64,000 nt of DNA from Strobilurus pachycystidiatus. Taxonomy: Eukaryota; Basidiomycota; Agaricomycetes; Agaricales; Physalacriaceae. The stretch spans positions 62,001 through 126,000 of the forward strand of contig JAHLMK010000021.1 of assembly GCA_019915135.1 (NCBI GenBank), given 5' to 3'. Position numbers and translations under genes: made by a program. Below are positions 1-64,000 of the stretch, one piece after another. The stretch's first letter is position 1. The number at the start of each line of letters is the position of its first letter. The notes under the pieces are model-generated. The model was not told the DNA's origin and made no database searches. It saw only the letters and a program-made list of their open reading frames with translations.

Positions 1-787
1 GGAGATTGGGTCTGCTGCGTCGGGGATGCCTGCACCGTGGTAATGGTTAGGAATGGGTTTATGTGGGTGGGGGAGATTCCTGTTGCTGCAAAAAATTACT
101 ATATTATTGTCTGCGTAGGATGCATAAGGAATAGTTTCATTAGATGTGGACTTCTCTCTTACCAGCGTGAGTGGGCTAGCAGAGTTACAGTAGAAACGAT
201 GCTATTCGTGGGTACGGGCATCTCATTGGAGTGTACCTTTCCCTTCGACTGTGAGAAGGTCTTGCACCGGGCCTCGGGGAGTCTCGTAGACCGTGCTTTA
301 CGTAGTAGTAATAGTGGTAGTCTTACAGCCGATGGTCCCATGTGAGAATAAACCGAGCAATCACAAGTACAATGCAAAATCACGCATAGTGTTCATCTCG
401 AGCCCGGAGTAGAAAGTAATCCGTTTGCTAGACAGTCTACTATAGACACAGTGTAGTTAATGCGGAGATAAGAATTAGTGAGATTAGGGGAAAGCTGAGT
501 GGAATTGGGTGGTCGCGACTCTATATAGCCCAACTGTTAGTGTTGTAGACCCCTTCATATAGCGTGCCACAGTTAGCGGACTTGGTTGCAGGATTTCAAG
601 CGCGTCAAGGATGAGAATCGATATTTTCGGACTCGGTGGATGCTGGTCCCGGTCGGCCGTGGACCCGGAACTCCGATCTCGAGAACGCCAAGAATGTTGG
701 CTTGAAAAAGGACTGCCAAGTACCGAAAGGCTCTCCCACTCTCCCCCTCATTGTGCGGTTGCTCAGCGCATATCCCTCAGCCGTGCG
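1..787. other. Left-edge stretch without a supported gene
   Basis: Short open frames occur on both strands (for example 37-345 +), but none has a recognisable domain, consistent splice sites or convincing composition. The last part is probably the 5' flank of the DUF1275 gene that starts at 788. Confidence 0.4.
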
Positions 788-1828
788 ATGTCCCAAACAA
801 CGTCGGAGCCCGATAGGAAATCCGGGGCTTCACTGACCTCAGGGGCTGACCGCCATCCAGAGCTCGCTGACCGCGACCTGGAGCACGCTGCTGCTCCCAC
901 CACAGCGCCCAAGTTCTCCTTCTGGTCCCACTTGAACCAGGATGTCGATCCCGAACAATCCACAGGCCCTCTCTCCGCCTTCTGCTTCATGACCGGGTAC
1001 ATGTAAGTGTCGTCATTGAAACGAAAAACCCAGCTTATCAACCGTCCCGCGCTCGTAGCGATGTCATTTCGTTCTCTGCGATTTTTGTATGGTGTGGTTT
1101 CCAGACCGGTAACTTTGCACAGGTGAATACTTCGTTCAAATGGTGAATGTGGTGTTGAATCCCCAATCAGTTGGGTCTCGCATTGGCGCGTTTGTTTGAC
1201 GGATCCCACGGACACCGCGATTCCAGTTTCCGTATCGCAGATAAACAGGCCTTGACTTCGCTCCTCTCCTTCAACGCCGGGGCCTTCGTCGGGAGAGTAG
1301 GGGACAGGGTTGGCCCGCACAAGCGATTCTGGCTTATCGGCGGCTCCTTCCTCCAGGTGCTGCTCACGATGGCTGCCGCTGTTACTATCTTCAAGAGCGG
1401 ACAGCCTGGTGTGGCGGATGCTCGGGATCTCCCTACCTGGACGAACCCGCTTTCGTACGTTTGCCTTGCCTTCATGAGCGCCAGTCTCGGCGTTCAGGGT
1501 ATACAGGCAAAGAGGCTCAACACTCAGTTCACGACAACTAGTTAGCAATCCCTGCTTCGCACCTGTACCTGACACTAACACCTCCCTAGTCGTTCTCACC
1601 ACCGTCTGGGTCGAGCTTGTCAGCGATCCCAAACTATTCAACTTCATGCACAAGGTCAAGACACGCGACCACAAGCTCATTGCCGCTGGTACGCTCTTCC
1701 TTGGCGCGTTCGTCGGCCGCGCAATATTAGCTGCCATTGGCCCCGCTGGTGCATTGGGTATCGGCTGTGGTTTCCGAGTCCTCGTCGCACTTTCATGGTT
1801 CTTTGTCCCCAACAAGAAGAAAAACTGA
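788..1828 (+). CDS. DUF1275 (YoaK-like) multi-pass membrane protein
   Basis: Four exons (788-1002, 1059-1122, 1171-1540, 1590-1828) sum to 888 bases, giving 295 residues. After a polar N-terminus of about 50 residues comes the family hallmark, GPLSAFCFMTGYIDV, and then a segment ending CGFQTGNFAQ. Further hydrophobic blocks include NAGAFVGRVGDRVGP and a C-terminal GTLFLGAFVGRAILAAIGPAG. DUF1275 proteins are predicted 6-TM membrane proteins of unknown transport role, found in bacteria and fungi. The ATG at 788 is the first one that keeps the frame into the domain. Every intron has GT/AG ends and is about 50 bases long. A 379-residue open frame on the opposite strand (763-1902) is a shadow of this gene. 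The family call is strong; the substrate is unknown. Confidence 0.88.
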
Positions 1829-2269
1829 TGACATAGAGAAGAGCATTTTCTTGATAGATATAGAGGTTTGGGTTCGTTACCCATTGATGATATTGTTAGC
1901 ACGACATACCTTAATTACTTTAACGCTGAATTTGGATATCCTGTACGGCACTCACCTCTCAACTTAGGTCGAGTCTTAGTGTAGGCGAAGACGGGCAGTC
2001 AATTATACACTTGGGATTCAGAGTAGCATCGTACCATGCCCAAAGTTCGAAGTTCATGAACCCTAGTTGAACGTCCATTGAACAAAGGTTCAGGCCAATT
2101 CGATTACTCGAGACCATTGATAGCAAGGTAGTACACTATAAGTAAGGATAAGTAACGTAGAAATATAACTGAACGGCGCGGATGTCCGTAATGGTAGTGG
2201 CTACAAGGGTGAATATAGAGACAAAATAATGCAATGATATATGTGGGTCGGTTTTATCGAGCGTATAAT
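1829..2269. other. Convergent intergenic region
   Basis: This lies between the 3' ends of the DUF1275 gene and the HMG-box gene. It is relatively AT-rich and presumably carries both 3' UTRs. I see no gene in it. Confidence 0.5.
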
Positions 2270-3449
2270 TCAGAAAGAAGTCGATTGGATAGGCCAAGCT
2301 GAGTATTCCCAAGATGCCTGGGCCACGTTGAGATATTCCGGGGTGAAGATCTGCTCTGGATCATACTGGGTAGGATAGAGCTCGTATCCACCGTATAGAG
2401 CAGCATATTCCTCGGGAACGGAGGTGTCGACAGGAGCGTACTCTGCGAAAGGGTTCGCAGCACCAACGAAAAGCTCGCCATTGTAGTATGGGTTTGCCTC
2501 AGGAGCAGCATTGTACATGGCATAAGTGTTGTCATGCATATGCGTCTCGTGATGGAGTATTTCGCGCTAATAGAAATAGAGCATGAGCAAGTGGTGGAGC
2601 GAAGAAACAAGGAAGACCTACGTTGGCATCAGGAAGGAGCGGGCTCTCGAAGGCTGTCGCTACCGAGCAGGAATCTTCGAACGAAGAAGTGCTGGTAGAT
2701 GGGGAAGATGACGCGGGGGGAGAGGCAGTCTCCTCTTGGGCAACGACATCCGTCTCCTTCTTGGAAGCCCTACGTCTCTTCTTGGGCCGTTCCTCAACGA
2801 TAGCCGGCAAAGTCGCGACGGCCTGCGCCAACCCATCGCCCGTCAGCCCATTAGACATGAACCCAACGATAGAATCAATCTGCGCCATCTTCTCAGGACC
2901 GTTCCCATGCACCTTTCTCTTCCTCTTCTCGCGCTTCTCCGGACGAAAGATCCAGTCCGGGTACATCGCGCTGTGGTCGCGCTTCAGCTGCTCGGCCTTC
3001 TCCCGGAACAGCTTCTTCTCGTCCTCGGGGAGGTTGCGCCACAGGCGGCCGGCGATGCGAGAGATGTTCTTGAAATCGCGCTCGCCGATGCTCTTGGCCT
3101 CTCTGGCAATGAGATCGGACCGGAAGAGGATGAAGGGATTTGGAGGACGAGGGACATGGTCGGGGCTGGACCTGCTCGACTTCTTGGTCGAAGGGACGAG
3201 GGAAGAGTCGGTATGGGCGGGAGATCCACGGGCCGAGGGGTATAATGCAGATTCAGACTCGGGCGTGATAGGCGGTGTAAAAGTGAAGGTGAACTCGACA
3301 GGCTTCTCGACTGCGAACTCGGTGGTGGTATATGACGATTGTCTTCGCCCTACAGGAAGTCTGCGTGTTAGTGTGAGAGAGATAGCACGAGGCAGGCATC
3401 ACATACGGGTTACGGGCCGGGAAGAGACGCGGGAAATGCTAGGGGACAT
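2270..3449 (-). CDS. HMG-box transcription factor
   Basis: Three exons on the minus strand (3407-3449, 2622-3349, 2270-2566) give 355 residues. The HMG box starts about residue 100 with RPPNPFILFRSDL, continues through RDFKNISRIAGRLWRNLP, and ends near AMYPDWIFRP. This is the MATA/SOX-like class of sequence-specific HMG boxes common in fungal regulators. A basic stretch (RPEKREKRKRKVHG) just after the box and another (PKKRRRASKK) are probable nuclear-localisation signals. The C-terminal region is acidic, Tyr-rich and Pro-rich (about 90 residues), as in an activation domain. The first exon has only 43 bases; its splice to an acceptor ending CTGTAG is the only one tested that keeps the frame. 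Known fungal relatives act in mating, sexual development or stress. I cannot assign one of these roles, and no mating-type partner (homeodomain or pheromone gene) is visible nearby. Confidence 0.85.
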
Positions 3450-4158
3450 CGGTGGGGCGGGGGGGAAAGCGAGGGGGTGGTTGTAACCTGCAACAACGGG
3501 CAGGCTTTATATTTGTCGCCATCCATAGCTGTCCAGAGTGCGCCGCACGCGCCAGACGTTGCGCGGGAAGCCCGCCCTTCGCTAATAGCACGTCGTGCGC
3601 GACTCTTGTCCATTTCGGGCGATGTGAAGTGTTTGGGAGGTGATTGTGATTGACGGAGAGGATGTGTCATCAGGGTTTTCCGCAAATGTGATGATAGGTT
3701 TGATGGGATTTGCAGGGCCGCCCTTACAATATACATGCAGTGTGATAATAGGACGTTGACTGTGATGGGTTTCTCTAGGAGAGACTGGCACGCCTCCCGG
3801 ATCTTCGACACGAGTGTCTGTGGATTTGATTAGTATATTCCCACCCTCCCAATTAGAGAAGGAATTTGCTCATTGTCCTGCCACGATGTTGCTGCACAGC
3901 AACCTCCCGGAAGAGAACAATGACCAGTGAGAACAAGAGACCCGATCATGGAGTAACCCAAGAAGGATGAAGAGCAAGGAACCTGTTTTCTGGAACGTCA
4001 GCAACGAAGCAGAACCTTTCACAACACACAGGAGGATATACACACTTAAGCGAAACTCTTGACAAATTGACGTGTAGAGAGCGCAATTTATCCGGATTGG
4101 TGCTAGACGTTCAGTTTTCAAAAGCATTCATCAGGATGTAGACTCTAAAATTTCAGCT
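3450..4158. other. Intergenic stretch upstream of the HMG-box gene
   Basis: This holds the promoter of the HMG-box gene and the 3' flank of the glycosyltransferase gene. Minus-strand open frames here (3410-3811, 3870-4127) show no domain and no compatible splice pattern. Confidence 0.4.
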
Positions 4159-5380
4159 TTACGGTCCGAACAATCCATTCTCTAGCTTATCCCTCCATCG
4201 ACTTCCCGTGCCCGACATCACGTCGCTACTGACAATCTTCCTCTGAATGACAACACTTGGCACAAGGGAGTAACTTCTCAGGCGCTTGCTGCCGATGAGC
4301 CAGGCGAATGCATGATCGATAGGTCGAGAGTACGCAAAGGGCGCATGGACAAGATGGAGGAAGAGACGGCGAGCGCCGGTTCGGGACAATGCGTAGGCAT
4401 GAGTGCATTTAGGATAGTTGGACGGATGGAGCGATGTACGGTCTGAAGGCGCGGAGATGGCAGGGTAATAAGATTCATCCGACCAGCAGTGACCTTCATG
4501 TTTGGGATTAGACGGTACACTTGAAGTGTTATTGATACAAACCTAAGAGGACCATATCCCAATTATCAGGCAACGTCGACCAAAGGCGTCCAAGGCGATC
4601 TCGGATGTCCTTCTCCATATCAACGTCGTCTTCAATGACAATTCCAACCGAATAAGTTGGCGAATGAGCAATGCGTTTGATGACAGAGAGATGAGAGTCC
4701 CAACACGCGATTCTTGCTGCAGTTAGGATCCTGAGTTCAGACGCGTTTGGATAGTAGGGGGACACAGTGAAGTCTTCACGCGCGTTCAGCAACGGTACAT
4801 CGGGTAGAGGTGTCGTTGCAGGGACGTTCCAGAAAGTTTGTTCGAACGAGTCCAGGGAGTCATTCTTGTGGGCGAGTTCATCGATGTTACTTGGCCATTC
4901 GAAGGCAATTTGAGTCTCGTTGGTACCGGGAATGGTTGCATTGACAGGATACGACATTCGCACAGAGTGGACTTTCTGGAGTATGGTGCCGACCCTATCG
5001 CTTCCGGATTCCGTCGCTGGTACATATTCCCAGTCTAACCGTAGGAATCGACGCAATCTCTCCATGTCAACGCGACGGTCAGAGCGACGAGGAAGCGAGA
5101 CGACAAAGATATGCGAGGATTTGAGGATGTATGGGGTCGTAAAGGTAAAGGCGGTTGTTATGTGAGTCACGATGGCTTGCTGAAAGAATAGAAGGACCAA
5201 GGCGAGACTGAGGAGAGCGAGCAAAGTAACTCTTCGACGGGATAAAGAGCGGCGACGCGGATAGGTAGTGGGAGCTGGCAGAGCACCATCGGAGCATACT
5301 CGAGGCATGTTTTGGAGGAACGAGTCTCGCTGAGGTAGGCGGATGATGGGGTAAAGAAGAGAAGACATGCAGTATCCCAA
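4159..5380 (-). CDS. Glycosyltransferase family 25-like type II membrane protein
   Basis: Two exons (4543-5380 and 4159-4493) give 390 residues. A hydrophobic segment at about residues 49-75 (TLLALLSLALVLLFF) follows a basic N-terminus, consistent with a type II Golgi/ER membrane anchor. The lumenal part begins IFVVSLPRRSDRRVDMERL, the usual opening of GT25 (LPS glycosyltransferase / collagen galactosyltransferase) domains. It then has GIVIEDDVDME with the DxD-type metal-binding acidic residues, and GHCWSDE followed by HAYALSRTGARRLF, matching the C-terminal half of the family. The intron acceptor was chosen so that LLG joins HCWSDE; an earlier acceptor destroys the motif. An internal ATG at 5308 (MPRVCSDG) is an alternative start. 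Acceptor and sugar donor cannot be inferred from the sequence. Confidence 0.82.
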
Positions 5381-5579
5381 TGAGGCAATTCGGTCTACTT
5401 GCTTCGAAGTTCAATAATTCATCAACATCGTATGTATACTACTTACTCAAGTACTCAATTCCATCATGAAGCGCTATATACTGAGGCCGATGCAGGGCAT
5501 GTTCAAAAACACTCACAAGACATAACTTATCGAAGTATTACACGTTATTTAATAGATGAATAAGTCAAATCTAAGTCTA

Positions 5580-8044
5580 TCAGTCCAACTCTGGGAGATG
5601 CACGGCTCCCAGCCACGCCAGAATGACCTCAACACGGGGACCATGCAGCGGAATGTTAATGGGCACCGGTTTCTTCTTGTTCGTCCCAGCCGCCTTTTCC
5701 GCCGAAGCCTTCTCCGCTCGTTCCCTCTGCCGCTTCGCAACCGGTGCCAGAAGAATCCGTGCACTATCAAGAATGTCCTCCGTATCCTGGGACGGAGATG
5801 GAGGTGGGGAGGGCGTCGAGCTTGAGCTCGAGCCAGCACCGTCGCCATTGTACACAGGCGGTGCCTCGATGGCCAAACGCCCCTTCGACCGGCCCTTACT
5901 CAAAGAATGCGGCTGGATGCCGTTCTTCCACCCGCTGGCGAGCCGCTCCAGGACTTCGATGAACTCTGCTTGCGCCATCGATCGGGGAGGGAGGAAAACC
6001 GGATAGCCCTCCAATCCATCAACTAGTGCAGCAGTATGGACAAACGTCGGCAGGAGCCCAACAAAGTCCGCTAGCATCAGCTGGCAGATCAGGATACTGA
6101 AATGGCTCTCCACGAGCAGTGGATGGTATGTCGTGAACATGGTGGGTATATCCGTCAACGGAGCCGGGGCGGGATTCTGGTGGTTCCCGGGACGAATCGC
6201 TTCGGAGAGCAGGAATGCGTACTCGACTCTCTGCGCCAGGTCGCGCTCCGGATCGAGGAACATGGCCGACGTCTCGAGGGTGTCGAAGTGGGATATGAAC
6301 TTTTCGTGATCACGGATACTCTTCTTGAGGAGTGTAGAGATAATATCCTTCAGGGCGCGTTCGGAAAGGGCCTGGCGGTATGCTGTGACCTTCGGGCCGC
6401 CAGTCTTGCCTAACGGACCATCTGGATGTCCCATTTCGACGCCGCCGTATTTCCCATCCTCAATGTAGCAGAGACGCAGCTCAGCACCGTCAATGGAGGG
6501 TCCCTTGCGAATGCCCTCTAGTTTGAGGATGGCATCTTCGATGAGAAAGACAGCGTGCTGGAGATATGCAGCGCCACGCAGGAAGAGAAGCTGAGGCTCG
6601 ATAGGATCAGGGGCGTCTGGCAATACAGATGGATGGATGAGAAGCGGGTCCCCGTCTTGTCCATCCACCGTATCCGGGACACTAGTTCCATTGGGCGGCG
6701 CTTGGCCATTAGACCGCCCACCGCCGTTCCCTTTCTTCTTTTTCCCGCCTCTGTTGGTACGCGAATCGGAAGAGGCAGCTGCACGATCATTGTGATTCAT
6801 GCGGGCTTTACGCTGGGCACGGGATTCCTTCAACGCAAAAGTGAAGTCGCGCGTAGCTTGAGGATATTCGTCTCGGAAACAATGTACGATGCCTCGGGTG
6901 CGATAGAATTCGAGCCGCTGTGGCTGCACCTGAATCAACTCATCCAGGACTTTGGTGTTGGTGGATTCAGCTAGTTGGCGGGAGGGGATCTTCTCATGGA
7001 AAAAATGCACATATTTTGCGTCGACGTCGTTAGGGTCTTGGTCACAATTCAGATCAAAGTCCCAAGGAGATAATCAAGGATACATACCGGTTTTGAGAAC
7101 GCGTTCCGCAACATCATCAAACACGCTTCCCCCTTGCATCACCATCACACTCGACGCGATCTCGTCCGCCTTGTACGCCTGAGCCAGTTTCTGAACAGCC
7201 AAAGCTCTGAGACGATGTATACGCATGGCAGACATAGCAACGTTCCTCCCATTACCGACAGTGCCCATTGGATTGATCCCCAAGGACTGAGCTGCACCCC
7301 AGGGACTGTTGTTTGGATTCCCGCCTCCTCCACGAAGTTCAGCGGCGCTTAAGCCAGAGGTTGCGCGGACGGATAGCTCGGCCGCCTCGTCGATGAGCCG
7401 CCGTATAGAAGTCACGTTGCGGAACACGCCTGGATCAATAGGGGGAGGTGTAGCCTTGCCTGGCTTGGAAGGTGGAAGAGGAGCAGGTATGGGCACCTGT
7501 GTAAACGCGCTCCCCGACCGAGGATTGTCGTTGAACATGGGTTGATGAACGCGGTCATGTATGCGGTTGGGCGTGGCAGGAATAGGCGTAGATGCTATGT
7601 AGGAATGGCGGCAGTCCGATGAGGACAAAGTGGCAGGATCGAGGTTGAGGATGAGTAGTGAGTCCAGCAATTCGATGGGCAGATTCAACCATGGACCCTA
7701 GCCAGTATTGGAAAATTAAACGAATAATAGCGGATGGCGCGTACATGGTATGAACTGATGTATCGCCAGTGCTTGTTTCTGCTGATCCGGAGTACAGGAT
7801 GCTGCCCGTCGTTAGTGCCCGGCGTGGTGGCAGAGGCATTGCCGGACTTGCTCTTGGCCGACTTCTTGGATTTCTTCTTCTTTTTCTTTTTCTGCGCTGT
7901 CCCGGCGCCTCCGGGGATGTCTTCCGCCTTGTCGAGCATGGGGGAGCCTTCACCAGAGAATAGAGATGTCGGTGTCTCAGACAGGCTAATTTCGTCAGAA
8001 TCAGGCGATTCTGGTGGGCTGGATGGCGAATAGAGTGGCGTCAT
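5580..8044 (-). CDS. Large TPR-like protein of unknown function
   Basis: Three exons (7796-8044, 7088-7697, 5580-7036) total 2316 bases, or 771 residues. The N-terminus is acidic and Ser/Pro-rich, followed by a lysine run (QKKKKKKKSKKSAKSK) that may act as a nuclear or nucleolar signal. The central part has helical segments, and around residues 300-350 a TPR-like repeat (QRLEFYRTRGIVHCFRDEYP) suggests a protein-interaction scaffold. A low-complexity linker with KKKKGN and a helical C-terminal half follow. The start at 8044 (MTPLYSP) was chosen because the upstream in-frame extension to 8227 looks like untranslated sequence. The protein looks like one conserved across basidiomycetes, but I do not recognise a named family, and only the TPR-like element supports any role. 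Confidence 0.75.
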
Positions 8045-8363
8045 TTTCGGCCGTGAAAGAGACAGAGTTTGGACGCAGACACCGCGATTGGCACAAAGGC
8101 AGATGGTGGTTGCAATTATGAAAAGGAAAAACCGCCGATCAAGAAACGAGCTTTCCAAATGTGGTATTTGGCGCATATGCATATGACGACATGCCCGACG
8201 GCGTCCTGCCACTGCCGGAGCTTCCAAGCTGCCATGTTATCCTCGTCCAGAGTATGGAAAGCAGTGGAGGTCGCGCTGTTCAATTCGGTGATGTAGTGTG
8301 ATGTCTACAGTCAGATACATATTCAAGAGAGTTACACGCGTCGAAATAAAGTAAACATCCATA

Positions 8364-9842
8364 TCACAATCTGAATCCTTCCAAGTCTTTATCACTGTCG
8401 ACCGACATGCTCTGGAAGCGGTCCCGTCCCTGTTCCATCCTCGGAGTGAAACATAGCGCGCCCTCCAGCTTAGGGCTCATAATCTGACCCGGACTCGATG
8501 GAAGTACGTGCATGTCATCCCGGTGTTTGAAAGGGCTGTTGTCTCTGCCAGGCCTAGTCGCTCCTCCTTGATGCCTCGCGCCCTGCTTGACGGGACTACG
8601 TCCTTTCGACGGACTCTTACTCCGACTTTTCCGCCTCGGCACCTCCGTATACGTATCCTCCTGCTCCTTAATCCACGGCAAGACCTTGTTAATATTCGGC
8701 GTGGGAAGCGGCGACTCTTGCACTATCCTGAACCCCCCGAGACTCTTCTCGCCTACGCTCTTCTCCCTGCCGAGCCCCATACTCAATCCGCCCCATCCCC
8801 AACTGCCAGACGCCAGCGTCGACGCGTTGCTCTTCTCGCGTTGAACGGGCGCGCAATCCGAGTTCTGCCTGACGTGAGGGTTCCTCTTTCTCGTGCGGCG
8901 AGGAGTCAAATCGGCGCCATCTGGGTCATCACTCTCGTAGTCGTTCAAAAACCGATCCACGTCTTCTTCTTCATCCTCGTCGACCTGAGAATACACCGAC
9001 ATCGTCGTCGTCGCGGTCTTGGCAGTGGCGGCTCGCGAAAGAGGCCTACGCGTTTGTTTCCTCGATTGGGACCGCTTGGTCTGTATGGGGGCGGGCGGGG
9101 CGAGAAACGAAGCAGACTCGACATCCTTCCACGAGTAGTGATCCTTGTCCTCCAGGTCCGGAGGCGTAGGAAGCAGCGATTGATCATGTTTCCACCTCTG
9201 TACGTCCGAATGAAGCATAGGCGTTTTGTCATCCCACTCGCGGCTTCCGTAGGCGGGGCCAACCTCGAGTTCATCCTGTCTTCTCTTTGGTTTACGCGTC
9301 CAGCAGCCCCAGGCGAACCAAGCGCAGACGCTTCCCAGGATGAGACCGATGACAGCAAAGACAGGGATGAGATAGTACATGATCTTGGGAGATGCGGGGT
9401 TCTTCTTGGGATAGGTGACAAAGGTCGGTAGGGAGGTAGATGATATCGCCGTTATAGTTACAACAGTAGGCATAGATGAGGACGTGGCGTCGGTCGAAGA
9501 AGTAGAGGATGATTGATTGAGCGAGGTAATTGATGAATCGCCGGATGTCAGAGAGGTAGAGGACGACGGCTGTTCATTGTCATCCGTTATGGCAAAGGGG
9601 AGAACGGGGTTTGTGTTTGTTACCAGCTCTTCTGGGCTAGGCGTTGGCGTCGAGATAGGCGTCGGCAAAGGTATGGACGTGGTTCCTCCAGGTGGGTATG
9701 GCCACCAGTAATCGTAACTGCTCGATGAGGTAGACACAACTGGCATGGCCCCGGGCATGATGAGTTGTCGTTTATGGGACTTGTCCGCTCGAGAAGATTG
9801 GGGGAGAATCGCAAAGGCGAGGACCAACATAATGGTTCTCAT
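8364..9842 (-). CDS. Secreted-type single-pass membrane protein, Ser/Thr-rich ectodomain
   Basis: Intronless frame of 492 residues from the ATG at 9842. The first 20 residues (MRTIMLVLAFAILPQSSRA) form a clear signal peptide. A Ser/Thr/Pro-rich region of about 120 residues follows, probably O-glycosylated. A transmembrane helix follows (YYLIPVFAVIGLILGSVCAW), then a basic stop-transfer segment (TRKPKRR) and a long hydrophilic cytoplasmic tail with acidic (DEDEEEDVDR) and basic (RRKSRSKSPSKGR) patches. The layout resembles fungal wall-sensor or mid2-like proteins, but no WSC or other extracellular domain is visible, so the role is open. In-frame ATGs at 9881 and 9941 would add an N-terminal extension of 13 or 33 residues and bury the signal peptide. 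Confidence 0.75.
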   Translation of the reverse strand: MRTIMLVLAFAILPQSSRADKSHKRQLIMPGAMPVVSTSSSSYDYWWPYPPGGTTSIPLPTPISTPTPSPEELVTNTNPVLPFAITDDNEQPSSSTSLTSGDSSITSLNQSSSTSSTDATSSSMPTVVTITAISSTSLPTFVTYPKKNPASPKIMYYLIPVFAVIGLILGSVCAWFAWGCWTRKPKRRQDELEVGPAYGSREWDDKTPMLHSDVQRWKHDQSLLPTPPDLEDKDHYSWKDVESASFLAPPAPIQTKRSQSRKQTRRPLSRAATAKTATTTMSVYSQVDEDEEEDVDRFLNDYESDDPDGADLTPRRTRKRNPHVRQNSDCAPVQREKSNASTLASGSWGWGGLSMGLGREKSVGEKSLGGFRIVQESPLPTPNINKVLPWIKEQEDTYTEVPRRKSRSKSPSKGRSPVKQGARHQGGATRPGRDNSPFKHRDDMHVLPSSPGQIMSPKLEGALCFTPRMEQGRDRFQSMSVDSDKDLEGFRL

Positions 9843-10723
9843 GGCGAGCAGAGAGAAGTTGTGGTGCCTTGGTACGATCATTATGTTGCCGCCAGTGTGG
9901 CGTCTGCCGCCGATCTCTGTTGGCCAAAGTGAATGATGCAAGGGTTCTCAGAGAGTTCAGGACAAGTCAGAAAGTAAGCTCGCATCGTGGTAAAGATGGC
10001 TAAGTCCAATGCCAGAAGAAGAAGAGACAAAGTTTGAGTCTGGGATGGGAGAAGGCTGAGTGAGGAGAATTATGATGACACATCAAGGAAAGACCGCGCG
10101 GCTATCTCCGAGCCTTACATATACGCCGCCACGATGACCAAGTTTAAATTCTCCCTCTCATACTCACCAGTCAAGAAAGCAGGAATTACAGTCTTGTCTT
10201 GACTCCATGAATGCTCAATTGCCTTCCTTACGGGTCACTCATTGAATCGGATCGTTACGGCGGAGAAGGCGACACAATTACGCGTCGAGAGTCGGGACAC
10301 CGGCGATCTTAGACCGTCGTCCTCAGGCCGCAGCGCAGTCATTATGAGGGTTGAAACTTGAGAGCCACCAGGAAAACCGTTGGTTGGTGGTACTGTTGTT
10401 TCGGCGTTCTCCTTGACACCGTTGCAACAACTTGTGCATAATAATTCTGCACGGGCAGTGCACAGGTCACACACACGCAGAATACCCGCTGCGGTTTCTT
10501 TGATTCCAATCAACTGCGACTTTCCTGATTGGCATTGAACTTCGAGGGACTACCCCCGCAGTATTGTTTTGCTTGCCTGAAACGATGGACCTCTCTTGTG
10601 TCGCGTTTCATCCAAGACGCCTCCTCCTGTTGTCAGTAACCTGGCTTCGCTATATAAGCGCCTTAATTCCAGTATGTTCTTCACTACTTTCACTTCACCT
10701 ACCATCTTCTAACGGCGAACGCT
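9843..10723. other. Divergent promoter region
   Basis: This separates the membrane-protein gene (-) from the secreted hydrolase gene (+). A TATA box for the hydrolase lies at its right end. The open frame at 10235-10513 (-) has no recognisable content. Confidence 0.45.
10651..10658 (+). promoter_or_regulatory. TATA box of the S33 hydrolase gene
   Basis: TATATAAG lies about 70 bases upstream of the ATG at 10724, the spacing expected for a fungal TATA promoter with a short leader. Confidence 0.55.
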
Positions 10724-12783
10724 ATGCTTCGCTCTCCAGTCGCCGTCTTTTCTTCTCTCTTTTTCTGTGCTTCTGCGGCACTGGCCCAGACGTTTGATTG
10801 GACCTCAGTGAGTCAACCTCTCAGCGGGTCCCTCGATGCCTGCTAACTTCAATCTGCAGATTGAACCCTCCAATAATCTGACTTGGACCAGCTGTTACGA
10901 CGTGTTCCAATGCGCCCGCCTCCAGGTTTGCGTACCTATCATTTGTGCAAGGTATCCTCAACTCATGCTCCTCAGGTCCCCTTGGATTATTACAATGAGA
11001 CTAGCAACGGGGAGGTCGCCCTCGCTGTCGTCAAATACGCCTCTACTGCATCTGCAGACGACTACCGCGGGACCGTCCTCTTCAACCCCGGTGGGCCAGG
11101 CAATAGCGGAGTAGACGACCTCGTAAGCGTCTTTGGCGTAGGAATTGCCTCCATCATCGGTTCCCAATACGACATCGTCTCCTTCGATCCTAGAGGTCAT
11201 ATCTTTCTTTCTTGCCTCAAGCCGTACCAGGATTGACGTTGTTTTCAGGCCTTGGCTACTCTACACCGCGCTTTGAGTTTTTCAATACGAAGGCTGAACG
11301 CGCCCTTTGGCTCGCAGACACGGCCAAGTATCGCCACATCGTCAATCCGACCAACGATGACACCCTTTTACCCAATATGTGGGCAAATATGCAAGTCCTT
11401 GGGCAGATGGCAAAGGATCGAGACGATGCGGGTATCCTTCCGTATATCGGGACAGAGAATGTCGCCCGGGATATGCTGAGGATCACAGAGGCGTCGGGTC
11501 AGGACAAACTGATGTATTGGGGCATTTCGTGAGTTTCACTCAATCGCTTGGTTTTTGACGGACTCTTATTCTTGTTTAGGTATGGCACAGTCCTCGGCGC
11601 CACCTTTGCTTCCCTGTTTCCCGTCAGTCGATTTCTTATCGCCAGCGATGTATTTACTGAACCTCTCATAGGATCGCATCGAGCGTCTGGTCATAGATGG
11701 AGTTATGGACATGGATGCCTACTATTCTAGTACGTCTCTTCGTCTTCAACCGTGGATAGTGTCATCTGAAGCCTTTCTTAGGCGATTGGCGCACTGAAAT
11801 CACAGACGCGAACCTTACTATGCAAACATTCTATGACGGATGCTACGCTGCTGGCCCATCTCTTTGCGCCTTTTACGCTCCTTCTCCGTCCGAAATCGAG
11901 GCAAACCTCGACTCTCTGTACACCTCCATCAGGGCATCTCCAGTCCCTGTGTATTCCGCCTCCTCTTCCATCTACGGCATCGTCGACTACCCCGTTCTCA
12001 AAAACGCGGTCAAATACGCCATCTACTCTCCCTACGCGCTGTACTCGACCCTCGCCACCGCCCTTGCGGAACTCCAGGCCGGAAACGGAACGGCGATTTA
12101 TGAGATGCAAATGGATCCAGATATGGTCCCGTACGAATGCGACTGTAACGGATCCACGGCGGAGTCCTCGTACTCAAACGCCTGGGAGGCTGTTTTCGCT
12201 GTGGCATGTGGTGATGGCGCTGTGGTCACGGATTCGCCGGCGGATCTGCAGACATACTGGGACGAGACTAAGGATATTTCCGTCGCGTCTGATGCATTGA
12301 TGATCCAGCGTGTCAGTTGCGCGTAAGTTTCTTTTTTCGCCCCCCCCCCTGGATATGCCTGACCATGTCTCTGTAGAGGGTGGAAAGTGCACAGGGAAGA
12401 TCGCTTTATGGGACCGGTCACTGGCAACACAAGCTTCCCCCTTCTCGTCATCGGTAACACTGCCGACCCAGTAACACCTCTTTGGGCGTAAGCTTTTTCG
12501 TAAAATGAAGTCCCCCGTAAGATATTGACATCTTCTGCAGAGCGCAGAAGGCGGCGGCTGCCTTCCCAGGAGCTGTTGTACTTGCGCAAGACTCCCCCGG
12601 TGTAAGTCCTGCCGTACACCAATCATGGCATACTGACTCATTTATTCGATGCAGCACACTTCTTGGGCTGCATCATCGGCCTGTTTGTATGCCCACGTTC
12701 GGGCCTACTTCCAGAACGGAACCTTGCCGGAGGAGGGTATTGTGTGCTCCGTTGAATCCGAGCTCTTCCCCGAGTCGTCGTAA
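10724..12783 (+). CDS. Secreted serine hydrolase, peptidase S33 / TAP-like family
   Basis: Ten exons sum to 1593 bases, giving 530 residues with every splice in frame. The first 22 residues (MLRSPVAVFSSLFFCASAAL...) are a signal peptide. The alpha/beta-hydrolase core shows the oxyanion strand NPGGPGNSG, FDPRGLGYSTP, and the nucleophile elbow WGISYGT with the catalytic Ser. The aspartate lies in VIGNTADPVTP and the catalytic His in DSPGHTSWA, spanning an exon junction. The C-terminal segment with these last two residues corresponds to the TAP-like C-terminal domain. Members are tripeptidyl/proline aminopeptidase-like enzymes or related secreted hydrolases. Several NxT/NxS sequons fit secretion. 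A TATA box sits about 70 bases upstream of the ATG. The exact substrate is not deducible. Confidence 0.88.
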
Positions 12784-13289
12784 ACGATGAAGTTGCAGCT
12801 CTTTATCTATTTATTATCTTCAAAAGTCCTGTTTTCGCAGAGACATCTTATACTTACTTTCCTTGAAATGCGCACTCATTTTCTTATATCATTGGCCGTT
12901 GTCTTCTATCTACAAGGCAAGGCGCAACCGGAGGTCTTTCGGACCGTGACGATCAGTTTGCCTCTCTCGAGATGGACTTGCGATTTAGAAGTTTCAGAGG
13001 AACATGTAGAAGGTGTAGTATCCTCATTTGTAGTCTCACATTCCTGGCCTTGATACGAACGATGGAAATAGAGTGGTGGACTCAGCCAAGGACCCAGATT
13101 TTGGCAGGGAGGCAGCCTCAGGGCGCCGCGATCTTATCTTATCTTGAGAGACTTGGGAACAAGCTCATCTTTCCCTTTCCTTCAAGTTCTACATTGACCT
13201 TGCAAACGGCTGGGAATCCTTGCAACGGTGCTCCTGCAGTGCTCCAATGCTTCTTGTCTTGTAATCGTCGCGCTTACAATTCGGAATAT
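12784..13289. other. Convergent intergenic region
   Basis: This lies between the stop of the S33 hydrolase and the 3' end of the 199-residue gene. The short plus-strand open frames have no support. Confidence 0.4.
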
Positions 13290-14007
13290 CTACTCCCACA
13301 TCCGCATCTTATCCACGAACCATGCCTCCACCGTCTCGTCAAAGTACAACACCTCCCTCCAAAACGAACCGCCCACCCATGCCTTCTGGAGATGCTCGTC
13401 CCAAAACAAGATCTCCGTGATGCCCTTGTGGTGGCGATATCCTGCCACTCGCGGTCGAGGTCCGATGTATTCGTGTCTGCATAATTCGACATCAGCTTTG
13501 ACAATGGTACCGCCATGGCCCACTCACCTTGCGGAACGAACGCGAACGCAATCCTCGTCAACATAATTCACCGCATCAAACTCCTCCATGTCGTCTGCGA
13601 CCATCCCGTAATGGCGATAGACCAATACATTCAAGTCTTCGCCTTCTTGGAACTTCAGCTGCACAACGGTTCAGCGTGGAGTTCTGTGACCTCGCGAAGA
13701 ACAAAGATCTCGAGGGAAAACCCACATTACTACATCCCCCGCCACCGCCGCCGTATGCCTCCGGACATTGCAACACTCCCGAACGCGGCGCCCAAAAAGG
13801 ATGTGGCGGATATTTCTCGACTGGCCATGCGTTCATCTTCATCGTTGTCTCCTGCTTCTCCCTCAGCTCGTTGTGCTCGCTCTCCAGAGCTGCCAATTTC
13901 TCCTCTCCTGTAAGTTTCTCGAACCGAATGAAACCCAAGCTCTTGCGCCTTGCGTTACGCGCTTTGCGAAAGGCCTTTATCGTTTCCCGCGTCCAGACGA
14001 GAGACAT
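13290..14007 (-). CDS. Hypothetical protein, 199 residues
   Basis: Three exons (13726-14007, 13528-13658, 13290-13476) sum to exactly 600 bases. The N-terminus (MSLVWTRETIKAFRKARNARRK) is basic and helical, and an acidic/helical stretch follows. The C-terminal 110 residues are rich in aromatic residues (LVYRHYGMVADD, ITEILFWDEHLQKAW). No known domain is recognised. The model is supported by three good donor/acceptor pairs, all in frame, and by sensible composition across all junctions. The upstream in-frame ATG at 14049 is an alternative start. It is transcribed in the same direction as the B-family relative B0, which ends 218 bases upstream of it. Confidence 0.6.
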
Positions 14008-14225
14008 GGTGGGATTTCGAGAAGGATGGACGCCTCGTCGTTGTCGCACCCCCCATTTCTTCTAATGTGCAGGTTGACAGCCAGCTTCTCCCCTGAGCAA
14101 GGATGTGTCGCAAGTTGCCCAGTTACGTCACGAGTGCTGTACAGCATCTTCTTCTCAATGTCAGTCACTATACAATGGACACGGTATATAGTAAGAGTAA
14201 TAGTAATTATACGACATAGAGTACT

Positions 14226-16134
14226 TCATTTCTGGATATCATAGAGGCAAATGTTGATTTGAATGCACACGCCACGATCGTTGGGACCTCCTGGATCCGG
14301 CTTAGGTTCCACGCCCAGAAATCGGTACGAACCCCCAAGGTAGTCGATTCGCTTCTCGTCAAACACTCTTTCGTCTAGATGCATGCCCTTCCGGGTGGCA
14401 TATCTCTGTAACGCGGCGGACCTCGTTTGCGCCGTCTCAGCCATGTCATCCTCTGATACACCCAATCGAGCATGCTCATAGTCTGATATGGGCCGCTGGA
14501 GATACGCCCACAGCTCATGCAAGAATTTCTGCACAGTGATGGGCTCCATGCTGTCATATAGGAGCGGAGAGACATCTAGCAGGGCCTGTAAACGTTTGTT
14601 GCTGGACGTGACCCGGAAGCGGCGCAACTGTCGCTCGAAAGCCCACGCTCCAAAGGTCGGGGCGATGAGTCGGGGCAGGCCTTTCTGGGTGAGGCTGCTA
14701 CGGTCGTAATATCGGCAATGCCTCGACCCACTAGTGTAAGGGGGCAAAGGGATGAATCTCATGTCCCACGCTAGGCCCGCTTGGGTGACTAGATTGCCAT
14801 CGTCCATCTGTTTGAGGGTACCGACGAGTTCGCGATCGACATATACGAGAGGATGTGCTTGGACCCCGGTACCTCTGGGAATGAGGTTGGACGGATGTAC
14901 GGCATGTATATCCTCGAGCATCGGCAAGTCAAACGTAGGACTCTCTTCCGAGATCTGGAGAGCATAAGCCAGAACACTCAAAGTAGATAGAGGATGGCGG
15001 TGTACCTGCAGATCTTCCACGCCAGGGAGCCATTCGCTCAAGATGTTCACCATCAAGCGTGAATGAGACTGTATTTCGCATCGATTTGTTTCGGTAAGAA
15101 GATAGGCGTCGAAGCAACTCCAGTACTCCAAGTGATTGAAGAGCTCTAGGAGGATGTTTCTTCGACGTGTGCAAAGGGCCCCAGCTGCGGACATCGTCAA
15201 ACCTTCAGCCTCAACCCCTATGATAGTTTGACGAGAACTCACTAAGGCGCAATTCAGAGATATTCAGAAATGCCGTCACTTGCTTCAGAGCATCCTTCCA
15301 TGTGAGTAGTTTTGGACCAGGTAAGGTGCCCCATACGAGATTGCGCGCGATGATGATGCACTGGACGGGAACGGGAATAGTGTCACTTCCCATACAATGA
15401 GTCCGTCGAAGGTGCACTTCCAGGGGATTTATTATTTTGAGGAAACCCCCAAGGACGTCAAGCAGCATCTCTAGTTCCATCTTGGGACCAATTTCGACAT
15501 CTTCTGTAGCTTCATCATGGATGGGTATGTGTCCGACGAGAGGTGCGCTGTCGATAGTGGCGCGTAGTTTGGACAGAGTCTCGGGGCTGCCAAGGTCGTC
15601 GAATGGAAGCATCTGACATGCGAGAGTTGCATCTCCCAGGTCTTCGGTCGACTGTATGACACGTCTCACCAGAGAAGTGAGGGTGTCATTTGGGTCGATC
15701 GCCGTGAGTTGGGATCGTCGGTTTCCTGCTGCTGCAAAGAGGGTGTCTCGTAGGCACAGGAGTTCTCTGAGGGCCCCGTACGACTGTTCCCCCATGGGTA
15801 TGTATCGCTTCAGTCCGTCGGCAAAGATATTGAACGAGACGAGATGACGGTGATGGAACATGGGCGACTGGTGGGTATCGCGCGCGCCACACTGGAGTGC
15901 ATACAAGCAATCGTGCACGAGGGATACGAAGACGAGGAAGAATTTCCTCTCATTGATGATCGCGAGGCTGCAGATCGCTGGCGAGGCTGAGGCGTCGCGA
16001 AGTTTTTGTGAGCAATGGGCCCGGACATTGTAGGAAGAGTTGGCCATTTCCGCAGGATTTTGAGGAGCGGAATTCAGAGAAGAATGTGGCGCAACGTCGA
16101 ATGTGTTGCTCCGCGCTTTTTTGGTGGGGTGCAA
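14226..16134 (-). CDS. B0: long divergent relative of the B family
   Basis: Two exons (15243-16134 and 14226-15202) give 622 residues. The first 300 residues share the B-family layout: a segment like LVSLVHDCLYAL at about residue 70 (B proteins have VALIHDCLVAL), alternating helical stretches, and VWGTLPGPKLLTWKDAL near residue 275 (B proteins have LCGLLPGPSILTPEGAY). Unlike B1-B4 it lacks the STVDWND N-terminus and carries an extra C-terminal region of about 325 residues, with no recognised domain, in place of the short 55-residue last exon. The intron is short (40 bases, 15203-15242) but keeps the frame. The ATG at 16047 is an alternative start. It diverges from the deubiquitinase gene, the same geometry as B4 and the deubiquitinase remnant at the other end of the array. 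Function unknown. Confidence 0.65.
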
Positions 16135-17143
16135 GCTGTTGAGATGCTTTGAGCGGGACTAAACGCCACAGTAGGAGAAGACACACGATAACACGAGGCT
16201 CACGTCACCCGGAATCGTTGTGGCGACGATCGAGAGAGCCTTTGGTATTGTGCGGCGTGGTAGCACAGGCGACGGTGGGTGGTGGGTGCTAACGGTATAG
16301 CATTATGGTGCTGATGGCTTATAAGCTGAAAAGAGAGCTGCATTTCTGTTCAGAGAACAATAGCTGTGATTATTGCTGTAGAAGTTGACAAGCTGCATCA
16401 AGACCGGATTCGGCCTCCTATTGTTTCACACTCCGATCGGCAAGGCCGACGCGCTCCTTACCTTCTACCACCATGTCCAGATATCCCACCACTGTCCCAG
16501 CTCAACACTGCTGCTGGGCCTCCTCTACGCACAGTCATTTCCTGGGCTAGTCGACAGCACAAAAGCTACCTTCACGCCCGAACGCCACATAACGTATAAT
16601 AACAACCCTGATCCGGTCCCACGAAACGTAACGAACGCGCTTGGAACAACATTTTGAGGACAAGGATAATCAAAGCTTGATGGCAGAATACAACAAACTG
16701 TGGCTCGGTGATGGGTACGCGCTGATCTCGTTAGTACTGCTTCAAGAAGTACAATAACACTTCCTTACCAGGACCGTCCAGATTGTGGCAACGTGGGGGC
16801 CATAAAGCTGGGATCTCGTTCGCCCAGAGAGCTTTCTATCATCTTTTCTTCATCCCCCCCAAATTCTAGTCAGCATGCTAATCAACGGCCGGATGATGTT
16901 ATTCAAGGATTCGAGGAAAAAGAGACTCGAACGAGAGGATGGCTCCATCCCACGTCGTATGTCGTCCAGTCTGTTCATTTGAAGCTTTGGCTGACAAGCT
17001 CTGTAGCGCCAGTGCTCTTGGAAGACTTGCAGAAGGGGCCTGGACCCAAATACCAAGTCCAGTTAGGGCCTTTATCATTCCATCCGGTTCCTTCAACTTC
17101 CCCGCCTAAAATCCCCGAACCATCTCGGTTGAGTGGGACGGAA
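16135..17143. other. B0/USP divergent spacer with a possible short exon pair
   Basis: This is a 1-kb spacer between the starts of B0 and the deubiquitinase. A plausible small coding segment lies at about 16680-16867: MAEYNKLWLGDG spliced over an intron ending TTACCAG at 16770 to a segment ending FYHLFFIPPKF and a stop. It has no homologue I recognise and no clear start, so it is not called as a gene. Longer open frames (16366-16657 +) are also unsupported. Confidence 0.3.
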
Positions 17144-19786
17144 ATGCCCACAGACCCTTCCGTCGACTCGCGACACACTCAAATGGTGACCATTATCTTG
17201 TCTGGTTTTAACGAACCTCCTTCTCATATTCGAACAGAACCGAGAGTCGAAACCTCCACCAGTCGCGACCAACGGTGCAGCGCAGTCTCAGGCGCCTCGC
17301 CATCGTCCTCAGACCCCGACGCGGTCTGGCCTTCCCAATCCGCCACAGATAGTGGTTCCAATCTCTGAGTCCTTCAAAAGCTTGCAACATCCTACTCTGG
17401 TCGCCCCTACTGCTCCTGTTGTGCACCCCAGTCACCATGCGCCAGTCGCTCACGATCCACTACGGGATACCGCTGCTCAGCGAGGTGGAAATGCGCATTT
17501 ACAAGTGCCTCGTCCAGATTCGCGTCGTCCTCTGACACCGACGCATCCTGACGTGATTGTTCCTCCACAAGTAGTGATTCCGACATTTCCTCACAGTTCT
17601 TCCCCGGGTGCTGTTAGTCAGCGACCTAGAAGTTCGCACCTGGCGCGACCTCCTAGTCAGGTAGCACCTGCTCCTATAGCGCACACTGATTCAGCCCACG
17701 GCCTCCATGGCGCTCATGCGACTCATGCCCCTCGCTCTGCCCCTGCCGTACAACCGAATCCTTCAGCGATCGTACTGCCACACACTGCGGCACCACAGTC
17801 ACATCCGCATGAGCGGGAACATGCGCGGCATTCCTCGAACTCTCATCGCCAGATTGATACTCAGCCTCAGCAGCCAAAACAACCTCAACCAGCGCCGCCA
17901 GCTGCACACGCTAAAGCGCCATCTCGGGAACGCACTACGTCGTTGCGTCAACGAGAGACCGCTGCCCCAGCGCATAGCAGACCGTCTCACCTCCAGGCTC
18001 CTCCTCCTTCACAGTTGATGCAACCCCAGGCGGCTCCGCCTCCACCAGCTCGAGAACCAGAGCGGGGGCATCGTACCGCTCATCAACCTGCTCATGTCCC
18101 GCACCCAGAACAACAGCGGGTAAGGCTATCTGTACCCGCGCCAGCGCGAGGTGAATCATACTTCCAGGAACGTGTTGCTCCGTCTCAGCCTCGTCCCTCA
18201 AAGTCTCAGCGGGCGGCTGCGGCACCTGCACCTGCACAGTCCCATGCTGTGATGCCTGTTGTCCCGCGCGTCGAGCCGTCTTCCAGGGGTCAAGGTGTTC
18301 ATCAACAAACGAAGCCCGTTGCAGTAGCATCTGCGCCTATTTCGGTGGCCGAAGTTCACAGAAACATTTCCACTTCGAATGGACATCGTTATGGGCCGTC
18401 CACCGCGCACGATCCTGCGGCAGTTGCTCAAAATGGTGCCCTCCCCGTGCGGCTCTCTGTCCGACGCCAGACACTGAGGACCCTTCTCAACGAAGGGACG
18501 TTAAATGTACAAATGAAAGATCTCTGGCACTTCATCTCTCATGGTATCCACAATCCGGGAAACATGTGCTTTCGAAACGCTGCTCTACAAGGACTTGTAC
18601 GGACTCCGAGATTTGCGCTGCTTTTTCTCCAAATAGGCGAAGTCCTACGGCCGAATGAGTTCGGGAAGATTGCGCCTCTTGTGCATGCAACTGTCGATTT
18701 CGTACGGTTGTTTTACTGCAAGTCAGGCCAGTCGCGCTCTACAGGCGGACCCTGGATCAGCAAGAGCATCATGGAAGGAAAGTCTGTGAACCCAGAGCCA
18801 ATATTCGAGGTCATGAAGAACGCTATGCCGGAACTGTTCGCCTCCACTCGACAGGTGTCGGTACGTCCTCGATCACAATTTAAGATACCAAGTCTTCTAA
18901 CCGTAGTTCAAGTCTATGTTCCAAAGCCAGGAGGATCCATATGAATTTTTTTCCTTGTTGGTGCTGAGGCTGTCCGTACAATTCAACCTCATCCTCGAGT
19001 CTTTGGAGCGCCCATCCTGGGATCCGTCGCCCATGGAAATTGCAACCTTACAGCCTACTATTCTAAACGCGGAATCCTCTATCGATAAATTGTTCAAGGT
19101 CGTAGCAACGGGTGAGAGTCGGACAGTCATCCAACTTCCGTTACATGTACGTCCGCGCCATTCACGAATCCGCGAACGTTGACTCAACAAATTACAGGCC
19201 GATGTAACCGACATTGATTCACTTCTGGTGAGATACACGCACCAAATTGATGCCTGGGGTCGGCCGCAAAGCGCTCTATTCGAGCAATTGCCGGACATAC
19301 TGTTAGTGCAATTTGGCCGCTTCGTCAACGAACACAATGTTGGAAATACTGAGAAGAACATGCGCCATTACACGATCAACCCAGAACTTGTCATATCGGA
19401 GGGTAGGTGTCACCCATCTCCATAATTTCGCGAATTCTAAATAACCACAGAACTTACGGCTGCCTATTTCATGATGGGCACTGTGCGTTATCGTCTCGTC
19501 TCAAGTGCGTAAATCTACCATAGCGGAGACAATGGAATGACCTTTTCTTCCAGTTGTTTACCATCACGGTCGTTCGCATCTTTCGGGCCACTATACTGCT
19601 GATGCGACGCATCCTGGATATGCTCTCGATCGCCTCCGACGCCCAGATAGGCGACCATGGTACCGGGCGGATGATACAGCGATATCTCGTCTTCCGCCTG
19701 ATGAAGTGTTTAGGTCTGACGGGGATGTCTTCGCTAACGAGTACGAGAAAACGGCGTATCTCCTGATCTACGAGCGGGTTTCTTAA
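17144..19786 (+). CDS. Ubiquitin-specific protease (USP, C19 cysteine peptidase)
   Basis: Six exons (17144-17185, 17238-18860, 18907-19146, 19198-19402, 19451-19504, 19554-19786) give 798 residues. About the first 390 residues are a disordered Pro/His/Ala/Gln-rich region. The catalytic core then starts with the Cys box HNPGNMCFRNAALQGLV (nucleophile in GNMC). QSQEDPYEFFSLL matches the second USP box. The His box is VYHHGRSHLSGHYTAD, followed by PWYRADDTAISRL, the conserved W-Y-x-x-DD that follows the His in USPs, and the terminal AYLLIYER strand. All residues expected for activity are present. The low-complexity N-terminus plus this core recalls the Ubp3/USP10 group, but that assignment is tentative. 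A truncated copy of the 5' part lies at 32668-33190, beyond the repeated A/B array. Confidence 0.85.
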
Positions 19787-20054
19787 CTCGTTCTTTATCA
19801 TAGATTCATAAGTTATGTTCGACCATCCTTCAAAAGAAGTAGATGTGGTACTGTACTACTAAGCATATACAAGAACGTCCATTTCCGATTACCTTGTACC
19901 GTTCTAGGATAGACCTGCTTGAGTTGTTGGCATAGTATCTCAGCAGTCTTGTACCATATCAAGGGTGTGTTGTTCTATGATTATCCTTATATAACAGGTA
20001 GAGTTTCGACAATTCTGCCCCATTGCCCTCATTCCCACCCATCATTCGGCTTAC

Positions 20055-21034
20055 ATGGACAGTATTGAGAAGCAGTGAGTAGGACGTACGCATCGTCAAG
20101 ATGTCTCCTGATGATATTGTCATCCCCAAGCACCGACCTTGTCCAGGCGACAATGCAATACTTCGCACGCGCGCAAACAGCACGTTACGAAGATCTTATC
20201 CGTCCATTCAGTATGATACATTCAATCCATGCTTCCGCTCATTTTTCTAACGAATATCGTGAAGCGGCGCTGTGGTTGCGCGCAAACATTGACCGTGATG
20301 AGGACTCAATTGGCATTACATGGCCGCATGGCGAGCCCTGCACCGCCCAGGTTGTCTGGATGGAGCTATTCGATCGTATTCCAGCGGATCTCGTGCACAA
20401 ACCATCACTTGTCTTCATGACCAAGCACTGGGGCCATGTCAAGGAAGGTGAGTATGCCACATGTACTCGTAATTTGAAGCTTATGCTTACAACGGTATCG
20501 TTAGTTCTACTCCTGCTACAAGCTGAGATCCCGGTTCTCTCGCTTTTCAGAGAATGGAGTGAGTGTTCGACTCAAAGCCATGTGGCGTATACATCTGTAC
20601 TCATCGACCTCCACAAGTGAGCAAGTTCGTCCAACTCAATGAAAACAGAAGTCATCAGAGCTCCTATGTATACCTTCCCGGTTCCAATGAAGAGAGAAAG
20701 TATCATATCGACGAGGCGTGGAAGGCTTGGGAGCAAAGAGCTAGACACCACTCAAGGCAAATGGTTACGCGCGATCACGTTCCGCGTGCCCTGGAGACTC
20801 TAGTTGAGCGATACAACTGGTACCCGCCTACCTCTGGGGGTATGCTGTGTGGTGTGTTGTACTGTGAAACACCTCTGACGGTACTTACTGACTCTGAATC
20901 CAGCCGTGAAAGAAGTCATGCAGAACAAGTTGTTCACAGAATTTCTCAATATACGGTCAAGGAACTCTCTCTACCGATTCGCAAAGTGCGATGATGATAT
21001 CTACAGAACAGGGGGACTGTACATACGTTGTTAG
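20055..21034 (+). CDS. A1: array gene of family A, intact
   Basis: Six exons (20055-20074, 20131-20210, 20265-20447, 20505-20558, 20618-20851, 20904-21034) sum to 702 bases, or 233 residues. The protein is soluble, with no signal peptide or membrane segment. Recurrent family motifs are: an N-terminal helix (DLVQATMQYFARAQ), ITWPHGEP at about residue 55, LFDRIPADL, KHWGHVKE, an amphipathic helix LLLLQAEIPVLSLF, SYVYLPGSNEERKYH, EAWKAWEQRA, VTRDHVPRALETL, and a C-terminal LFTEFLNIRSRNSL. No known family is recognised. The stop TAG (21032-21034) overlaps the stop of the opposing gene B1 (21031-21033). It lies 268 bases downstream of the USP stop. Confidence 0.72.
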
Positions 21035-22403
21035 TGCATGTACTGTTCACGGAACGCTTTAAAGTGTAGCAGCAGATCTTTGACCACAATCCACTGATTA
21101 CGGTTTGCCTGGAAGATATGAGTCTGTTCGAAGGCAAGAGCGAATGCTGTCATGAAAGACTTGACTTTTACAGACTGCTCATTGGGAATAACCATCCCTA
21201 ACAAGCCACGGTTAATAACGAGGAATACTATTGGTCATATGACTCACACATCAGCCAGTTATCTTTCCACTCCACAACGAGAGGTCTGAGATACATTGAA
21301 TACGCGCCCTCTGGAGTCAATATTGACGGTCCTGGCAGCAAACCGCACAGGACATCGCGGCATAGTAAGAGATGGCGCATGTGCGGTGAACGCGTCGTAA
21401 ACCGCTGGTAATCCAACGACTCAAACTGAGTTCGACATGGTCCAGTCAGGGTTTGCTGGATGATTACCCACATCGCAAGAAGGATGTCTTCCAGTATCAC
21501 GATCTCGTGATGAGACGTGAGATCGATAGGGACGCGAGATAACGTCGGGTCCTCAAAAGGCCGGATGGACAGGAAGTCACGAATGGAGCTGAGGAGTTGA
21601 GAGGACATCTCCCTCGACGGGACTTGCAAATGACTGTCCACGCGCCACAATAGCTCTATGCAATGCCGCTCCTTCTCAGGCTCCATACCGACAGGTGTTT
21701 CGGCCAGCACCGAGCTGATGATTCGCCGAAGCTCAAGTGTCTCTCTGGCCCCTCTGTGATCTCCGATGCGTATCAAGTCTTCGCGACTGCTGAAGAGCAC
21801 TTTTTCGCGAAGCATGACCAGGTCAAGAATTGATGAGAACCGATCTCGAAGTCCTTGCGACTCCAAAGGGTCCTCGAAGTCGACTATATCGTCTTTGGTG
21901 ACGTACAACGACAACAAACGAAAACGGTCTTTGAAAACATCTCGAGGAATGAGGCCGGCAGAAAGCCGCTCGAGCGCAACCAGGCAGTCGTGTATCAAGG
22001 CAACAAGGATCTTGTGTGCATTCTCGTCATCGTATGACTCAAGGCGATAGAACGTCTGGATAGGGAGGTAAGGCTGCGCGGGCGCCTGTGAAGACACTAT
22101 GCCCGGTCGAAAGAAGTCGAGCTCTCTGTCATCATCACCCGCACATCGACGACGTGCTGGGAGATTGGGAGTATTGTCGAACGTGGTGGGGGAACGATCG
22201 AACCTGGATGTGACCGGCGGAGGGTGGTATCCGTCATTCCAATCAACTGTGGATGCGTCTGAGATCACCGAAGAAACGCAGGAGGCATCGTCAGCGATGC
22301 CCAGACCCTCCAAAGAGGCGTCAAGATCATCCAGACGAGTTGTTCTCTCGCGCTGGTCAGTCTGCGTGTGGTGGTAGTTGGTGTACTGCGTGGCACGCGA
22401 CAT
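21031..22403 (-). CDS. B1: array gene of family B
   Basis: Two exons (21248-22403 and 21031-21197) give 440 residues. The N-terminal 130 residues are hydrophilic, with RTTRLDDLDASLEGLG and VISDASTVDWND. The core begins at FYRLESYDDENAHKILVA, runs through LIHDCLVALERL and RFRLLSLYVTKDDIVDF, and closes with HLLLCRDVLCGLLPGPS. The short last exon ends in a helical stretch (QWIVVKDLLLHFKAFREQY). It is soluble and mostly helical; no known domain is recognised. The donor after ATGT and the acceptor TTAG generate a Trp codon across the intron, as in B2-B4. The 3' end overlaps gene A1 by 4 bases. B1 and B4 are the closest pair in the array, with similarity extending about 400 bases into their upstream regions. 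An in-frame ATG far upstream at 22556 is rejected as a start because the family consensus begins MSRATQ/MPRTNH. Confidence 0.72.
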
Positions 22404-23453
22404 ATTGGGAGAATGCACAGGAATACGGGCCAAAGAAGTGAGCGCTGGGCCAGCAGCACGTCGATTGTAAGTGGTTCGAAAAGCAATGAGCAATCCTTTT
22501 ATCGGGTTGCCGCTCCAGACCCGCGCAGTACAGTAATTGTTGCAGATATGACACATATGATGGTCGTCGTCAACGATTCAGAGTGATGCTAGGTATTATT
22601 GTTTAAGACTAAAGCAAAAGAGCTGGGTGACCTGAAAAGAACAATTAGCCTCCTTTTGAAACAACAATTAGCAAGGCGGCCTATGCGGCCCAAGGCCTCT
22701 CAAGCACGGAGCGATCGTAGATCTTACGAGAGTGAACAGGTGCTGATTGCTGTCATGCCAGTGGCAGCGGGGATGTGGTGGTACACTGTACAGTGTCACT
22801 GTAAGTGGACAGCCACCAGGCTGTCGGACACTGTCGGACCGAGGTCTGCTGACTAATATGCGCCCCGGATTGCGTCTCCGTCGTCCGAGTTTCTGTCTAA
22901 GTCTTCCACCTCTGGTGATTATTTTCGCCCTCAGAATCATTGAGTCAACGCGCTCACCAGATTGTTTGAAACGAGGGATACTGCTCTCCAAAGCTTCAAC
23001 AGGTAGCGGGATCGTCGGGGTAATGGGCGGACATAATATTCGGTCCGACTCGGAGGATGGGCGGTTCAAATCGTGCTGCTCACTTTCACGCTCGTGAGTA
23101 AGTGGTTTAATGAAGTCCTCATAGAGTATAGCCTATCCAAACTGTGATGAAGTATGTTTGTCGAGTCTACCGCGTGTATCTGGGACGTATAGGCGCTTGT
23201 GCCACATATATGCTTCTGAGATTCTGAGGACTGGACTTCGTACATCCTGCTGGAAATTCCGATTGTGAGCGCCCAACTCCATCCTTCTTGTGTCTTTGTT
23301 CAATAATCACAGACGCACAGTGTGCCTTGTTCCGATCTTAGGCGTTCTTGTTCCTTCTCTTATAAAGTCCTTCAAGTTGTGTCTTCTTGTAGTGGCTCGT
23401 TCGACATCCCCACCATCGTGAATCGGTATTTGTGCCACTGGCAGGACTTGAAA
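22404..23453. other. Divergent spacer between B1 and A2
   Basis: This holds the B1 promoter and the A2 upstream region. The first 400 bases (to about 22810) are similar to the B4 upstream region (32149-32535), including two copies of the short word AACAATTAG. No gene is seen. Confidence 0.5.
22496..22504 (-). promoter_or_regulatory. TATA-like element of B1
   Basis: The minus strand reads GATAAAAGG about 94 bases upstream of the B1 ATG. A TATA-like word occurs at nearly the same distance before B2, B3 and B4. Confidence 0.4.
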
Positions 23454-24405
23454 ATGAGGTTTGTGCCTACTTCTCATATCTACAGTATTCGCTCGCTCAT
23501 CCTGTTTCAGTGACCGAGAAGAACATCTAGCCCAGGAGGCAGAAGGATACCTGCAACTTGCACAAACCGCACAATACAATGATCTTTTTGTTCCTTACGG
23601 TGCGAGCGTTTGCACTGTATAATACCCGGCTATAATTGTCCTCCAGTCAATCTATGGTTAAAAGCCAATGACTACTATGCGGATGATGCTGGATTCGTTG
23701 TATGGCCGTGTGGGCACCGCGATTATCCAGACAATATCTGGATTCGAAATTATCGCGGAATTCCCGCTGACTTGTGGTATCAGCCAACATCAGATGCGAA
23801 GGACGAATGAAACGGAAGTGGAGCCATATCAAGGAAAGTAAGTCCTCTCTGTGCGTTACTGCTCTGCAAAAACACTCATATGAGTCAGTCTTGCTCTTAC
23901 TCGAGCTTGAAATTCCGTATCTCTGGCGGTTCAAGGAATGGAGTGCGCATATTTCCTCATAACTGTTTGACCCATCCTGATACATTGAAACACAGTGCTT
24001 GAGTTCGTGGCACTCAACTCCGAGCAGACTGGCCAACCCCTTCATATTCAGCTTCCCTACAGCGGCGCTGTCGGTTGCACCGTACAAGAGGCATGGCGCG
24101 CCTGGAGGACAAGAGCCTGTGACTCGGCGAATGGGCCACTCACAAGAGAAACTGTACCCACGACGCTGAAGCATCTCATTGACCTATACCGTTGGTATCC
24201 TGAGACCCGTGGTGGTATTGTGAATGGTAAGTGACGGTGAAATAACATGTTATCTTGCTGATTTCACAATGTAGCGATGAAGCAAGTCTTGCAAGTCAAC
24301 CTGTTCCAGGAGTTCCTTGATTTGCGTTCGGAATATGCTATTACCAGTCCTCACACTTTCAGATTGCGCAAGATACGGGAGGCACGTAGATTACGTGGTT
24401 TCTGA
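23454..24405 (+). pseudogene. A2: array gene of family A, frameshifted
   Basis: This has the same six-exon layout as A1: a start exon of 5 bases (ATGAG), then DREEHLAQEAEGYLQLAQ, VVWPCGHRDYP in place of the WPHGEP block, and IPADLWYQP. After YQP the frame runs into TGA at 23808-23810. The family continuation (KWSHIKE, matching HWGHVKE) appears in another frame, because the stretch between the two anchors is 8 bases longer than in A1. No GT donor is available to splice it out. Downstream exons are still recognisable (LLLLELEIPYLWRFKEW, a segment ending ACDSANGPLTRETVPTTL, and VLQVNLFQEFLDLRS). The original stop TGA (24403-24405) lies 3 bases from the stop of B2. This is the most diverged A copy. 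A frameshift in the assembly cannot be excluded. Confidence 0.6.
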
Positions 24406-24408
24406 CTC

Positions 24409-25886
24409 CTAGAGACTATACTTGTCGCGGATTTGATCCAAGAAGAATAACATCTCCTCGAGTGCACCTCGCGGGTCTTCCCACCAGTGTGCCAGTGTTC
24501 CGTCCTTCTCGAGCGCATACTGGACCCTCTCCGTCCTTAAATCCTCCAACTGAGCGCATTCTTCATTGGTGAGAATTTGCCCTTGAAATGACAATCAATG
24601 TGCGCGCACATACAACAGCGAGTTACTTCGGACTTACATAACAGCCAATCTTTGTTCAAGTCGGTGAGAAGTACGCGGAAATAAGCGGTGAATGTCCTTT
24701 TCAGAGTAAGGGTAGAAGGCCCTGGAAGCAAGCCACATATGACATCGCGGCAAAATATCAGATGGTGCAGATGAGGCGGGCCGCCATAGAAGCAGTGATA
24801 AGAGAGCGACAAGAGCTGGGCGGGTGCTGCTCGGTCCAAAGTTTTGGTACTGTGGCCCCACAGTCCAAGAAAAATGTCGTGTAGGAGGGCGATTTCGTGC
24901 GCGTAGCCAAATTGTACGGGAATTAGAGACTTCGTCGGGTTGTCGTAAGGGCATATCATCAGGAAAGAGCGAATATCACGGCAGAGTTTGGGATAATCCA
25001 AGAGTGATGGCTGCCGTGACTGCAGATCAGAGTCAATACGCACAAGAAGGGCATTGAAGACCTCCGGCGATCCTCGTACCATCGCCCTCGGATGCTCAGA
25101 AAACACCGCTGCGATAGAAAGGCGTAAGGACTTGATCTCCTCCTCTCCCCTGTAACGCCGCGCTTCCCGTAGATCGCTCATACTGGCAAACAGAGTTTCT
25201 CCTCGAAGTTCAAGTAATCCGCTGATAGCCATCATTCTTTGAGATAAACCTTGGGCATGCAACCCATCCCTAAAAGGCAAGAGATCATCGTCAATTAGGT
25301 AGAGCGACAACAGCTGATAGCGGTCGTCAAAGGCGTCTGGCGCACGTCGGCCAGCGCGGAGGCGGTCGATGACAAGGAAGCAATCGTGGATGAGGACAAG
25401 AATGACCTGAAGGGCAGAATCATCATTGAACTCCTTCAATCTGTAGAATGTCTGCATGGGACCGTAGGTGGGATCACTGGCAGGTGTTGGGCCCAAGCGG
25501 GAGACGCTGTGGTCGTCATCGGGAGACTCCGCTGCCAAGTCTCTGTGACGCAACTGGCGAGTATTGCATGCATCGCTGGAATCGCCCGAAGGCATCGACG
25601 AGTGACGTCCGCCCGACCGATGGAAAGCAGAAACATTTCTGACGTTGCTGGAGGGTGTAGAGTTGTTCACATATGTGGGAGAGTGCCGGCCGTCGTCCCA
25701 GTCTACCGTAGACGCGCCAGTGATTGTAGAGGAAGCGCAGGAGGAGCTGTCACTGCTAGTGTTGGACAGCTCCAAACGCTCGAGGGAGGTGTAGAGATCA
25801 TGTGGGTAGCCAGTACGAGCGGTCCTCCCGCGCCGGTCAGTCTGGGCATTGGACTGGTATGTGTGGTGATGGTTGGTCCGGGGCAT
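24409..25886 (-). CDS. B2: array gene of family B
   Basis: This is a two-exon gene of about 455 residues. Its N-terminus has RTARTGYPHDLYTSLERLEL and STITGASTVDWDDGRH; the core has FYRLKEFNDDSALQVILV, LIHDCFLVIDRL, and HHLIFCRDVICGLLPGPS. The intron donor follows CTGTTAT, and the acceptor TTTCAAG restores a Trp codon across the junction, exactly as in B1, B3 and B4. The last exon reads QILTNEECAQLEDL... to DQIRDKYSL, clearly different in sequence from the last exons of the other copies although similar in length. It is the most diverged B copy, paired with the most diverged A copy, which suggests that the A/B pair duplicated as a unit. Its stop (24409-24411) is 3 bases from the A2 stop. Function unknown. 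Confidence 0.7.
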
Positions 25887-26611
25887 AGTGTGAAGGGGAT
25901 TGAGGAATGAGAGGATATGGAGCGTCGATCCAGCGGCGCTTAGTCTGTTCGGACGATCAAGGATGCAATTCTATATAGCCATCGTTGCCTCAGGTCAGTG
26001 AAACGTCCATTAATTGATGTCAAAAGCTATGGCCGTTGCCAGCGATCCGCGACAGACATACTCCTTATTGTCTGACGGGAATTGGTTAACTTGATTCAAC
26101 AATTAGCGTCAAAGCTGATGGAAAGAACAATAAGTGCACTGTGAAGCGCACCATTCAAAATATGTCCGCACAGAGGATTGTTATTTGACAGACGGAGATT
26201 CTGGCCGTGTAGTCGCATTCACTGTAATGCGAGACACACCGAACAAGTCGCAGACGAAAGGTGTAAGTGCTGACGCGCTGACGGTCGTTGTCGAAGATCG
26301 AGGTCTGCTCCCTAAACCGGTTACGGCGCATCAAATGGTTCCCACGGGGCGCGTTTCCCTATCAGAGATCTGACCTCTCCGATATGTTCGCACGAGCGGA
26401 ATCCTCATTCAGTCCTCATACAAGGCCTCAATGTACCGCACCACCTTTTTCATGCTTTTGGATGGCCTTGTTTCGAGGAAGATGCTCCCGGACGGTGTTC
26501 TTGTACCCAATCGAGTGTCTCTTGTTCTGTCATCATTCTTATGGTGGGAGACAGAGGAGTTGAGAGTCAGTCGCTGCTTTCTCTGCTCTTCTGACGAACA
26601 AACAGACTGAT
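25887..26611. other. Divergent spacer between B2 and A3
   Basis: The B2-proximal part (about 25970-26170) is similar to the B3 upstream region (about 29035-29240), including TCAACAATTAGCGTCAAAG in both. The A3-proximal part (about 26330-26540) resembles the A4 upstream region. No gene is seen. Confidence 0.5.
25971..25978 (-). promoter_or_regulatory. TATA-like element of B2
   Basis: The minus strand reads CTATATAG about 86 bases upstream of the B2 ATG, the position equivalent to the elements of B1, B3 and B4. Confidence 0.45.
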
Positions 26612-27575
26612 ATGACCGGCGCCCCAGAGTGCGTACAACTCATACCAGAGGAAATGAATCGCATTGAACCTTTTCGAACCACGCAGAGCTGACCTTGACC
26701 TGGCGACAAGGCAATACTTCGTCCTCGCACAAACAGGAGAATTTGGAGATCTTATTCATTCTTACAGTGAGGTGCTCCCGCTTGTGCTGTCCACTCTCTC
26801 TCTGACAGCTGGCAAGTTGTGGATGAGTGCAAACAGAGGCCGCCACGACGAATCATACAGCGTCACATGGCCCCATGGCGAGATCTCGAACCCGCACATT
26901 GTTTGGAAAGACCTCTTTGACCGTATTCCGCCCGACTTATGGCACAGACCGTCCATCGTATTCTCGGCCGTGCATTGGCGACATGTGAAAGAAAGTAAGT
27001 GCACACTTTCATGTCAAATAGGTTACTGAGATCTCTGGTGCAATCAGCTTTGCTCTTGCTACAAGCTGAGATTCCGGTTCTCGCTCTTTTCAAAGACTGG
27101 AGTGAGCATTTTGATCATTCACAGATCATGACTATTCATTTCGTATCAGTGACTAAGTTTGTGGCGATGAACAACACGCGAAACGATAGCAGCCTCTATG
27201 TATACCTTCCCGGAGCTGATGAACAGAGAAAGTATCCCGTCACAAAAGCATGGAATGCCTGGAAGCAGCGAGCCACCTACTACGCGAGCGGCAGAGTCAC
27301 TCGCGACCATGTTCCACGAACTCTAGAGAACCTTATTGATCAATACAGCTGGTATCCCAATACGTGGGGAGGCATCCTGCGTGGTACGTCAATATGCGAA
27401 GTGCGATTCAGTATCACTGACAGTGCTGGGTCTAGCTGTGAGGGAAGTCATGCGCGACGATCTTTTCACTGAATTTATCGACATACGATCCAGAAACTCC
27501 CTTTTGAGGCCTGCTCTTTCCCGGTTGGCAGAAAGTGGCAATGATATTTGGAGCTTGGAGATACATGACTCATGA
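26612..27575 (+). CDS. A3: array gene of family A, intact
   Basis: Six exons with the family splice phases. It begins MTGAPEADLDLATRQYFVLAQ; then come VTWPHGEISNPH, LFDRIPPDLWHRPS, HWRHVKE, LLLLQAEIPVLALFKDW, LYVYLPGADEQRKYP, RVTRDHVPRTLENLI, and a C-terminal LFTEFIDIRSRNSLL followed by a short tail. All exons are open and all boundaries GT/AG. The protein is soluble, about 230-240 residues, with no recognised domain. Its last two codons and those of B3 share a palindromic TCATGA (27570-27575), so each stop codon lies inside the other gene's last Ser codon and stop. The intact frame, together with A1, argues that family A is a real coding family rather than decayed sequence. Confidence 0.7.
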
Positions 27576-28957
27576 GCGTATATAGTTGTCACGAAACGTT
27601 TTGAAGTGCAGCAGCATGTTTTTCACCACAACCCACTGACACTCACTGGCTGCGTATATGTGGCTTTGTTCGAAGGCAATGAGAACGTCTTTCCTGTAAT
27701 CTGTGACTGACTGGAATTGATTGTCTGGGACGTCTCTCCCTACGGCACTTGAGTACCGGAAAGCATCGGAAGAGAAAATTGCTCACACATCAGCCAATGA
27801 TCCCAGAAGTCCACGACAAGAGGCCGAAGATACAATGTGTATGCACTCTCAGGCGTTAAGACCGATGGTCCGGGCAACAACCCGCATAGCACATCACGAC
27901 ACAGTAAGAGATGACGCATGTGCGGTGAACGCGTCTCAAAACGCTGGTACTCCAAAGATTCGAACAGGGTTCGCACTGGCCTTTTCAAGGTCTTTTGGAT
28001 AAGACCTCTCATGCCAAGAAAGATATCCTCGAAAATCACGACCTCGTGGTGCGATGTGAATTCAGAGGGTACACAAAGGACCGTCGGATCTTCAAAAGGT
28101 CGAATGCACAGAAAGTCCCGAATGGACCTCAGAATGGGGGCAGATGTTCTCGTCAAGTCTCTCGACAAGACCTGCAAGCGACCTTGTACGTGCCGCAAGA
28201 GGTCGAGACAGTGCGTCATCTTCCGAACATCCAGTTCGAGAGGTAACTCAGCTAACAATGAGCTGATAATCTGCTGAAACTCTAGTATCTCGCTGGCCCC
28301 TCTGAGGTCCCCCATGCGTAACAGGTCATCGCGACTTCCAAAGAAGACTTTGTCGCGGAGCAATACAAGGCTGGTAAGACCAGAGAACCGGTATAGCAGT
28401 CCTTGGCCTTCCAAAGCATCCTCAAAATCTCCGATATCGCCTTTGGTGATGTAGAGTGACAAGAGGCGAAATCGGTCAACAAAGACATCTTGAGGAATGA
28501 CCCCAGTATACAGGCGGTCAATAGCAACCAGACAGTCGTGGATGAGGGCAAAGATCAATTTGAATGCGCTCGCGTCATCCAAGGTCTCTAGACGAAAAAA
28601 TGTCTGGATAGGCAGGGTTGTTGCCGGAGTTTGCAAAGGCACCGTTCCGGGGCGAAAGAAGTCGGAATCTCGTCCTTCGTGGCCCATACTATGAAGTGCA
28701 TGACGGGGGTGGACAGTGAATGTATCACTCATTGCGGAGGTGGCACGACTAGAGCTGGATATGGACAAGCAAGAATGGCATCCATCAGTACAGTCCGCCG
28801 TAAACGCGCCAGTAATTGTAGAGGAAGGGCAGGAGGAGCGTTCCAAACGCTCAAGGGAGGTATCTAGATCATGTAGGCAGCCAGTACGAGCGGTCCTCCC
28901 GTGCCGGTCAGTCTGGGCATTGGAATGGTAGGTGGGGTGATGGTTGCTCTGTGGCAT
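27570..28957 (-). CDS. B3: array gene of family B
   Basis: This is a two-exon gene of about 445 residues. Its N-terminus is like that of B2 (RTARTGCLHDLDTSLERLE) but its STVDWND motif is degenerate (AFTADCTDG). The core is closer to B1/B4: DFFRPGTV, FFRLETLDDASAFKLIFA, LIHDCLVAIDRL, RFRLLSLYITKGDIGDF, HLLLCRDVLCGLLPGPS. The last exon reads RDVPDNQFQSVTDYRKDV... and ends NYIRS. The mixture of a B2-like N-terminus and upstream region with a B1/B4-like body suggests exchange between copies. The 3' end overlaps A3 by 6 bases through a TCATGA palindrome. Function unknown. Confidence 0.72.
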
Positions 28958-29801
28958 AGTGCAAAGGGCAATGCGGAATGAGCGAAGAGGTAGCGCCGGT
29001 CCAGCAGCAATGGGGTTGGGATCTGTTTGGACAATTAGGGATGCAACCTTATATTGCCATCGTTGCCTCAGGTCCGTGAGGCGTCCAGTGATTGTTGTAA
29101 GAAGCTATGGCCGTCGCCAGCGTCCAAGAGACGGCAAGATTTCTTATTGTTTGACGGAAGTTGCGTAACCTGGATTCAACAATTAGCGTCAAAGTTCGGA
29201 AGGTACAATAGAAAAAACGCACCATTCATGAAACGTCCGCATAGTTTTTTCTAATCGAATCGTTGTTTGGCGGACGGAAGAGTGTTGGCCATGGAATTAT
29301 GCCAGAACTTTATTAGAACTTCGAATGTTCGTTTGAGGGCAGAGAGTAGTCTAAATTGTCAGGCAGCGGACTTCAATATCTGTCGCGTTTGAATCCGAGT
29401 CATGGCAAACAAGTCGTAGACGAGAAAGGTTGAACGTTGAACGTAAAGTACGCCAAGTGCTGACGGTTGTTGTCGAGTTGAAGTTCCGAAGTCTGCCCCG
29501 GAATCCGGGAGCCGCTTGAGGCGCATCATATCTTTCCCACGAAGCTTTTCAGAGCATCGCAGTCAATATCACACTCAACTGTCAATGCCAGGCCGCGTTG
29601 GACACACCACTGGCTTCAGGAACGGAGCATAAGAAAAGCGATGTATTGTCAACCCCAGGATGATCTTGTTCGTATTTTGGACGTGCTTGTACCGAATCGA
29701 GTGTCTGTTGTTCAGTCGCTGTTCTTATAGAGGGAAATGTCTCAAAACGGTGATAGCCCGCCTCCTTCCTCCCCGACTCTGAAGTAATCCGTGACGATAT
29801 A
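28958..29801. other. Divergent spacer between B3 and A4
   Basis: This contains the B3 promoter (similar to that of B2) and the A4 upstream region. A segment near 29515-29615 (GGCGCATCATATCTTTCCCA, then CTGTCAATGCCAGGCC) recurs at about 32549-32660, beyond B4. No gene is seen. Confidence 0.5.
29049..29055 (-). promoter_or_regulatory. TATA-like element of B3
   Basis: AATATAA on the minus strand, about 92 bases upstream of the B3 ATG. Confidence 0.45.
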
Positions 29802-30768
29802 ATGGCTATTGTCAATGCTCAGAAACAGTGGGTTCCAACAAAGAACGCAAACCTGTCTCTGATTTTGACAGTTTTGAACTGGTCCAGGCGACCGGGGAGT
29901 ATTTTTCTCGTACGCAAACGGCCCCATACGAAGACCTCATCCGACCATATAGTAAGACACAATTCAATGCTTCCGCCCACCTGCCTGACAACGTCGGAAA
30001 GCGAAGCTAAGGTTAAACGCTAACGTTAACCGTCCCGAGGACTCGTGTGGCATAACGTGGCCCCATGGCGAGCCCTGCAGCCCGCAGATCGTCTGGTCGG
30101 AGCTTTTTGATCGCATTCCAGCGGATCTCTGGCACAAACCATCACTTGTCTTCATGACCAAGCACTGGGGGCATGTCAAAGACGGTGAGTAGTATGCCAC
30201 AAGTTTTCGTAGTTTGAGGCTTAGGCTATGCTTCGCCAGTTCTACTCCTGCTACAAGCTGAGATCCCAGTCCTCGCGCTATTCAAAGAATGGAGTTAGTG
30301 TTCCTCTTGTGTGGTGGCGTGTACATTTATATTCATTGACCTACCCAAGTGATCAATTTTGTGCGACTGAACGAAACTACAAGCCACACAAGCTCTTACG
30401 TATATCTTCCCGGCTCCAATGAAGAGAGGAAGTATCATATTGCAGAAGCCTGGAAGGCATGGAAGCAAAGAGCCAGGCACTACGTCTAGGGAAGAGTTAC
30501 GCGCGACCACGTTCCCCGAGCTTTAGAGACCCTCATTGACCGATATGATTGGTGTTCGCCCACCTCCGGAGGGATGTTGTATGGTGTGTTGCACCCTGCA
30601 GCAAATTCACTTATTTGAGTACTGACGCAGCCCCCAGCGGTAACAGAAGTCTTGCAGGATGAACTGTTTACCGAATTTCTGAATTTACGATCGAGGAAGT
30701 CCCTCCACCGATTCGCGAAGAATGATGAGGATGTCTACAGTATAGATAAACGATACTTGAACAATTAG
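29802..30768 (+). pseudogene. A4: array gene of family A, in-frame stop
   Basis: All six family exons are present with normal boundaries, and the sequence is very close to A1 (ITWPHGEPCSPQIVW, LFDRIPADLWHKPSLVF, KHWGHVKD, LLLLQAEIPVLALFKEW, SSYVYLPGSNEERKYH). In the fifth exon, where A3 reads YYASGRVTRDH, A4 reads HYV, then TAG (30487-30489), then GRVTRDH. The rest of the exon and the last exon (VLQDELFTEFLNLRS) stay in frame to a terminal TAG at 30766-30768, so this is a single nonsense change with no other damage visible. A truncated product of about 170 residues, a read-through product or an allele-specific lesion are all possible. The terminal TAG overlaps the B4 stop by the same TTAG arrangement as in A1/B1. 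Confidence 0.65.
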
Positions 30769-32148
30769 TGAATGTAATTTTCGCGGAATCCTTTCAGATA
30801 TAGTAGCACATCCTTCACTCCAACCCACTGATTACGGCTTCCATGGAAGATATGATTCTGTTCGAAGATCACAACGACCATTTTCTCAATGAAATCCTTG
30901 ACTTCCGCAGAGTCTTCAATGGGAATATCCCTCCCTGGTACGATTCTCAGTCAAGAACGAGTCACAGCTGGCAAGTGACTCACAAATCAGCCAATGATCT
31001 CTCAAATCGACAAGGAGAGGTCTAAGGTAGGTTGTATACGCGCCCTCGGGGGTCATTATGGACGGTCCTGGCAATAGACCGCATAGGACGTCGCGACATA
31101 GCAGGAGATGGCGCACGTGCGGCAAATGCGTCGTGAGGCGCTGGTAATCCAACGACGCGAACTGAGTTCGGCATGGTCTAGTCAGGGTTTGCTGAATGAT
31201 ACCCCACATCCCAAAGAAGATGTCTTCCAGTATGGCGATCTCGCTAAGAGACGTGAGATCGATAGGAATGCGAGATAAGGTCGGGTCCTCGAAAGGGCGG
31301 ATGGACAGGAAGTGACGAATGGAGCTGAGGAGAGGAGAAGAATTATTCTTCGACTCCCACGACGGGACTTGCCAGTGACTGCCCACATTCCACAATAATT
31401 CTATGCAGTACCGCTCTTTCTCAGGCTCCATACCGACAGGTGTTTCCGCCAGCACCGAGCTGACGATTCGCCGAAGCTCTAGTCTTTCGCTGTCTCCTCT
31501 GAGATTGCGCATGAGTATCAAGTCTTCGCGACTGCTGAAGAGGACTTTGTCCCGAAGTACGACCAGGTCGAGAATTGACGAGAATCGATCTCGCAGTCCT
31601 TGTGACTCTAAAGGATCCTCGAAGTCAACTATATCGTCTTTTGTGACATACAACGATAGCAGGCGAAAGCGGTCTTTAAAGACATCCCGAGGAATGAGTC
31701 CGGCAGAAAGGCGTTCGAGCGCGACCAGACAGTCGTGTATCAATGCGACAATGATCTTGTGTGCGCTCTCGTCATCGTATGTCTTGAGGCGATAGAACGT
31801 CTGTATAGGGAGGTTAGGTTGCGCAGGCGCCTGTGGAGACACTACGCCCGGTCGAAAGAAGTCCAGCTCTTGGTCATCGTCAGCTGCACGGCTACGACGT
31901 GCACAACTAGGTCGGGCAGTGGATGTATCGTTGTACGTGGTGGGAGAACGAGATATGACCGGAGAAGGGTGGCATCCGTCCTTCCAATCGACTGTGGATG
32001 CGTCTGAGATCACCGAAGAGACGCAGGAGGCATCGTCAGCGATGCCCAGACCCTCCAAAGAGGCGTCAAGATCATCCAGACGAGTTGTTCTCTCGCGCTG
32101 GTCAGTCTGCGTGTGGTGGTAGTTGGTGTCCTGCGTGGCACGCGACAT
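30765..32148 (-). CDS. B4: array gene of family B
   Basis: This is a two-exon gene of about 445 residues and the closest paralogue of B1: identical RTTRLDDLDASLEGLG and nearly identical VISDASTVDWKDG, LIHDCLVALERL, RFRLLSLYVTKDDIVDF, LLLCRDVLCGLLPGPS. The last exon begins RDIPIEDSAEVKDFIEK and ends FRENYIH. The donor/acceptor pair again recreates a Trp codon. The frame is intact. The stop (30765-30767) overlaps that of A4 (30766-30768). Similarity to B1 continues upstream of the start for about 400 bases, so the duplication that links module 1 and module 4 is recent or has been kept similar by gene conversion. Function unknown. Confidence 0.72.
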
Positions 32149-32241
32149 ATTGGGAGAATGCACAGGAATACGGGCCAAAGAAGTGAGCGCTGGGCCAGCA
32201 GCACGTCGATTGTTAGTGGTACGAAAAACAATGAGCAATCC

Positions 32242-32248
32242 TTATATT
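32242..32248 (-). promoter_or_regulatory. TATA-like element of B4
   Basis: AATATAA on the minus strand, about 94 bases upstream of the B4 ATG; same position as in B1-B3. Confidence 0.45.
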
Positions 32249-32667
32249 GGGTTGCCGCCCCAGACCCGCGCAGAGTAACAGTAATTGTTGCAGATATGAC
32301 ACATACGATGGTCGTCGTCAACGAGTGATGCGAGGTACTTATTGTTCAAGACCAAAGGAAAAGAGCTCGGTGACCTGAAAAGAACAATTAGCCTCATTTT
32401 CGAGCAACAATTAGCAAGGCCGCTTAAGCACGGAGCGGTCATAAATGGCCCACGAGAATGACTCCGGCGCTGATTGCTGTCATGTCAGTGGCACTGGCAG
32501 CGGGGAGGTGGTGCCACGGGTGGTACACTAGCCATCAGCACGGCCTCCTTGCGGCGCATCGTATTTTTCCCACGAAGCCTTTCAGAGACCACTCATATGC
32601 CACTGAACGGTCAATATTGTCAATGCCAGGCCACGTCAGAAACACCGCTAGCTAGGATACGCAAGTC

Positions 32668-33190
32668 ATGCCAACCGTCGAGCGGGCAGAACCTTCGCCT
32701 GGTACAGACGTCGACGATCTGTGCCTATCAGTCTGCGTCCGCTACGCCCCCTTCCTTTGTGAGTCCCCATACCGCTAGCCTCTGGCTCGGCCCAATGTTG
32801 ACAGTACCAAAGGTACTATCGCCTCGGTAGCCCAGAAGCATTTTTTGAGGGAAGGAGAATCCGCACGTCACGTCGGCAACGCAAGTCAACTTCGTACAGG
32901 GACCAATTCTGCAGCGCAGTCTCAAGCGCCTCGTCAGCCTCCCCATCGTCCTCAGACACCGATGCTGTCAGACCTTACCGTTTCGCTGCAGACAGTGGCT
33001 CCAGTAGCTGACTCATCCAGATGGTAGTACCTACTGCTCCTCAGGCTGTTGCGCACCCCAGTCACTATGCGCCAGTTGCTCCCGACCCACGACGAGATCC
33101 CGCTGCTCAGCGTGGTGAAAATGCGCAGTCACAAATGCCGCACCAAAATCCTCTTGCGGCCCGGACGAAGAATCTGCTGCGTGCAAGGCC
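32668..33190 (+). pseudogene. Truncated copy of the USP gene 5' end
   Basis: From the ATG at 32668 the sequence follows the start and Pro/Gln-rich region of the deubiquitinase at 17144-17520. Matching blocks include GCAGCGCAGTCTCA (32913-32926 against 17276-17289), CCCATCGTCCTCAGAC, and CACCCCAGTCAC.ATGCGCCAGT followed by CCGCTGCTCAGCG. The similarity stops near 33190, before any part of the catalytic domain, and the frames are interrupted. It starts about 520 bases from the B4 ATG in divergent orientation, mirroring the B0/USP arrangement at the left end of the array. Confidence 0.65.
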
Positions 33191-33742
33191 GTTTATCTAA
33201 ACCTCAATTTCCTAGTCCCGACGCGAGAGTGGGAGGGTGTATTCGATGTTTAGATACAGGGCGACGCGCAGGAGTTTGCTGATCTGCTGCAAGTTGAGCT
33301 CGATCGAGAGCTGGCAGAGGGACGCGCGAAAGAGGAAGAGAGAGGCAAATGCAGAGGTTTCGCAGACGCCAAAGAAGAAGACAAAAGTCGCATCACCGTC
33401 CATTCATTCTCGAATCACTTCGACACCCTCACAGCTCACATACACATCTATGACCATCCGCATCCCTCCCGTCTACCAGCCTCCAACGACGCCGCTCAAA
33501 ACACGAGTCAGGTCGTTCTTCCCTCTCACACCACCCACGCCGGAGTCCCCATGCCTACTACGAACTACACATCGCTCTCCAGATCGCCGCCTCAACAAAA
33601 ACCACAGTCTGAATCTCAACCACCTTCTCCTCGGCGACACCACCTCCTAACATTTTCATCATCGACTCCGAGTCGCAGTCGACCGTCTCCTCTCATCAAC
33701 TTAGTGGACTCTGACTCTGATGGCCAGCTGGAACGGACTTAG
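33191..33742 (+). pseudogene. Coding-like fragment, unassigned
   Basis: Two overlapping plus-strand frames have coding-like composition: one with basic patches (ARKRKREANAEVSQTPKKKTK) open from 33237 to 33650, and one reading LNFLVPTREWEGVFD near 33201 and ending SPLINLVDSDSDGQLERT at 33742. No consistent single gene model joins them, and no domain is recognised. It directly follows the USP remnant, so it may be part of the same decayed block or a small lineage-specific gene. Confidence 0.3.
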
Positions 33743-34700
33743 ATTGATGCTACTCCCGACTGTGTATTGACTATGTGTTCGGCGGGGAGAGGACGTTTGG
33801 CTAAGAAGTTGGGCCGAAGTCTCGTCGTCTTGTACCCTCTGTGCAACTTTAGAACACGGCAAAACCGTGTGACACGAGCTAGCTAGCCACGCACAATCAT
33901 GGATTCAACGCCGCTGCTTCCATCTTGACAAGGACTTCCTCCTTTTCCCAGCTTGCTCGGCACTGGCCAGTCATTCCTGAGAGTTATCGCGTCTTTCGGG
34001 TGGCCTTTACGCTTGATCATCCACGCCTGCTGGTGCGCCATTAAAGTCTGCGTTGCTGATCGAGCACTATTCGTCCCAGTTGAGTATGGAGCGCCTTATG
34101 TTTGCGGGGAACGTCGGACCGTTGAAACATCGGTACACATACGTACGCGCATGTATCAGCTGAAGGCTGAAAGTATTTTGGCAAAATCCGCATAACAACC
34201 AAGGAGAAATTAGCCGAATGGCTTTATCAGCGATCAGCGCTCGGCGCTCAGCAACTACATAACGGTTAACCTTCCGAGTTTGAATAGGATTCTAGTCTCG
34301 TCTGACAATCACTGTGATGTAAGCAGGCGAAGGCTTGTGGGGATGAAGTGCTTGTCTGGAGACGAAGTTTTGTCCGTCGGAAAGCAAGGTTCTTATTTTG
34401 CTTGTTTGGCCGCTGCAAATCGTCTCTCCCGGCTGCGCGAGGGTTCGTCGGTTTGACTCCGCTGACCCAATGATATGTAGGACCAGGTGAGGCCTATGAG
34501 GGCTAATGCTTATGTCAATTGTTCTTATTCAATTCCTGCCGTCAATTTTCATCATCACTTGCCGCCTTTCATTATCTTTTCCTAGCCTGAGGGGATGGTT
34601 ATCAAGCCATCTAGAAAGTATATGAGCACTCTTGATATCAGAGGCGTAGTCCAGTTTCATTCGCCCAGTCCAACCGCAACTCCCACGCACTTTCTCGACA
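33743..34700. other. Intergenic stretch upstream of the SDR gene
   Basis: About 950 bases with no supported gene. Short open frames (33953-34195 +, 34529-34801 -) lack domains. It separates the A/B/USP block from the enzyme genes to the right. Confidence 0.45.
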
Positions 34701-35998
34701 ATGGGTAACCTAGCGTCTGCGTACAGAACCCTCTGGCCTCCGAGCGCGAAATGGTCAGTCAATGACATCCCCGACTTGACTGGCAAGGTCATCATTGTCA
34801 CTGGTGAGTCTCAACACTGCAGCGAATTCAGAGGCGGCTAGATCTCGGCTCTAGGAGGAAACAGCGGAATCGGAAAGGAGACCGTCAAGGCCTTACTCTC
34901 AAAGCACGCCAAGGTTTATATTGCGTCTCACAATAGAGCTCGTGTCGAGGCCACCATTCAAGAGCTCAAGGAGTCTGTGACTGACAACGAGGCGTACTTC
35001 CTCGAACTTGATCTTGCGAGCCTCAGCTCGGTCAAGGCTGCTGCACAGGCATTCCAACAACTCGAGAATAAACTCGATGTTCTCATTAACAACGCGTGCG
35101 TGCCCATGACGGCATCTCTTGGTCCGACACTCATCCATAGATTCACAGAGGCGTAATGGTCCCGGATCACAAAGCGCTCACTGCTGAGGGCTATGACCTT
35201 CAATTCGGCCTTAACGTCGTTGGTCAGTTAACCTCCTTCTCTCGTCGCTCTCGCCATGAAAAGCCATAGGACACTACTACCTCACCCGCCTTCTTCTACC
35301 TCAACTTGAGGCAGCTGAATCTTCCCGAATTGTCAACCTCTCCTCGTATGGGCATATGAGTGCCAAAGGGATAGACTGGGACACCCTCACGGATGGGCCT
35401 GTACGCCAGAAGACATCGCCACTTGAGTTGTACTATCAGAGCAAGTTTGTAAGTCAGCACCTTGCTCCCCTACTGCTCACCCAATTTATCTTCACATTTA
35501 AAGGGCAATGTTGTCATCTCCAACGAGTTTGCAAGACGGTTCGCTGACAAGGGAATTGTCTCAACGTCTGTTCATCCCGGTAGTTCATGCGCCTATCAAC
35601 TCTCTTTCGTCGTGTTCAACAGGTGTCTCGTCAATAGGTTTGATTTTCAGTAATCTAGGAAGAACTCTGTCTCCAACTGTCCTTAAGATAACAGTAGGTT
35701 CATCCATCCCGTTGAAGCCCACTCGTCCCAGTGACGATTTGTGATCAGAAACATTTTGCGTATGATACGGCACAGGGAGCCTTAACATCTCTCTGGGCTG
35801 CAACTTCTCCGGAGACGGCTGACGCAAATGGAAAGGTGAGTTTTATGGACAGCACGAAGTTCTCGGCTGACGGCTCTGCCTCAACAGTACCTCGTACCTT
35901 GGGCGCGAGTCGGCACAGCTCATGTCGGAACATCCGATCCAGAACTTGGAGTCAAGCTCTGGACTTGGTTAGAAGAACAGACCAAAGATGTCAAGTAA
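34701..35998 (+). CDS. Short-chain dehydrogenase/reductase (SDR)
   Basis: This is a seven-exon gene. It starts [18 protein letters not shown], a typical lead of fungal retinol dehydrogenase-like SDRs. The Rossmann signature [13 protein letters not shown] is split by the first intron. NNAGV follows at the end of the third strand, then [13 protein letters not shown], the catalytic YYQSK (YxxxK), and STSVHPG. The final exons read [20 protein letters not shown] and YLVPWARVG. All introns are 45-60 bases with GT/AG ends. It is cytosolic or membrane-associated through the N-terminus, with no signal peptide. These enzymes reduce or oxidise alcohols and ketones with NAD(P)H; the substrate is unknown. 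The exon after HPG is short, and its two boundaries are the least certain part of the model. Confidence 0.82.
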
Positions 35999-36901
35999 GA
36001 CTGTAGTATTATACCCTCTGATACCAAACACCACTTCTCTCGCAACACCGCTTACTTCATTTCACGGGCGATTTCAGTCTCCCTTGTCTGTATCGACGAG
36101 CAGTCGTCTTGTCTGCGAGGAAATAACCCAATGATCACTGTGTATGTATGTAGATGCTCCACGTCCCCCGTTCTGCAGGCTATGGGGCCAGTGCATCGAG
36201 TCCGTCCCGGGACTTTTGCTTTTTGAATTATCCGTCCTTTCCTTGCCTGGAAAATACGAGGCTGCTCAAAGGCAAGAGGAGAATCTGTCATGAACACAAG
36301 AAGGACGGCCGAGGTTGGTGCATGGTCATGAAAACGAAACTGCGAAGAGGAAGAACGCCGTCTCCGGGCAAGTCGGACTCGGCAGAGCTATGTTCCTCCC
36401 CTCGTACGCGCCAACCAAGTCTGCCATTAGCACAAGGCCATGTCTCAAGAGATACAATTCTGCCACGTATGGAAGACAGCGGTCGCGTCCGTTGGCCGAA
36501 GGTAGTGTATTCTCTATCGTGCGCGATCTCGTCTGAAGAGGACCCTCAGGTCATGGCTTTACTTCTATTCATACATTCATGAGGGGCAGCGGTCGCGTCT
36601 AATCGCCGAAGTAAGCATATTCTCTGTCTTACTGAATGACGCCGTCTCGTATGAGAGGACCCTCAGGTTATGGATGGGCTGATCAAGCATTCGTGTCGCG
36701 TAAGTCGATCGGTCTGGTGACCCCAGTCCAGGCCATTGGAGGATGAGGAGGAAAGAGATGAGCCGTCGGATGGATGTATGGATAGGACGCTCAGAATATG
36801 GGGCAGGCAGGCAGGTGACCATGACCACTGACATCGGCCGATGCCATAGCTATAAGTAGGAGAAGAATTGATCAGTTATTTCGAACGATACCGCGAACAG
36901 C
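35999..36901. other. Intergenic stretch with an imperfect direct repeat
   Basis: No gene is supported. It contains two imperfect direct-repeat copies (36477-36556 and 36587-36673), listed separately. Confidence 0.45.
36477..36673. repeat. Imperfect tandem direct repeat, two copies
   Basis: Copy 1 (36477-36556) and copy 2 (36587-36673) both begin CAGCGGTCGCGTC, share TATTCTCT in the middle and end AGAGGACCCTCAGGT.ATGG. The copies are about 80 and 87 bases long and 30 bases apart. Confidence 0.6.
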
Positions 36902-37661
36902 ATGTCCTCACCTTCACCTCTCCAGTCATCCACGCCTCCTCACATCCTCGAGCTTCTCGCTCACCTACACAAGCTCTCCATTGAGCAAGAGGCCACTATC
37001 AAACCCAAACTGGCCAAAGGAGAGCAAGATGAATCGGAGGTGCACCCTGATTCGGATTTCGACCAAATCATGCTCGACAAGTTCATCGCGCTAGACGAGG
37101 ACAAATGCCACTTTGTGTACCAGCTCATCTGTTCCACGGGCGCGACCAATGTCATAGAGGCTGGGACGTCGTTTGGGGTTAGCACGATTTATCTCGCGCT
37201 GGCTGTGGCGAAGGCGAAGGCTGCGTATGGGAAGGATGGGAAGGTCGTCGCGACGGAGAAGGAAGAGCCCAAGGCGGAGAAAGCGAGGGCCTCTTGGAAG
37301 CAGTGTGGTTCGGTCGTGGAGGACAACATTGATCTGAGGGTTGGGGATCTGTTGGAGACTCTGAAGAAGGACGTCCCGGTCGTGGACCTCCTCTTGCTCG
37401 ATAGTACGTGTTACCCGAGCTCGAATTTGCTGATCCACGCTAACACCGCCTCGCACAGTTTGGACACCTATGGCCTTGCCGACTCTGAAGACGGTCAAGC
37501 CCAAGTTCAGGCGCGGGACAGTGGTGTTGACGGACAATGTCATATCCGCTGCCAAAGGATACGAGGAGTTCCTGGCGTATATCAGAGATCCGACAAATGG
37601 GTTCCAGACGATGACTTTGCCGTTCGAGGGTGGGTTCGAGATGAGTGTGTATAACGCGTAG
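36902..37661 (+). CDS. O-methyltransferase-like SAM-dependent methyltransferase
   Basis: Two exons (36902-37403 and 37459-37661) give 234 residues. The SAM-binding glycine-rich loop VIEAGTSFGVSTIYLA lies at about residue 83, followed by a second strand around VVATEKEE. DLRVGDLLETL and VDLLLLDIWTPMALPTLK (across the intron) match motifs of class I O-methyltransferases of the CCoAOMT/COMT type. RRGTVVLTDNV is the next conserved strand. No signal peptide is visible. Such enzymes methylate small phenolic or catechol-like acceptors; the acceptor here is unknown. Confidence 0.78.
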
Positions 37662-37959
37662 AGACGAGTCCTGCCACACAACTGGATGTCGATTAGCGTT
37701 GTAATTCTTCAACAGAACAACCAATGAGACGCACCATAGATACAAAAGCTTGTCTGCGACGCGCTCATCGCGTTGACCTGGTACTGTGATGCACACCAAG
37801 CTAGGTTGAGTGTAGGAGCGGGAACGTCTTGAGGAAACAGTGAAGAAAGGCGAAAGCGCCATGTTGACCGTTACTGTTCAAGTGCAGGCCGATCAAGCCG
37901 ACCCCGGTTCGCGGCTTCTTTCTCAACGCCTCAAATCTCGCCGATTACTTGTTGCCCGT

Positions 37960-38080
37960 TATGTTTCCACGCCGCGCGCATCTTCTTTGAAATGTTGATT
38001 GCTCTGACAGCCACCTCTCTGCGGTATCGCGACCAGTGACGCGTTCAGCGAACTGTGTCCGAGTATGTCTGACTCTTCAG
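37960..38080 (+). pseudogene. Truncated 5' copy of an F-box-type gene leader
   Basis: This segment resembles the leader of the F-box-like gene starting at 39872: GAAATGTTGATTGCTCTGACAGCC here against GAGATGTTGACTGCTTTGACAGC at 39794, and GACGCGTTCAGC.A..TGTG..CGAGTATGT in both. The similarity ends where the F-box coding sequence would begin, so only a remnant of a duplicated copy is left. Confidence 0.5.
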
Positions 38081-38192
38081 ACGGTGTTACCTAGTATTCT
38101 TATTGTAATGTACAATGCTGAAACCAGTCTGAACACGCTTGGAACTATATATGAGGGTAAAGCCAACGGCAGATACAAGCTCAAGATAACCA

Positions 38193-39592
38193 TCAATCGA
38201 ATTCCGCGCCACCCAGTTGATTGACCCCATCCACACTTTCGTCCACTGGGTATTCAAACATCAGAGAAAGGGGCTGGATGAGTGGAATCGACGCACACCA
38301 ACGGATATTCATCTTGAGAGGTGCGACATTTGGCCACATCGCGCGCATCATTTTCTCAATTCGAGTGATAGACCGCTGTCCGTATTGGTACTCCATGTGC
38401 ATCTCGAAGACAACCTCCTCTAGAGAGCGGATGCGAGCGAGACCTCGAATAAAATCAGGCCAATCGAAATCGAAGTCGGATCGAAAGACATCGCGCATTT
38501 CCCTTGCATACCCAGCATATATTACCAGTGTCACATGGCTGAGAGAGGTTGCCGGTGTTAACGCCTTCATCGTCTCTCGAACCCAAATCATACTGTACTC
38601 GGGGTCGTTATGGGAGCCCATATAGATCATAGAGAAGGACACAGAATGAAGGAGGGGGAACGTCGGGGCGGTCTTGAATGAAGGTGAGGACACTGTCCAC
38701 CATTCGCATCCGTCTGACATATCAAACAAAAAGGTCAACGGAAAAAGATATCCTAGAAACAAGTGTGCTCACAGTGAGACTGTGGATCCGTCCTGCGGCG
38801 CGGCGGCTCAATCGAGATAGTTTCTAGAGTACTCGAGAAGGAATAGAGCAATCGTCGGAAGCCTACTGGAGAGAAGGGAGCAACACCAAAGCCAGAGATA
38901 ATTTCGCGGAGGTTAGGACAATTTGAAGGAGTTATGGCCGAGTCTAACAACCAGTCTAGTATTTGATCCTCTTGGTCGCTCAAAATCAATCTCTCGAGGT
39001 CCTTCAATGGCGAGACAGGCAATAGACTCATTTCAGAAGGTGCGAGAAAAGTGCCGCATTCAAGGTAGAGAGTTCGCAGGTAAGGGAAAAAGGTGAGCAT
39101 CCTCAAGAGATCTTCGCCGGGATAGATCGATTCGCCGATGTGCAGGACTTCGACGGAGGGAAAGAGTGAAAGAAACTGCTCTGTCGCTAGAGAAAATGCC
39201 TCGAGTTTTGGCGCTGGAGGACGGCTCGAGGGAAACCATTGAAGAAGTCTGACAGAGGGCATAGCCAGAAGATGAGCCTTAGGCGGAAGAAGAAGGGGGT
39301 CCTTTGTCGACATAGCGAAGTCGGCCTTCCGAACGTAGTTGGCAACAATGGGGAGAGTGGCAAAGATACTTTCCCATTGGGCGATATGAGCGTCCTCGCT
39401 AATCTTCATCGTGGTGAAGAGATACCGCAGGGAGACTACACGCCAATCTCTCGAGACATAGGATGATGCCCGAATCGTTCCGCGGTCGTTCGCGTTACAT
39501 GCGATGATCTTGTCTAGCAATTCAGACGGAAAGTCGGTGGGAAAGCCTAGGCGTGGCCTGATGAGTTGAGAAACACCGAGAAACGCGTTCAA
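38193..39592 (-). CDS. F-box-like protein with LRR-like C-terminus
   Basis: Two exons (38773-39592 and 38193-38713) give 446 residues. The F-box-like segment (LGFPTDFPSELLDKIIA, then YVSRDWRVVSLRYLF) lies at residues 15-55. The rest has irregular leucine-rich strands (PKLEAFSLATEQFLSLF, PYLRTLYLECGTF, NCPNLREIISGFG), as in the large Agaricomycete F-box families. Such proteins usually act as substrate adaptors of SCF ubiquitin ligases; the target is unknown. The splice was chosen so that DPQSHY joins GCEWWTV. It is head to head with the next F-box-like gene, separated by 279 bases. Confidence 0.72.
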
Positions 39593-39871
39593 AAAGACCT
39601 TTTGGGATCGCTGCCATGTTGGTTTGTTGCAAGTTCAGATTGAGGCTGGGAGCGGCAGGTGCCGCAGGTCAACCGGCGGTTAACATCTCCCTGATCGGAC
39701 CCTGACTACGGTTTCCTTCCTCCACTTCCTCGCCGAGCCGACTTTGCCTAGCTTTGCTTTGTTAGTGGTACGGCACCACTCAACGCGCGTCTTCATTGAG
39801 ATGTTGACTGCTTTGACAGCTAAGTCTTCAATTTGTGGCGAACAGACGCGTTCAGCAAGTTGTGCACGAGT

Positions 39872-41331
39872 ATGTTCTCCATGACATGCCCTCGTCTACC
39901 CCAGGAGCTTCTGGACGCTATCGTGGATGTTGTATATGATGACTGGGATCTCGAATCGCTGCACCAACTCGCGACAGTCTCACGCGTCTTCTACCCTCGC
40001 AGTCAGGCAAACCTTTACTACGATATAACGATTGCAAGCCAAGACTCTTGGGATCGACTTTGTAAAACGATGTCTATTTACGCTCATCTTGCTGCCTTGC
40101 CCCATTTCATCACCTTCTCCGACGTCGCTCGGCAGCCTTACTATTGGCTGGCCGCAGATACCGCGGGCACGAACGTGCTACCTTTCCTCCAGTCCCTGCC
40201 GAATCTCAAAGCCATCACGCTCTACGGCGAACACGACGACCTCGCGACCTCGATTCCCATCGACCAGTCTCTCATACCCTTGTTTGACCAAGGAACGGTC
40301 TTCCGCCTTCCAAACATTCTCGAATTCGGAATGGAGGGCATCCAGACAACTTCGTGTCACAGCTTGTTCTCCCGCTTTCTCGAAGGGGTGTTGGACGAAC
40401 TCAGCATCACGGACTTTGAGCACAATGGCTGGCGGGAGCCCTTGTCAGGGCAGGCGTGCTGTTCTGTAACCGATGCACTCCCTGTCGTTGCACCGCCGAA
40501 AAGCATTCGTCTTCATACGCTCACTATCGAGTTAACGAAGTGCTTGGTGCGGTACCTGATGCACCCGGCTTGCGTCTTGAATACGGCGACTATCCCTCAT
40601 CTTCGTCTGTCTTTGCGCGATCCCGGTGCTGCAGATCAGGTATCCTTGCGAGCTGATATGGGAAAGCTCCTTGGCTCTGGCCTCGGCAAACTTGAGATAT
40701 TTGAGCAATTTCCAGGAACTACAAGTAAGTCTCTGTTCATCTCCTTGCCTTACTCTGGGTCTTCCCACTAACATTGAGTCACACAGCGGACCTTCTTGAC
40801 TGTTACGACTTGAGTCGTTGCTCGTCATTGCAAACTCTAACCTGGCAGATTGAGGCAGCTGCATCAGAAAACGAGCCACTCGATATTTGGGATCACCTCG
40901 CTCGCACAATAGACACGGTTACCCCGGCGCTCAAGTACCTTGACATCACAATTGATTTGGACTGGCGTGACATCCGATCAAGCCACGCACGCTATTTCGA
41001 CCAGCAGAACGTTCCTTTCCATCCGGAACACAACGACGCGACGCTCGAGCGCATGCTGGACTGGCACCAGCTAGATACTGCATTGGCGGCCTCGAAATTC
41101 AATGGGCTCAAAGTCGTGAGGATCCGTCTGGTCCTCGAGGGGATACTCGAAGGACATTCAAAAGTGGACGAAGAGATGATGAGGACCAAAGGATTTTCAT
41201 TGGCTTTGGAGAGGGGTATTGAAGTCGATTTGACGTTGAAGATGATGTGGAGAAAGCTTCATCTCCGCCCTGGATTCGGTAGAGTCATGAAGGCTGCCCT
41301 TGGGCTGACTGACACTGAGGTTGACGAGTGA
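39872..41331 (+). CDS. F-box-like protein
   Basis: Two exons (39872-40724 and 40787-41331) give 465 residues. It begins MFSMTCPRLPQELLDAIVD with an F-box-like LPQELLDAIVDVV...SLHQLATVSRVFYPRSQ, followed by LRR-like strands (LPNLKAITLYGEHDD, VFRLPNILEFGMEG, SLQTLTWQIEA). ATGs at 39833 and 39881 are alternative starts. It has the typical size and layout of Agaricomycete F-box-domain proteins. Upstream leader sequence is partly duplicated at 37960-38080. Confidence 0.7.
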
Positions 41332-41710
41332 CCGCATATCGAATTTTGTGATCCTCCAGCCTTCGGCTACTTTGACTCTTCCTGTTGATACCTCGTGTAC
41401 TGTCGATTCTTCATTTTCCCGCCTCTTCTTGTTCTACCTCAGTTCTACAGGCATGCAGATGGCCTCGATCAGGGCGCCAGCACATGTTGCGCACTTCACT
41501 TCGGTCGCTCCTAGTCAAGACCTGGGCCAAAAAGCACGACGTATGACTGTATCGAAAGCCCGAAATCGTCAAGAGTGGAAGAGGGTTACGGAACAGCGGC
41601 GCGAGACAACAGAAGTATACAAAAGCCCTTCATTTGCTCGATCTACCAGTGTCCTCCATCATTTTTTTTGATGTACATAGTATATACCTCAATTAACGTT
41701 CATGAACGAT

Positions 41711-43551
41711 CTATCGCCTGACTGGAAAGAAGGCATCATAAATCAGCACGCTTAGTGGTGAAAGATACCGTACCATGTCCATAGTGCCAGTCGAACCTCC
41801 ACTCTTATCCTGCAACTCGTACGCATCATGATCAGTCTGCGTCTCGCGAGTGATATCGACGTGGATGGCTACGCGGTTGTCGCCATGCGCCGAGCCTATA
41901 GGCATAGAGACGGAAGTGTTACCCCTCGAAATGTTGGGATTGGCAAAGAAGATTCTGTTGTTGAGCTTTGGGAGGTTCTGTCATGGGCCTTCACCCGAAG
42001 GGAGCAGATAACTTACGACAGCGAGTAAGGCGTTTGTATACCTGTGAGAATGTTCAGCTAACAGCTTCTTGTGGTGATGATGATTCACTTACAGCTTCGG
42101 AAGCATCAAGGAACTAAGTTACAACGCGACTGATGAGCTTCTGTTGCACAGATTGGTGAGAAGACTTACGGAACATCATGAAGCGTGTTTGGCTGGCCAA
42201 TGGTACATCAATCACAATGCCACAATACGTCAGCCACGAGGAAGACACTCACGGGAAAGAGGAAGAAGAAGATCACGTCCAGAATCGCCACTGATGCTAG
42301 AGACGAATGACATCAATACATAAGATCGTTGTGAACGAGGTCCAGAAGCTTACAAGTCAGAAGTCCAGTCTCCAGGAACAACCGAACGATCTTGGTAATG
42401 TGATTATCAGTCTTAGGGAGTCCGCTTTTCATGCGGAAGAGCTGGCGACGCCGTGAGATGCATTTCACAATATCAAGAAGGACTTACATAGTAGGTCATT
42501 GAGCCCGCGATGAGGAGATCTGCAGCTGCCTCTCCGACATGTGAGAACTGGAAGATTTCGTCAAGTATGAACTCGCGCGAGGAAGTGACAAGCTTGAGCC
42601 GCGTACAGTGACAAGACTCGTGGTTGTACCAAGCCTGCTCAAGGACCCAAGGACGCGGACCTTCATATCAGTGTTAGTTGACGGACCTGCCGCGACGTGG
42701 TGGCGACCCACCTTGATTCCGCTAACAATTCCCGTACCTGCATGGGCCAGTGCGATCTATGCCATCCTGTCGGCAGCCGTCCAACCACAAAAAGCACGGT
42801 GTCTACTTACCAGTATGATCAACCTGAAATCAAGCGAGTTACATTTGTCAGTCGACCGAATGGGGACGCTCGGGATAACGCACCCCGGTAGCCAGTACGA
42901 CTTTGATAGTTTACGAATCTGCCAGGCGAAGAAGATCTGGACTGAGCACGAGATCACCGAGCCCATCAGAGGTACATCTTTTGCGGTAGCGGATTGTTAG
43001 CATGCGCGTTGACAGGACTGGGACGATAACACGCACTCAGCCAAATGAGGGAGATGTCGTTCAAGGTGGCGCGGTTCCCCCAGTTGAACACGTACCAGTG
43101 GAACGCATCCACTGTCATCGTGATCGTTTGCACCCATTCGAGGAGGACGAGACCGTATACTACGAGAAGACTAATCAAGACACGGTGGCTCATCCAAAGA
43201 CACAGTAAGACTCACCGAACCACACCACCCCTCGCTTGATTGAGTCGTCGCGCCCGGAATGGCCGAGGTAGAATAAGTCTAGAAGGTTTCGTGAACATTG
43301 AGGTGTTATACGAGAGAGCAAGACCGCGTACATGTTTGAACGTTGATGATACCGAGAAGATACCAGGCCAAGAACATTCCCAGTATCTGGAGTCAAGTGT
43401 CAAGCCCAAGACGTTCTTCTTGAGGCAGAATCGACGTACATGTGGCCCTGTTCTACGGAGAGTCAGCCCGAGGTGACCAAGACTTAATCAAGCGAACTCA
43501 CAGAAGCACGGTCGAAACCTCTTTCTTCGACGCTGCTAGTACACCGTCCAT
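41711..43551 (-). CDS. DUF6534-type multi-pass membrane protein
   Basis: This is a gene with many short exons. The N-terminus splices through a 13-base exon to give LLTGPHILGMFLAWYLLGIINVQTY, then WFVYGLVLLEWVQTITMTVDAF, IWLNVPLMGSVISCSVQIFFAW, LPGLIILIALAHAGTGIVSGIK, AAADLLIAGSMTYY, RMKSGLPKTDNHITK, RLFLETGLLTSVAILDVIFFF, and a hydrophilic tail containing RIFFANPNISRGN. This is the seven-helix pattern of the DUF6533/DUF6534 families that are highly expanded in Agaricomycetes, with the conserved turn after TYY (K-[SG]-x2-KTD). Splicing around 42550-42680 and 42050-42180 is not resolved; one or two more small introns are probable there. Function unknown; a plasma- or endomembrane location is expected. 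Confidence 0.7.
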
Positions 43552-46500
43552 GTCTTTGTGATAGTGTGGAAGAAGGAATGGGTGGACATCTGTCTATCAC
43601 TGACAAGGTCTTTATGTCGTAATGGGAAGGTGTGAACGGAGGAAGACAGGCCCAGCTACATAGCAGCTTCTCCCGGGTATCGTCCTATACAATCGGTGAG
43701 GCCACCATCATGATCAAGTGGAAAGACCATCACACACGACGGAAATCTCACGCGGGTCGACATTCAGTCGCGGATGTTGTATTACGGGTTTGTTCCCGGA
43801 TTCAAGTGGATGAGATACATATGTTGCCTTGTCGTCCGAACTTATAGCGCCGATGGGTGCAATCTGGAACAATTAGAAGACGAGGTGTGTTGATGCATCG
43901 ACATCAAACTGCCAATGAACACATGAGATTGCACAAGTCTAAGACATGCTCAGCGGCAAAAGGCCGGTTCTCGGCCTCTCATTTCCTACCCGATGCTGCT
44001 GCAAGTCTTGATCCAAGGCACACTGGGCAGGGTCTATCCAACAGCAGAAGAATCAAGAGTCTAGCAGGGAGAGTCGTCCCATCCCCATGTGTCGCGTCGC
44101 CAGACGTCGACAGTTTGTACGGCTTAGTCCAAAGCTTGTAGAGGCAATCTGCGTCCGGAGTGGTTAGATGGGGAGCAATTTGAATGCAGGCCAAAGATAC
44201 CTACTGAACTCGCCATGCTTATCAATTATCCACGACAACCACAAGATAAACGACGACGAGTGCTACCACTCAGTTCAGTGATTGCAGAAGAGATTTACGC
44301 CCGGGACCTGCGTCGTTAGAGTAGATCAAAAGCAAATTGATTGATACCTTCCGAGCTCGCGAGACCTTATCCAGGCTGCTCGGCGACAGCCACCAGATGA
44401 TCACAGACCCCAGTCGACGTCCGCTTGCTCAGTCCACCCACATATGCATCCAATTCGTCATCCGTTGCTCTTGCCTGTCGCATATATTGGCGGGACTGCA
44501 AAACGCCGTTGACCTCGGACCAAGCTTGGAAGGGAAGTCAAGATAACTCACGGTCAGGGAGTGCGTAAGGATCCGGTCACTCGTAGTGCGGCTGTAACGC
44601 CACAACAACTGCCCGTTTTTCCAATTTGATCGACCTGAGATAATATCTGTGAGAAATCTCTACTCGGACAACAATACGATTGTCTTCGAGAAGAACTTTC
44701 CTCGGTGAACCCGGACCAGTCTTGGGCGCAGGAGAATGTAAAAGTTCTCTCCAGATCCTAGCCCTGCTGTCGGTGGACAAGAAAAATGGTCAAGCCCTAC
44801 CATCGAGACTCACAAGAGATTCGAGACCCTTCAGCAGCAGAGTTGTTCTCTCAGCAGGTATTACGGCATTTGAACGACAAGTACATTCATTGCTCAGGCG
44901 TATCGAGGTCTTGCCGACATACGCAAGAGACCACAACGTCACAGTGCCAGCCAGTTTGCTCTCCGCCACAGACATCTTCAATCCGTGATTGAGATCGGAC
45001 TTTCGAGACAGTAATTCTTGCCGTCGAGCCCTATGAACCAAGCGCTACTAGGTGAGTTAAGGGTGATACACAAGCCAAGACGAAACCCCACCATCACCTC
45101 GACTAGAGCTCAGTAATCCTCGGTGTCCGCCGTGAGTCTGGGAATCGACGATAGGAAGTCCGTGCGGAAAGCTCAAAGTCGAAGCAGAAGCAGAAGCTTC
45201 GAGAGTGAAACTCTCAATGTACTTAGCGGAGAAACAAACGAAAGGGACTTTGGGTGCGGCGTAGAGGTCAGCTAAGGGGGACCACTTTATCAGGACGAGC
45301 CTAAGAGCATGATTTGGGACGATAGCTATACGGACACCCAACCACAATATGACCCTATCTGATTGATGTCCGCGCTGCTGGGCGTCCTCGTTCAGCAAGG
45401 CCTACAGAAAATTTGTTAGGCTTCGAGGCAGCGGAATACGGTTCCGACCTTACCTTCAAGCAAGAAAAACGTCATGGACATCGACACCAATTCTGGGCCG
45501 TGTCAAAGCGCGAACCAATGGAAGATGAACCATCGTTTGCATGGGAGAAGGTCTAGGCGCCGCCGCCGTCTAAGATGAGGGCGAGAAGTGCCGATTCGGT
45601 TTTAAGGGCACATCTCTGGAGCTAGACCTACGTGGGTTGCAGGCCGCCCCCTCATATGCTGCGGCGAATACACTGCACCATCTTCCATCGATGCAAGGGC
45701 AGTAAACTCTATGAGGTGGTGAGTCGGCGTGCGAATAGTGTCGAGCCTTCAGGTTCACAGTGACGGCGACCCAGGTGAGCTACGGAAATGATGTGGTATT
45801 TGGAAGAACAAGATTACATCGGGACGGTACAGGAATATTTTCGGGGGTAGCGCGACGTGCAGGCGTTGCGACGTCGTGAGGTGTTCCCCATCGTGCTATG
45901 TACTTCGTGATATCGTGGTATGAAAGTCTTGCCTCTTTGCATGGGAGGGGGGGGGGCGGCCAAACGGTCGAAAAAGACAACGAGCCCGCGAATCGCAAAA
46001 ACTGCGGCCAAGCTGAGAAAAATGATTGTGAGCACGATATCAAAGGGCAGGATGTGTTGAAGGATCAGAGACTTGAATGGTTCCCGAAGGAAGCCAACCC
46101 ATCGAGCACTAGGTGCCCGTCGCGATTTTGCAGATATTTTTCATCAAGTGGAATGAAAGAAAGTAGAAACTCACTCTTCCTCCAGCTGTACACCATACTA
46201 CGTCGCCAGATATTTACCTGGGCAAGAAGAACGCATGGAGGTCGGGGGAAACATGAAGGCAGGAGGCAAGGAGAAAAATGATCGGCTGCATTCGGGCCGA
46301 CGAGACAAGCCACCGCCACGTGGACGCGCCTGAACCAGGCCCGTGCAGCCGGCAGCGTGCTCTTCTTCGCCTACAAGCAACGTCTCGCGCAGGCTAGCCC
46401 AAGGGGACTCATCATCGCGTCTCCCGAGGTCGCATTCTGGTGCCGCTTGGCAGTGGCGCGCGACTCGCACAGGCGGCATCTGGATTGTCTTTCCGAGGTA

Positions 46501-46844
46501 ACTTGAAATATGGTTAGATGTTGACATCCAGCGTCTTTTCGGGTCAACTCCCAACGCCTAATATTGCCCTCGAAGAGACACTCGGCATGCACTGATCTCG
46601 CACCAGATGGTCTCTGTCGCAAACCGAGTGCGCAATCGAGCGAGCCATGCTCCCGATCGTGGCTCCTTTTAATAGCGGCCTCCTGCAATTACGCTGACTG
46701 TCGGCTGACAGTAAGTACGGCCTGTGTAACCGTGGATGACACGGCCTCATGTATTTATGCCCTGATACTTATAGATCCAATCGCCCTTACTAAGTACGTC
46801 GCGTTCTCGTCCATCTTGTCTTCCTTCTACCGACATCGCAAGTA
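43552..46844. other. Gene-poor stretch with degenerate open frames
   Basis: About 3.3 kb without a convincing gene. A minus-strand open frame at 44577-44780 ends in a tail (SPRKVLLEDNRIVVRVEIS) reminiscent of the hydrophilic tail of the neighbouring DUF6534-type protein, so a decayed second copy is possible. A minus-strand frame at 45057-45398 and a hydrophobic start at 45814-46035 (MLTIIFLSLAAVFAIRG) have no recognised family. A run of ten G lies near 45950. Nothing here is called as a gene. Confidence 0.35.
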
Positions 46845-48408
46845 ATGAGCAGCAAAATCTACTTCCCCTCCTCACCTACAACTCTCCGATGCACCCATAA
46901 CGATTCAGACGCGAGTGACAACGACATGCGAACCACACTGGAAAAGCACTGTCCGACACTCTTTGAAAAGTTTCGAACTCCTTGGTGGTTGAAAAAGTAA
47001 GCTTTGCCCACTCGCTTTTGATTTGACGTAACAAACGACCCCAGTGGCGACATGCAGACGATCTACTGCGTCAAAGGCAACTTCAGACACGAAGACAGGA
47101 TCGTGTACAATCGGTGCGGGCGTGCGCTATCTTCGGCCTCCTATACTATGACACTCATCTATAAATAGCCTCCACGTTGGTTTACTCGATGGTGGAACAT
47201 TGTGAGCTTGCATCCCTGTGGCGAAAGCGTTCTTGACGCGTCTTTGGTAGAGGACTTGACTTTACACCGCTGGATCACGACGATCGACTACCAGCAGATA
47301 CACCTATCGTCGTAGTCTTGCCTGGCTTGACAGGCGGCTCCCATGAACCATATGTCAGGTCAATTATGGCCACTGCCTGCGCTCCAGTTGATCAGGGAGG
47401 TCTCGGATACCGTGGAGTCGTCATACATTGTCGAGGATGTGAGTTGCTCCCCGACGAGGTCAATCTAACCTCACACTCATGCTTATCTAGGTGCTGGAGT
47501 TCCGATAACGTCCCAGCGATGGTATAGTGGCGGAAATACGGAGGACTTTCGCCAGGCATTGATGCTTCTAACGCACCGATATCCGAATGCGCGATTGCTG
47601 GGAGTTGGATTCTCTGTCGGCTCAAACATCCTGATTCGATATCTGGCTGAAGAAGGCGATCAGAGTCGAATATCTTCTGCCTGCGCACTGGCTTGCGTAC
47701 GTACCCGTCATTCTCAACCTGTACTGTCCGCCTAACCCGTCCTTGCAGCCATGGGACCTCATCGAGAACGAAAAAGCGTTGACAAATACGTTCTTAGGCC
47801 GCTACGCATACTCAAGAGCGATGGGAAACAATCTCATGCGTCTCTTGCGACACAACGCCGATGCACTCTGTGCAGGTTCCGACCACTTCGTCACGAACTG
47901 TGTCAAGAACACCCTCGCGCTTAAACAGCCTACCCTCCAAGATTTTGACAGGACCATCAACAGCAAAGCCGGTGGTGGCGCGCCCTTCCCGTTCGACAAA
48001 GTCGAAGACTACTACACCTGGGCGTCAAGCCATACGGCCCTTCCCGCTGTTAAGACACCGCTGGTGATCATAAACGCGAAGGACGACCCCATCGTGCATC
48101 AGCTGCCGACGACGGGGGATAACCCGTATGTGGTGATGGTGGTGACGAAGAATGGGGGGCATTTGGGGTGGTTTGAGAAGCGGCCGGGATGGATGAAGGC
48201 GAGGAGGTGGATTGGGAAGCCGGTGACTGAGTTCTTGAAGATGAGTGGGGAGGTTGTGGTTTTTGAGAGCAGAGGAACGGAGGTGTACGTTGATGAGGCC
48301 GATGGATTCATCAAATTGAAGGGGAGGGATGATATTGGGTGTAAGGTTGTACCGGGCGGTGGGATTGTGGATGGTGTGGCGCAGGATGATCTTTTCCAGG
48401 GATTGTAG
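46845..48408 (+). CDS. Alpha/beta hydrolase, EMB8/Eht1-like (YheT family)
   Basis: This is a gene of about six exons. It begins MSSKIYFPSSPTTLRC; the exon junctions give GDMQTIYC, HVGLLDGGTLGLDF, VVLPGLTGGSHEPYV, VVIHCRGCAGVPITSQRWYSGG, and the nucleophile region LLGVGFSVGSNILIRYL (Ser in GFSVG). The acid is in VIINAKDDPIVH and the catalytic His in KNGGHLGWFE. This is the signature set of the EMB8/YheT family, whose yeast members Eht1/Eeb1 act as medium-chain ethyl-ester synthases/esterases. Length and motif order fit the family. There is no signal peptide. A Gly/Val-rich C-terminal extension follows the fold. The junction near 47271 uses an acceptor giving GTLGLDF. Confidence 0.82.
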
Positions 48409-49267
48409 GACAGGATGTTGTGGTATTATATCTGCTTTGTTGTTACTCTTACATTTATCTCTATTTATCTGTTGTCAAACCGGAATCACGGCCCGATCGT
48501 TGCTTGACAGAGTACCACCACTGTCGCGTCGCCATTCGCCCGTTTTGACGCGCAGATTCCTCTATAATTAGAGGCATCGCATCACACAAGCTCTTCCCAA
48601 TTTACTCTCCTTGTTGGACCACGCTGCCTTGGTGATTACAGCATCTGCGCAGTCCAGATCACTGATGTTCATTTTGATATTTCTTCTAGACTAAGAGAGC
48701 GCTCATGCGGAAGCTCTCCTCTTCAGAGTCATGGGGCATATGTACAGGAAAGCTGGCAATAGCCAGCCAGAAGGCTCTACGGCTGAAGCACCCACACTGT
48801 GGCACCGCGAAGTCCACCTTTTGGCTGTGCTCAGTGCCAATGCTGTCCGAATCGCGTCGCGCGCGAACAGTGACAGTGATGCTCTCACGATCTACGGGCG
48901 CTGGGCGCTATTCCGAAACACTATACGCGACGCATCGAATACCAGGTCCACAGCGTCGTTAAAAGCCAAGTCTTGCGATAACACCGGGCCACACGTGAAG
49001 GTTCTTCGTCTGCAAGAAAATTCGTAAGTATCCAGCTGTATATCGCGACCAAGAGTCCGAACCCTTTTGGTCGAAATAGATTGGACTTCCGTAGGTCCGT
49101 GATCGTTCTATTCGAAGCTATAATGAGACTCACTCCATTCAATTGCTCTTCCGTCAGCAAGGGGTGTTTCTCATTGTCATCACGACAGTACACTGGTGAC
49201 TATATGGATCAAGTAGCTTCCGTCCCCAGCTCGCTCCCTGACCTTCGTCTATTCCAACCGACTTTCA
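48409..49267. other. Intergenic stretch
   Basis: No gene supported; open frames at 48703-49193 on both strands lack domains. It includes the promoter of the CorA gene. Confidence 0.4.
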
Positions 49268-51639
49268 ATGCTTCGACAAGACAGCTACTCTGATTCGGAC
49301 GGTGGCCGCTCACTGAACCCGGACAGTGACGACGAGGAAGCTCTGGGTGCAGCTCCTCCCATCGCCTCAACTTACCCAACGCGGAATGCCATCGCGTCGG
49401 AACCGTTGTCACCACAGGGCCAGGCGACTGGAAATAAGCTAGCAATCTCGGATATGCTCTCGGCGCCCTTGCGCGAACCAGATACGAAGGGCTCGGCGCC
49501 TAACGCCAGGTTCAAAGGCGTCGTGCGCAAAGTCATGCACATGAGGAGAGGTACACATCTTATGGCGCGTCGCGGAGCTGGTGCAGAGCCAGGCATTGAC
49601 CCTCGTCGTGCCTCTGCTGACCTGCTATTCGGGAACATCAGGCAGAACTGTGTCATCGAACTCTTCGACTACTCGGTGCGTTCACATAGCCTTGATGTTT
49701 TCACCCTCTCATATCCAAATGTATAGGTTCTGAGAAGTCGACATAAACGCATGTCAAACAACGAGTTCGTCAACCTCATGTACGACCGAACCGCCAGCAA
49801 GCCAGAGCCTTGGGTCAAGGTTAGGTGGATCAACATCTGCGGAATAAGCTGGGACGTGATCAAGGCTGTATCTCTGAAATACGGTAAGTCGGGGTCTTTT
49901 CTTCTTCCATCTTCAGGGTTTACGGCTCACATCTGAATCTAGACATACACCCAATTGCCTTAGAAGATGTCTTCAACACTCGTAGCCAGACGCGCTCCAA
50001 GGCCGACTACTACTCAAGACATCTGTTTCTTCGCGTCACGGTTCATGAGCTTGGGGATCCAGACGAAGTCATCAGTAACACTGCATCCCAGACTGCCTCC
50101 GCATTTACCAGTAATCCCAGGTCAACATCGCCCACGCCGTTTACCGAAGACGACCAGCAAGGTATCGAGGCGAAGGTCAAATCAGCGGAAAGCAGCGGCG
50201 CCACCCTGCCACGCCCAAAACCCTCTCTTCCTCGTCGTCGTCGACCTGTGGAAAAAGGCCGTCCCGTCTCCGATAGCAACGAAGCTGCCATGAATCGACG
50301 CGTACAAGAGGACAATATCACAATCTCCGTCTTGAAAAGGAACAACGACGGCGTCAATGTGAAGACATACCCGATGTTCATCTTCCTGTTCCGCGACGGT
50401 ACCGTCATCTCATTGAGCCCCAAGCCGGATTGTGATTTGACAAAGCCCATATCCCATCGACTCCAACATAGTGACACGAGTCTGCGAGCGTCGGCGGATG
50501 CATCCCTGTTGGTGTACGGGTTGTTGGATCTGAGTGAGTTGTTCTGACGCGCAGTTTGTGTCGCAGTTCTGATGCCTTTCATTATAGTCGTCGACAAGGC
50601 TATGGAAGTCATTGATCAGTATCAGTCTGTGCCCGTTCATAATTGAAGGGACATCTTGCTGATGCTTGGCGTTCATAGGTCGAAAATACAGAAGCTCGAG
50701 CGTATGGTTTTGACGAAACCGCAGATGAAGATTGTCAGAGCTTGTAAGACCCTCAGTGACCTCAATTTCCATCCACTCACCCATCGAGATAGTACATGTC
50801 CTGAACGGCGATATCATCATGCACAAGCGTACTATGGACCCTGTCAAGACGCTCGTCTATGGACTTCGGCGTTATGATCTCGATCGAACTGCTGCAATGA
50901 TTACCGCGGAAGAGCCTGATGAAAAAGTCGTGGGGTACATGTCGCACAAGTCGAAGATATATCTCGTGAGTAGATACCTGCTTTCATTACACGCCAGGAG
51001 CTGATCATGGTGTCGGTAGGCGGACGTGTATGACCACGTCCAGTATGTCCTGAGTAGTCTTGACATGTTCGCTGATATCAGCCAGAACTTGACGGACTAC
51101 ATGTTCAATGTAAGTTCCCATCTTCATGATTGATTTCTGATAACTTACCTGGCACTGTAGATGGCCTCGACAGAAATGAACGAAGACATGTAAGTTACGC
51201 GCAAGGGTCTAGAATCGAATTGCGAGCTGATTCGCGCTAACAGGCGTCGACTCACAATATCGACAGTCATTTTCCTCCCGCTTAGTTTTCTCACGGGCTA
51301 CTTCGTGCGCTTGACACCTTTTCCGTCTTTTTCCTCCAGCTCAGTCCACATAGGGCATGAATTTCAAAAAGGGCTTTTGGGCTGTTGATTCGCATTCGGA
51401 TGTATTGTAAGTGGTTCAATCGCGCCTCAGTGTTACTGAATGTTGAGTTACGTGCACAGTTTCTGGGAGATTGCGCTACCAATCATGGTGTTTGTCACGC
51501 CCTTCTTCCTCTTGGCAGAGATTCGCGCCGTGCTTCACTACTTTCACAAGAAGAAATTGCTGAGGTACGTCAATGGGGCACATCATCTTTCTATTAGCTT
51601 TGACTGGCGTGTAGACAGATCAAACAGCTTCAGGTTTGA
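49268..51639 (+). CDS. CorA-family divalent metal transporter
   Basis: This is a gene of about ten exons. A disordered, acidic N-terminus (SDSDGGRSLNPDSDDEE) is followed by a basic stretch. The soluble domain includes VKVRWINICGISWDVI and LKYDIHPIALEDVFN, then long helices (LTKPQMKIVRA, TLVYGLRRYDLDR). The pore end has the first membrane helix STVIFLPLSFLTGYF directly followed by GMNF, the invariant GMN motif of CorA channels, and the second helix IALPIMVFVTPFFLLAEI, with a short basic tail. The GMN signature is split by an intron. CorA/Alr/Mnr-type proteins are pentameric Mg2+ (or Zn2+/Co2+) channels of the plasma or vacuolar membrane. The ion cannot be decided from sequence. Confidence 0.87.
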
Positions 51640-52126
51640 AGGCTGTAGACTCGCGCGATTATCCACCGCGTAGAAATCTAGCGTCGTAGGCTACATATCG
51701 TCCTCCAAAGCACAGAATATCAACGGTTATATCGACATTGAATCTTATGGGTTGACTGGGAAACATGTTAAATTTGTTTGAAATGTTGATCATGCATGGG
51801 ATAAGGTCTAGCGCTTACATCTGATACCACTCACCATAACAGTCTGAGTCGGGTAAGAAGAGCGCCTATACTGTATTATCGATTGCAACCGAGAAGGCCA
51901 GTGGCTGGTGTTTGAGCGCGTATACGCCGGCCCTAAAGTGAACGTGGCCACTTTCGAACTTGAAAGGTACCTTCCTGTTCCCTTCTTCACCGTCGCGCCA
52001 TTCAGTAGAATTGCATTCATTTGCTGTACGTCTGTAGCACCCCACCTTCTCTTAATTGTCTCTCATTCTTGTATCAGCCCGCCCGCGACGTCTACATCTA
52101 GCACCACATCGCCAACTGAACAAACT
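51640..52126. other. Upstream region of the first tandem F-box gene
   Basis: The part from about 51910 to 52126 is similar to 53645-53892 before the second copy (GCCGGCCCTAAAG, TTCCCTTCTTCAC.GTCGCGCCAT), so the duplication included the promoter. The frame is open back to 51908, but no ATG is shared between copies there. Confidence 0.5.
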
Positions 52127-53428
52127 ATGGATCTGCGGTCTCACAAATCCTCTCCCATCTGCCTTCTGCCGACCGAGCTCCTGACCGAAATATTCATCTT
52201 CGTGGCTGCATCGACCGGTTATGACGCGCTCCACGGCACGCACCGCGCGCTTCTCAGTGTATGCGCCAAGTGGCGATCTGTCGCGCTCTCGAGTGGGAAG
52301 CTCTGGTCTGGCTTTTATTTAGACTATGATGCGACCGATGAACACCCCTCTCAATCGAACCTTGAGAACATCCACCTCGCACTCGAGCGCTCCGGCACCC
52401 ATCCACTAAACATCGATATCAACATTACCTGGGATTACAATGACGAGACCAACACGGAAGGGATTCTTCGGAGCATGATAGCGTTACTGCTTGCGCAAGG
52501 CAGCCGATGGAGGACCGCTCGGCTGAAGATGCGGGACCAGAGACCCATCACGTCGCTCTTCCAGGGCCCGGCGACTCTCCTCGAGGAACTGACTTTGGAA
52601 TTATCGTCGCACATGCATGCTGAGGGTGTACAGTCTTTCCGGGACGCGCCTGTCCTCCATACGCTTGCTCTTAACACGCGCGGACATCAAATTGATGTTC
52701 CCTATGCCCAGATCAAGGATTTGGCGATACTCGATTATTGTTGGCAACGTGAGGCGATACCGGAATACCTCGACGTGCTCAAGCGTTGCGTGAACCTGAA
52801 GCATCTAACTGTCGAGGACCCGGAGAACTTTGACGAGCAGGACGCGCCCGATGAAGATATCGTCATTTCCAGTCTGAAGTCGTTAGACACGGACTTCGGA
52901 TATCTGCATGATCATCTGGTGCTACCGAATTTGGAGAAAGTGGAACTGGCGCGTTGGTCTAGGCCCGGGCCTGTAGTTGGGCTCCTTGAGCGCTCACAGT
53001 GTTTTGGGAATCTCAAGGTGCTGACGGGCAGCAGGTTCTCGTACATGTGGAAACCCTGGAGGCCACCAAATCTTGAGGTCATCACGATCCAACAGTTGTT
53101 GAGCAAGAATGCCGGGTACAATCACGACGTTGTCAATATCATCTTCTCCCCCCATGAGATGACTTTCCTTCCTCGTCTGTTCACGGCCAAGCTCAACATC
53201 CGCAGTGACCAACAAGAGGACTGGCTCCCCTATTTTGGCGGTCTAGAGTCGTTAATGAAGATCCTGAATGCGAGAGAGAATTCGGTGATGTTCCACATCA
53301 TTGTTCAGACATCTGCTCTACGTACAGAGGAGGCCATTTGCTTGGAAGTCAATACTGAAAACTGGCGGTACGGAGAAGAGGCGTTGAATTATCTGCTGAA
53401 GGTGGGAGGAGGTCAAAAAAGGTGGTAA
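52127..53428 (+). CDS. F-box-like protein, tandem copy 1
   Basis: Intronless, 433 residues. The N-terminal F-box-like motif is SSPICLLPTELLTEIFIFVA, followed by SVCAKWRSVALSSGKLW. The rest is LRR-like (LHTLALNTRGHQIDVPYAQIK, LVLPNLEKVELARW, PPNLEVITIQQLL). It is highly similar to the next gene over the whole length. Compared with copy 2 it lacks the block of about 35 residues containing RGALLEPEETEWLEQLL before the C-terminal CLEV strand. The start is placed at MDLRS, the first ATG shared with copy 2. Confidence 0.78.
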   Translation: MDLRSHKSSPICLLPTELLTEIFIFVAASTGYDALHGTHRALLSVCAKWRSVALSSGKLWSGFYLDYDATDEHPSQSNLENIHLALERSGTHPLNIDINITWDYNDETNTEGILRSMIALLLAQGSRWRTARLKMRDQRPITSLFQGPATLLEELTLELSSHMHAEGVQSFRDAPVLHTLALNTRGHQIDVPYAQIKDLAILDYCWQREAIPEYLDVLKRCVNLKHLTVEDPENFDEQDAPDEDIVISSLKSLDTDFGYLHDHLVLPNLEKVELARWSRPGPVVGLLERSQCFGNLKVLTGSRFSYMWKPWRPPNLEVITIQQLLSKNAGYNHDVVNIIFSPHEMTFLPRLFTAKLNIRSDQQEDWLPYFGGLESLMKILNARENSVMFHIIVQTSALRTEEAICLEVNTENWRYGEEALNYLLKVGGGQKRW

Positions 53429-53847
53429 CGTGATGGTGTTGGGCTGGCGGAGTATTTCTATCGCTTACTTTGCACAAACGCGCTTTGGTCGAGTAATCTT
53501 TGTGCTACATCTGTCTTCTCGCGACCTACTTATATCTTACTTATGTCTATACATATGTCATAAGCGCAGTATGTGTATGCTCGATTGATCCCGACTCCCC
53601 CTGACACAGACTGGCACCAGGGCTAACAAAGGGCTAATGACTGTTGTTCAGAACGCGTACATGCCGGCCCTAAAGAACTTGGTTTCGGAAGGTTGCACCC
53701 TGGTTGCACCTCTGTTCCCTTCTTCACTGTCGCGCCATCCAAGTGTTACCTTTCTTTGTGTTGTAGATTGCATTCATTCGCTGTACGTCTCCAGCACCCA
53801 CTCTTTCGTGAATCATCTCTCATTTTCGTAATACCAGCCCGCACGCT
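53429..53847. other. Spacer between tandem F-box copies
   Basis: This contains the duplicated promoter segment (from about 53645). No gene is seen. Confidence 0.5.
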
Positions 53848-55257
53848 ATGTCTACATCTAGCCCCACGTCGCCAACGTTGACTGAACGGGCCATGGATCT
53901 GCAGTCTCCAACTCACAAGTCCTCCCCCATCTGCTTCCTGCCAACCGAGCTCCTGAACGAGATATTTATCCTCGTTGCTGCCTCGACGGGTTATGACGCA
54001 CTCCACGGATCGCACCGCGCCCTTCTCAGTGTATGCGCCAAGTGGCGATCCGTCGCGCTCTCGAGTGGGAAGCTCTGGTCTGGCTTTTATTTACATTTTG
54101 ATTGGAGCCATGAAGTCCCCTCTCAATCGAGCCTTGAAACCCTCCAGCTCGCACTCGAGCGCTCCGGCACCCATCCACTAGACATCGATATCAGCACTGC
54201 TTCTGACTTCTCCGAGGAGATCATCACAGAATGGACCCTTCAGAGCATGTTTGCGTTACTGTTTGCGCAAGGAAGTCGATGGAGGACCGCTTCCCTCATA
54301 CTACCAGACCAGGGACCCATCCGGTCGCTCTTCCGGGGCCCGCCGACTCTCCTAGAGAAACTGACTTTGAACTTTTCGGCGTACATGGATGCTGACGGCA
54401 TACATTCTTTCCGGGACGCGCCTGTCCTTCATACGCTTGCTCTCAACGCGCACGGTGTTCCCGTCGATGTCCCCTATGCTCAGATCAGGGATTTGGCGAT
54501 ACTCGCTCTTGGTTGGGAACGTGCGGAGGTACGGGAATACCTCGACGTGATTAAGCGTTGCGTGAATCTGGAGCGCCTATCCGTTGATGACCCAGAGGAG
54601 TTTGACAAGGAAGACGCGCCTGATGAAACTATCGTCATTCCCAGCTTGAAGTCGTTAAAGACGGACTTCGAATATCTGCATGATCATCTGGTGCTACCAA
54701 ACTTGAAGGAGGTGGAACTGTGGGGATACCACTATACATCCCGATCTGTGATTGGGCTCTTGGAACGTTCGGAGTGTTTTGAGAGTCTCAGGGTGCTGAA
54801 GTGGAACCTCACCTCACACATACTGCTTTCTGCGCTCAAGAGGATGCCGAATCTTGAGGTCATCATGCTTCAAGAGATGTCGAGAGAGCACAATCACATT
54901 GTCGATATCATTCTATCCCTTCATGATATCGCTTTCCTTCCTCGTCTGGTGGCGTTCGAAGTCATCGTTTACAATGCCCCACGGAAGGATGTGTTCCCGT
55001 ATTTTGGTGGTAGAGGGTCGTTAAGGAAGATTCTGGAGGCAAGGGTGAAGTTGGAAATGTTCCACATCATTGTCCATACAGAGGAGGTCCCACGGTCTAA
55101 CGAAGGTATACGAGGAGCGCTTCTAGAGCCAGAGGAGACAGAGTGGTTGGAGCAGCTTCTATTGATGGGGAGAAGAATTTGCTTGGAAGTCAGTACTGGA
55201 AGCGCGCGGTACGGACAAGATGCAGTTAGGTATCTGTTGAGACTGGGGAGGAGGTGA
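53848..55257 (+). CDS. F-box-like protein, tandem copy 2
   Basis: Intronless, 469 residues from the ATG at 53848, or 454 from the conserved MDLQSP at 53893; copy 1 has ACG at the position of the first ATG. The F-box-like motif SSPICFLPTELLNEIFILVA and SVCAKWRSVALSSGKLW are nearly identical to copy 1, whereas the central LRR-like part is more diverged (LHTLALNAHGVPVDVPYAQIR, LVLPNLKEVELWGY). An extra C-terminal block with PEETEWLEQLLLMGRR is present. Such tandem F-box duplications are common in Agaricomycetes; substrate unknown. Confidence 0.78.
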   Translation: MSTSSPTSPTLTERAMDLQSPTHKSSPICFLPTELLNEIFILVAASTGYDALHGSHRALLSVCAKWRSVALSSGKLWSGFYLHFDWSHEVPSQSSLETLQLALERSGTHPLDIDISTASDFSEEIITEWTLQSMFALLFAQGSRWRTASLILPDQGPIRSLFRGPPTLLEKLTLNFSAYMDADGIHSFRDAPVLHTLALNAHGVPVDVPYAQIRDLAILALGWERAEVREYLDVIKRCVNLERLSVDDPEEFDKEDAPDETIVIPSLKSLKTDFEYLHDHLVLPNLKEVELWGYHYTSRSVIGLLERSECFESLRVLKWNLTSHILLSALKRMPNLEVIMLQEMSREHNHIVDIILSLHDIAFLPRLVAFEVIVYNAPRKDVFPYFGGRGSLRKILEARVKLEMFHIIVHTEEVPRSNEGIRGALLEPEETEWLEQLLLMGRRICLEVSTGSARYGQDAVRYLLRLGRR

Positions 55258-56063
55258 ATAAGATGGCGGTATGAGGGTGTCGGGCTGGGAGGGGGGCTAC
55301 CGCTTACTTCGCACAAATTTCGCTTCGGTCGAGTGATCTGTTTGCTACCTATTCATTTGTCTGTCTTCTCGCGACCTATCTTAGTCTTTTATCACAAGTG
55401 CAGGACCTGCAACGCCACAGAAAGCGGCCCGGGCGTGGCCCTTGATCAACAACCAACAACACCATGCTCTGCCACGCTTCCCAACTCCCAACACGGTCTA
55501 GCATGAACTCTGCTGGCCCTGCTGCAAATCTCTCCAATTGTGTCCGAATTGTGGAAATTACAGACTCAAACGCTGACGATGGCCGCGCAGGTGCGCCCAG
55601 TTTTAATTCTGTCACGACAAGAGCAGATCCCACAATTGCAGGAGATGCTCATAGCCTAGTTCCCGCCCGTCGCCATCGTTCTCGGCGTTTCTTTCCACGA
55701 CCCGCTGGTCAAAGCAATCAGAAACCTCATCGAAGTGGTTGGCTGTCTTCTTCCAGCGCGTTCCCACCCTTCCGAAAGCATTGAGACCATCCAGCCTAGC
55801 CGTCGTTACTGGCTACACCCGGGATCTACGACATGTATCCTCGCTGATTATTGCTCACCCTGCTACTGGTCCTCTTTAGACACGTCGAACAATAAGAACA
55901 TTGCGTCACTCACTCACTCGCTGTCAATTACCATCACCATGGTCTCCGACTCGAGGACGATGGATATATAAGAAGGCTTTCTCCCGTCCAAAAACTCACT
56001 ATTGAACTGCCAGTGGCCCGGCGCTCCTCCCTCTATCCTCTCTGTTACTTGCATCTCCACACT
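55258..56063. other. Intergenic stretch
   Basis: Overlapping open frames on both strands (55464-55784 + and 55376-55633 -) shadow each other and have no domain. The right end carries a TATA box for the next gene. Confidence 0.4.
55965..55972 (+). promoter_or_regulatory. TATA box of the VDWND-repeat gene
   Basis: TATATAAG about 95 bases upstream of the ATG at 56064, similar in spacing to the TATA-like elements of the B genes. Confidence 0.5.
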
Positions 56064-57007
56064 ATGCCACGAGACATTCGATCGTCCGACCGCCATCGCT
56101 TCGACGCGCATGCACGAACGGCTGACTTTGACGACGCGTCTTCCGTCATTACGAGCACATCCAAGGTCGACTGGAATGACAACGCCCGTCTGGATGACCT
56201 TCGGTCGTCTTTTGGCAGACTAGATGTCTCCAACAGTGCCTCTGTAGTGTCAGGCACATCCACGGTTGACTGGAACGACCGCCGTGCCCTTCCTGAGACC
56301 CCGCGTGCCTCTTCTATTGTCACTGGTGCTTCGACAGTCCAATGGAACGACAGGACCCCTACCTCTGTATGTTCTCTCTTATTCCTTCACTATCAGATAC
56401 TAATTCGTGGCATCAGTACACCCCATCTCCCTCTACACGCACCAATAATGCTACGCCTCGGAAAATCAACACCGCTGTCTTAGGCGGTCCTGAAGCGGAA
56501 CGTGCTGAGCGCAAACACGCAGAACGAGAGGCTGCGTGGAAGCGATCTCCGTCCTACTCCACCGGTGCCACTAGCGTGCCAGTAGCCCCTCGACACAGGC
56601 CTCAGGCAGAGCCCGCACCTGTTCGGGACAGCGAAAAACGACATGCTGCACCAAAAGCACAGCCCAATCGCGATGCTCCGAAGCCTGTGATACCACCAGT
56701 GATTCCCTCGCCACCACCAGTATTTCCCCATGGCTTCTGCCCGTGCGGCCGCTCGGAGTCATCACCGTCTACTCCGAGACCCAGCCGTACTCCTATGCCT
56801 GTCAGATATGATTATGTCCCTCACGTCGATGCCCGCACTGGGCAGATGTTTTATATGCCCCTGCCTTCGCCACACCAGCCTGCATTCCAGTCAGGCTGGC
56901 CAGCACCTCAATACGCTCATCCACGTTCTTCAACCCGTTGTCATGGCTGTCACGGTGATTGTCTCTGCCACCAGCTACCTGGCTCGTTTTGCACTGGTTG
57001 TAGCTAG
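56064..57007 (+). CDS. Protein with three VDWND repeats and a Cys-rich tail
   Basis: Two exons (56064-56366 and 56417-57007) give 297 residues. The first exon holds three repeats of a hydrophobic-Thr/Ser-rich motif: SVITSTSKVDWND, SVVSGTSTVDWND and SIVTGASTVQWND. The same motif occurs once near the N-terminus of B1, B2 and B4 (for example STITGASTVDWDD). Between repeats 1 and 2, ARLDDLRSSFGRLDVSN is also close to TRLDDLDASLEGLGIAD of B1. The second exon is Pro-rich and charged, with a segment RYDYVPHVDARTGQMFYMP. It ends in a Cys/His-rich tail (RCHGCHGDCLCHQLPGS). There is no signal peptide or membrane helix. No family is recognised; it looks like a disordered adaptor that shares a short linear module with the B proteins. 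Confidence 0.65.
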
Positions 57008-57380
57008 TACACGCAGGTGTTTTCCGGTGTCGTTGTATGGACCCCTCCGTTCAAACCGAAGGACTCGGGTGTAGCTAGTTAGGTCTATGTCATGTATTAT
57101 AGTATTATGGTTAGCAGCGTTCAAACTGTACTTGTCGTATGCCTTACGCAATTTTGGTGGGTTACTCTTGTAATTGTAGGTGGCAGACGTTTCTTACGCT
57201 CCAATGGACATTTCTCATGCGCGTCGTTGAGCTAGATATGAAGGAGATTGCATTACTTGGCTCAGCATTCCCAAACTCTTTGGCTACTACTCATATGTGC
57301 CGACTCCATTGTGGATTATGTTCCGCAGCCGCCCGACATGCCCTACGAAGATTTCCAACCCATTTCAGCTGCGCGGTCGC

Positions 57381-60300
57381 TCAAGTGACACTCGCTGATG
57401 TGGTCAAAAACTGCAGAAGGACAAGAATATCAGAACCGCTTCGCTCCGGCTCGTCTGAAGTTCGACTCACCGTTGAAAGTCGAATGAGCTCTTGCTGAGT
57501 TATAGCATGCTGCTCCAACTGCTCCGCGTGGTATCTTCTGTCGAACTCTTCTATCTCTGCCATTCCTGAAAGCAGCAGTTTGTGTCCCGCTTGAAGTTCT
57601 GCCAGAAGCCGCTGGATCATGATATCGTTCCTGATCTGACAGTACATGAGCAATCTCGGCAGCGGCGTTTGAAGTTTTGCGAAGTCTACCTGGAATATGG
57701 CGAGCTCGCTGTCGAGGGTCTCGCGTATAGTTTGCACGATCTCTTTGATCTTGACCTGATAGACAAAGGCTTCAAACCTGCGGTACTTGGTGAGCACTTC
57801 CACGCGTTCCTTGACGATGTGTAAGGTCCTATAGTAGAAATTATATTAGTCTGAGGAGGGATCCCAGGAAGATGATTGCTACGTACGTTAGAAGTCCATC
57901 GATTCGCGGGTCCGATGTACCCCGAGGATTACTGGTGGACGAACAAGTGACTTCAACGAGTATTGCTTGATAAACCTTGGCTGCGTAGGCGGCCAATGCC
58001 ATACAAGTCTCCCGCGTCGATTTGGCACTCTGGAAGCTTCTGTCAGAACTGCACACTGTCCCTCAAGCTGGATCGAATCACATACCTGCACGAGTGTGAG
58101 GATCTTGCGCACGGCCCCAGATGCCCCTTCAACCAAGTTGCCGACTAGCGGTACCAACTTGGCCACGCTCTCGGTGATATCCAGTCCCGCGATAAATGCG
58201 TCGATATTGATGCCGTCTACCAAGCTCAAGTCCATTGTCCTTATAATGGTAGGTTTGATCTCTTCGACTTGGGAGAGAATGTCACGTTGCGAGTGTGTGC
58301 TATGAAACGACAAAACCAAAAGGTGCAGAACGCCACGAAGGATATCGTTTTCCGATGTCCACTTGGATGAGGAGAGATCAATCAGCTCATGAGCTCTCCT
58401 ATGCGCCACATTAGTCCGCACAATTGCCAATGTCAGCGTGCAGTATTGTACTCACCCGTTTCCATCCAAAAGACGAGGAACTCCGTCAACAAAAGCAACA
58501 TCCTTGATGAGTCGGTCATGGGCAGATGTTTCAAGAATGTATTCGAGCAGGCCGAGCATGTCATGTAGCGTTTTCAGGTATGAAGACTATGACAATGAGG
58601 CAGATGAGCGTCTCAATCGACCTTCGTAATTTTGTGACCTACCAATTCAGAAATCTCTTCATCCCGACGTATCAGTCGCCACACCGACTGTAGAGAGTGG
58701 CGGAGATCCGCAGACACGTGTACCGCCTCTAGGAGACAACCGTAAACATCACAGAAGAGGGCTATCTCCGTTCGGCAGTCAATGCAATTTGGATACCGAG
58801 GGTCATAGCCAAACTTGGACTGCCAGTCTTTATCTGGATGCTGCTGCCTGCGCGCACTGTCCGTGCTAAACCTACGAGCTACCAAAGTCAGCCTTGGAGT
58901 ATGCAAGTCCAAATCAGATGGTGAAAGCGGGTGCTGCTGTCTGCTTATCGCGGAATTGAGATATCTAACCTGCCCCTGTGTGGTGCCGTGTTCTTTCAGC
59001 TGCTTCTCGTGTCGTTGTCTCTTGGAATCCTTTGTCTTGTTCATCCGAGAGAGCATAGCTCTCTGCTGAACCTTAAAATCCGCTAGAACGCGAACGGTCG
59101 ATATATTACACCGGATCTGATGGCCTGTCAGCAAGTCTGCACAAATGTAGTACGCAGTCACGATACCTTGAAGGCGGCAAGTGCATCATCAAGAGATGCG
59201 TGTAAGCTCGCCAGTACGTTGTTGACTCTTCGTTGATACACAGCGTATTTGACATCGCTATACCCTGCAAGCAATTTGACTTGTCTCTTGACATCCCACA
59301 ACGTCTTCAACACGGACGAAACAGACTCCAAAGGCATTTCCGTGCTCGTTGAAGTACCGCTTGAGGGCAACGCGACCTCGTTGACTATTGTTGAAATGAC
59401 ATTGGACGCGTGTAAGGCCAATGACGTGCAGGCCAACTTCATTGACTTCGACTTTGCAGTCTACAAAGACCATTAAACCCGAATCAGGACTGATTTGCAG
59501 GGAGAGTAGTTTACCTGGACGTAGGCGGCGATCTTCCGAATGGCCCCAAAGGCGCCTTCGATGAAGTTACCTGCCACGGGAATCATCTTCGCAGCACTCT
59601 CAAGAACTTCCAGGTAAGAGCAAAGGCTATCAACAGTCACAGTGTCTGACCGTCCAAGGACTGTCTCTGGGAACTCGACGGGGATCCTCGTGTTTTGCGA
59701 CCTGAGTGTCTCGACCCGTTCATGCATCTCTCGAAAGTATGGGAGGAGGAGGGGAAGAATGTAAGGAAAAACGCTTCGTGGTGCAAAGTATTTGTAGAGC
59801 TGCTGATAGGTTCGTTCGCTGTGAGCTTGCATAAGTAAGCAATGCGAAGGTAGTTCGGTTGCATAGAAGCTCGACCCACCCGTTGCTGTCTATCAGGTCC
59901 CAAGCGACACTACCTCTGACCACATTGCCGATCTTCTTTTCATGTGGTGAAGTCTCAAGCAGACACTTGAGTACACTGAGTATACGAGTGAGTGAGACCC
60001 CCCACTCAGCGCTCTAAATGGAGGTGAGATTTAGGTTGGGCAGAAGTGTCGCGACTTACGTGTTGGCTCGTAATATGTTCATGGCACCAGCGCCACTGTT
60101 GGCGTAAATGTTCACGAAAATCCGGTTTTACATCTACAATAGTGAGCAGGCAGCGATACAGATCGCCTAACAGAACCCAGTCTGGCCGTTCTGTCTCCAA
60201 CCAGCGTTTGCGAGCTACAACGACGTAGTCAAACCTTCGAATTCTAGCATGGCGTTTGGCTCACCATGGTATTCTGCATCAGGGAAGGTCTGCTCCGAAG

Positions 60301-60639
60301 ACTCATGGCGGTTCAAATTCAGTATTGGACCCATGCCGCTTTCCCGACCCTGATCCGACTCTCCTTGCGTACTTTCTGAGTCCGAGTCTGGGCGAAGGTA
60401 CCGGGTGACCAGCAGTCTTGCCCATTCAATGACTATTTCCGAGCTGTAACGACGTTGTCAACACTTTGAATCTCAGCATGGGGTTCGGCTCACGGTAGAA
60501 TGTCCCACAAAGAATGGATGTCACGGAAAAATGCACGAAAGTCTTCATCGCTGGACTCCGGTGAGGTGCTACACGCCTCATCATCCACCGACGGAAGGAA
60601 AGACGCATCGTCAAAACCGTCGTGGGTACCGGCAGACAT
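57381..60639 (-). CDS. Large protein with internally duplicated helical (MLKL-NTD-like) domain
   Basis: This is a multi-exon gene starting MSAGTHDGFDDASFLPSVDD. Two homologous halves follow each other in one reading frame. Each has: a helical lead (unit 1 WVLLGDLYRCLLTIVD, unit 2 IALFCDVYGCLLEAVH); a short conserved piece (unit 1 LLETSPHEKKIG, unit 2 ILETSAHDRLIK); a core (unit 1 ESAAKMIPVAGNFIEGAFGA, unit 2 ESVAKLVPLVGNLVEGASGA, each continuing IRK/VRK); and a closing helical pair (unit 1 NVLASLHASLDDALAAFK, unit 2 EIVQTIRETLDSELAIFQ). The exon at 58613-59120 contains the end of unit 1 and the start of unit 2, so this is one fused gene and not two. The core resembles the four-helix N-terminal domain of MLKL-like proteins that occurs widely in basidiomycetes; this call is by pattern only. 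The exact splice sites in the second half are provisional. No nucleotide-binding domain is visible. Confidence 0.6.
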
Positions 60640-60714
60640 TGTCACGGATGTTGAAAGTACGAGGATAAGAGGCGGAGGCTATGCTGTCAGGAGGGCAATG
60701 CTGCCCAGAGTCCA

Positions 60715-61113
60715 CTACATGACATTGACAGCCTCGAGTCTATTGGTAGACATCAATGAATGCACACCGGATATGATAGCGCTGAACTTGCCTTGAATAC
60801 CCGACAGAGGTGGAATATCTCCCTGCCCTATGTAGATATAGCTCATACTAGAGAGATCCGGATGAGCAGGAGATCGTGGCGAACATTTCGATATGTGTGA
60901 GCCTGAGAACGAAGCGACTCCGGGGGTGCCATTGCCGGGTAGGTTATGGGCGGTTGTTCGTCCAATGCTGGCGCGTAAGGGTATGGGGGCGTTAGTCGCG
61001 TTGTTCGACGCTACATTGCAGTGAGTAAAGACTTCTGCAGCCTGGAAGGCGATTATGTATGCCGCCGCTGCATTGTTCCGCGCATTGGGTTGATTTTCTC
61101 TGTTGCTAGACAT
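60715..61113 (-). CDS. Possible small gene, 132 residues
   Basis: This is an intronless minus-strand frame starting MSSNRENQPNARNNAAAAY and ending LMSTNRLEAVNVM. It has a fairly normal composition but no recognised domain, no paralogue in the window and no promoter evidence. A plus-strand frame overlaps it at 61103-61444 (with SDFNAIQTVQTLLLARQRS), so at most one of the two is likely real. Confidence 0.3.
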   Translation of the reverse strand: MSSNRENQPNARNNAAAAYIIAFQAAEVFTHCNVASNNATNAPIPLRASIGRTTAHNLPGNGTPGVASFSGSHISKCSPRSPAHPDLSSMSYIYIGQGDIPPLSGIQGKFSAIISGVHSLMSTNRLEAVNVM

Positions 61114-61615
61114 GATTTGCTCGTGCTGGCGACGCGGAATCAGAGCGAAAGAGGAATGGAAACATCGTGGTCATCGTCGTCCAAAGGCAAGCCGTGTCCA
61201 GGGTCGATCACCTACTTTTGCCTCTGCCACTGCCAGTGCCAGTGACTCGTCCGACTTCAACGCAATCCAAACGGTCCAGACTCTCTTGCTCGCCCGCCAA
61301 CGTAGCAAAGAGGTCCTTCGGAATTCTCTACAATTGTCATTGTCTCCGCCGCAACCGTTGTCAATCCGACGTTGTACCTTTGCAGAATTCGATGGAAGTG
61401 TGTCCACTTCGATCCACCGTGACCCTCAGGTATTTGTCTTCTAGCTTGAGCAGAGCAACAAAAATGCACTGAATCTTACTCGTGCAATTGCAATCTGTAG
61501 TATAGTATCTATATCTTGTTGAAGAGTCCCTGTCATGTGTAGCTAAATGTTTCTATTTCTGAGCCGTCCATCCTCTGAACCGAAGAAATAATTGTTGTTA
61601 CCATCCAAAGGTTCA

Positions 61616-62567
61616 TCACCATCCCGACCCAATCATCGCCGGTGGCGGCGTCTCGTCGTGATTGGCTTCAATCCTGAAGTCGCGTCCTGCACGAGGCCTG
61701 GGCGGGGGAGTCTTTGGCTGTAAACAGTCGTTAGGCGAGCACTAGCGCGAAGCAAACAGCCAAGCAGAGCGCATACCTGCTTGCGCCCAAGAGCCTGCTG
61801 CTTAGCAAATGCCGCTCCTTGCGACTGGGTTCCCTTCAGCTGTGGAGGTCAGTTAGAAATTTTTAAACCAGGACAGTGGGCAGCGTACTTTGGAGAGAAT
61901 GCCTCTCTTGGCGGGAACACGACGGGGCGAGTTCCTAGCTTGGATGGGGCTCTGTAAGGAAGACGAGTCAGCTTGATAACCGTGACAAGAACACCAACAC
62001 TACTTACGGCGTAGGAGGCCTCAAGCTATCAGACGGGTCAGAGATTGTCCACTGATAAATGTGAAGTACCGACCTCCTCATCCTCATAGCGTAATGGCGA
62101 GACGGGTACACGTCTCGGCTCCTTGAGAGCGCGGGCCTACAGTCAGGGATCTCAGGGGAGGAAGTTTGAAGTTTGAACAGGACAGAAGACGTACCCTTGG
62201 ATGATTCGGGGTGGCAACTATCCTGCTCGCCTTGTCCGCCTTGATCTGGGCTAGTTTTTCCTCTACAGAAAATTTCAGCAAGGCGGGAAGAGATGTTGGA
62301 ATGACGAGACTGACGGCAGCGAGCAATCTTGTCAATCAAGGACTTCTCCTTCTTGCGGGTGAGAACCACGGTCTTGCTCTTTACGAGGAACGTAGCCTTG
62401 ATGCTGTCGTGGCGAAGCGTCTCATGGTTGAGCGCGACTGTCTTCCTCTCGATGGCGTGAACGGTCTTGCACAGCGCGATTCCGACTATGCGGGCGTATT
62501 CCAAAAGTTCTGCGTGCGAGACGGTGGAGAGGCCAGAGACAGAAGAATACACAGTCATGTCTGACAT
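61616..62567 (-). CDS. Hypothetical basic protein with Pro-rich C-terminus
   Basis: This is a seven-exon gene. Exon 1 (62315-62567) reads MSDMTVYSSVSGLSTVSHAE and a helical stretch to EKSLIDKIARC. The following small exons give QEKLAQIKADKASRIVATP, ARALKEPRRVPVSPLRYEDEE, LEASYA, SPIQARNSPRRVPAKRGILSK, LKGTQSQGAAFAKQQALGRKQ, and finally PKTPPPRPRAGRDFRIEANH ending GSGW. All junctions have good GT/AG ends and keep the frame, which makes the model convincing although no family is recognised. The basic, Pro-rich C-terminal half looks disordered, perhaps nuclear. It starts 128 bases from the divergent coiled-coil gene at 62696. Confidence 0.62.
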
Positions 62568-62695
62568 AGTAGCTTGATGTGGGTCGGCGGGATGATGAGG
62601 GAATAGAAGAAAGAAGGGCGATTATTTGGCCACATTGTGGCGTAGTAGATCTCTTCCACAGGTCACGCGTCTTTGACGTATCTTGCACTGTCATC

Positions 62696-63080
62696 ATGAC
62701 TTTACCGCTAGTCGACCTCACAGAGAACCCAAACACATTAGTCGACACCGTGGATGAACAAAGCCGTCAACTCGCCCAGTTAACGGCCGAGCATACCGCC
62801 AAGCAGGACCAGGCGAACATCATGGAGGCAAGCATACGCGAGATGGATAATGAGTTCGTCGCCATCAACACACGCATTCCAGCCCTGCAAGGTCAGAAAG
62901 CATCTGTTGTCAGCTATAGCATTGCATGCTGACCCGCGGACTCGCACAGACGAACTCGCCTCTCTGGAGGCACAGCTCAAGCACGAGTCTGGCGAAGTTG
63001 CCGGAGGTTCGAGTCGCGGTGGCGGTATATTGTTTAGCTTCAATTTCAGACTTGAAGCTCACATTGATGTCCTTAATTAA
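62696..63080 (+). CDS. Small coiled-coil protein (possibly Spc24-like)
   Basis: Two exons (62696-62891 and 62950-63080) give 108 residues: MTLPLVDLTENPNTLVDTVD, then a heptad-rich helix (QSRQLAQLTAEHTAKQDQA through ELASLEAQLKHESGE). With the second exon read straight through, the protein ends HIDVLN. If a further intron (GTTCGAG to TTTCAG, 63007-63048) is removed, the reading continues as DLKLTLMSLIKVSSVTGELG, recalling the small C-terminal fold of kinetochore protein Spc24 after its coiled coil. This resemblance is weak, and the 3' structure is unresolved. It shares a 128-base divergent promoter with the gene at 61616-62567. Confidence 0.45.
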
Positions 63081-64000
63081 AGTGTCCTCAGTCACCGGCG
63101 AATTAGGTGAGATTTACAAAAGGCGAGTATATGTTTCAGGCTGACAAGCGTACGCGTAGGCAAGGCCCGCTCGCAACGATCAGGCCGAGACGCTGGTGCG
63201 TATCTTTGCAAACACTGTCCGTTATAGTTATGGTGTTAACCGATACACAGGGAAAAGAAAGAAGTGAAAGAAGTGATATGGCTCGGATAGCAGTGTAAAT
63301 AATTTCGAAGACATTGGTTGTATACTCTAGTGTATGGTGTGAATCCAGCGTGGTTCCCTCCCAGAGTCAATGGACCCCGAGAAGATGAATCAAGCAGGAA
63401 ATACCACAAAATATCCTCGTTCACGATAGGCACTCGGTTAAGTTCATACGCCTCCCGGACAACAGGAAGGACGTGTCGTACATCGCAGCGATGCGAACCG
63501 TTGAAATATGCCCGGAACTACTCCTACAAACCCCAGCGCGCCAATTTCTGAGAAAAATATTAATAAGAAAACTAGTTGAACGGATGTTCGAAGACCAACC
63601 CTTCATGCTTCGGAGAGCGCAGACGTGACAAGCAGCCCAATCAAACCAAAGGTCCGCTCTGCCCAAGGACATCATAACCCATAGGGTTCAGTCCATCAAG
63701 ACATAGGTGTCGGATTCAAGGCCAGCCCTCTACTTCGTCGGGGACAACCCAAGCTACATCGCTGGCACGCCAGCTTAGACCATCCACTGATAGCGCCGAC
63801 CGCCATCCTCCCACCATCCAGCGCGATACCCGACGCACACGAACACCACTGCTTGAGCCTTAGCCGGATACCTAGCATACCGGCGCAGTTTTGGTGTCAT
63901 GTTTGTGTGGCTCGACATGGCAACACATTTGTTCCACGTACGCTGGTGAATGATGGAGACGATGGTCGGCGTTAATCAGCTTCATCCAGTCGACGATAAT
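63081..64000. other. Right-edge stretch without a supported gene
   Basis: Possible 3' exons of the coiled-coil gene lie in the first 200 bases; beyond that, the short open frames on both strands (63318-63551 +, 63421-63675 -, 63696-63878 -) have no recognisable content. Confidence 0.35.

Follow-up and report, generated by a model that had tools for sequence, protein, structure and literature searches.

Two orphan gene families kept as a convergent pair in a mushroom-type fungus may encode partners of one protein assembly

We propose that A and B, two gene families found side by side in the genome of Strobilurus pachycystidiatus, specify two subunits, or else two domains, of a single protein assembly that is possibly linked to ubiquitin, a reading to which we assign a probability of about 55%. 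It draws on their linkage throughout the genome, on their convergent orientation wherever they are unfused, and on one clade (on contig C2) in which splice modelling joins them into one open gene. Their linkage and fixed orientation, the mirroring of their trees and an apparent fusion point two orphan families towards a partnership, with a ubiquitin-linked neighbour alongside. Context clues this strong, bacterial in kind, are rare for eukaryotic genes of unknown function, and they turn two uninformative families into one directly testable complex. Pfam, NCBIfam and PDB gave no convincing match for either A or B, and both are provisionally regarded as new families, in searches that covered other fungi incompletely.

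The window, that is, the whole stretch of 64,000 nucleotides analysed, contains four tail-to-tail units between position 20055 (ATG of A1) and 32148 (ATG of B4), with A on the plus strand and B on the minus strand. A sequence-only reading had described this arrangement, which we confirm, except that two of the A genes are broken. A genes have six exons, with intron phases 2, 1, 1, 1, 1 in A1, A3 and A4; B genes have two exons and a single phase-1 intron. The only open A copies in the window are A1 (20055..21034; exons 20055-20074, 20131-20210, 20265-20447, 20505-20558, 20618-20851 and 20904-21034; 233 residues) and A3 (26612..27575; exons 26612-26628, 26687-26766, 26809-26994, 27048-27101, 27150-27383 and 27436-27575; 236 residues). 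In A2 (23454..24405) the exon pattern is still recognisable, and exon 3 measures 191 nt versus 183-186 nt in the other window copies, which breaks the frame. A4 (29802..30768) has the same six-exon layout as the others and an in-frame TAG at 30487-30489, in exon 5. All four B genes are open: B1 (21031..22403; exons 22403-21248 and 21197-21031; 440 residues), of which an AlphaFold2 core model was made, B2 (24409..25886; exons 25886-24638 and 24581-24409; 473 residues), B3 (27570..28957; exons 28957-27787 and 27739-27570; 446 residues) and B4 (30765..32148; exons 32148-30984 and 30934-30765; 444 residues). The two stop codons overlap by 4 nt in unit 1, 6 nt in unit 3 and 4 nt in unit 4, and lie 3 nt apart in unit 2. 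Exon counts and splice phases had been described as conserved, and this holds for A1, A3, A4 and every B, the off-frame exon 3 of A2 being the exception. The A motifs (WPHGE, LFDRIP, YLPG.NEERKY and VTRDHVP) are likewise present in A1, A3 and A4 with small changes (YLPGADEQRKY in A3), and CGLLPGPS in all four B; A2 deviates with WPCG, and B2 with HDCF for HDCL. A1 and A3 are 56% identical, within the window the B2-B4 cores are 42-83% identical to that of B1, and dN/dS is 0.09-0.19 among A1, A3 and A4 and 0.13-0.17 among B1, B3 and B4. This divergence, combined with low dN/dS, excludes chance.

Many copies, both tandem and dispersed, are also what a mobile element would leave if A and B were its gene products. 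We rejected this candidate, whose probability we consider close to negligible: the copies are strongly diverged and under purifying selection, no transposase, integrase or other family match was found for the A/B repeats, and terminal inverted repeats were sought in the 1-kb sequences flanking each window unit, where the longest exact inverted words shared were 11 nt (unit 1) and 13 nt (unit 2), while units 3 and 4 had no such word reaching 11 nt.

The pairing extends far beyond the window. Four genome-wide searches of the fungus's own genome (51.8 Mb), each started from a single A protein and blind to B, gave at least 22 A places at E <= 0.01. B adjoins 21 of these 22, in convergent orientation at 18 and on the same strand at three. 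Unfused pairs are convergent without exception (18/18, fragments included) and lie on contigs C1, C9, C10, C16 and C21. The same neighbours in the same orientation thus recur at unlinked loci, making A and B a conserved convergent gene pair. Among 12 near-complete A copies outside the window, introns fall at position 34 in 11, 95 in 12, 113 in 11 and 191 in 12, all in phase 1, and each of the 12 is matched by a non-iterated profile of window A1, A3 and A4, its best exon at E 8e-4 or lower. Sixteen outside copies score 63-400, with a shuffled-control maximum of 30 (14 scans, seven shuffled loci). B gave 36 exon-level matches in the same genome, and 15 of the 36 places (fragments included) lack an adjoining A, which implies either that B has a role independent of A or that those copies are relics. 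On this point, and on the two broken A copies, the sequence-only reading needs correcting.

That A and B probably act together had been argued from their duplication as a unit, which by itself is poor support for joint function; the genome-wide pairing now speaks for it. The check put forward with that argument was whether relatives of A and B are convergent neighbours elsewhere, and within the fungus's own genome they are; neither a usual separation of A from B nor a place for them within a transposon was seen there. Basidiomycete HD1/HD2 mating-type pairs offer a parallel, being interacting proteins whose genes are neighbours and duplicate in pairs. A and B resemble them as adjacent genes that duplicate together and differ in having no homeodomain match, while HD1 and HD2 are homeodomain genes in divergent orientation.

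Linkage of this kind could be neutral, a convergent pair having arisen once and spread by segmental duplication, with its close ends hampering separation and no functional tie between the genes. We consider this possibility unlikely. Pairs do co-duplicate, as illustrated by the tandem array of the window and by similar copies on C1, C9 and C16, and B is often found without A. The A and B trees are largely mirrored (r 0.885 for 14 pairs, with 0 of 10,000 permutations, and 15 of 2,000 when labels were shuffled within clades only), a result that co-duplication alone would produce. One mismatch involves unit 2, whose B2 groups with the other window copies in the B tree, while its broken partner A2 does not do so firmly in the A tree. 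On the other hand, the arrangement survives mean protein distances across all pairs of 0.66 (A) and 0.65 (B), and loci of different clades have few other neighbours in common within a few kb of fetched flank, the protease family described below being one. Nor would an in-frame B-A fusion whose linker is conserved be expected under neutral linkage.

Such a fusion is suggested by the C2 loci. At all three, B is followed by A on the same strand, and B exon 2 is open and leads through a phase-2 GT-AG junction into A exon 2, the junction phase being that of A's own intron 1 (junctions read by eye). As modelled, B and A of this clade would be encoded by one open gene, with B exon 2 spliced straight into A. 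Comparison of the linker ISSxRAFERPLNxNLAD between L046 and L047b reveals synonymous differences at 7 of 17 codons and 2 nonsynonymous ones, the pattern expected of a translated linker. A and B, separate genes at some loci and apparently one open gene at others, would hence qualify as a Rosetta-stone partner pair. Both families are under purifying selection (dN/dS 0.09-0.33 for A, 0.12-0.24 for B outside the fused clade), and the fused B domains evolve faster (0.50-0.74).

We propose that the A and B products bind each other and, with less confidence, that their assembly acts in ubiquitin-dependent control. B, predicted to be all-helical, would be an adaptor recruiting an Rsp5/NEDD4-type ligase via PPxY, and A, a small, Trp-rich protein, would be its partner. 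Half of the B N-termini (14 of 28) carry PPxY, placed at -26 to -30 relative to the core (shuffled mean 1.2, maximum 6), and they come from two clades plus P0001, so that the 14 copies are not independent; none occurs in window B1-B4 or in fused B. With a PPxY placed N-terminal to the folded core, these 14 B are candidate Rsp5/NEDD4 adaptors or substrates.

The touching or near-touching 3' ends would probably also couple A and B expression by antisense overlap. That this is all there is to the pairing, with overlapping transcripts silencing each other and the proteins functionally separate, strikes us as very unlikely. In the four window units, and in the L033, L037 and L040 models too, the stops do overlap or are no more than 7 nt apart, but some other loci have modelled gaps between stops of up to 262 nt (probably upper bounds where B exon 2 is unmodelled), and the fusion would go unexplained.

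A third component of the proposed assembly could be a ubiquitin-protease-family gene located beyond the 5' end of A, with catalytic residues apparently lost in some copies. Such a gene lies there at seven places, one match (on C10) being weak; profiles found none in the fetched flanks of C9:601-610k, C9:224k, C16:561k and the C2 pairs. In the window, a ubiquitin-specific-protease-like gene of several exons (17190..19786, plus strand) lies upstream of A1 and has, by eye, a Cys box (GNMCFRN) and a His box (GHYTA), as UCH/USP deubiquitinases do; it matches UCH (PF00443) only in pieces of 18.8, 14.5 and 22 bits, under the family cut-off. A degenerate partial copy lies beyond B4 (32900..33750, plus strand; blastn 252 nt, 74%, E 4e-40), the match covering mostly the N-terminal low-complexity part, with a QGDAQEF box recognised by eye. 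Two neighbour genes with hand-joined exons, L040 and L034, exceed the PF00443 cut-off of 23.9 bits (45.9 and 38 bits; E values of 7e-12 and 1.8e-9). Unlike active deubiquitinases of this family, these copies have lost the catalytic His, which is replaced by Ser in L039 and L040 (SGSY) and by Asn in L034 (SGNY), and all three have Thr or Gly at the alignment column of the window copy's Cys. L039 and L042 have a Cys two columns off that position. Lacking both catalytic residues by eye, the copies L034, L039 and L040 (C1 and C16) look inactive.

Could A instead be harmful unless its cis-encoded antidote B is present, the arrays being selfish or non-self-recognition loci? A is nearly never without B, yet B is without A at the 15 places mentioned above, and open B stands beside broken or partial A in window units 2 and 4 and at L032a, L037 and L038. 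Moreover, B appears to be under constraint at loci whose A is broken or absent, with three-point dN/dS estimates of ~0.18 at L037 and ~0.16 at L029. The wtf poison-antidote meiotic drivers of Schizosaccharomyces are, like A/B, a multi-copy fungal family, and PMC10721834 describes a fission yeast antidote whose N-terminal PY motifs bind Rsp5/NEDD4 ligases, comparable to the fixed-place N-terminal PPxY of many B. By the same account, wtf is one gene with two multi-transmembrane products (PMC10721834), whereas A and B are two unrelated genes. L035 (C16:517k) reverses the prediction, with an open modelled A and a B carrying a stop and a frameshift, and at L044 a partial A accompanies a B that is frameshifted too. 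For a toxin and its antidote, a B-A fusion would be atypical, and A and B alike are under purifying selection of the ordinary kind, without signs of rapid evolution except in fused B. Overall, we judge a toxin-antidote role improbable. We would also give only low odds to a new two- or three-component eukaryotic system (B, A and the ubiquitin-protease relative), which a mushroom-type fungus would have amplified for self/non-self recognition or as a toxin-antidote device, acting via ubiquitin, its core proteins fused in one lineage. We know of no toxin-antidote or recognition system of this class in Basidiomycota, and our literature searches found none.

The window also contains a fifth, highly diverged B-domain ORF, B5 (15211..16158, minus strand), which no A adjoins. 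It matched the first profile (window B1-B4, P0001 and P0002) at E 4.6e-4 and reached E 2e-44 only once B5 itself was included; one other B matched at E 4e-4. Directly downstream lies a DUF6699 (PF20415) ORF (14226..15263, minus strand; E 3.9e-9, above cut-off), and the two, on the same strand, possibly form a fused gene. Although unlike A in sequence (hhalign probability 0.1 for A, no significant match), DUF6699 comes after a B domain at three loci, both on one strand, in a position like that of A at the C2 loci.

Hand-built gene models bear out the four A/B units that the sequence-only reading had claimed from 20055 to 32148, together with its count of six exons in A (plus strand) and two in B (minus strand). 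Intron phases are 2,1,1,1,1 in A1, A3 and A4. The copies A1, A3, B1, B2, B3 and B4 read open, A4 carries an in-frame TAG at 30487-30489, and exon 3 of A2 is out of frame. The A and B coding sequences overlap at their ends by 4 nt in units 1 and 4 and by 6 nt in unit 3, and a gap of 3 nt separates them in unit 2.

In Pfam nothing exceeded a cut-off, whether single proteins were queried or 13 A and 16 B family members in turn; the strongest weak match, RM5_Med14, reached E 0.0072 in two of the 13 A members. A1 and the first exon of B1, the two NCBIfam queries, likewise gave no convincing match, nor did PDB sequence searches (best E 0.015). Among 5.8 billion proteins, a collection that seems thin in fungi, A3 had no match and B1 had two, both unnamed. 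A model of the B core, built from a 7-sequence alignment, is all-helical; its pLDDT is 70.3 overall, with block means of 66-96 across residues 21-180, and no convincing fold match was found. The A/B pair may be new: it matches no known family or described system in these searches, and unnamed members of both families may occur elsewhere.

The same reading had proposed checking whether relatives of A and B recur as convergent neighbours, and we ran this check in the source genome (51.8 Mb, 61 contigs, the window being C21:62001-126000; C and L numbers denote its contigs and loci, k kilobases). B1 exon 1 alone gave at least 36 exon-level matches; merged by place with those of further queries, they amount to at least 36 B places, fragments included. 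Queries with four different A proteins put A at no fewer than 22 places (E ≤ 0.01); this number takes in the window's four and fragments, and omits weaker matches, one to C18 (E 0.041) and one to C28 (E 0.51). A adjoins a B at 21 of the 22, in convergent orientation at 18 and on the same strand at three. Only a fragment at C9:628.4k (E 0.0014) lacks one, and it adjoins a match to the ubiquitin-specific-protease-family (UCH, PF00443) gene, hereafter protease-like, at C9:627.6-628.1k. Conversely, the 36 B places have an A in 21 cases, a DUF6699 gene directly downstream in three and neither in 12, a tally taken, at unfetched places, solely from the genome-wide searches with A.

An intron-aware profile alignment of 20 fetched loci gave models for a further 16 A copies beyond the window, and 12 of these are near-complete. 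Among the 12, phase 1 introns were recovered at A1 positions 34 (11/12), 95 (12/12), 113 (11/12) and 191 (12/12); the L040 model begins just ahead of the first, and L032b places the third 12 positions later. Model scores were 63-400 versus a maximum of 30 in 14 scans of seven base-shuffled loci, partly by construction, because the profile was iterated on the same loci. An uniterated A1/A3/A4 profile picked up each of the 12 (best exon E ≤ 8e-4) and missed the A fragment in L044. Outside the window, stop-to-stop gaps span -4 to 262 nt across 13 convergent pairs with gene models, gaps computed without a second B exon being probably upper bounds; a fourteenth pair, at C1:537.9-538.6k, consists of two fragments found only by genome searches.

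At three loci on C2 (2.75-2.77 Mb), A and B share a strand, with A downstream. Read by eye, B exon 2 stays open in all three across a common linker, which meets a GT-AG intron leading into A exon 2; this intron is in phase 2, like the first intron of A itself. In L046 this intron is itself open, and the frame is continuous spliced or unspliced. Linker differences between L046 and L047b are synonymous in 7 of 17 codons and nonsynonymous in 2; for the remaining two pairings the counts are 4 and 1, and 8 and 2. This fusion, a splice model rather than a transcript, is the strongest evidence that the A and B proteins act together.

The A and B trees largely mirror each other. Distance matrices of A and B correlate over 14 pairs (r 0.885; A2/B2 and L035 removed, partial A copies unused), a value reached in 0 of 10,000 permutations and 15 of 2,000 within-clade shuffles. 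Both midpoint-rooted trees give C1, C9/C10/C16, C2 and window groups; B2 groups with the window B copies, and the broken A2 shows no firm grouping with A1, A3 and A4. Few other genes are common to the fetched flanks of different clades. Pairwise NG86 dN/dS is 0.09-0.33 for A, 0.12-0.24 for B and 0.50-0.74 for the fused B, with many dS values near or beyond saturation. The functional partnership of A and B that had been suggested from their joint duplication and fixed orientation is well supported within this genome, and the two proteins may bind each other. They might, less probably, behave as a toxin and its antidote; this predicts that A never occurs without a working B, which the L035 locus contradicts.

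Within the window, the N-terminal regions of B and the sequence upstream of them look homogenised (22200-22760, 31950-32430, 25680-26050 and 28770-29120), clearly for B2/B3 and more mildly for B1/B4. The B 5' end and upstream region is 70-90% identical between units 2 and 3, against only 35-66% in the remainder of those units, a difference that points to gene conversion in that region. The contrast is milder between units 1 and 4 (85-100% versus 51-91%). Each B gene in the window has the sequence ACAATTAG upstream of it (22641, 22664, 26099, 29031, 29179, 32384 and 32407), and the window's other copies are at 30761 and 43869; the sequence is possibly a regulatory site, or merely reflects common ancestry.

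Two features may link A/B to ubiquitin. A PPxY motif lies 26-30 residues ahead of the core in 14 of 28 B proteins (shuffled N-termini: mean 1.2, maximum 6) and is not present in window B1-B4. Its bearers are two clades plus P0001, a sequence of the first B profile, and the distribution therefore reflects conservation, not 14 independent gains. A B-domain gene in L031 (C17:1174.8k), with a long N-terminal extension in a 741-aa open frame, has PPPPY and keeps CGLLPGPS; its fetched flanks hold no A. The second feature, the protease-like gene, lies beyond A's start at six places outside the window, always divergent from A: four C1 loci, C16:510.8k and, on a weak profile match, C10:477k (E 0.016; 2.7e-4 once the window gene was added). 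The window copy (17190..19786, plus strand) lies upstream on A's strand and keeps its Cys and His boxes. A score above the Pfam cut-off was shown for just two of these genes, those of L040 and L034, after their exons had been joined by hand. Catalytic residues look replaced in L034, L039 and L040, the Cys column being alignment-dependent, and the L034 gene has an in-frame stop codon. Further pieces of such genes lie at C1:772.6-775.6k, and A searches gave no match beside them.

DUF6699 follows B on the same strand at 3 of 48 DUF6699 matches, namely the window, C5:2945.1k and C5:1871.5k. In the window, the DUF6699 ORF (14226-15263, minus strand) comes after B5 (15211-16158), a weak B (E 4.6e-4 prior to its entry into the profile). 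The same order is seen at C5:2945-2946k, where the junction is readable as one gene or two, and at C5:1871-1872k. A separate window gene (55896-57007, plus strand) has three copies of an STVDWND-like motif shared with the N-termini of B1 and B2 (one-to-one blastp E 2e-7 and 3e-7). Two relatives, one at C5:2943.9k (E 1.9e-5) and a weak one at C18:54.0k (E 0.05), are convergent with DUF6699 genes, perhaps another tail-to-tail pairing. Two adjacent, related plus-strand ORFs (51857-53428 and 53812-55257) appear F-box-like by eye and have relatives in L041, close to an A/B pair.
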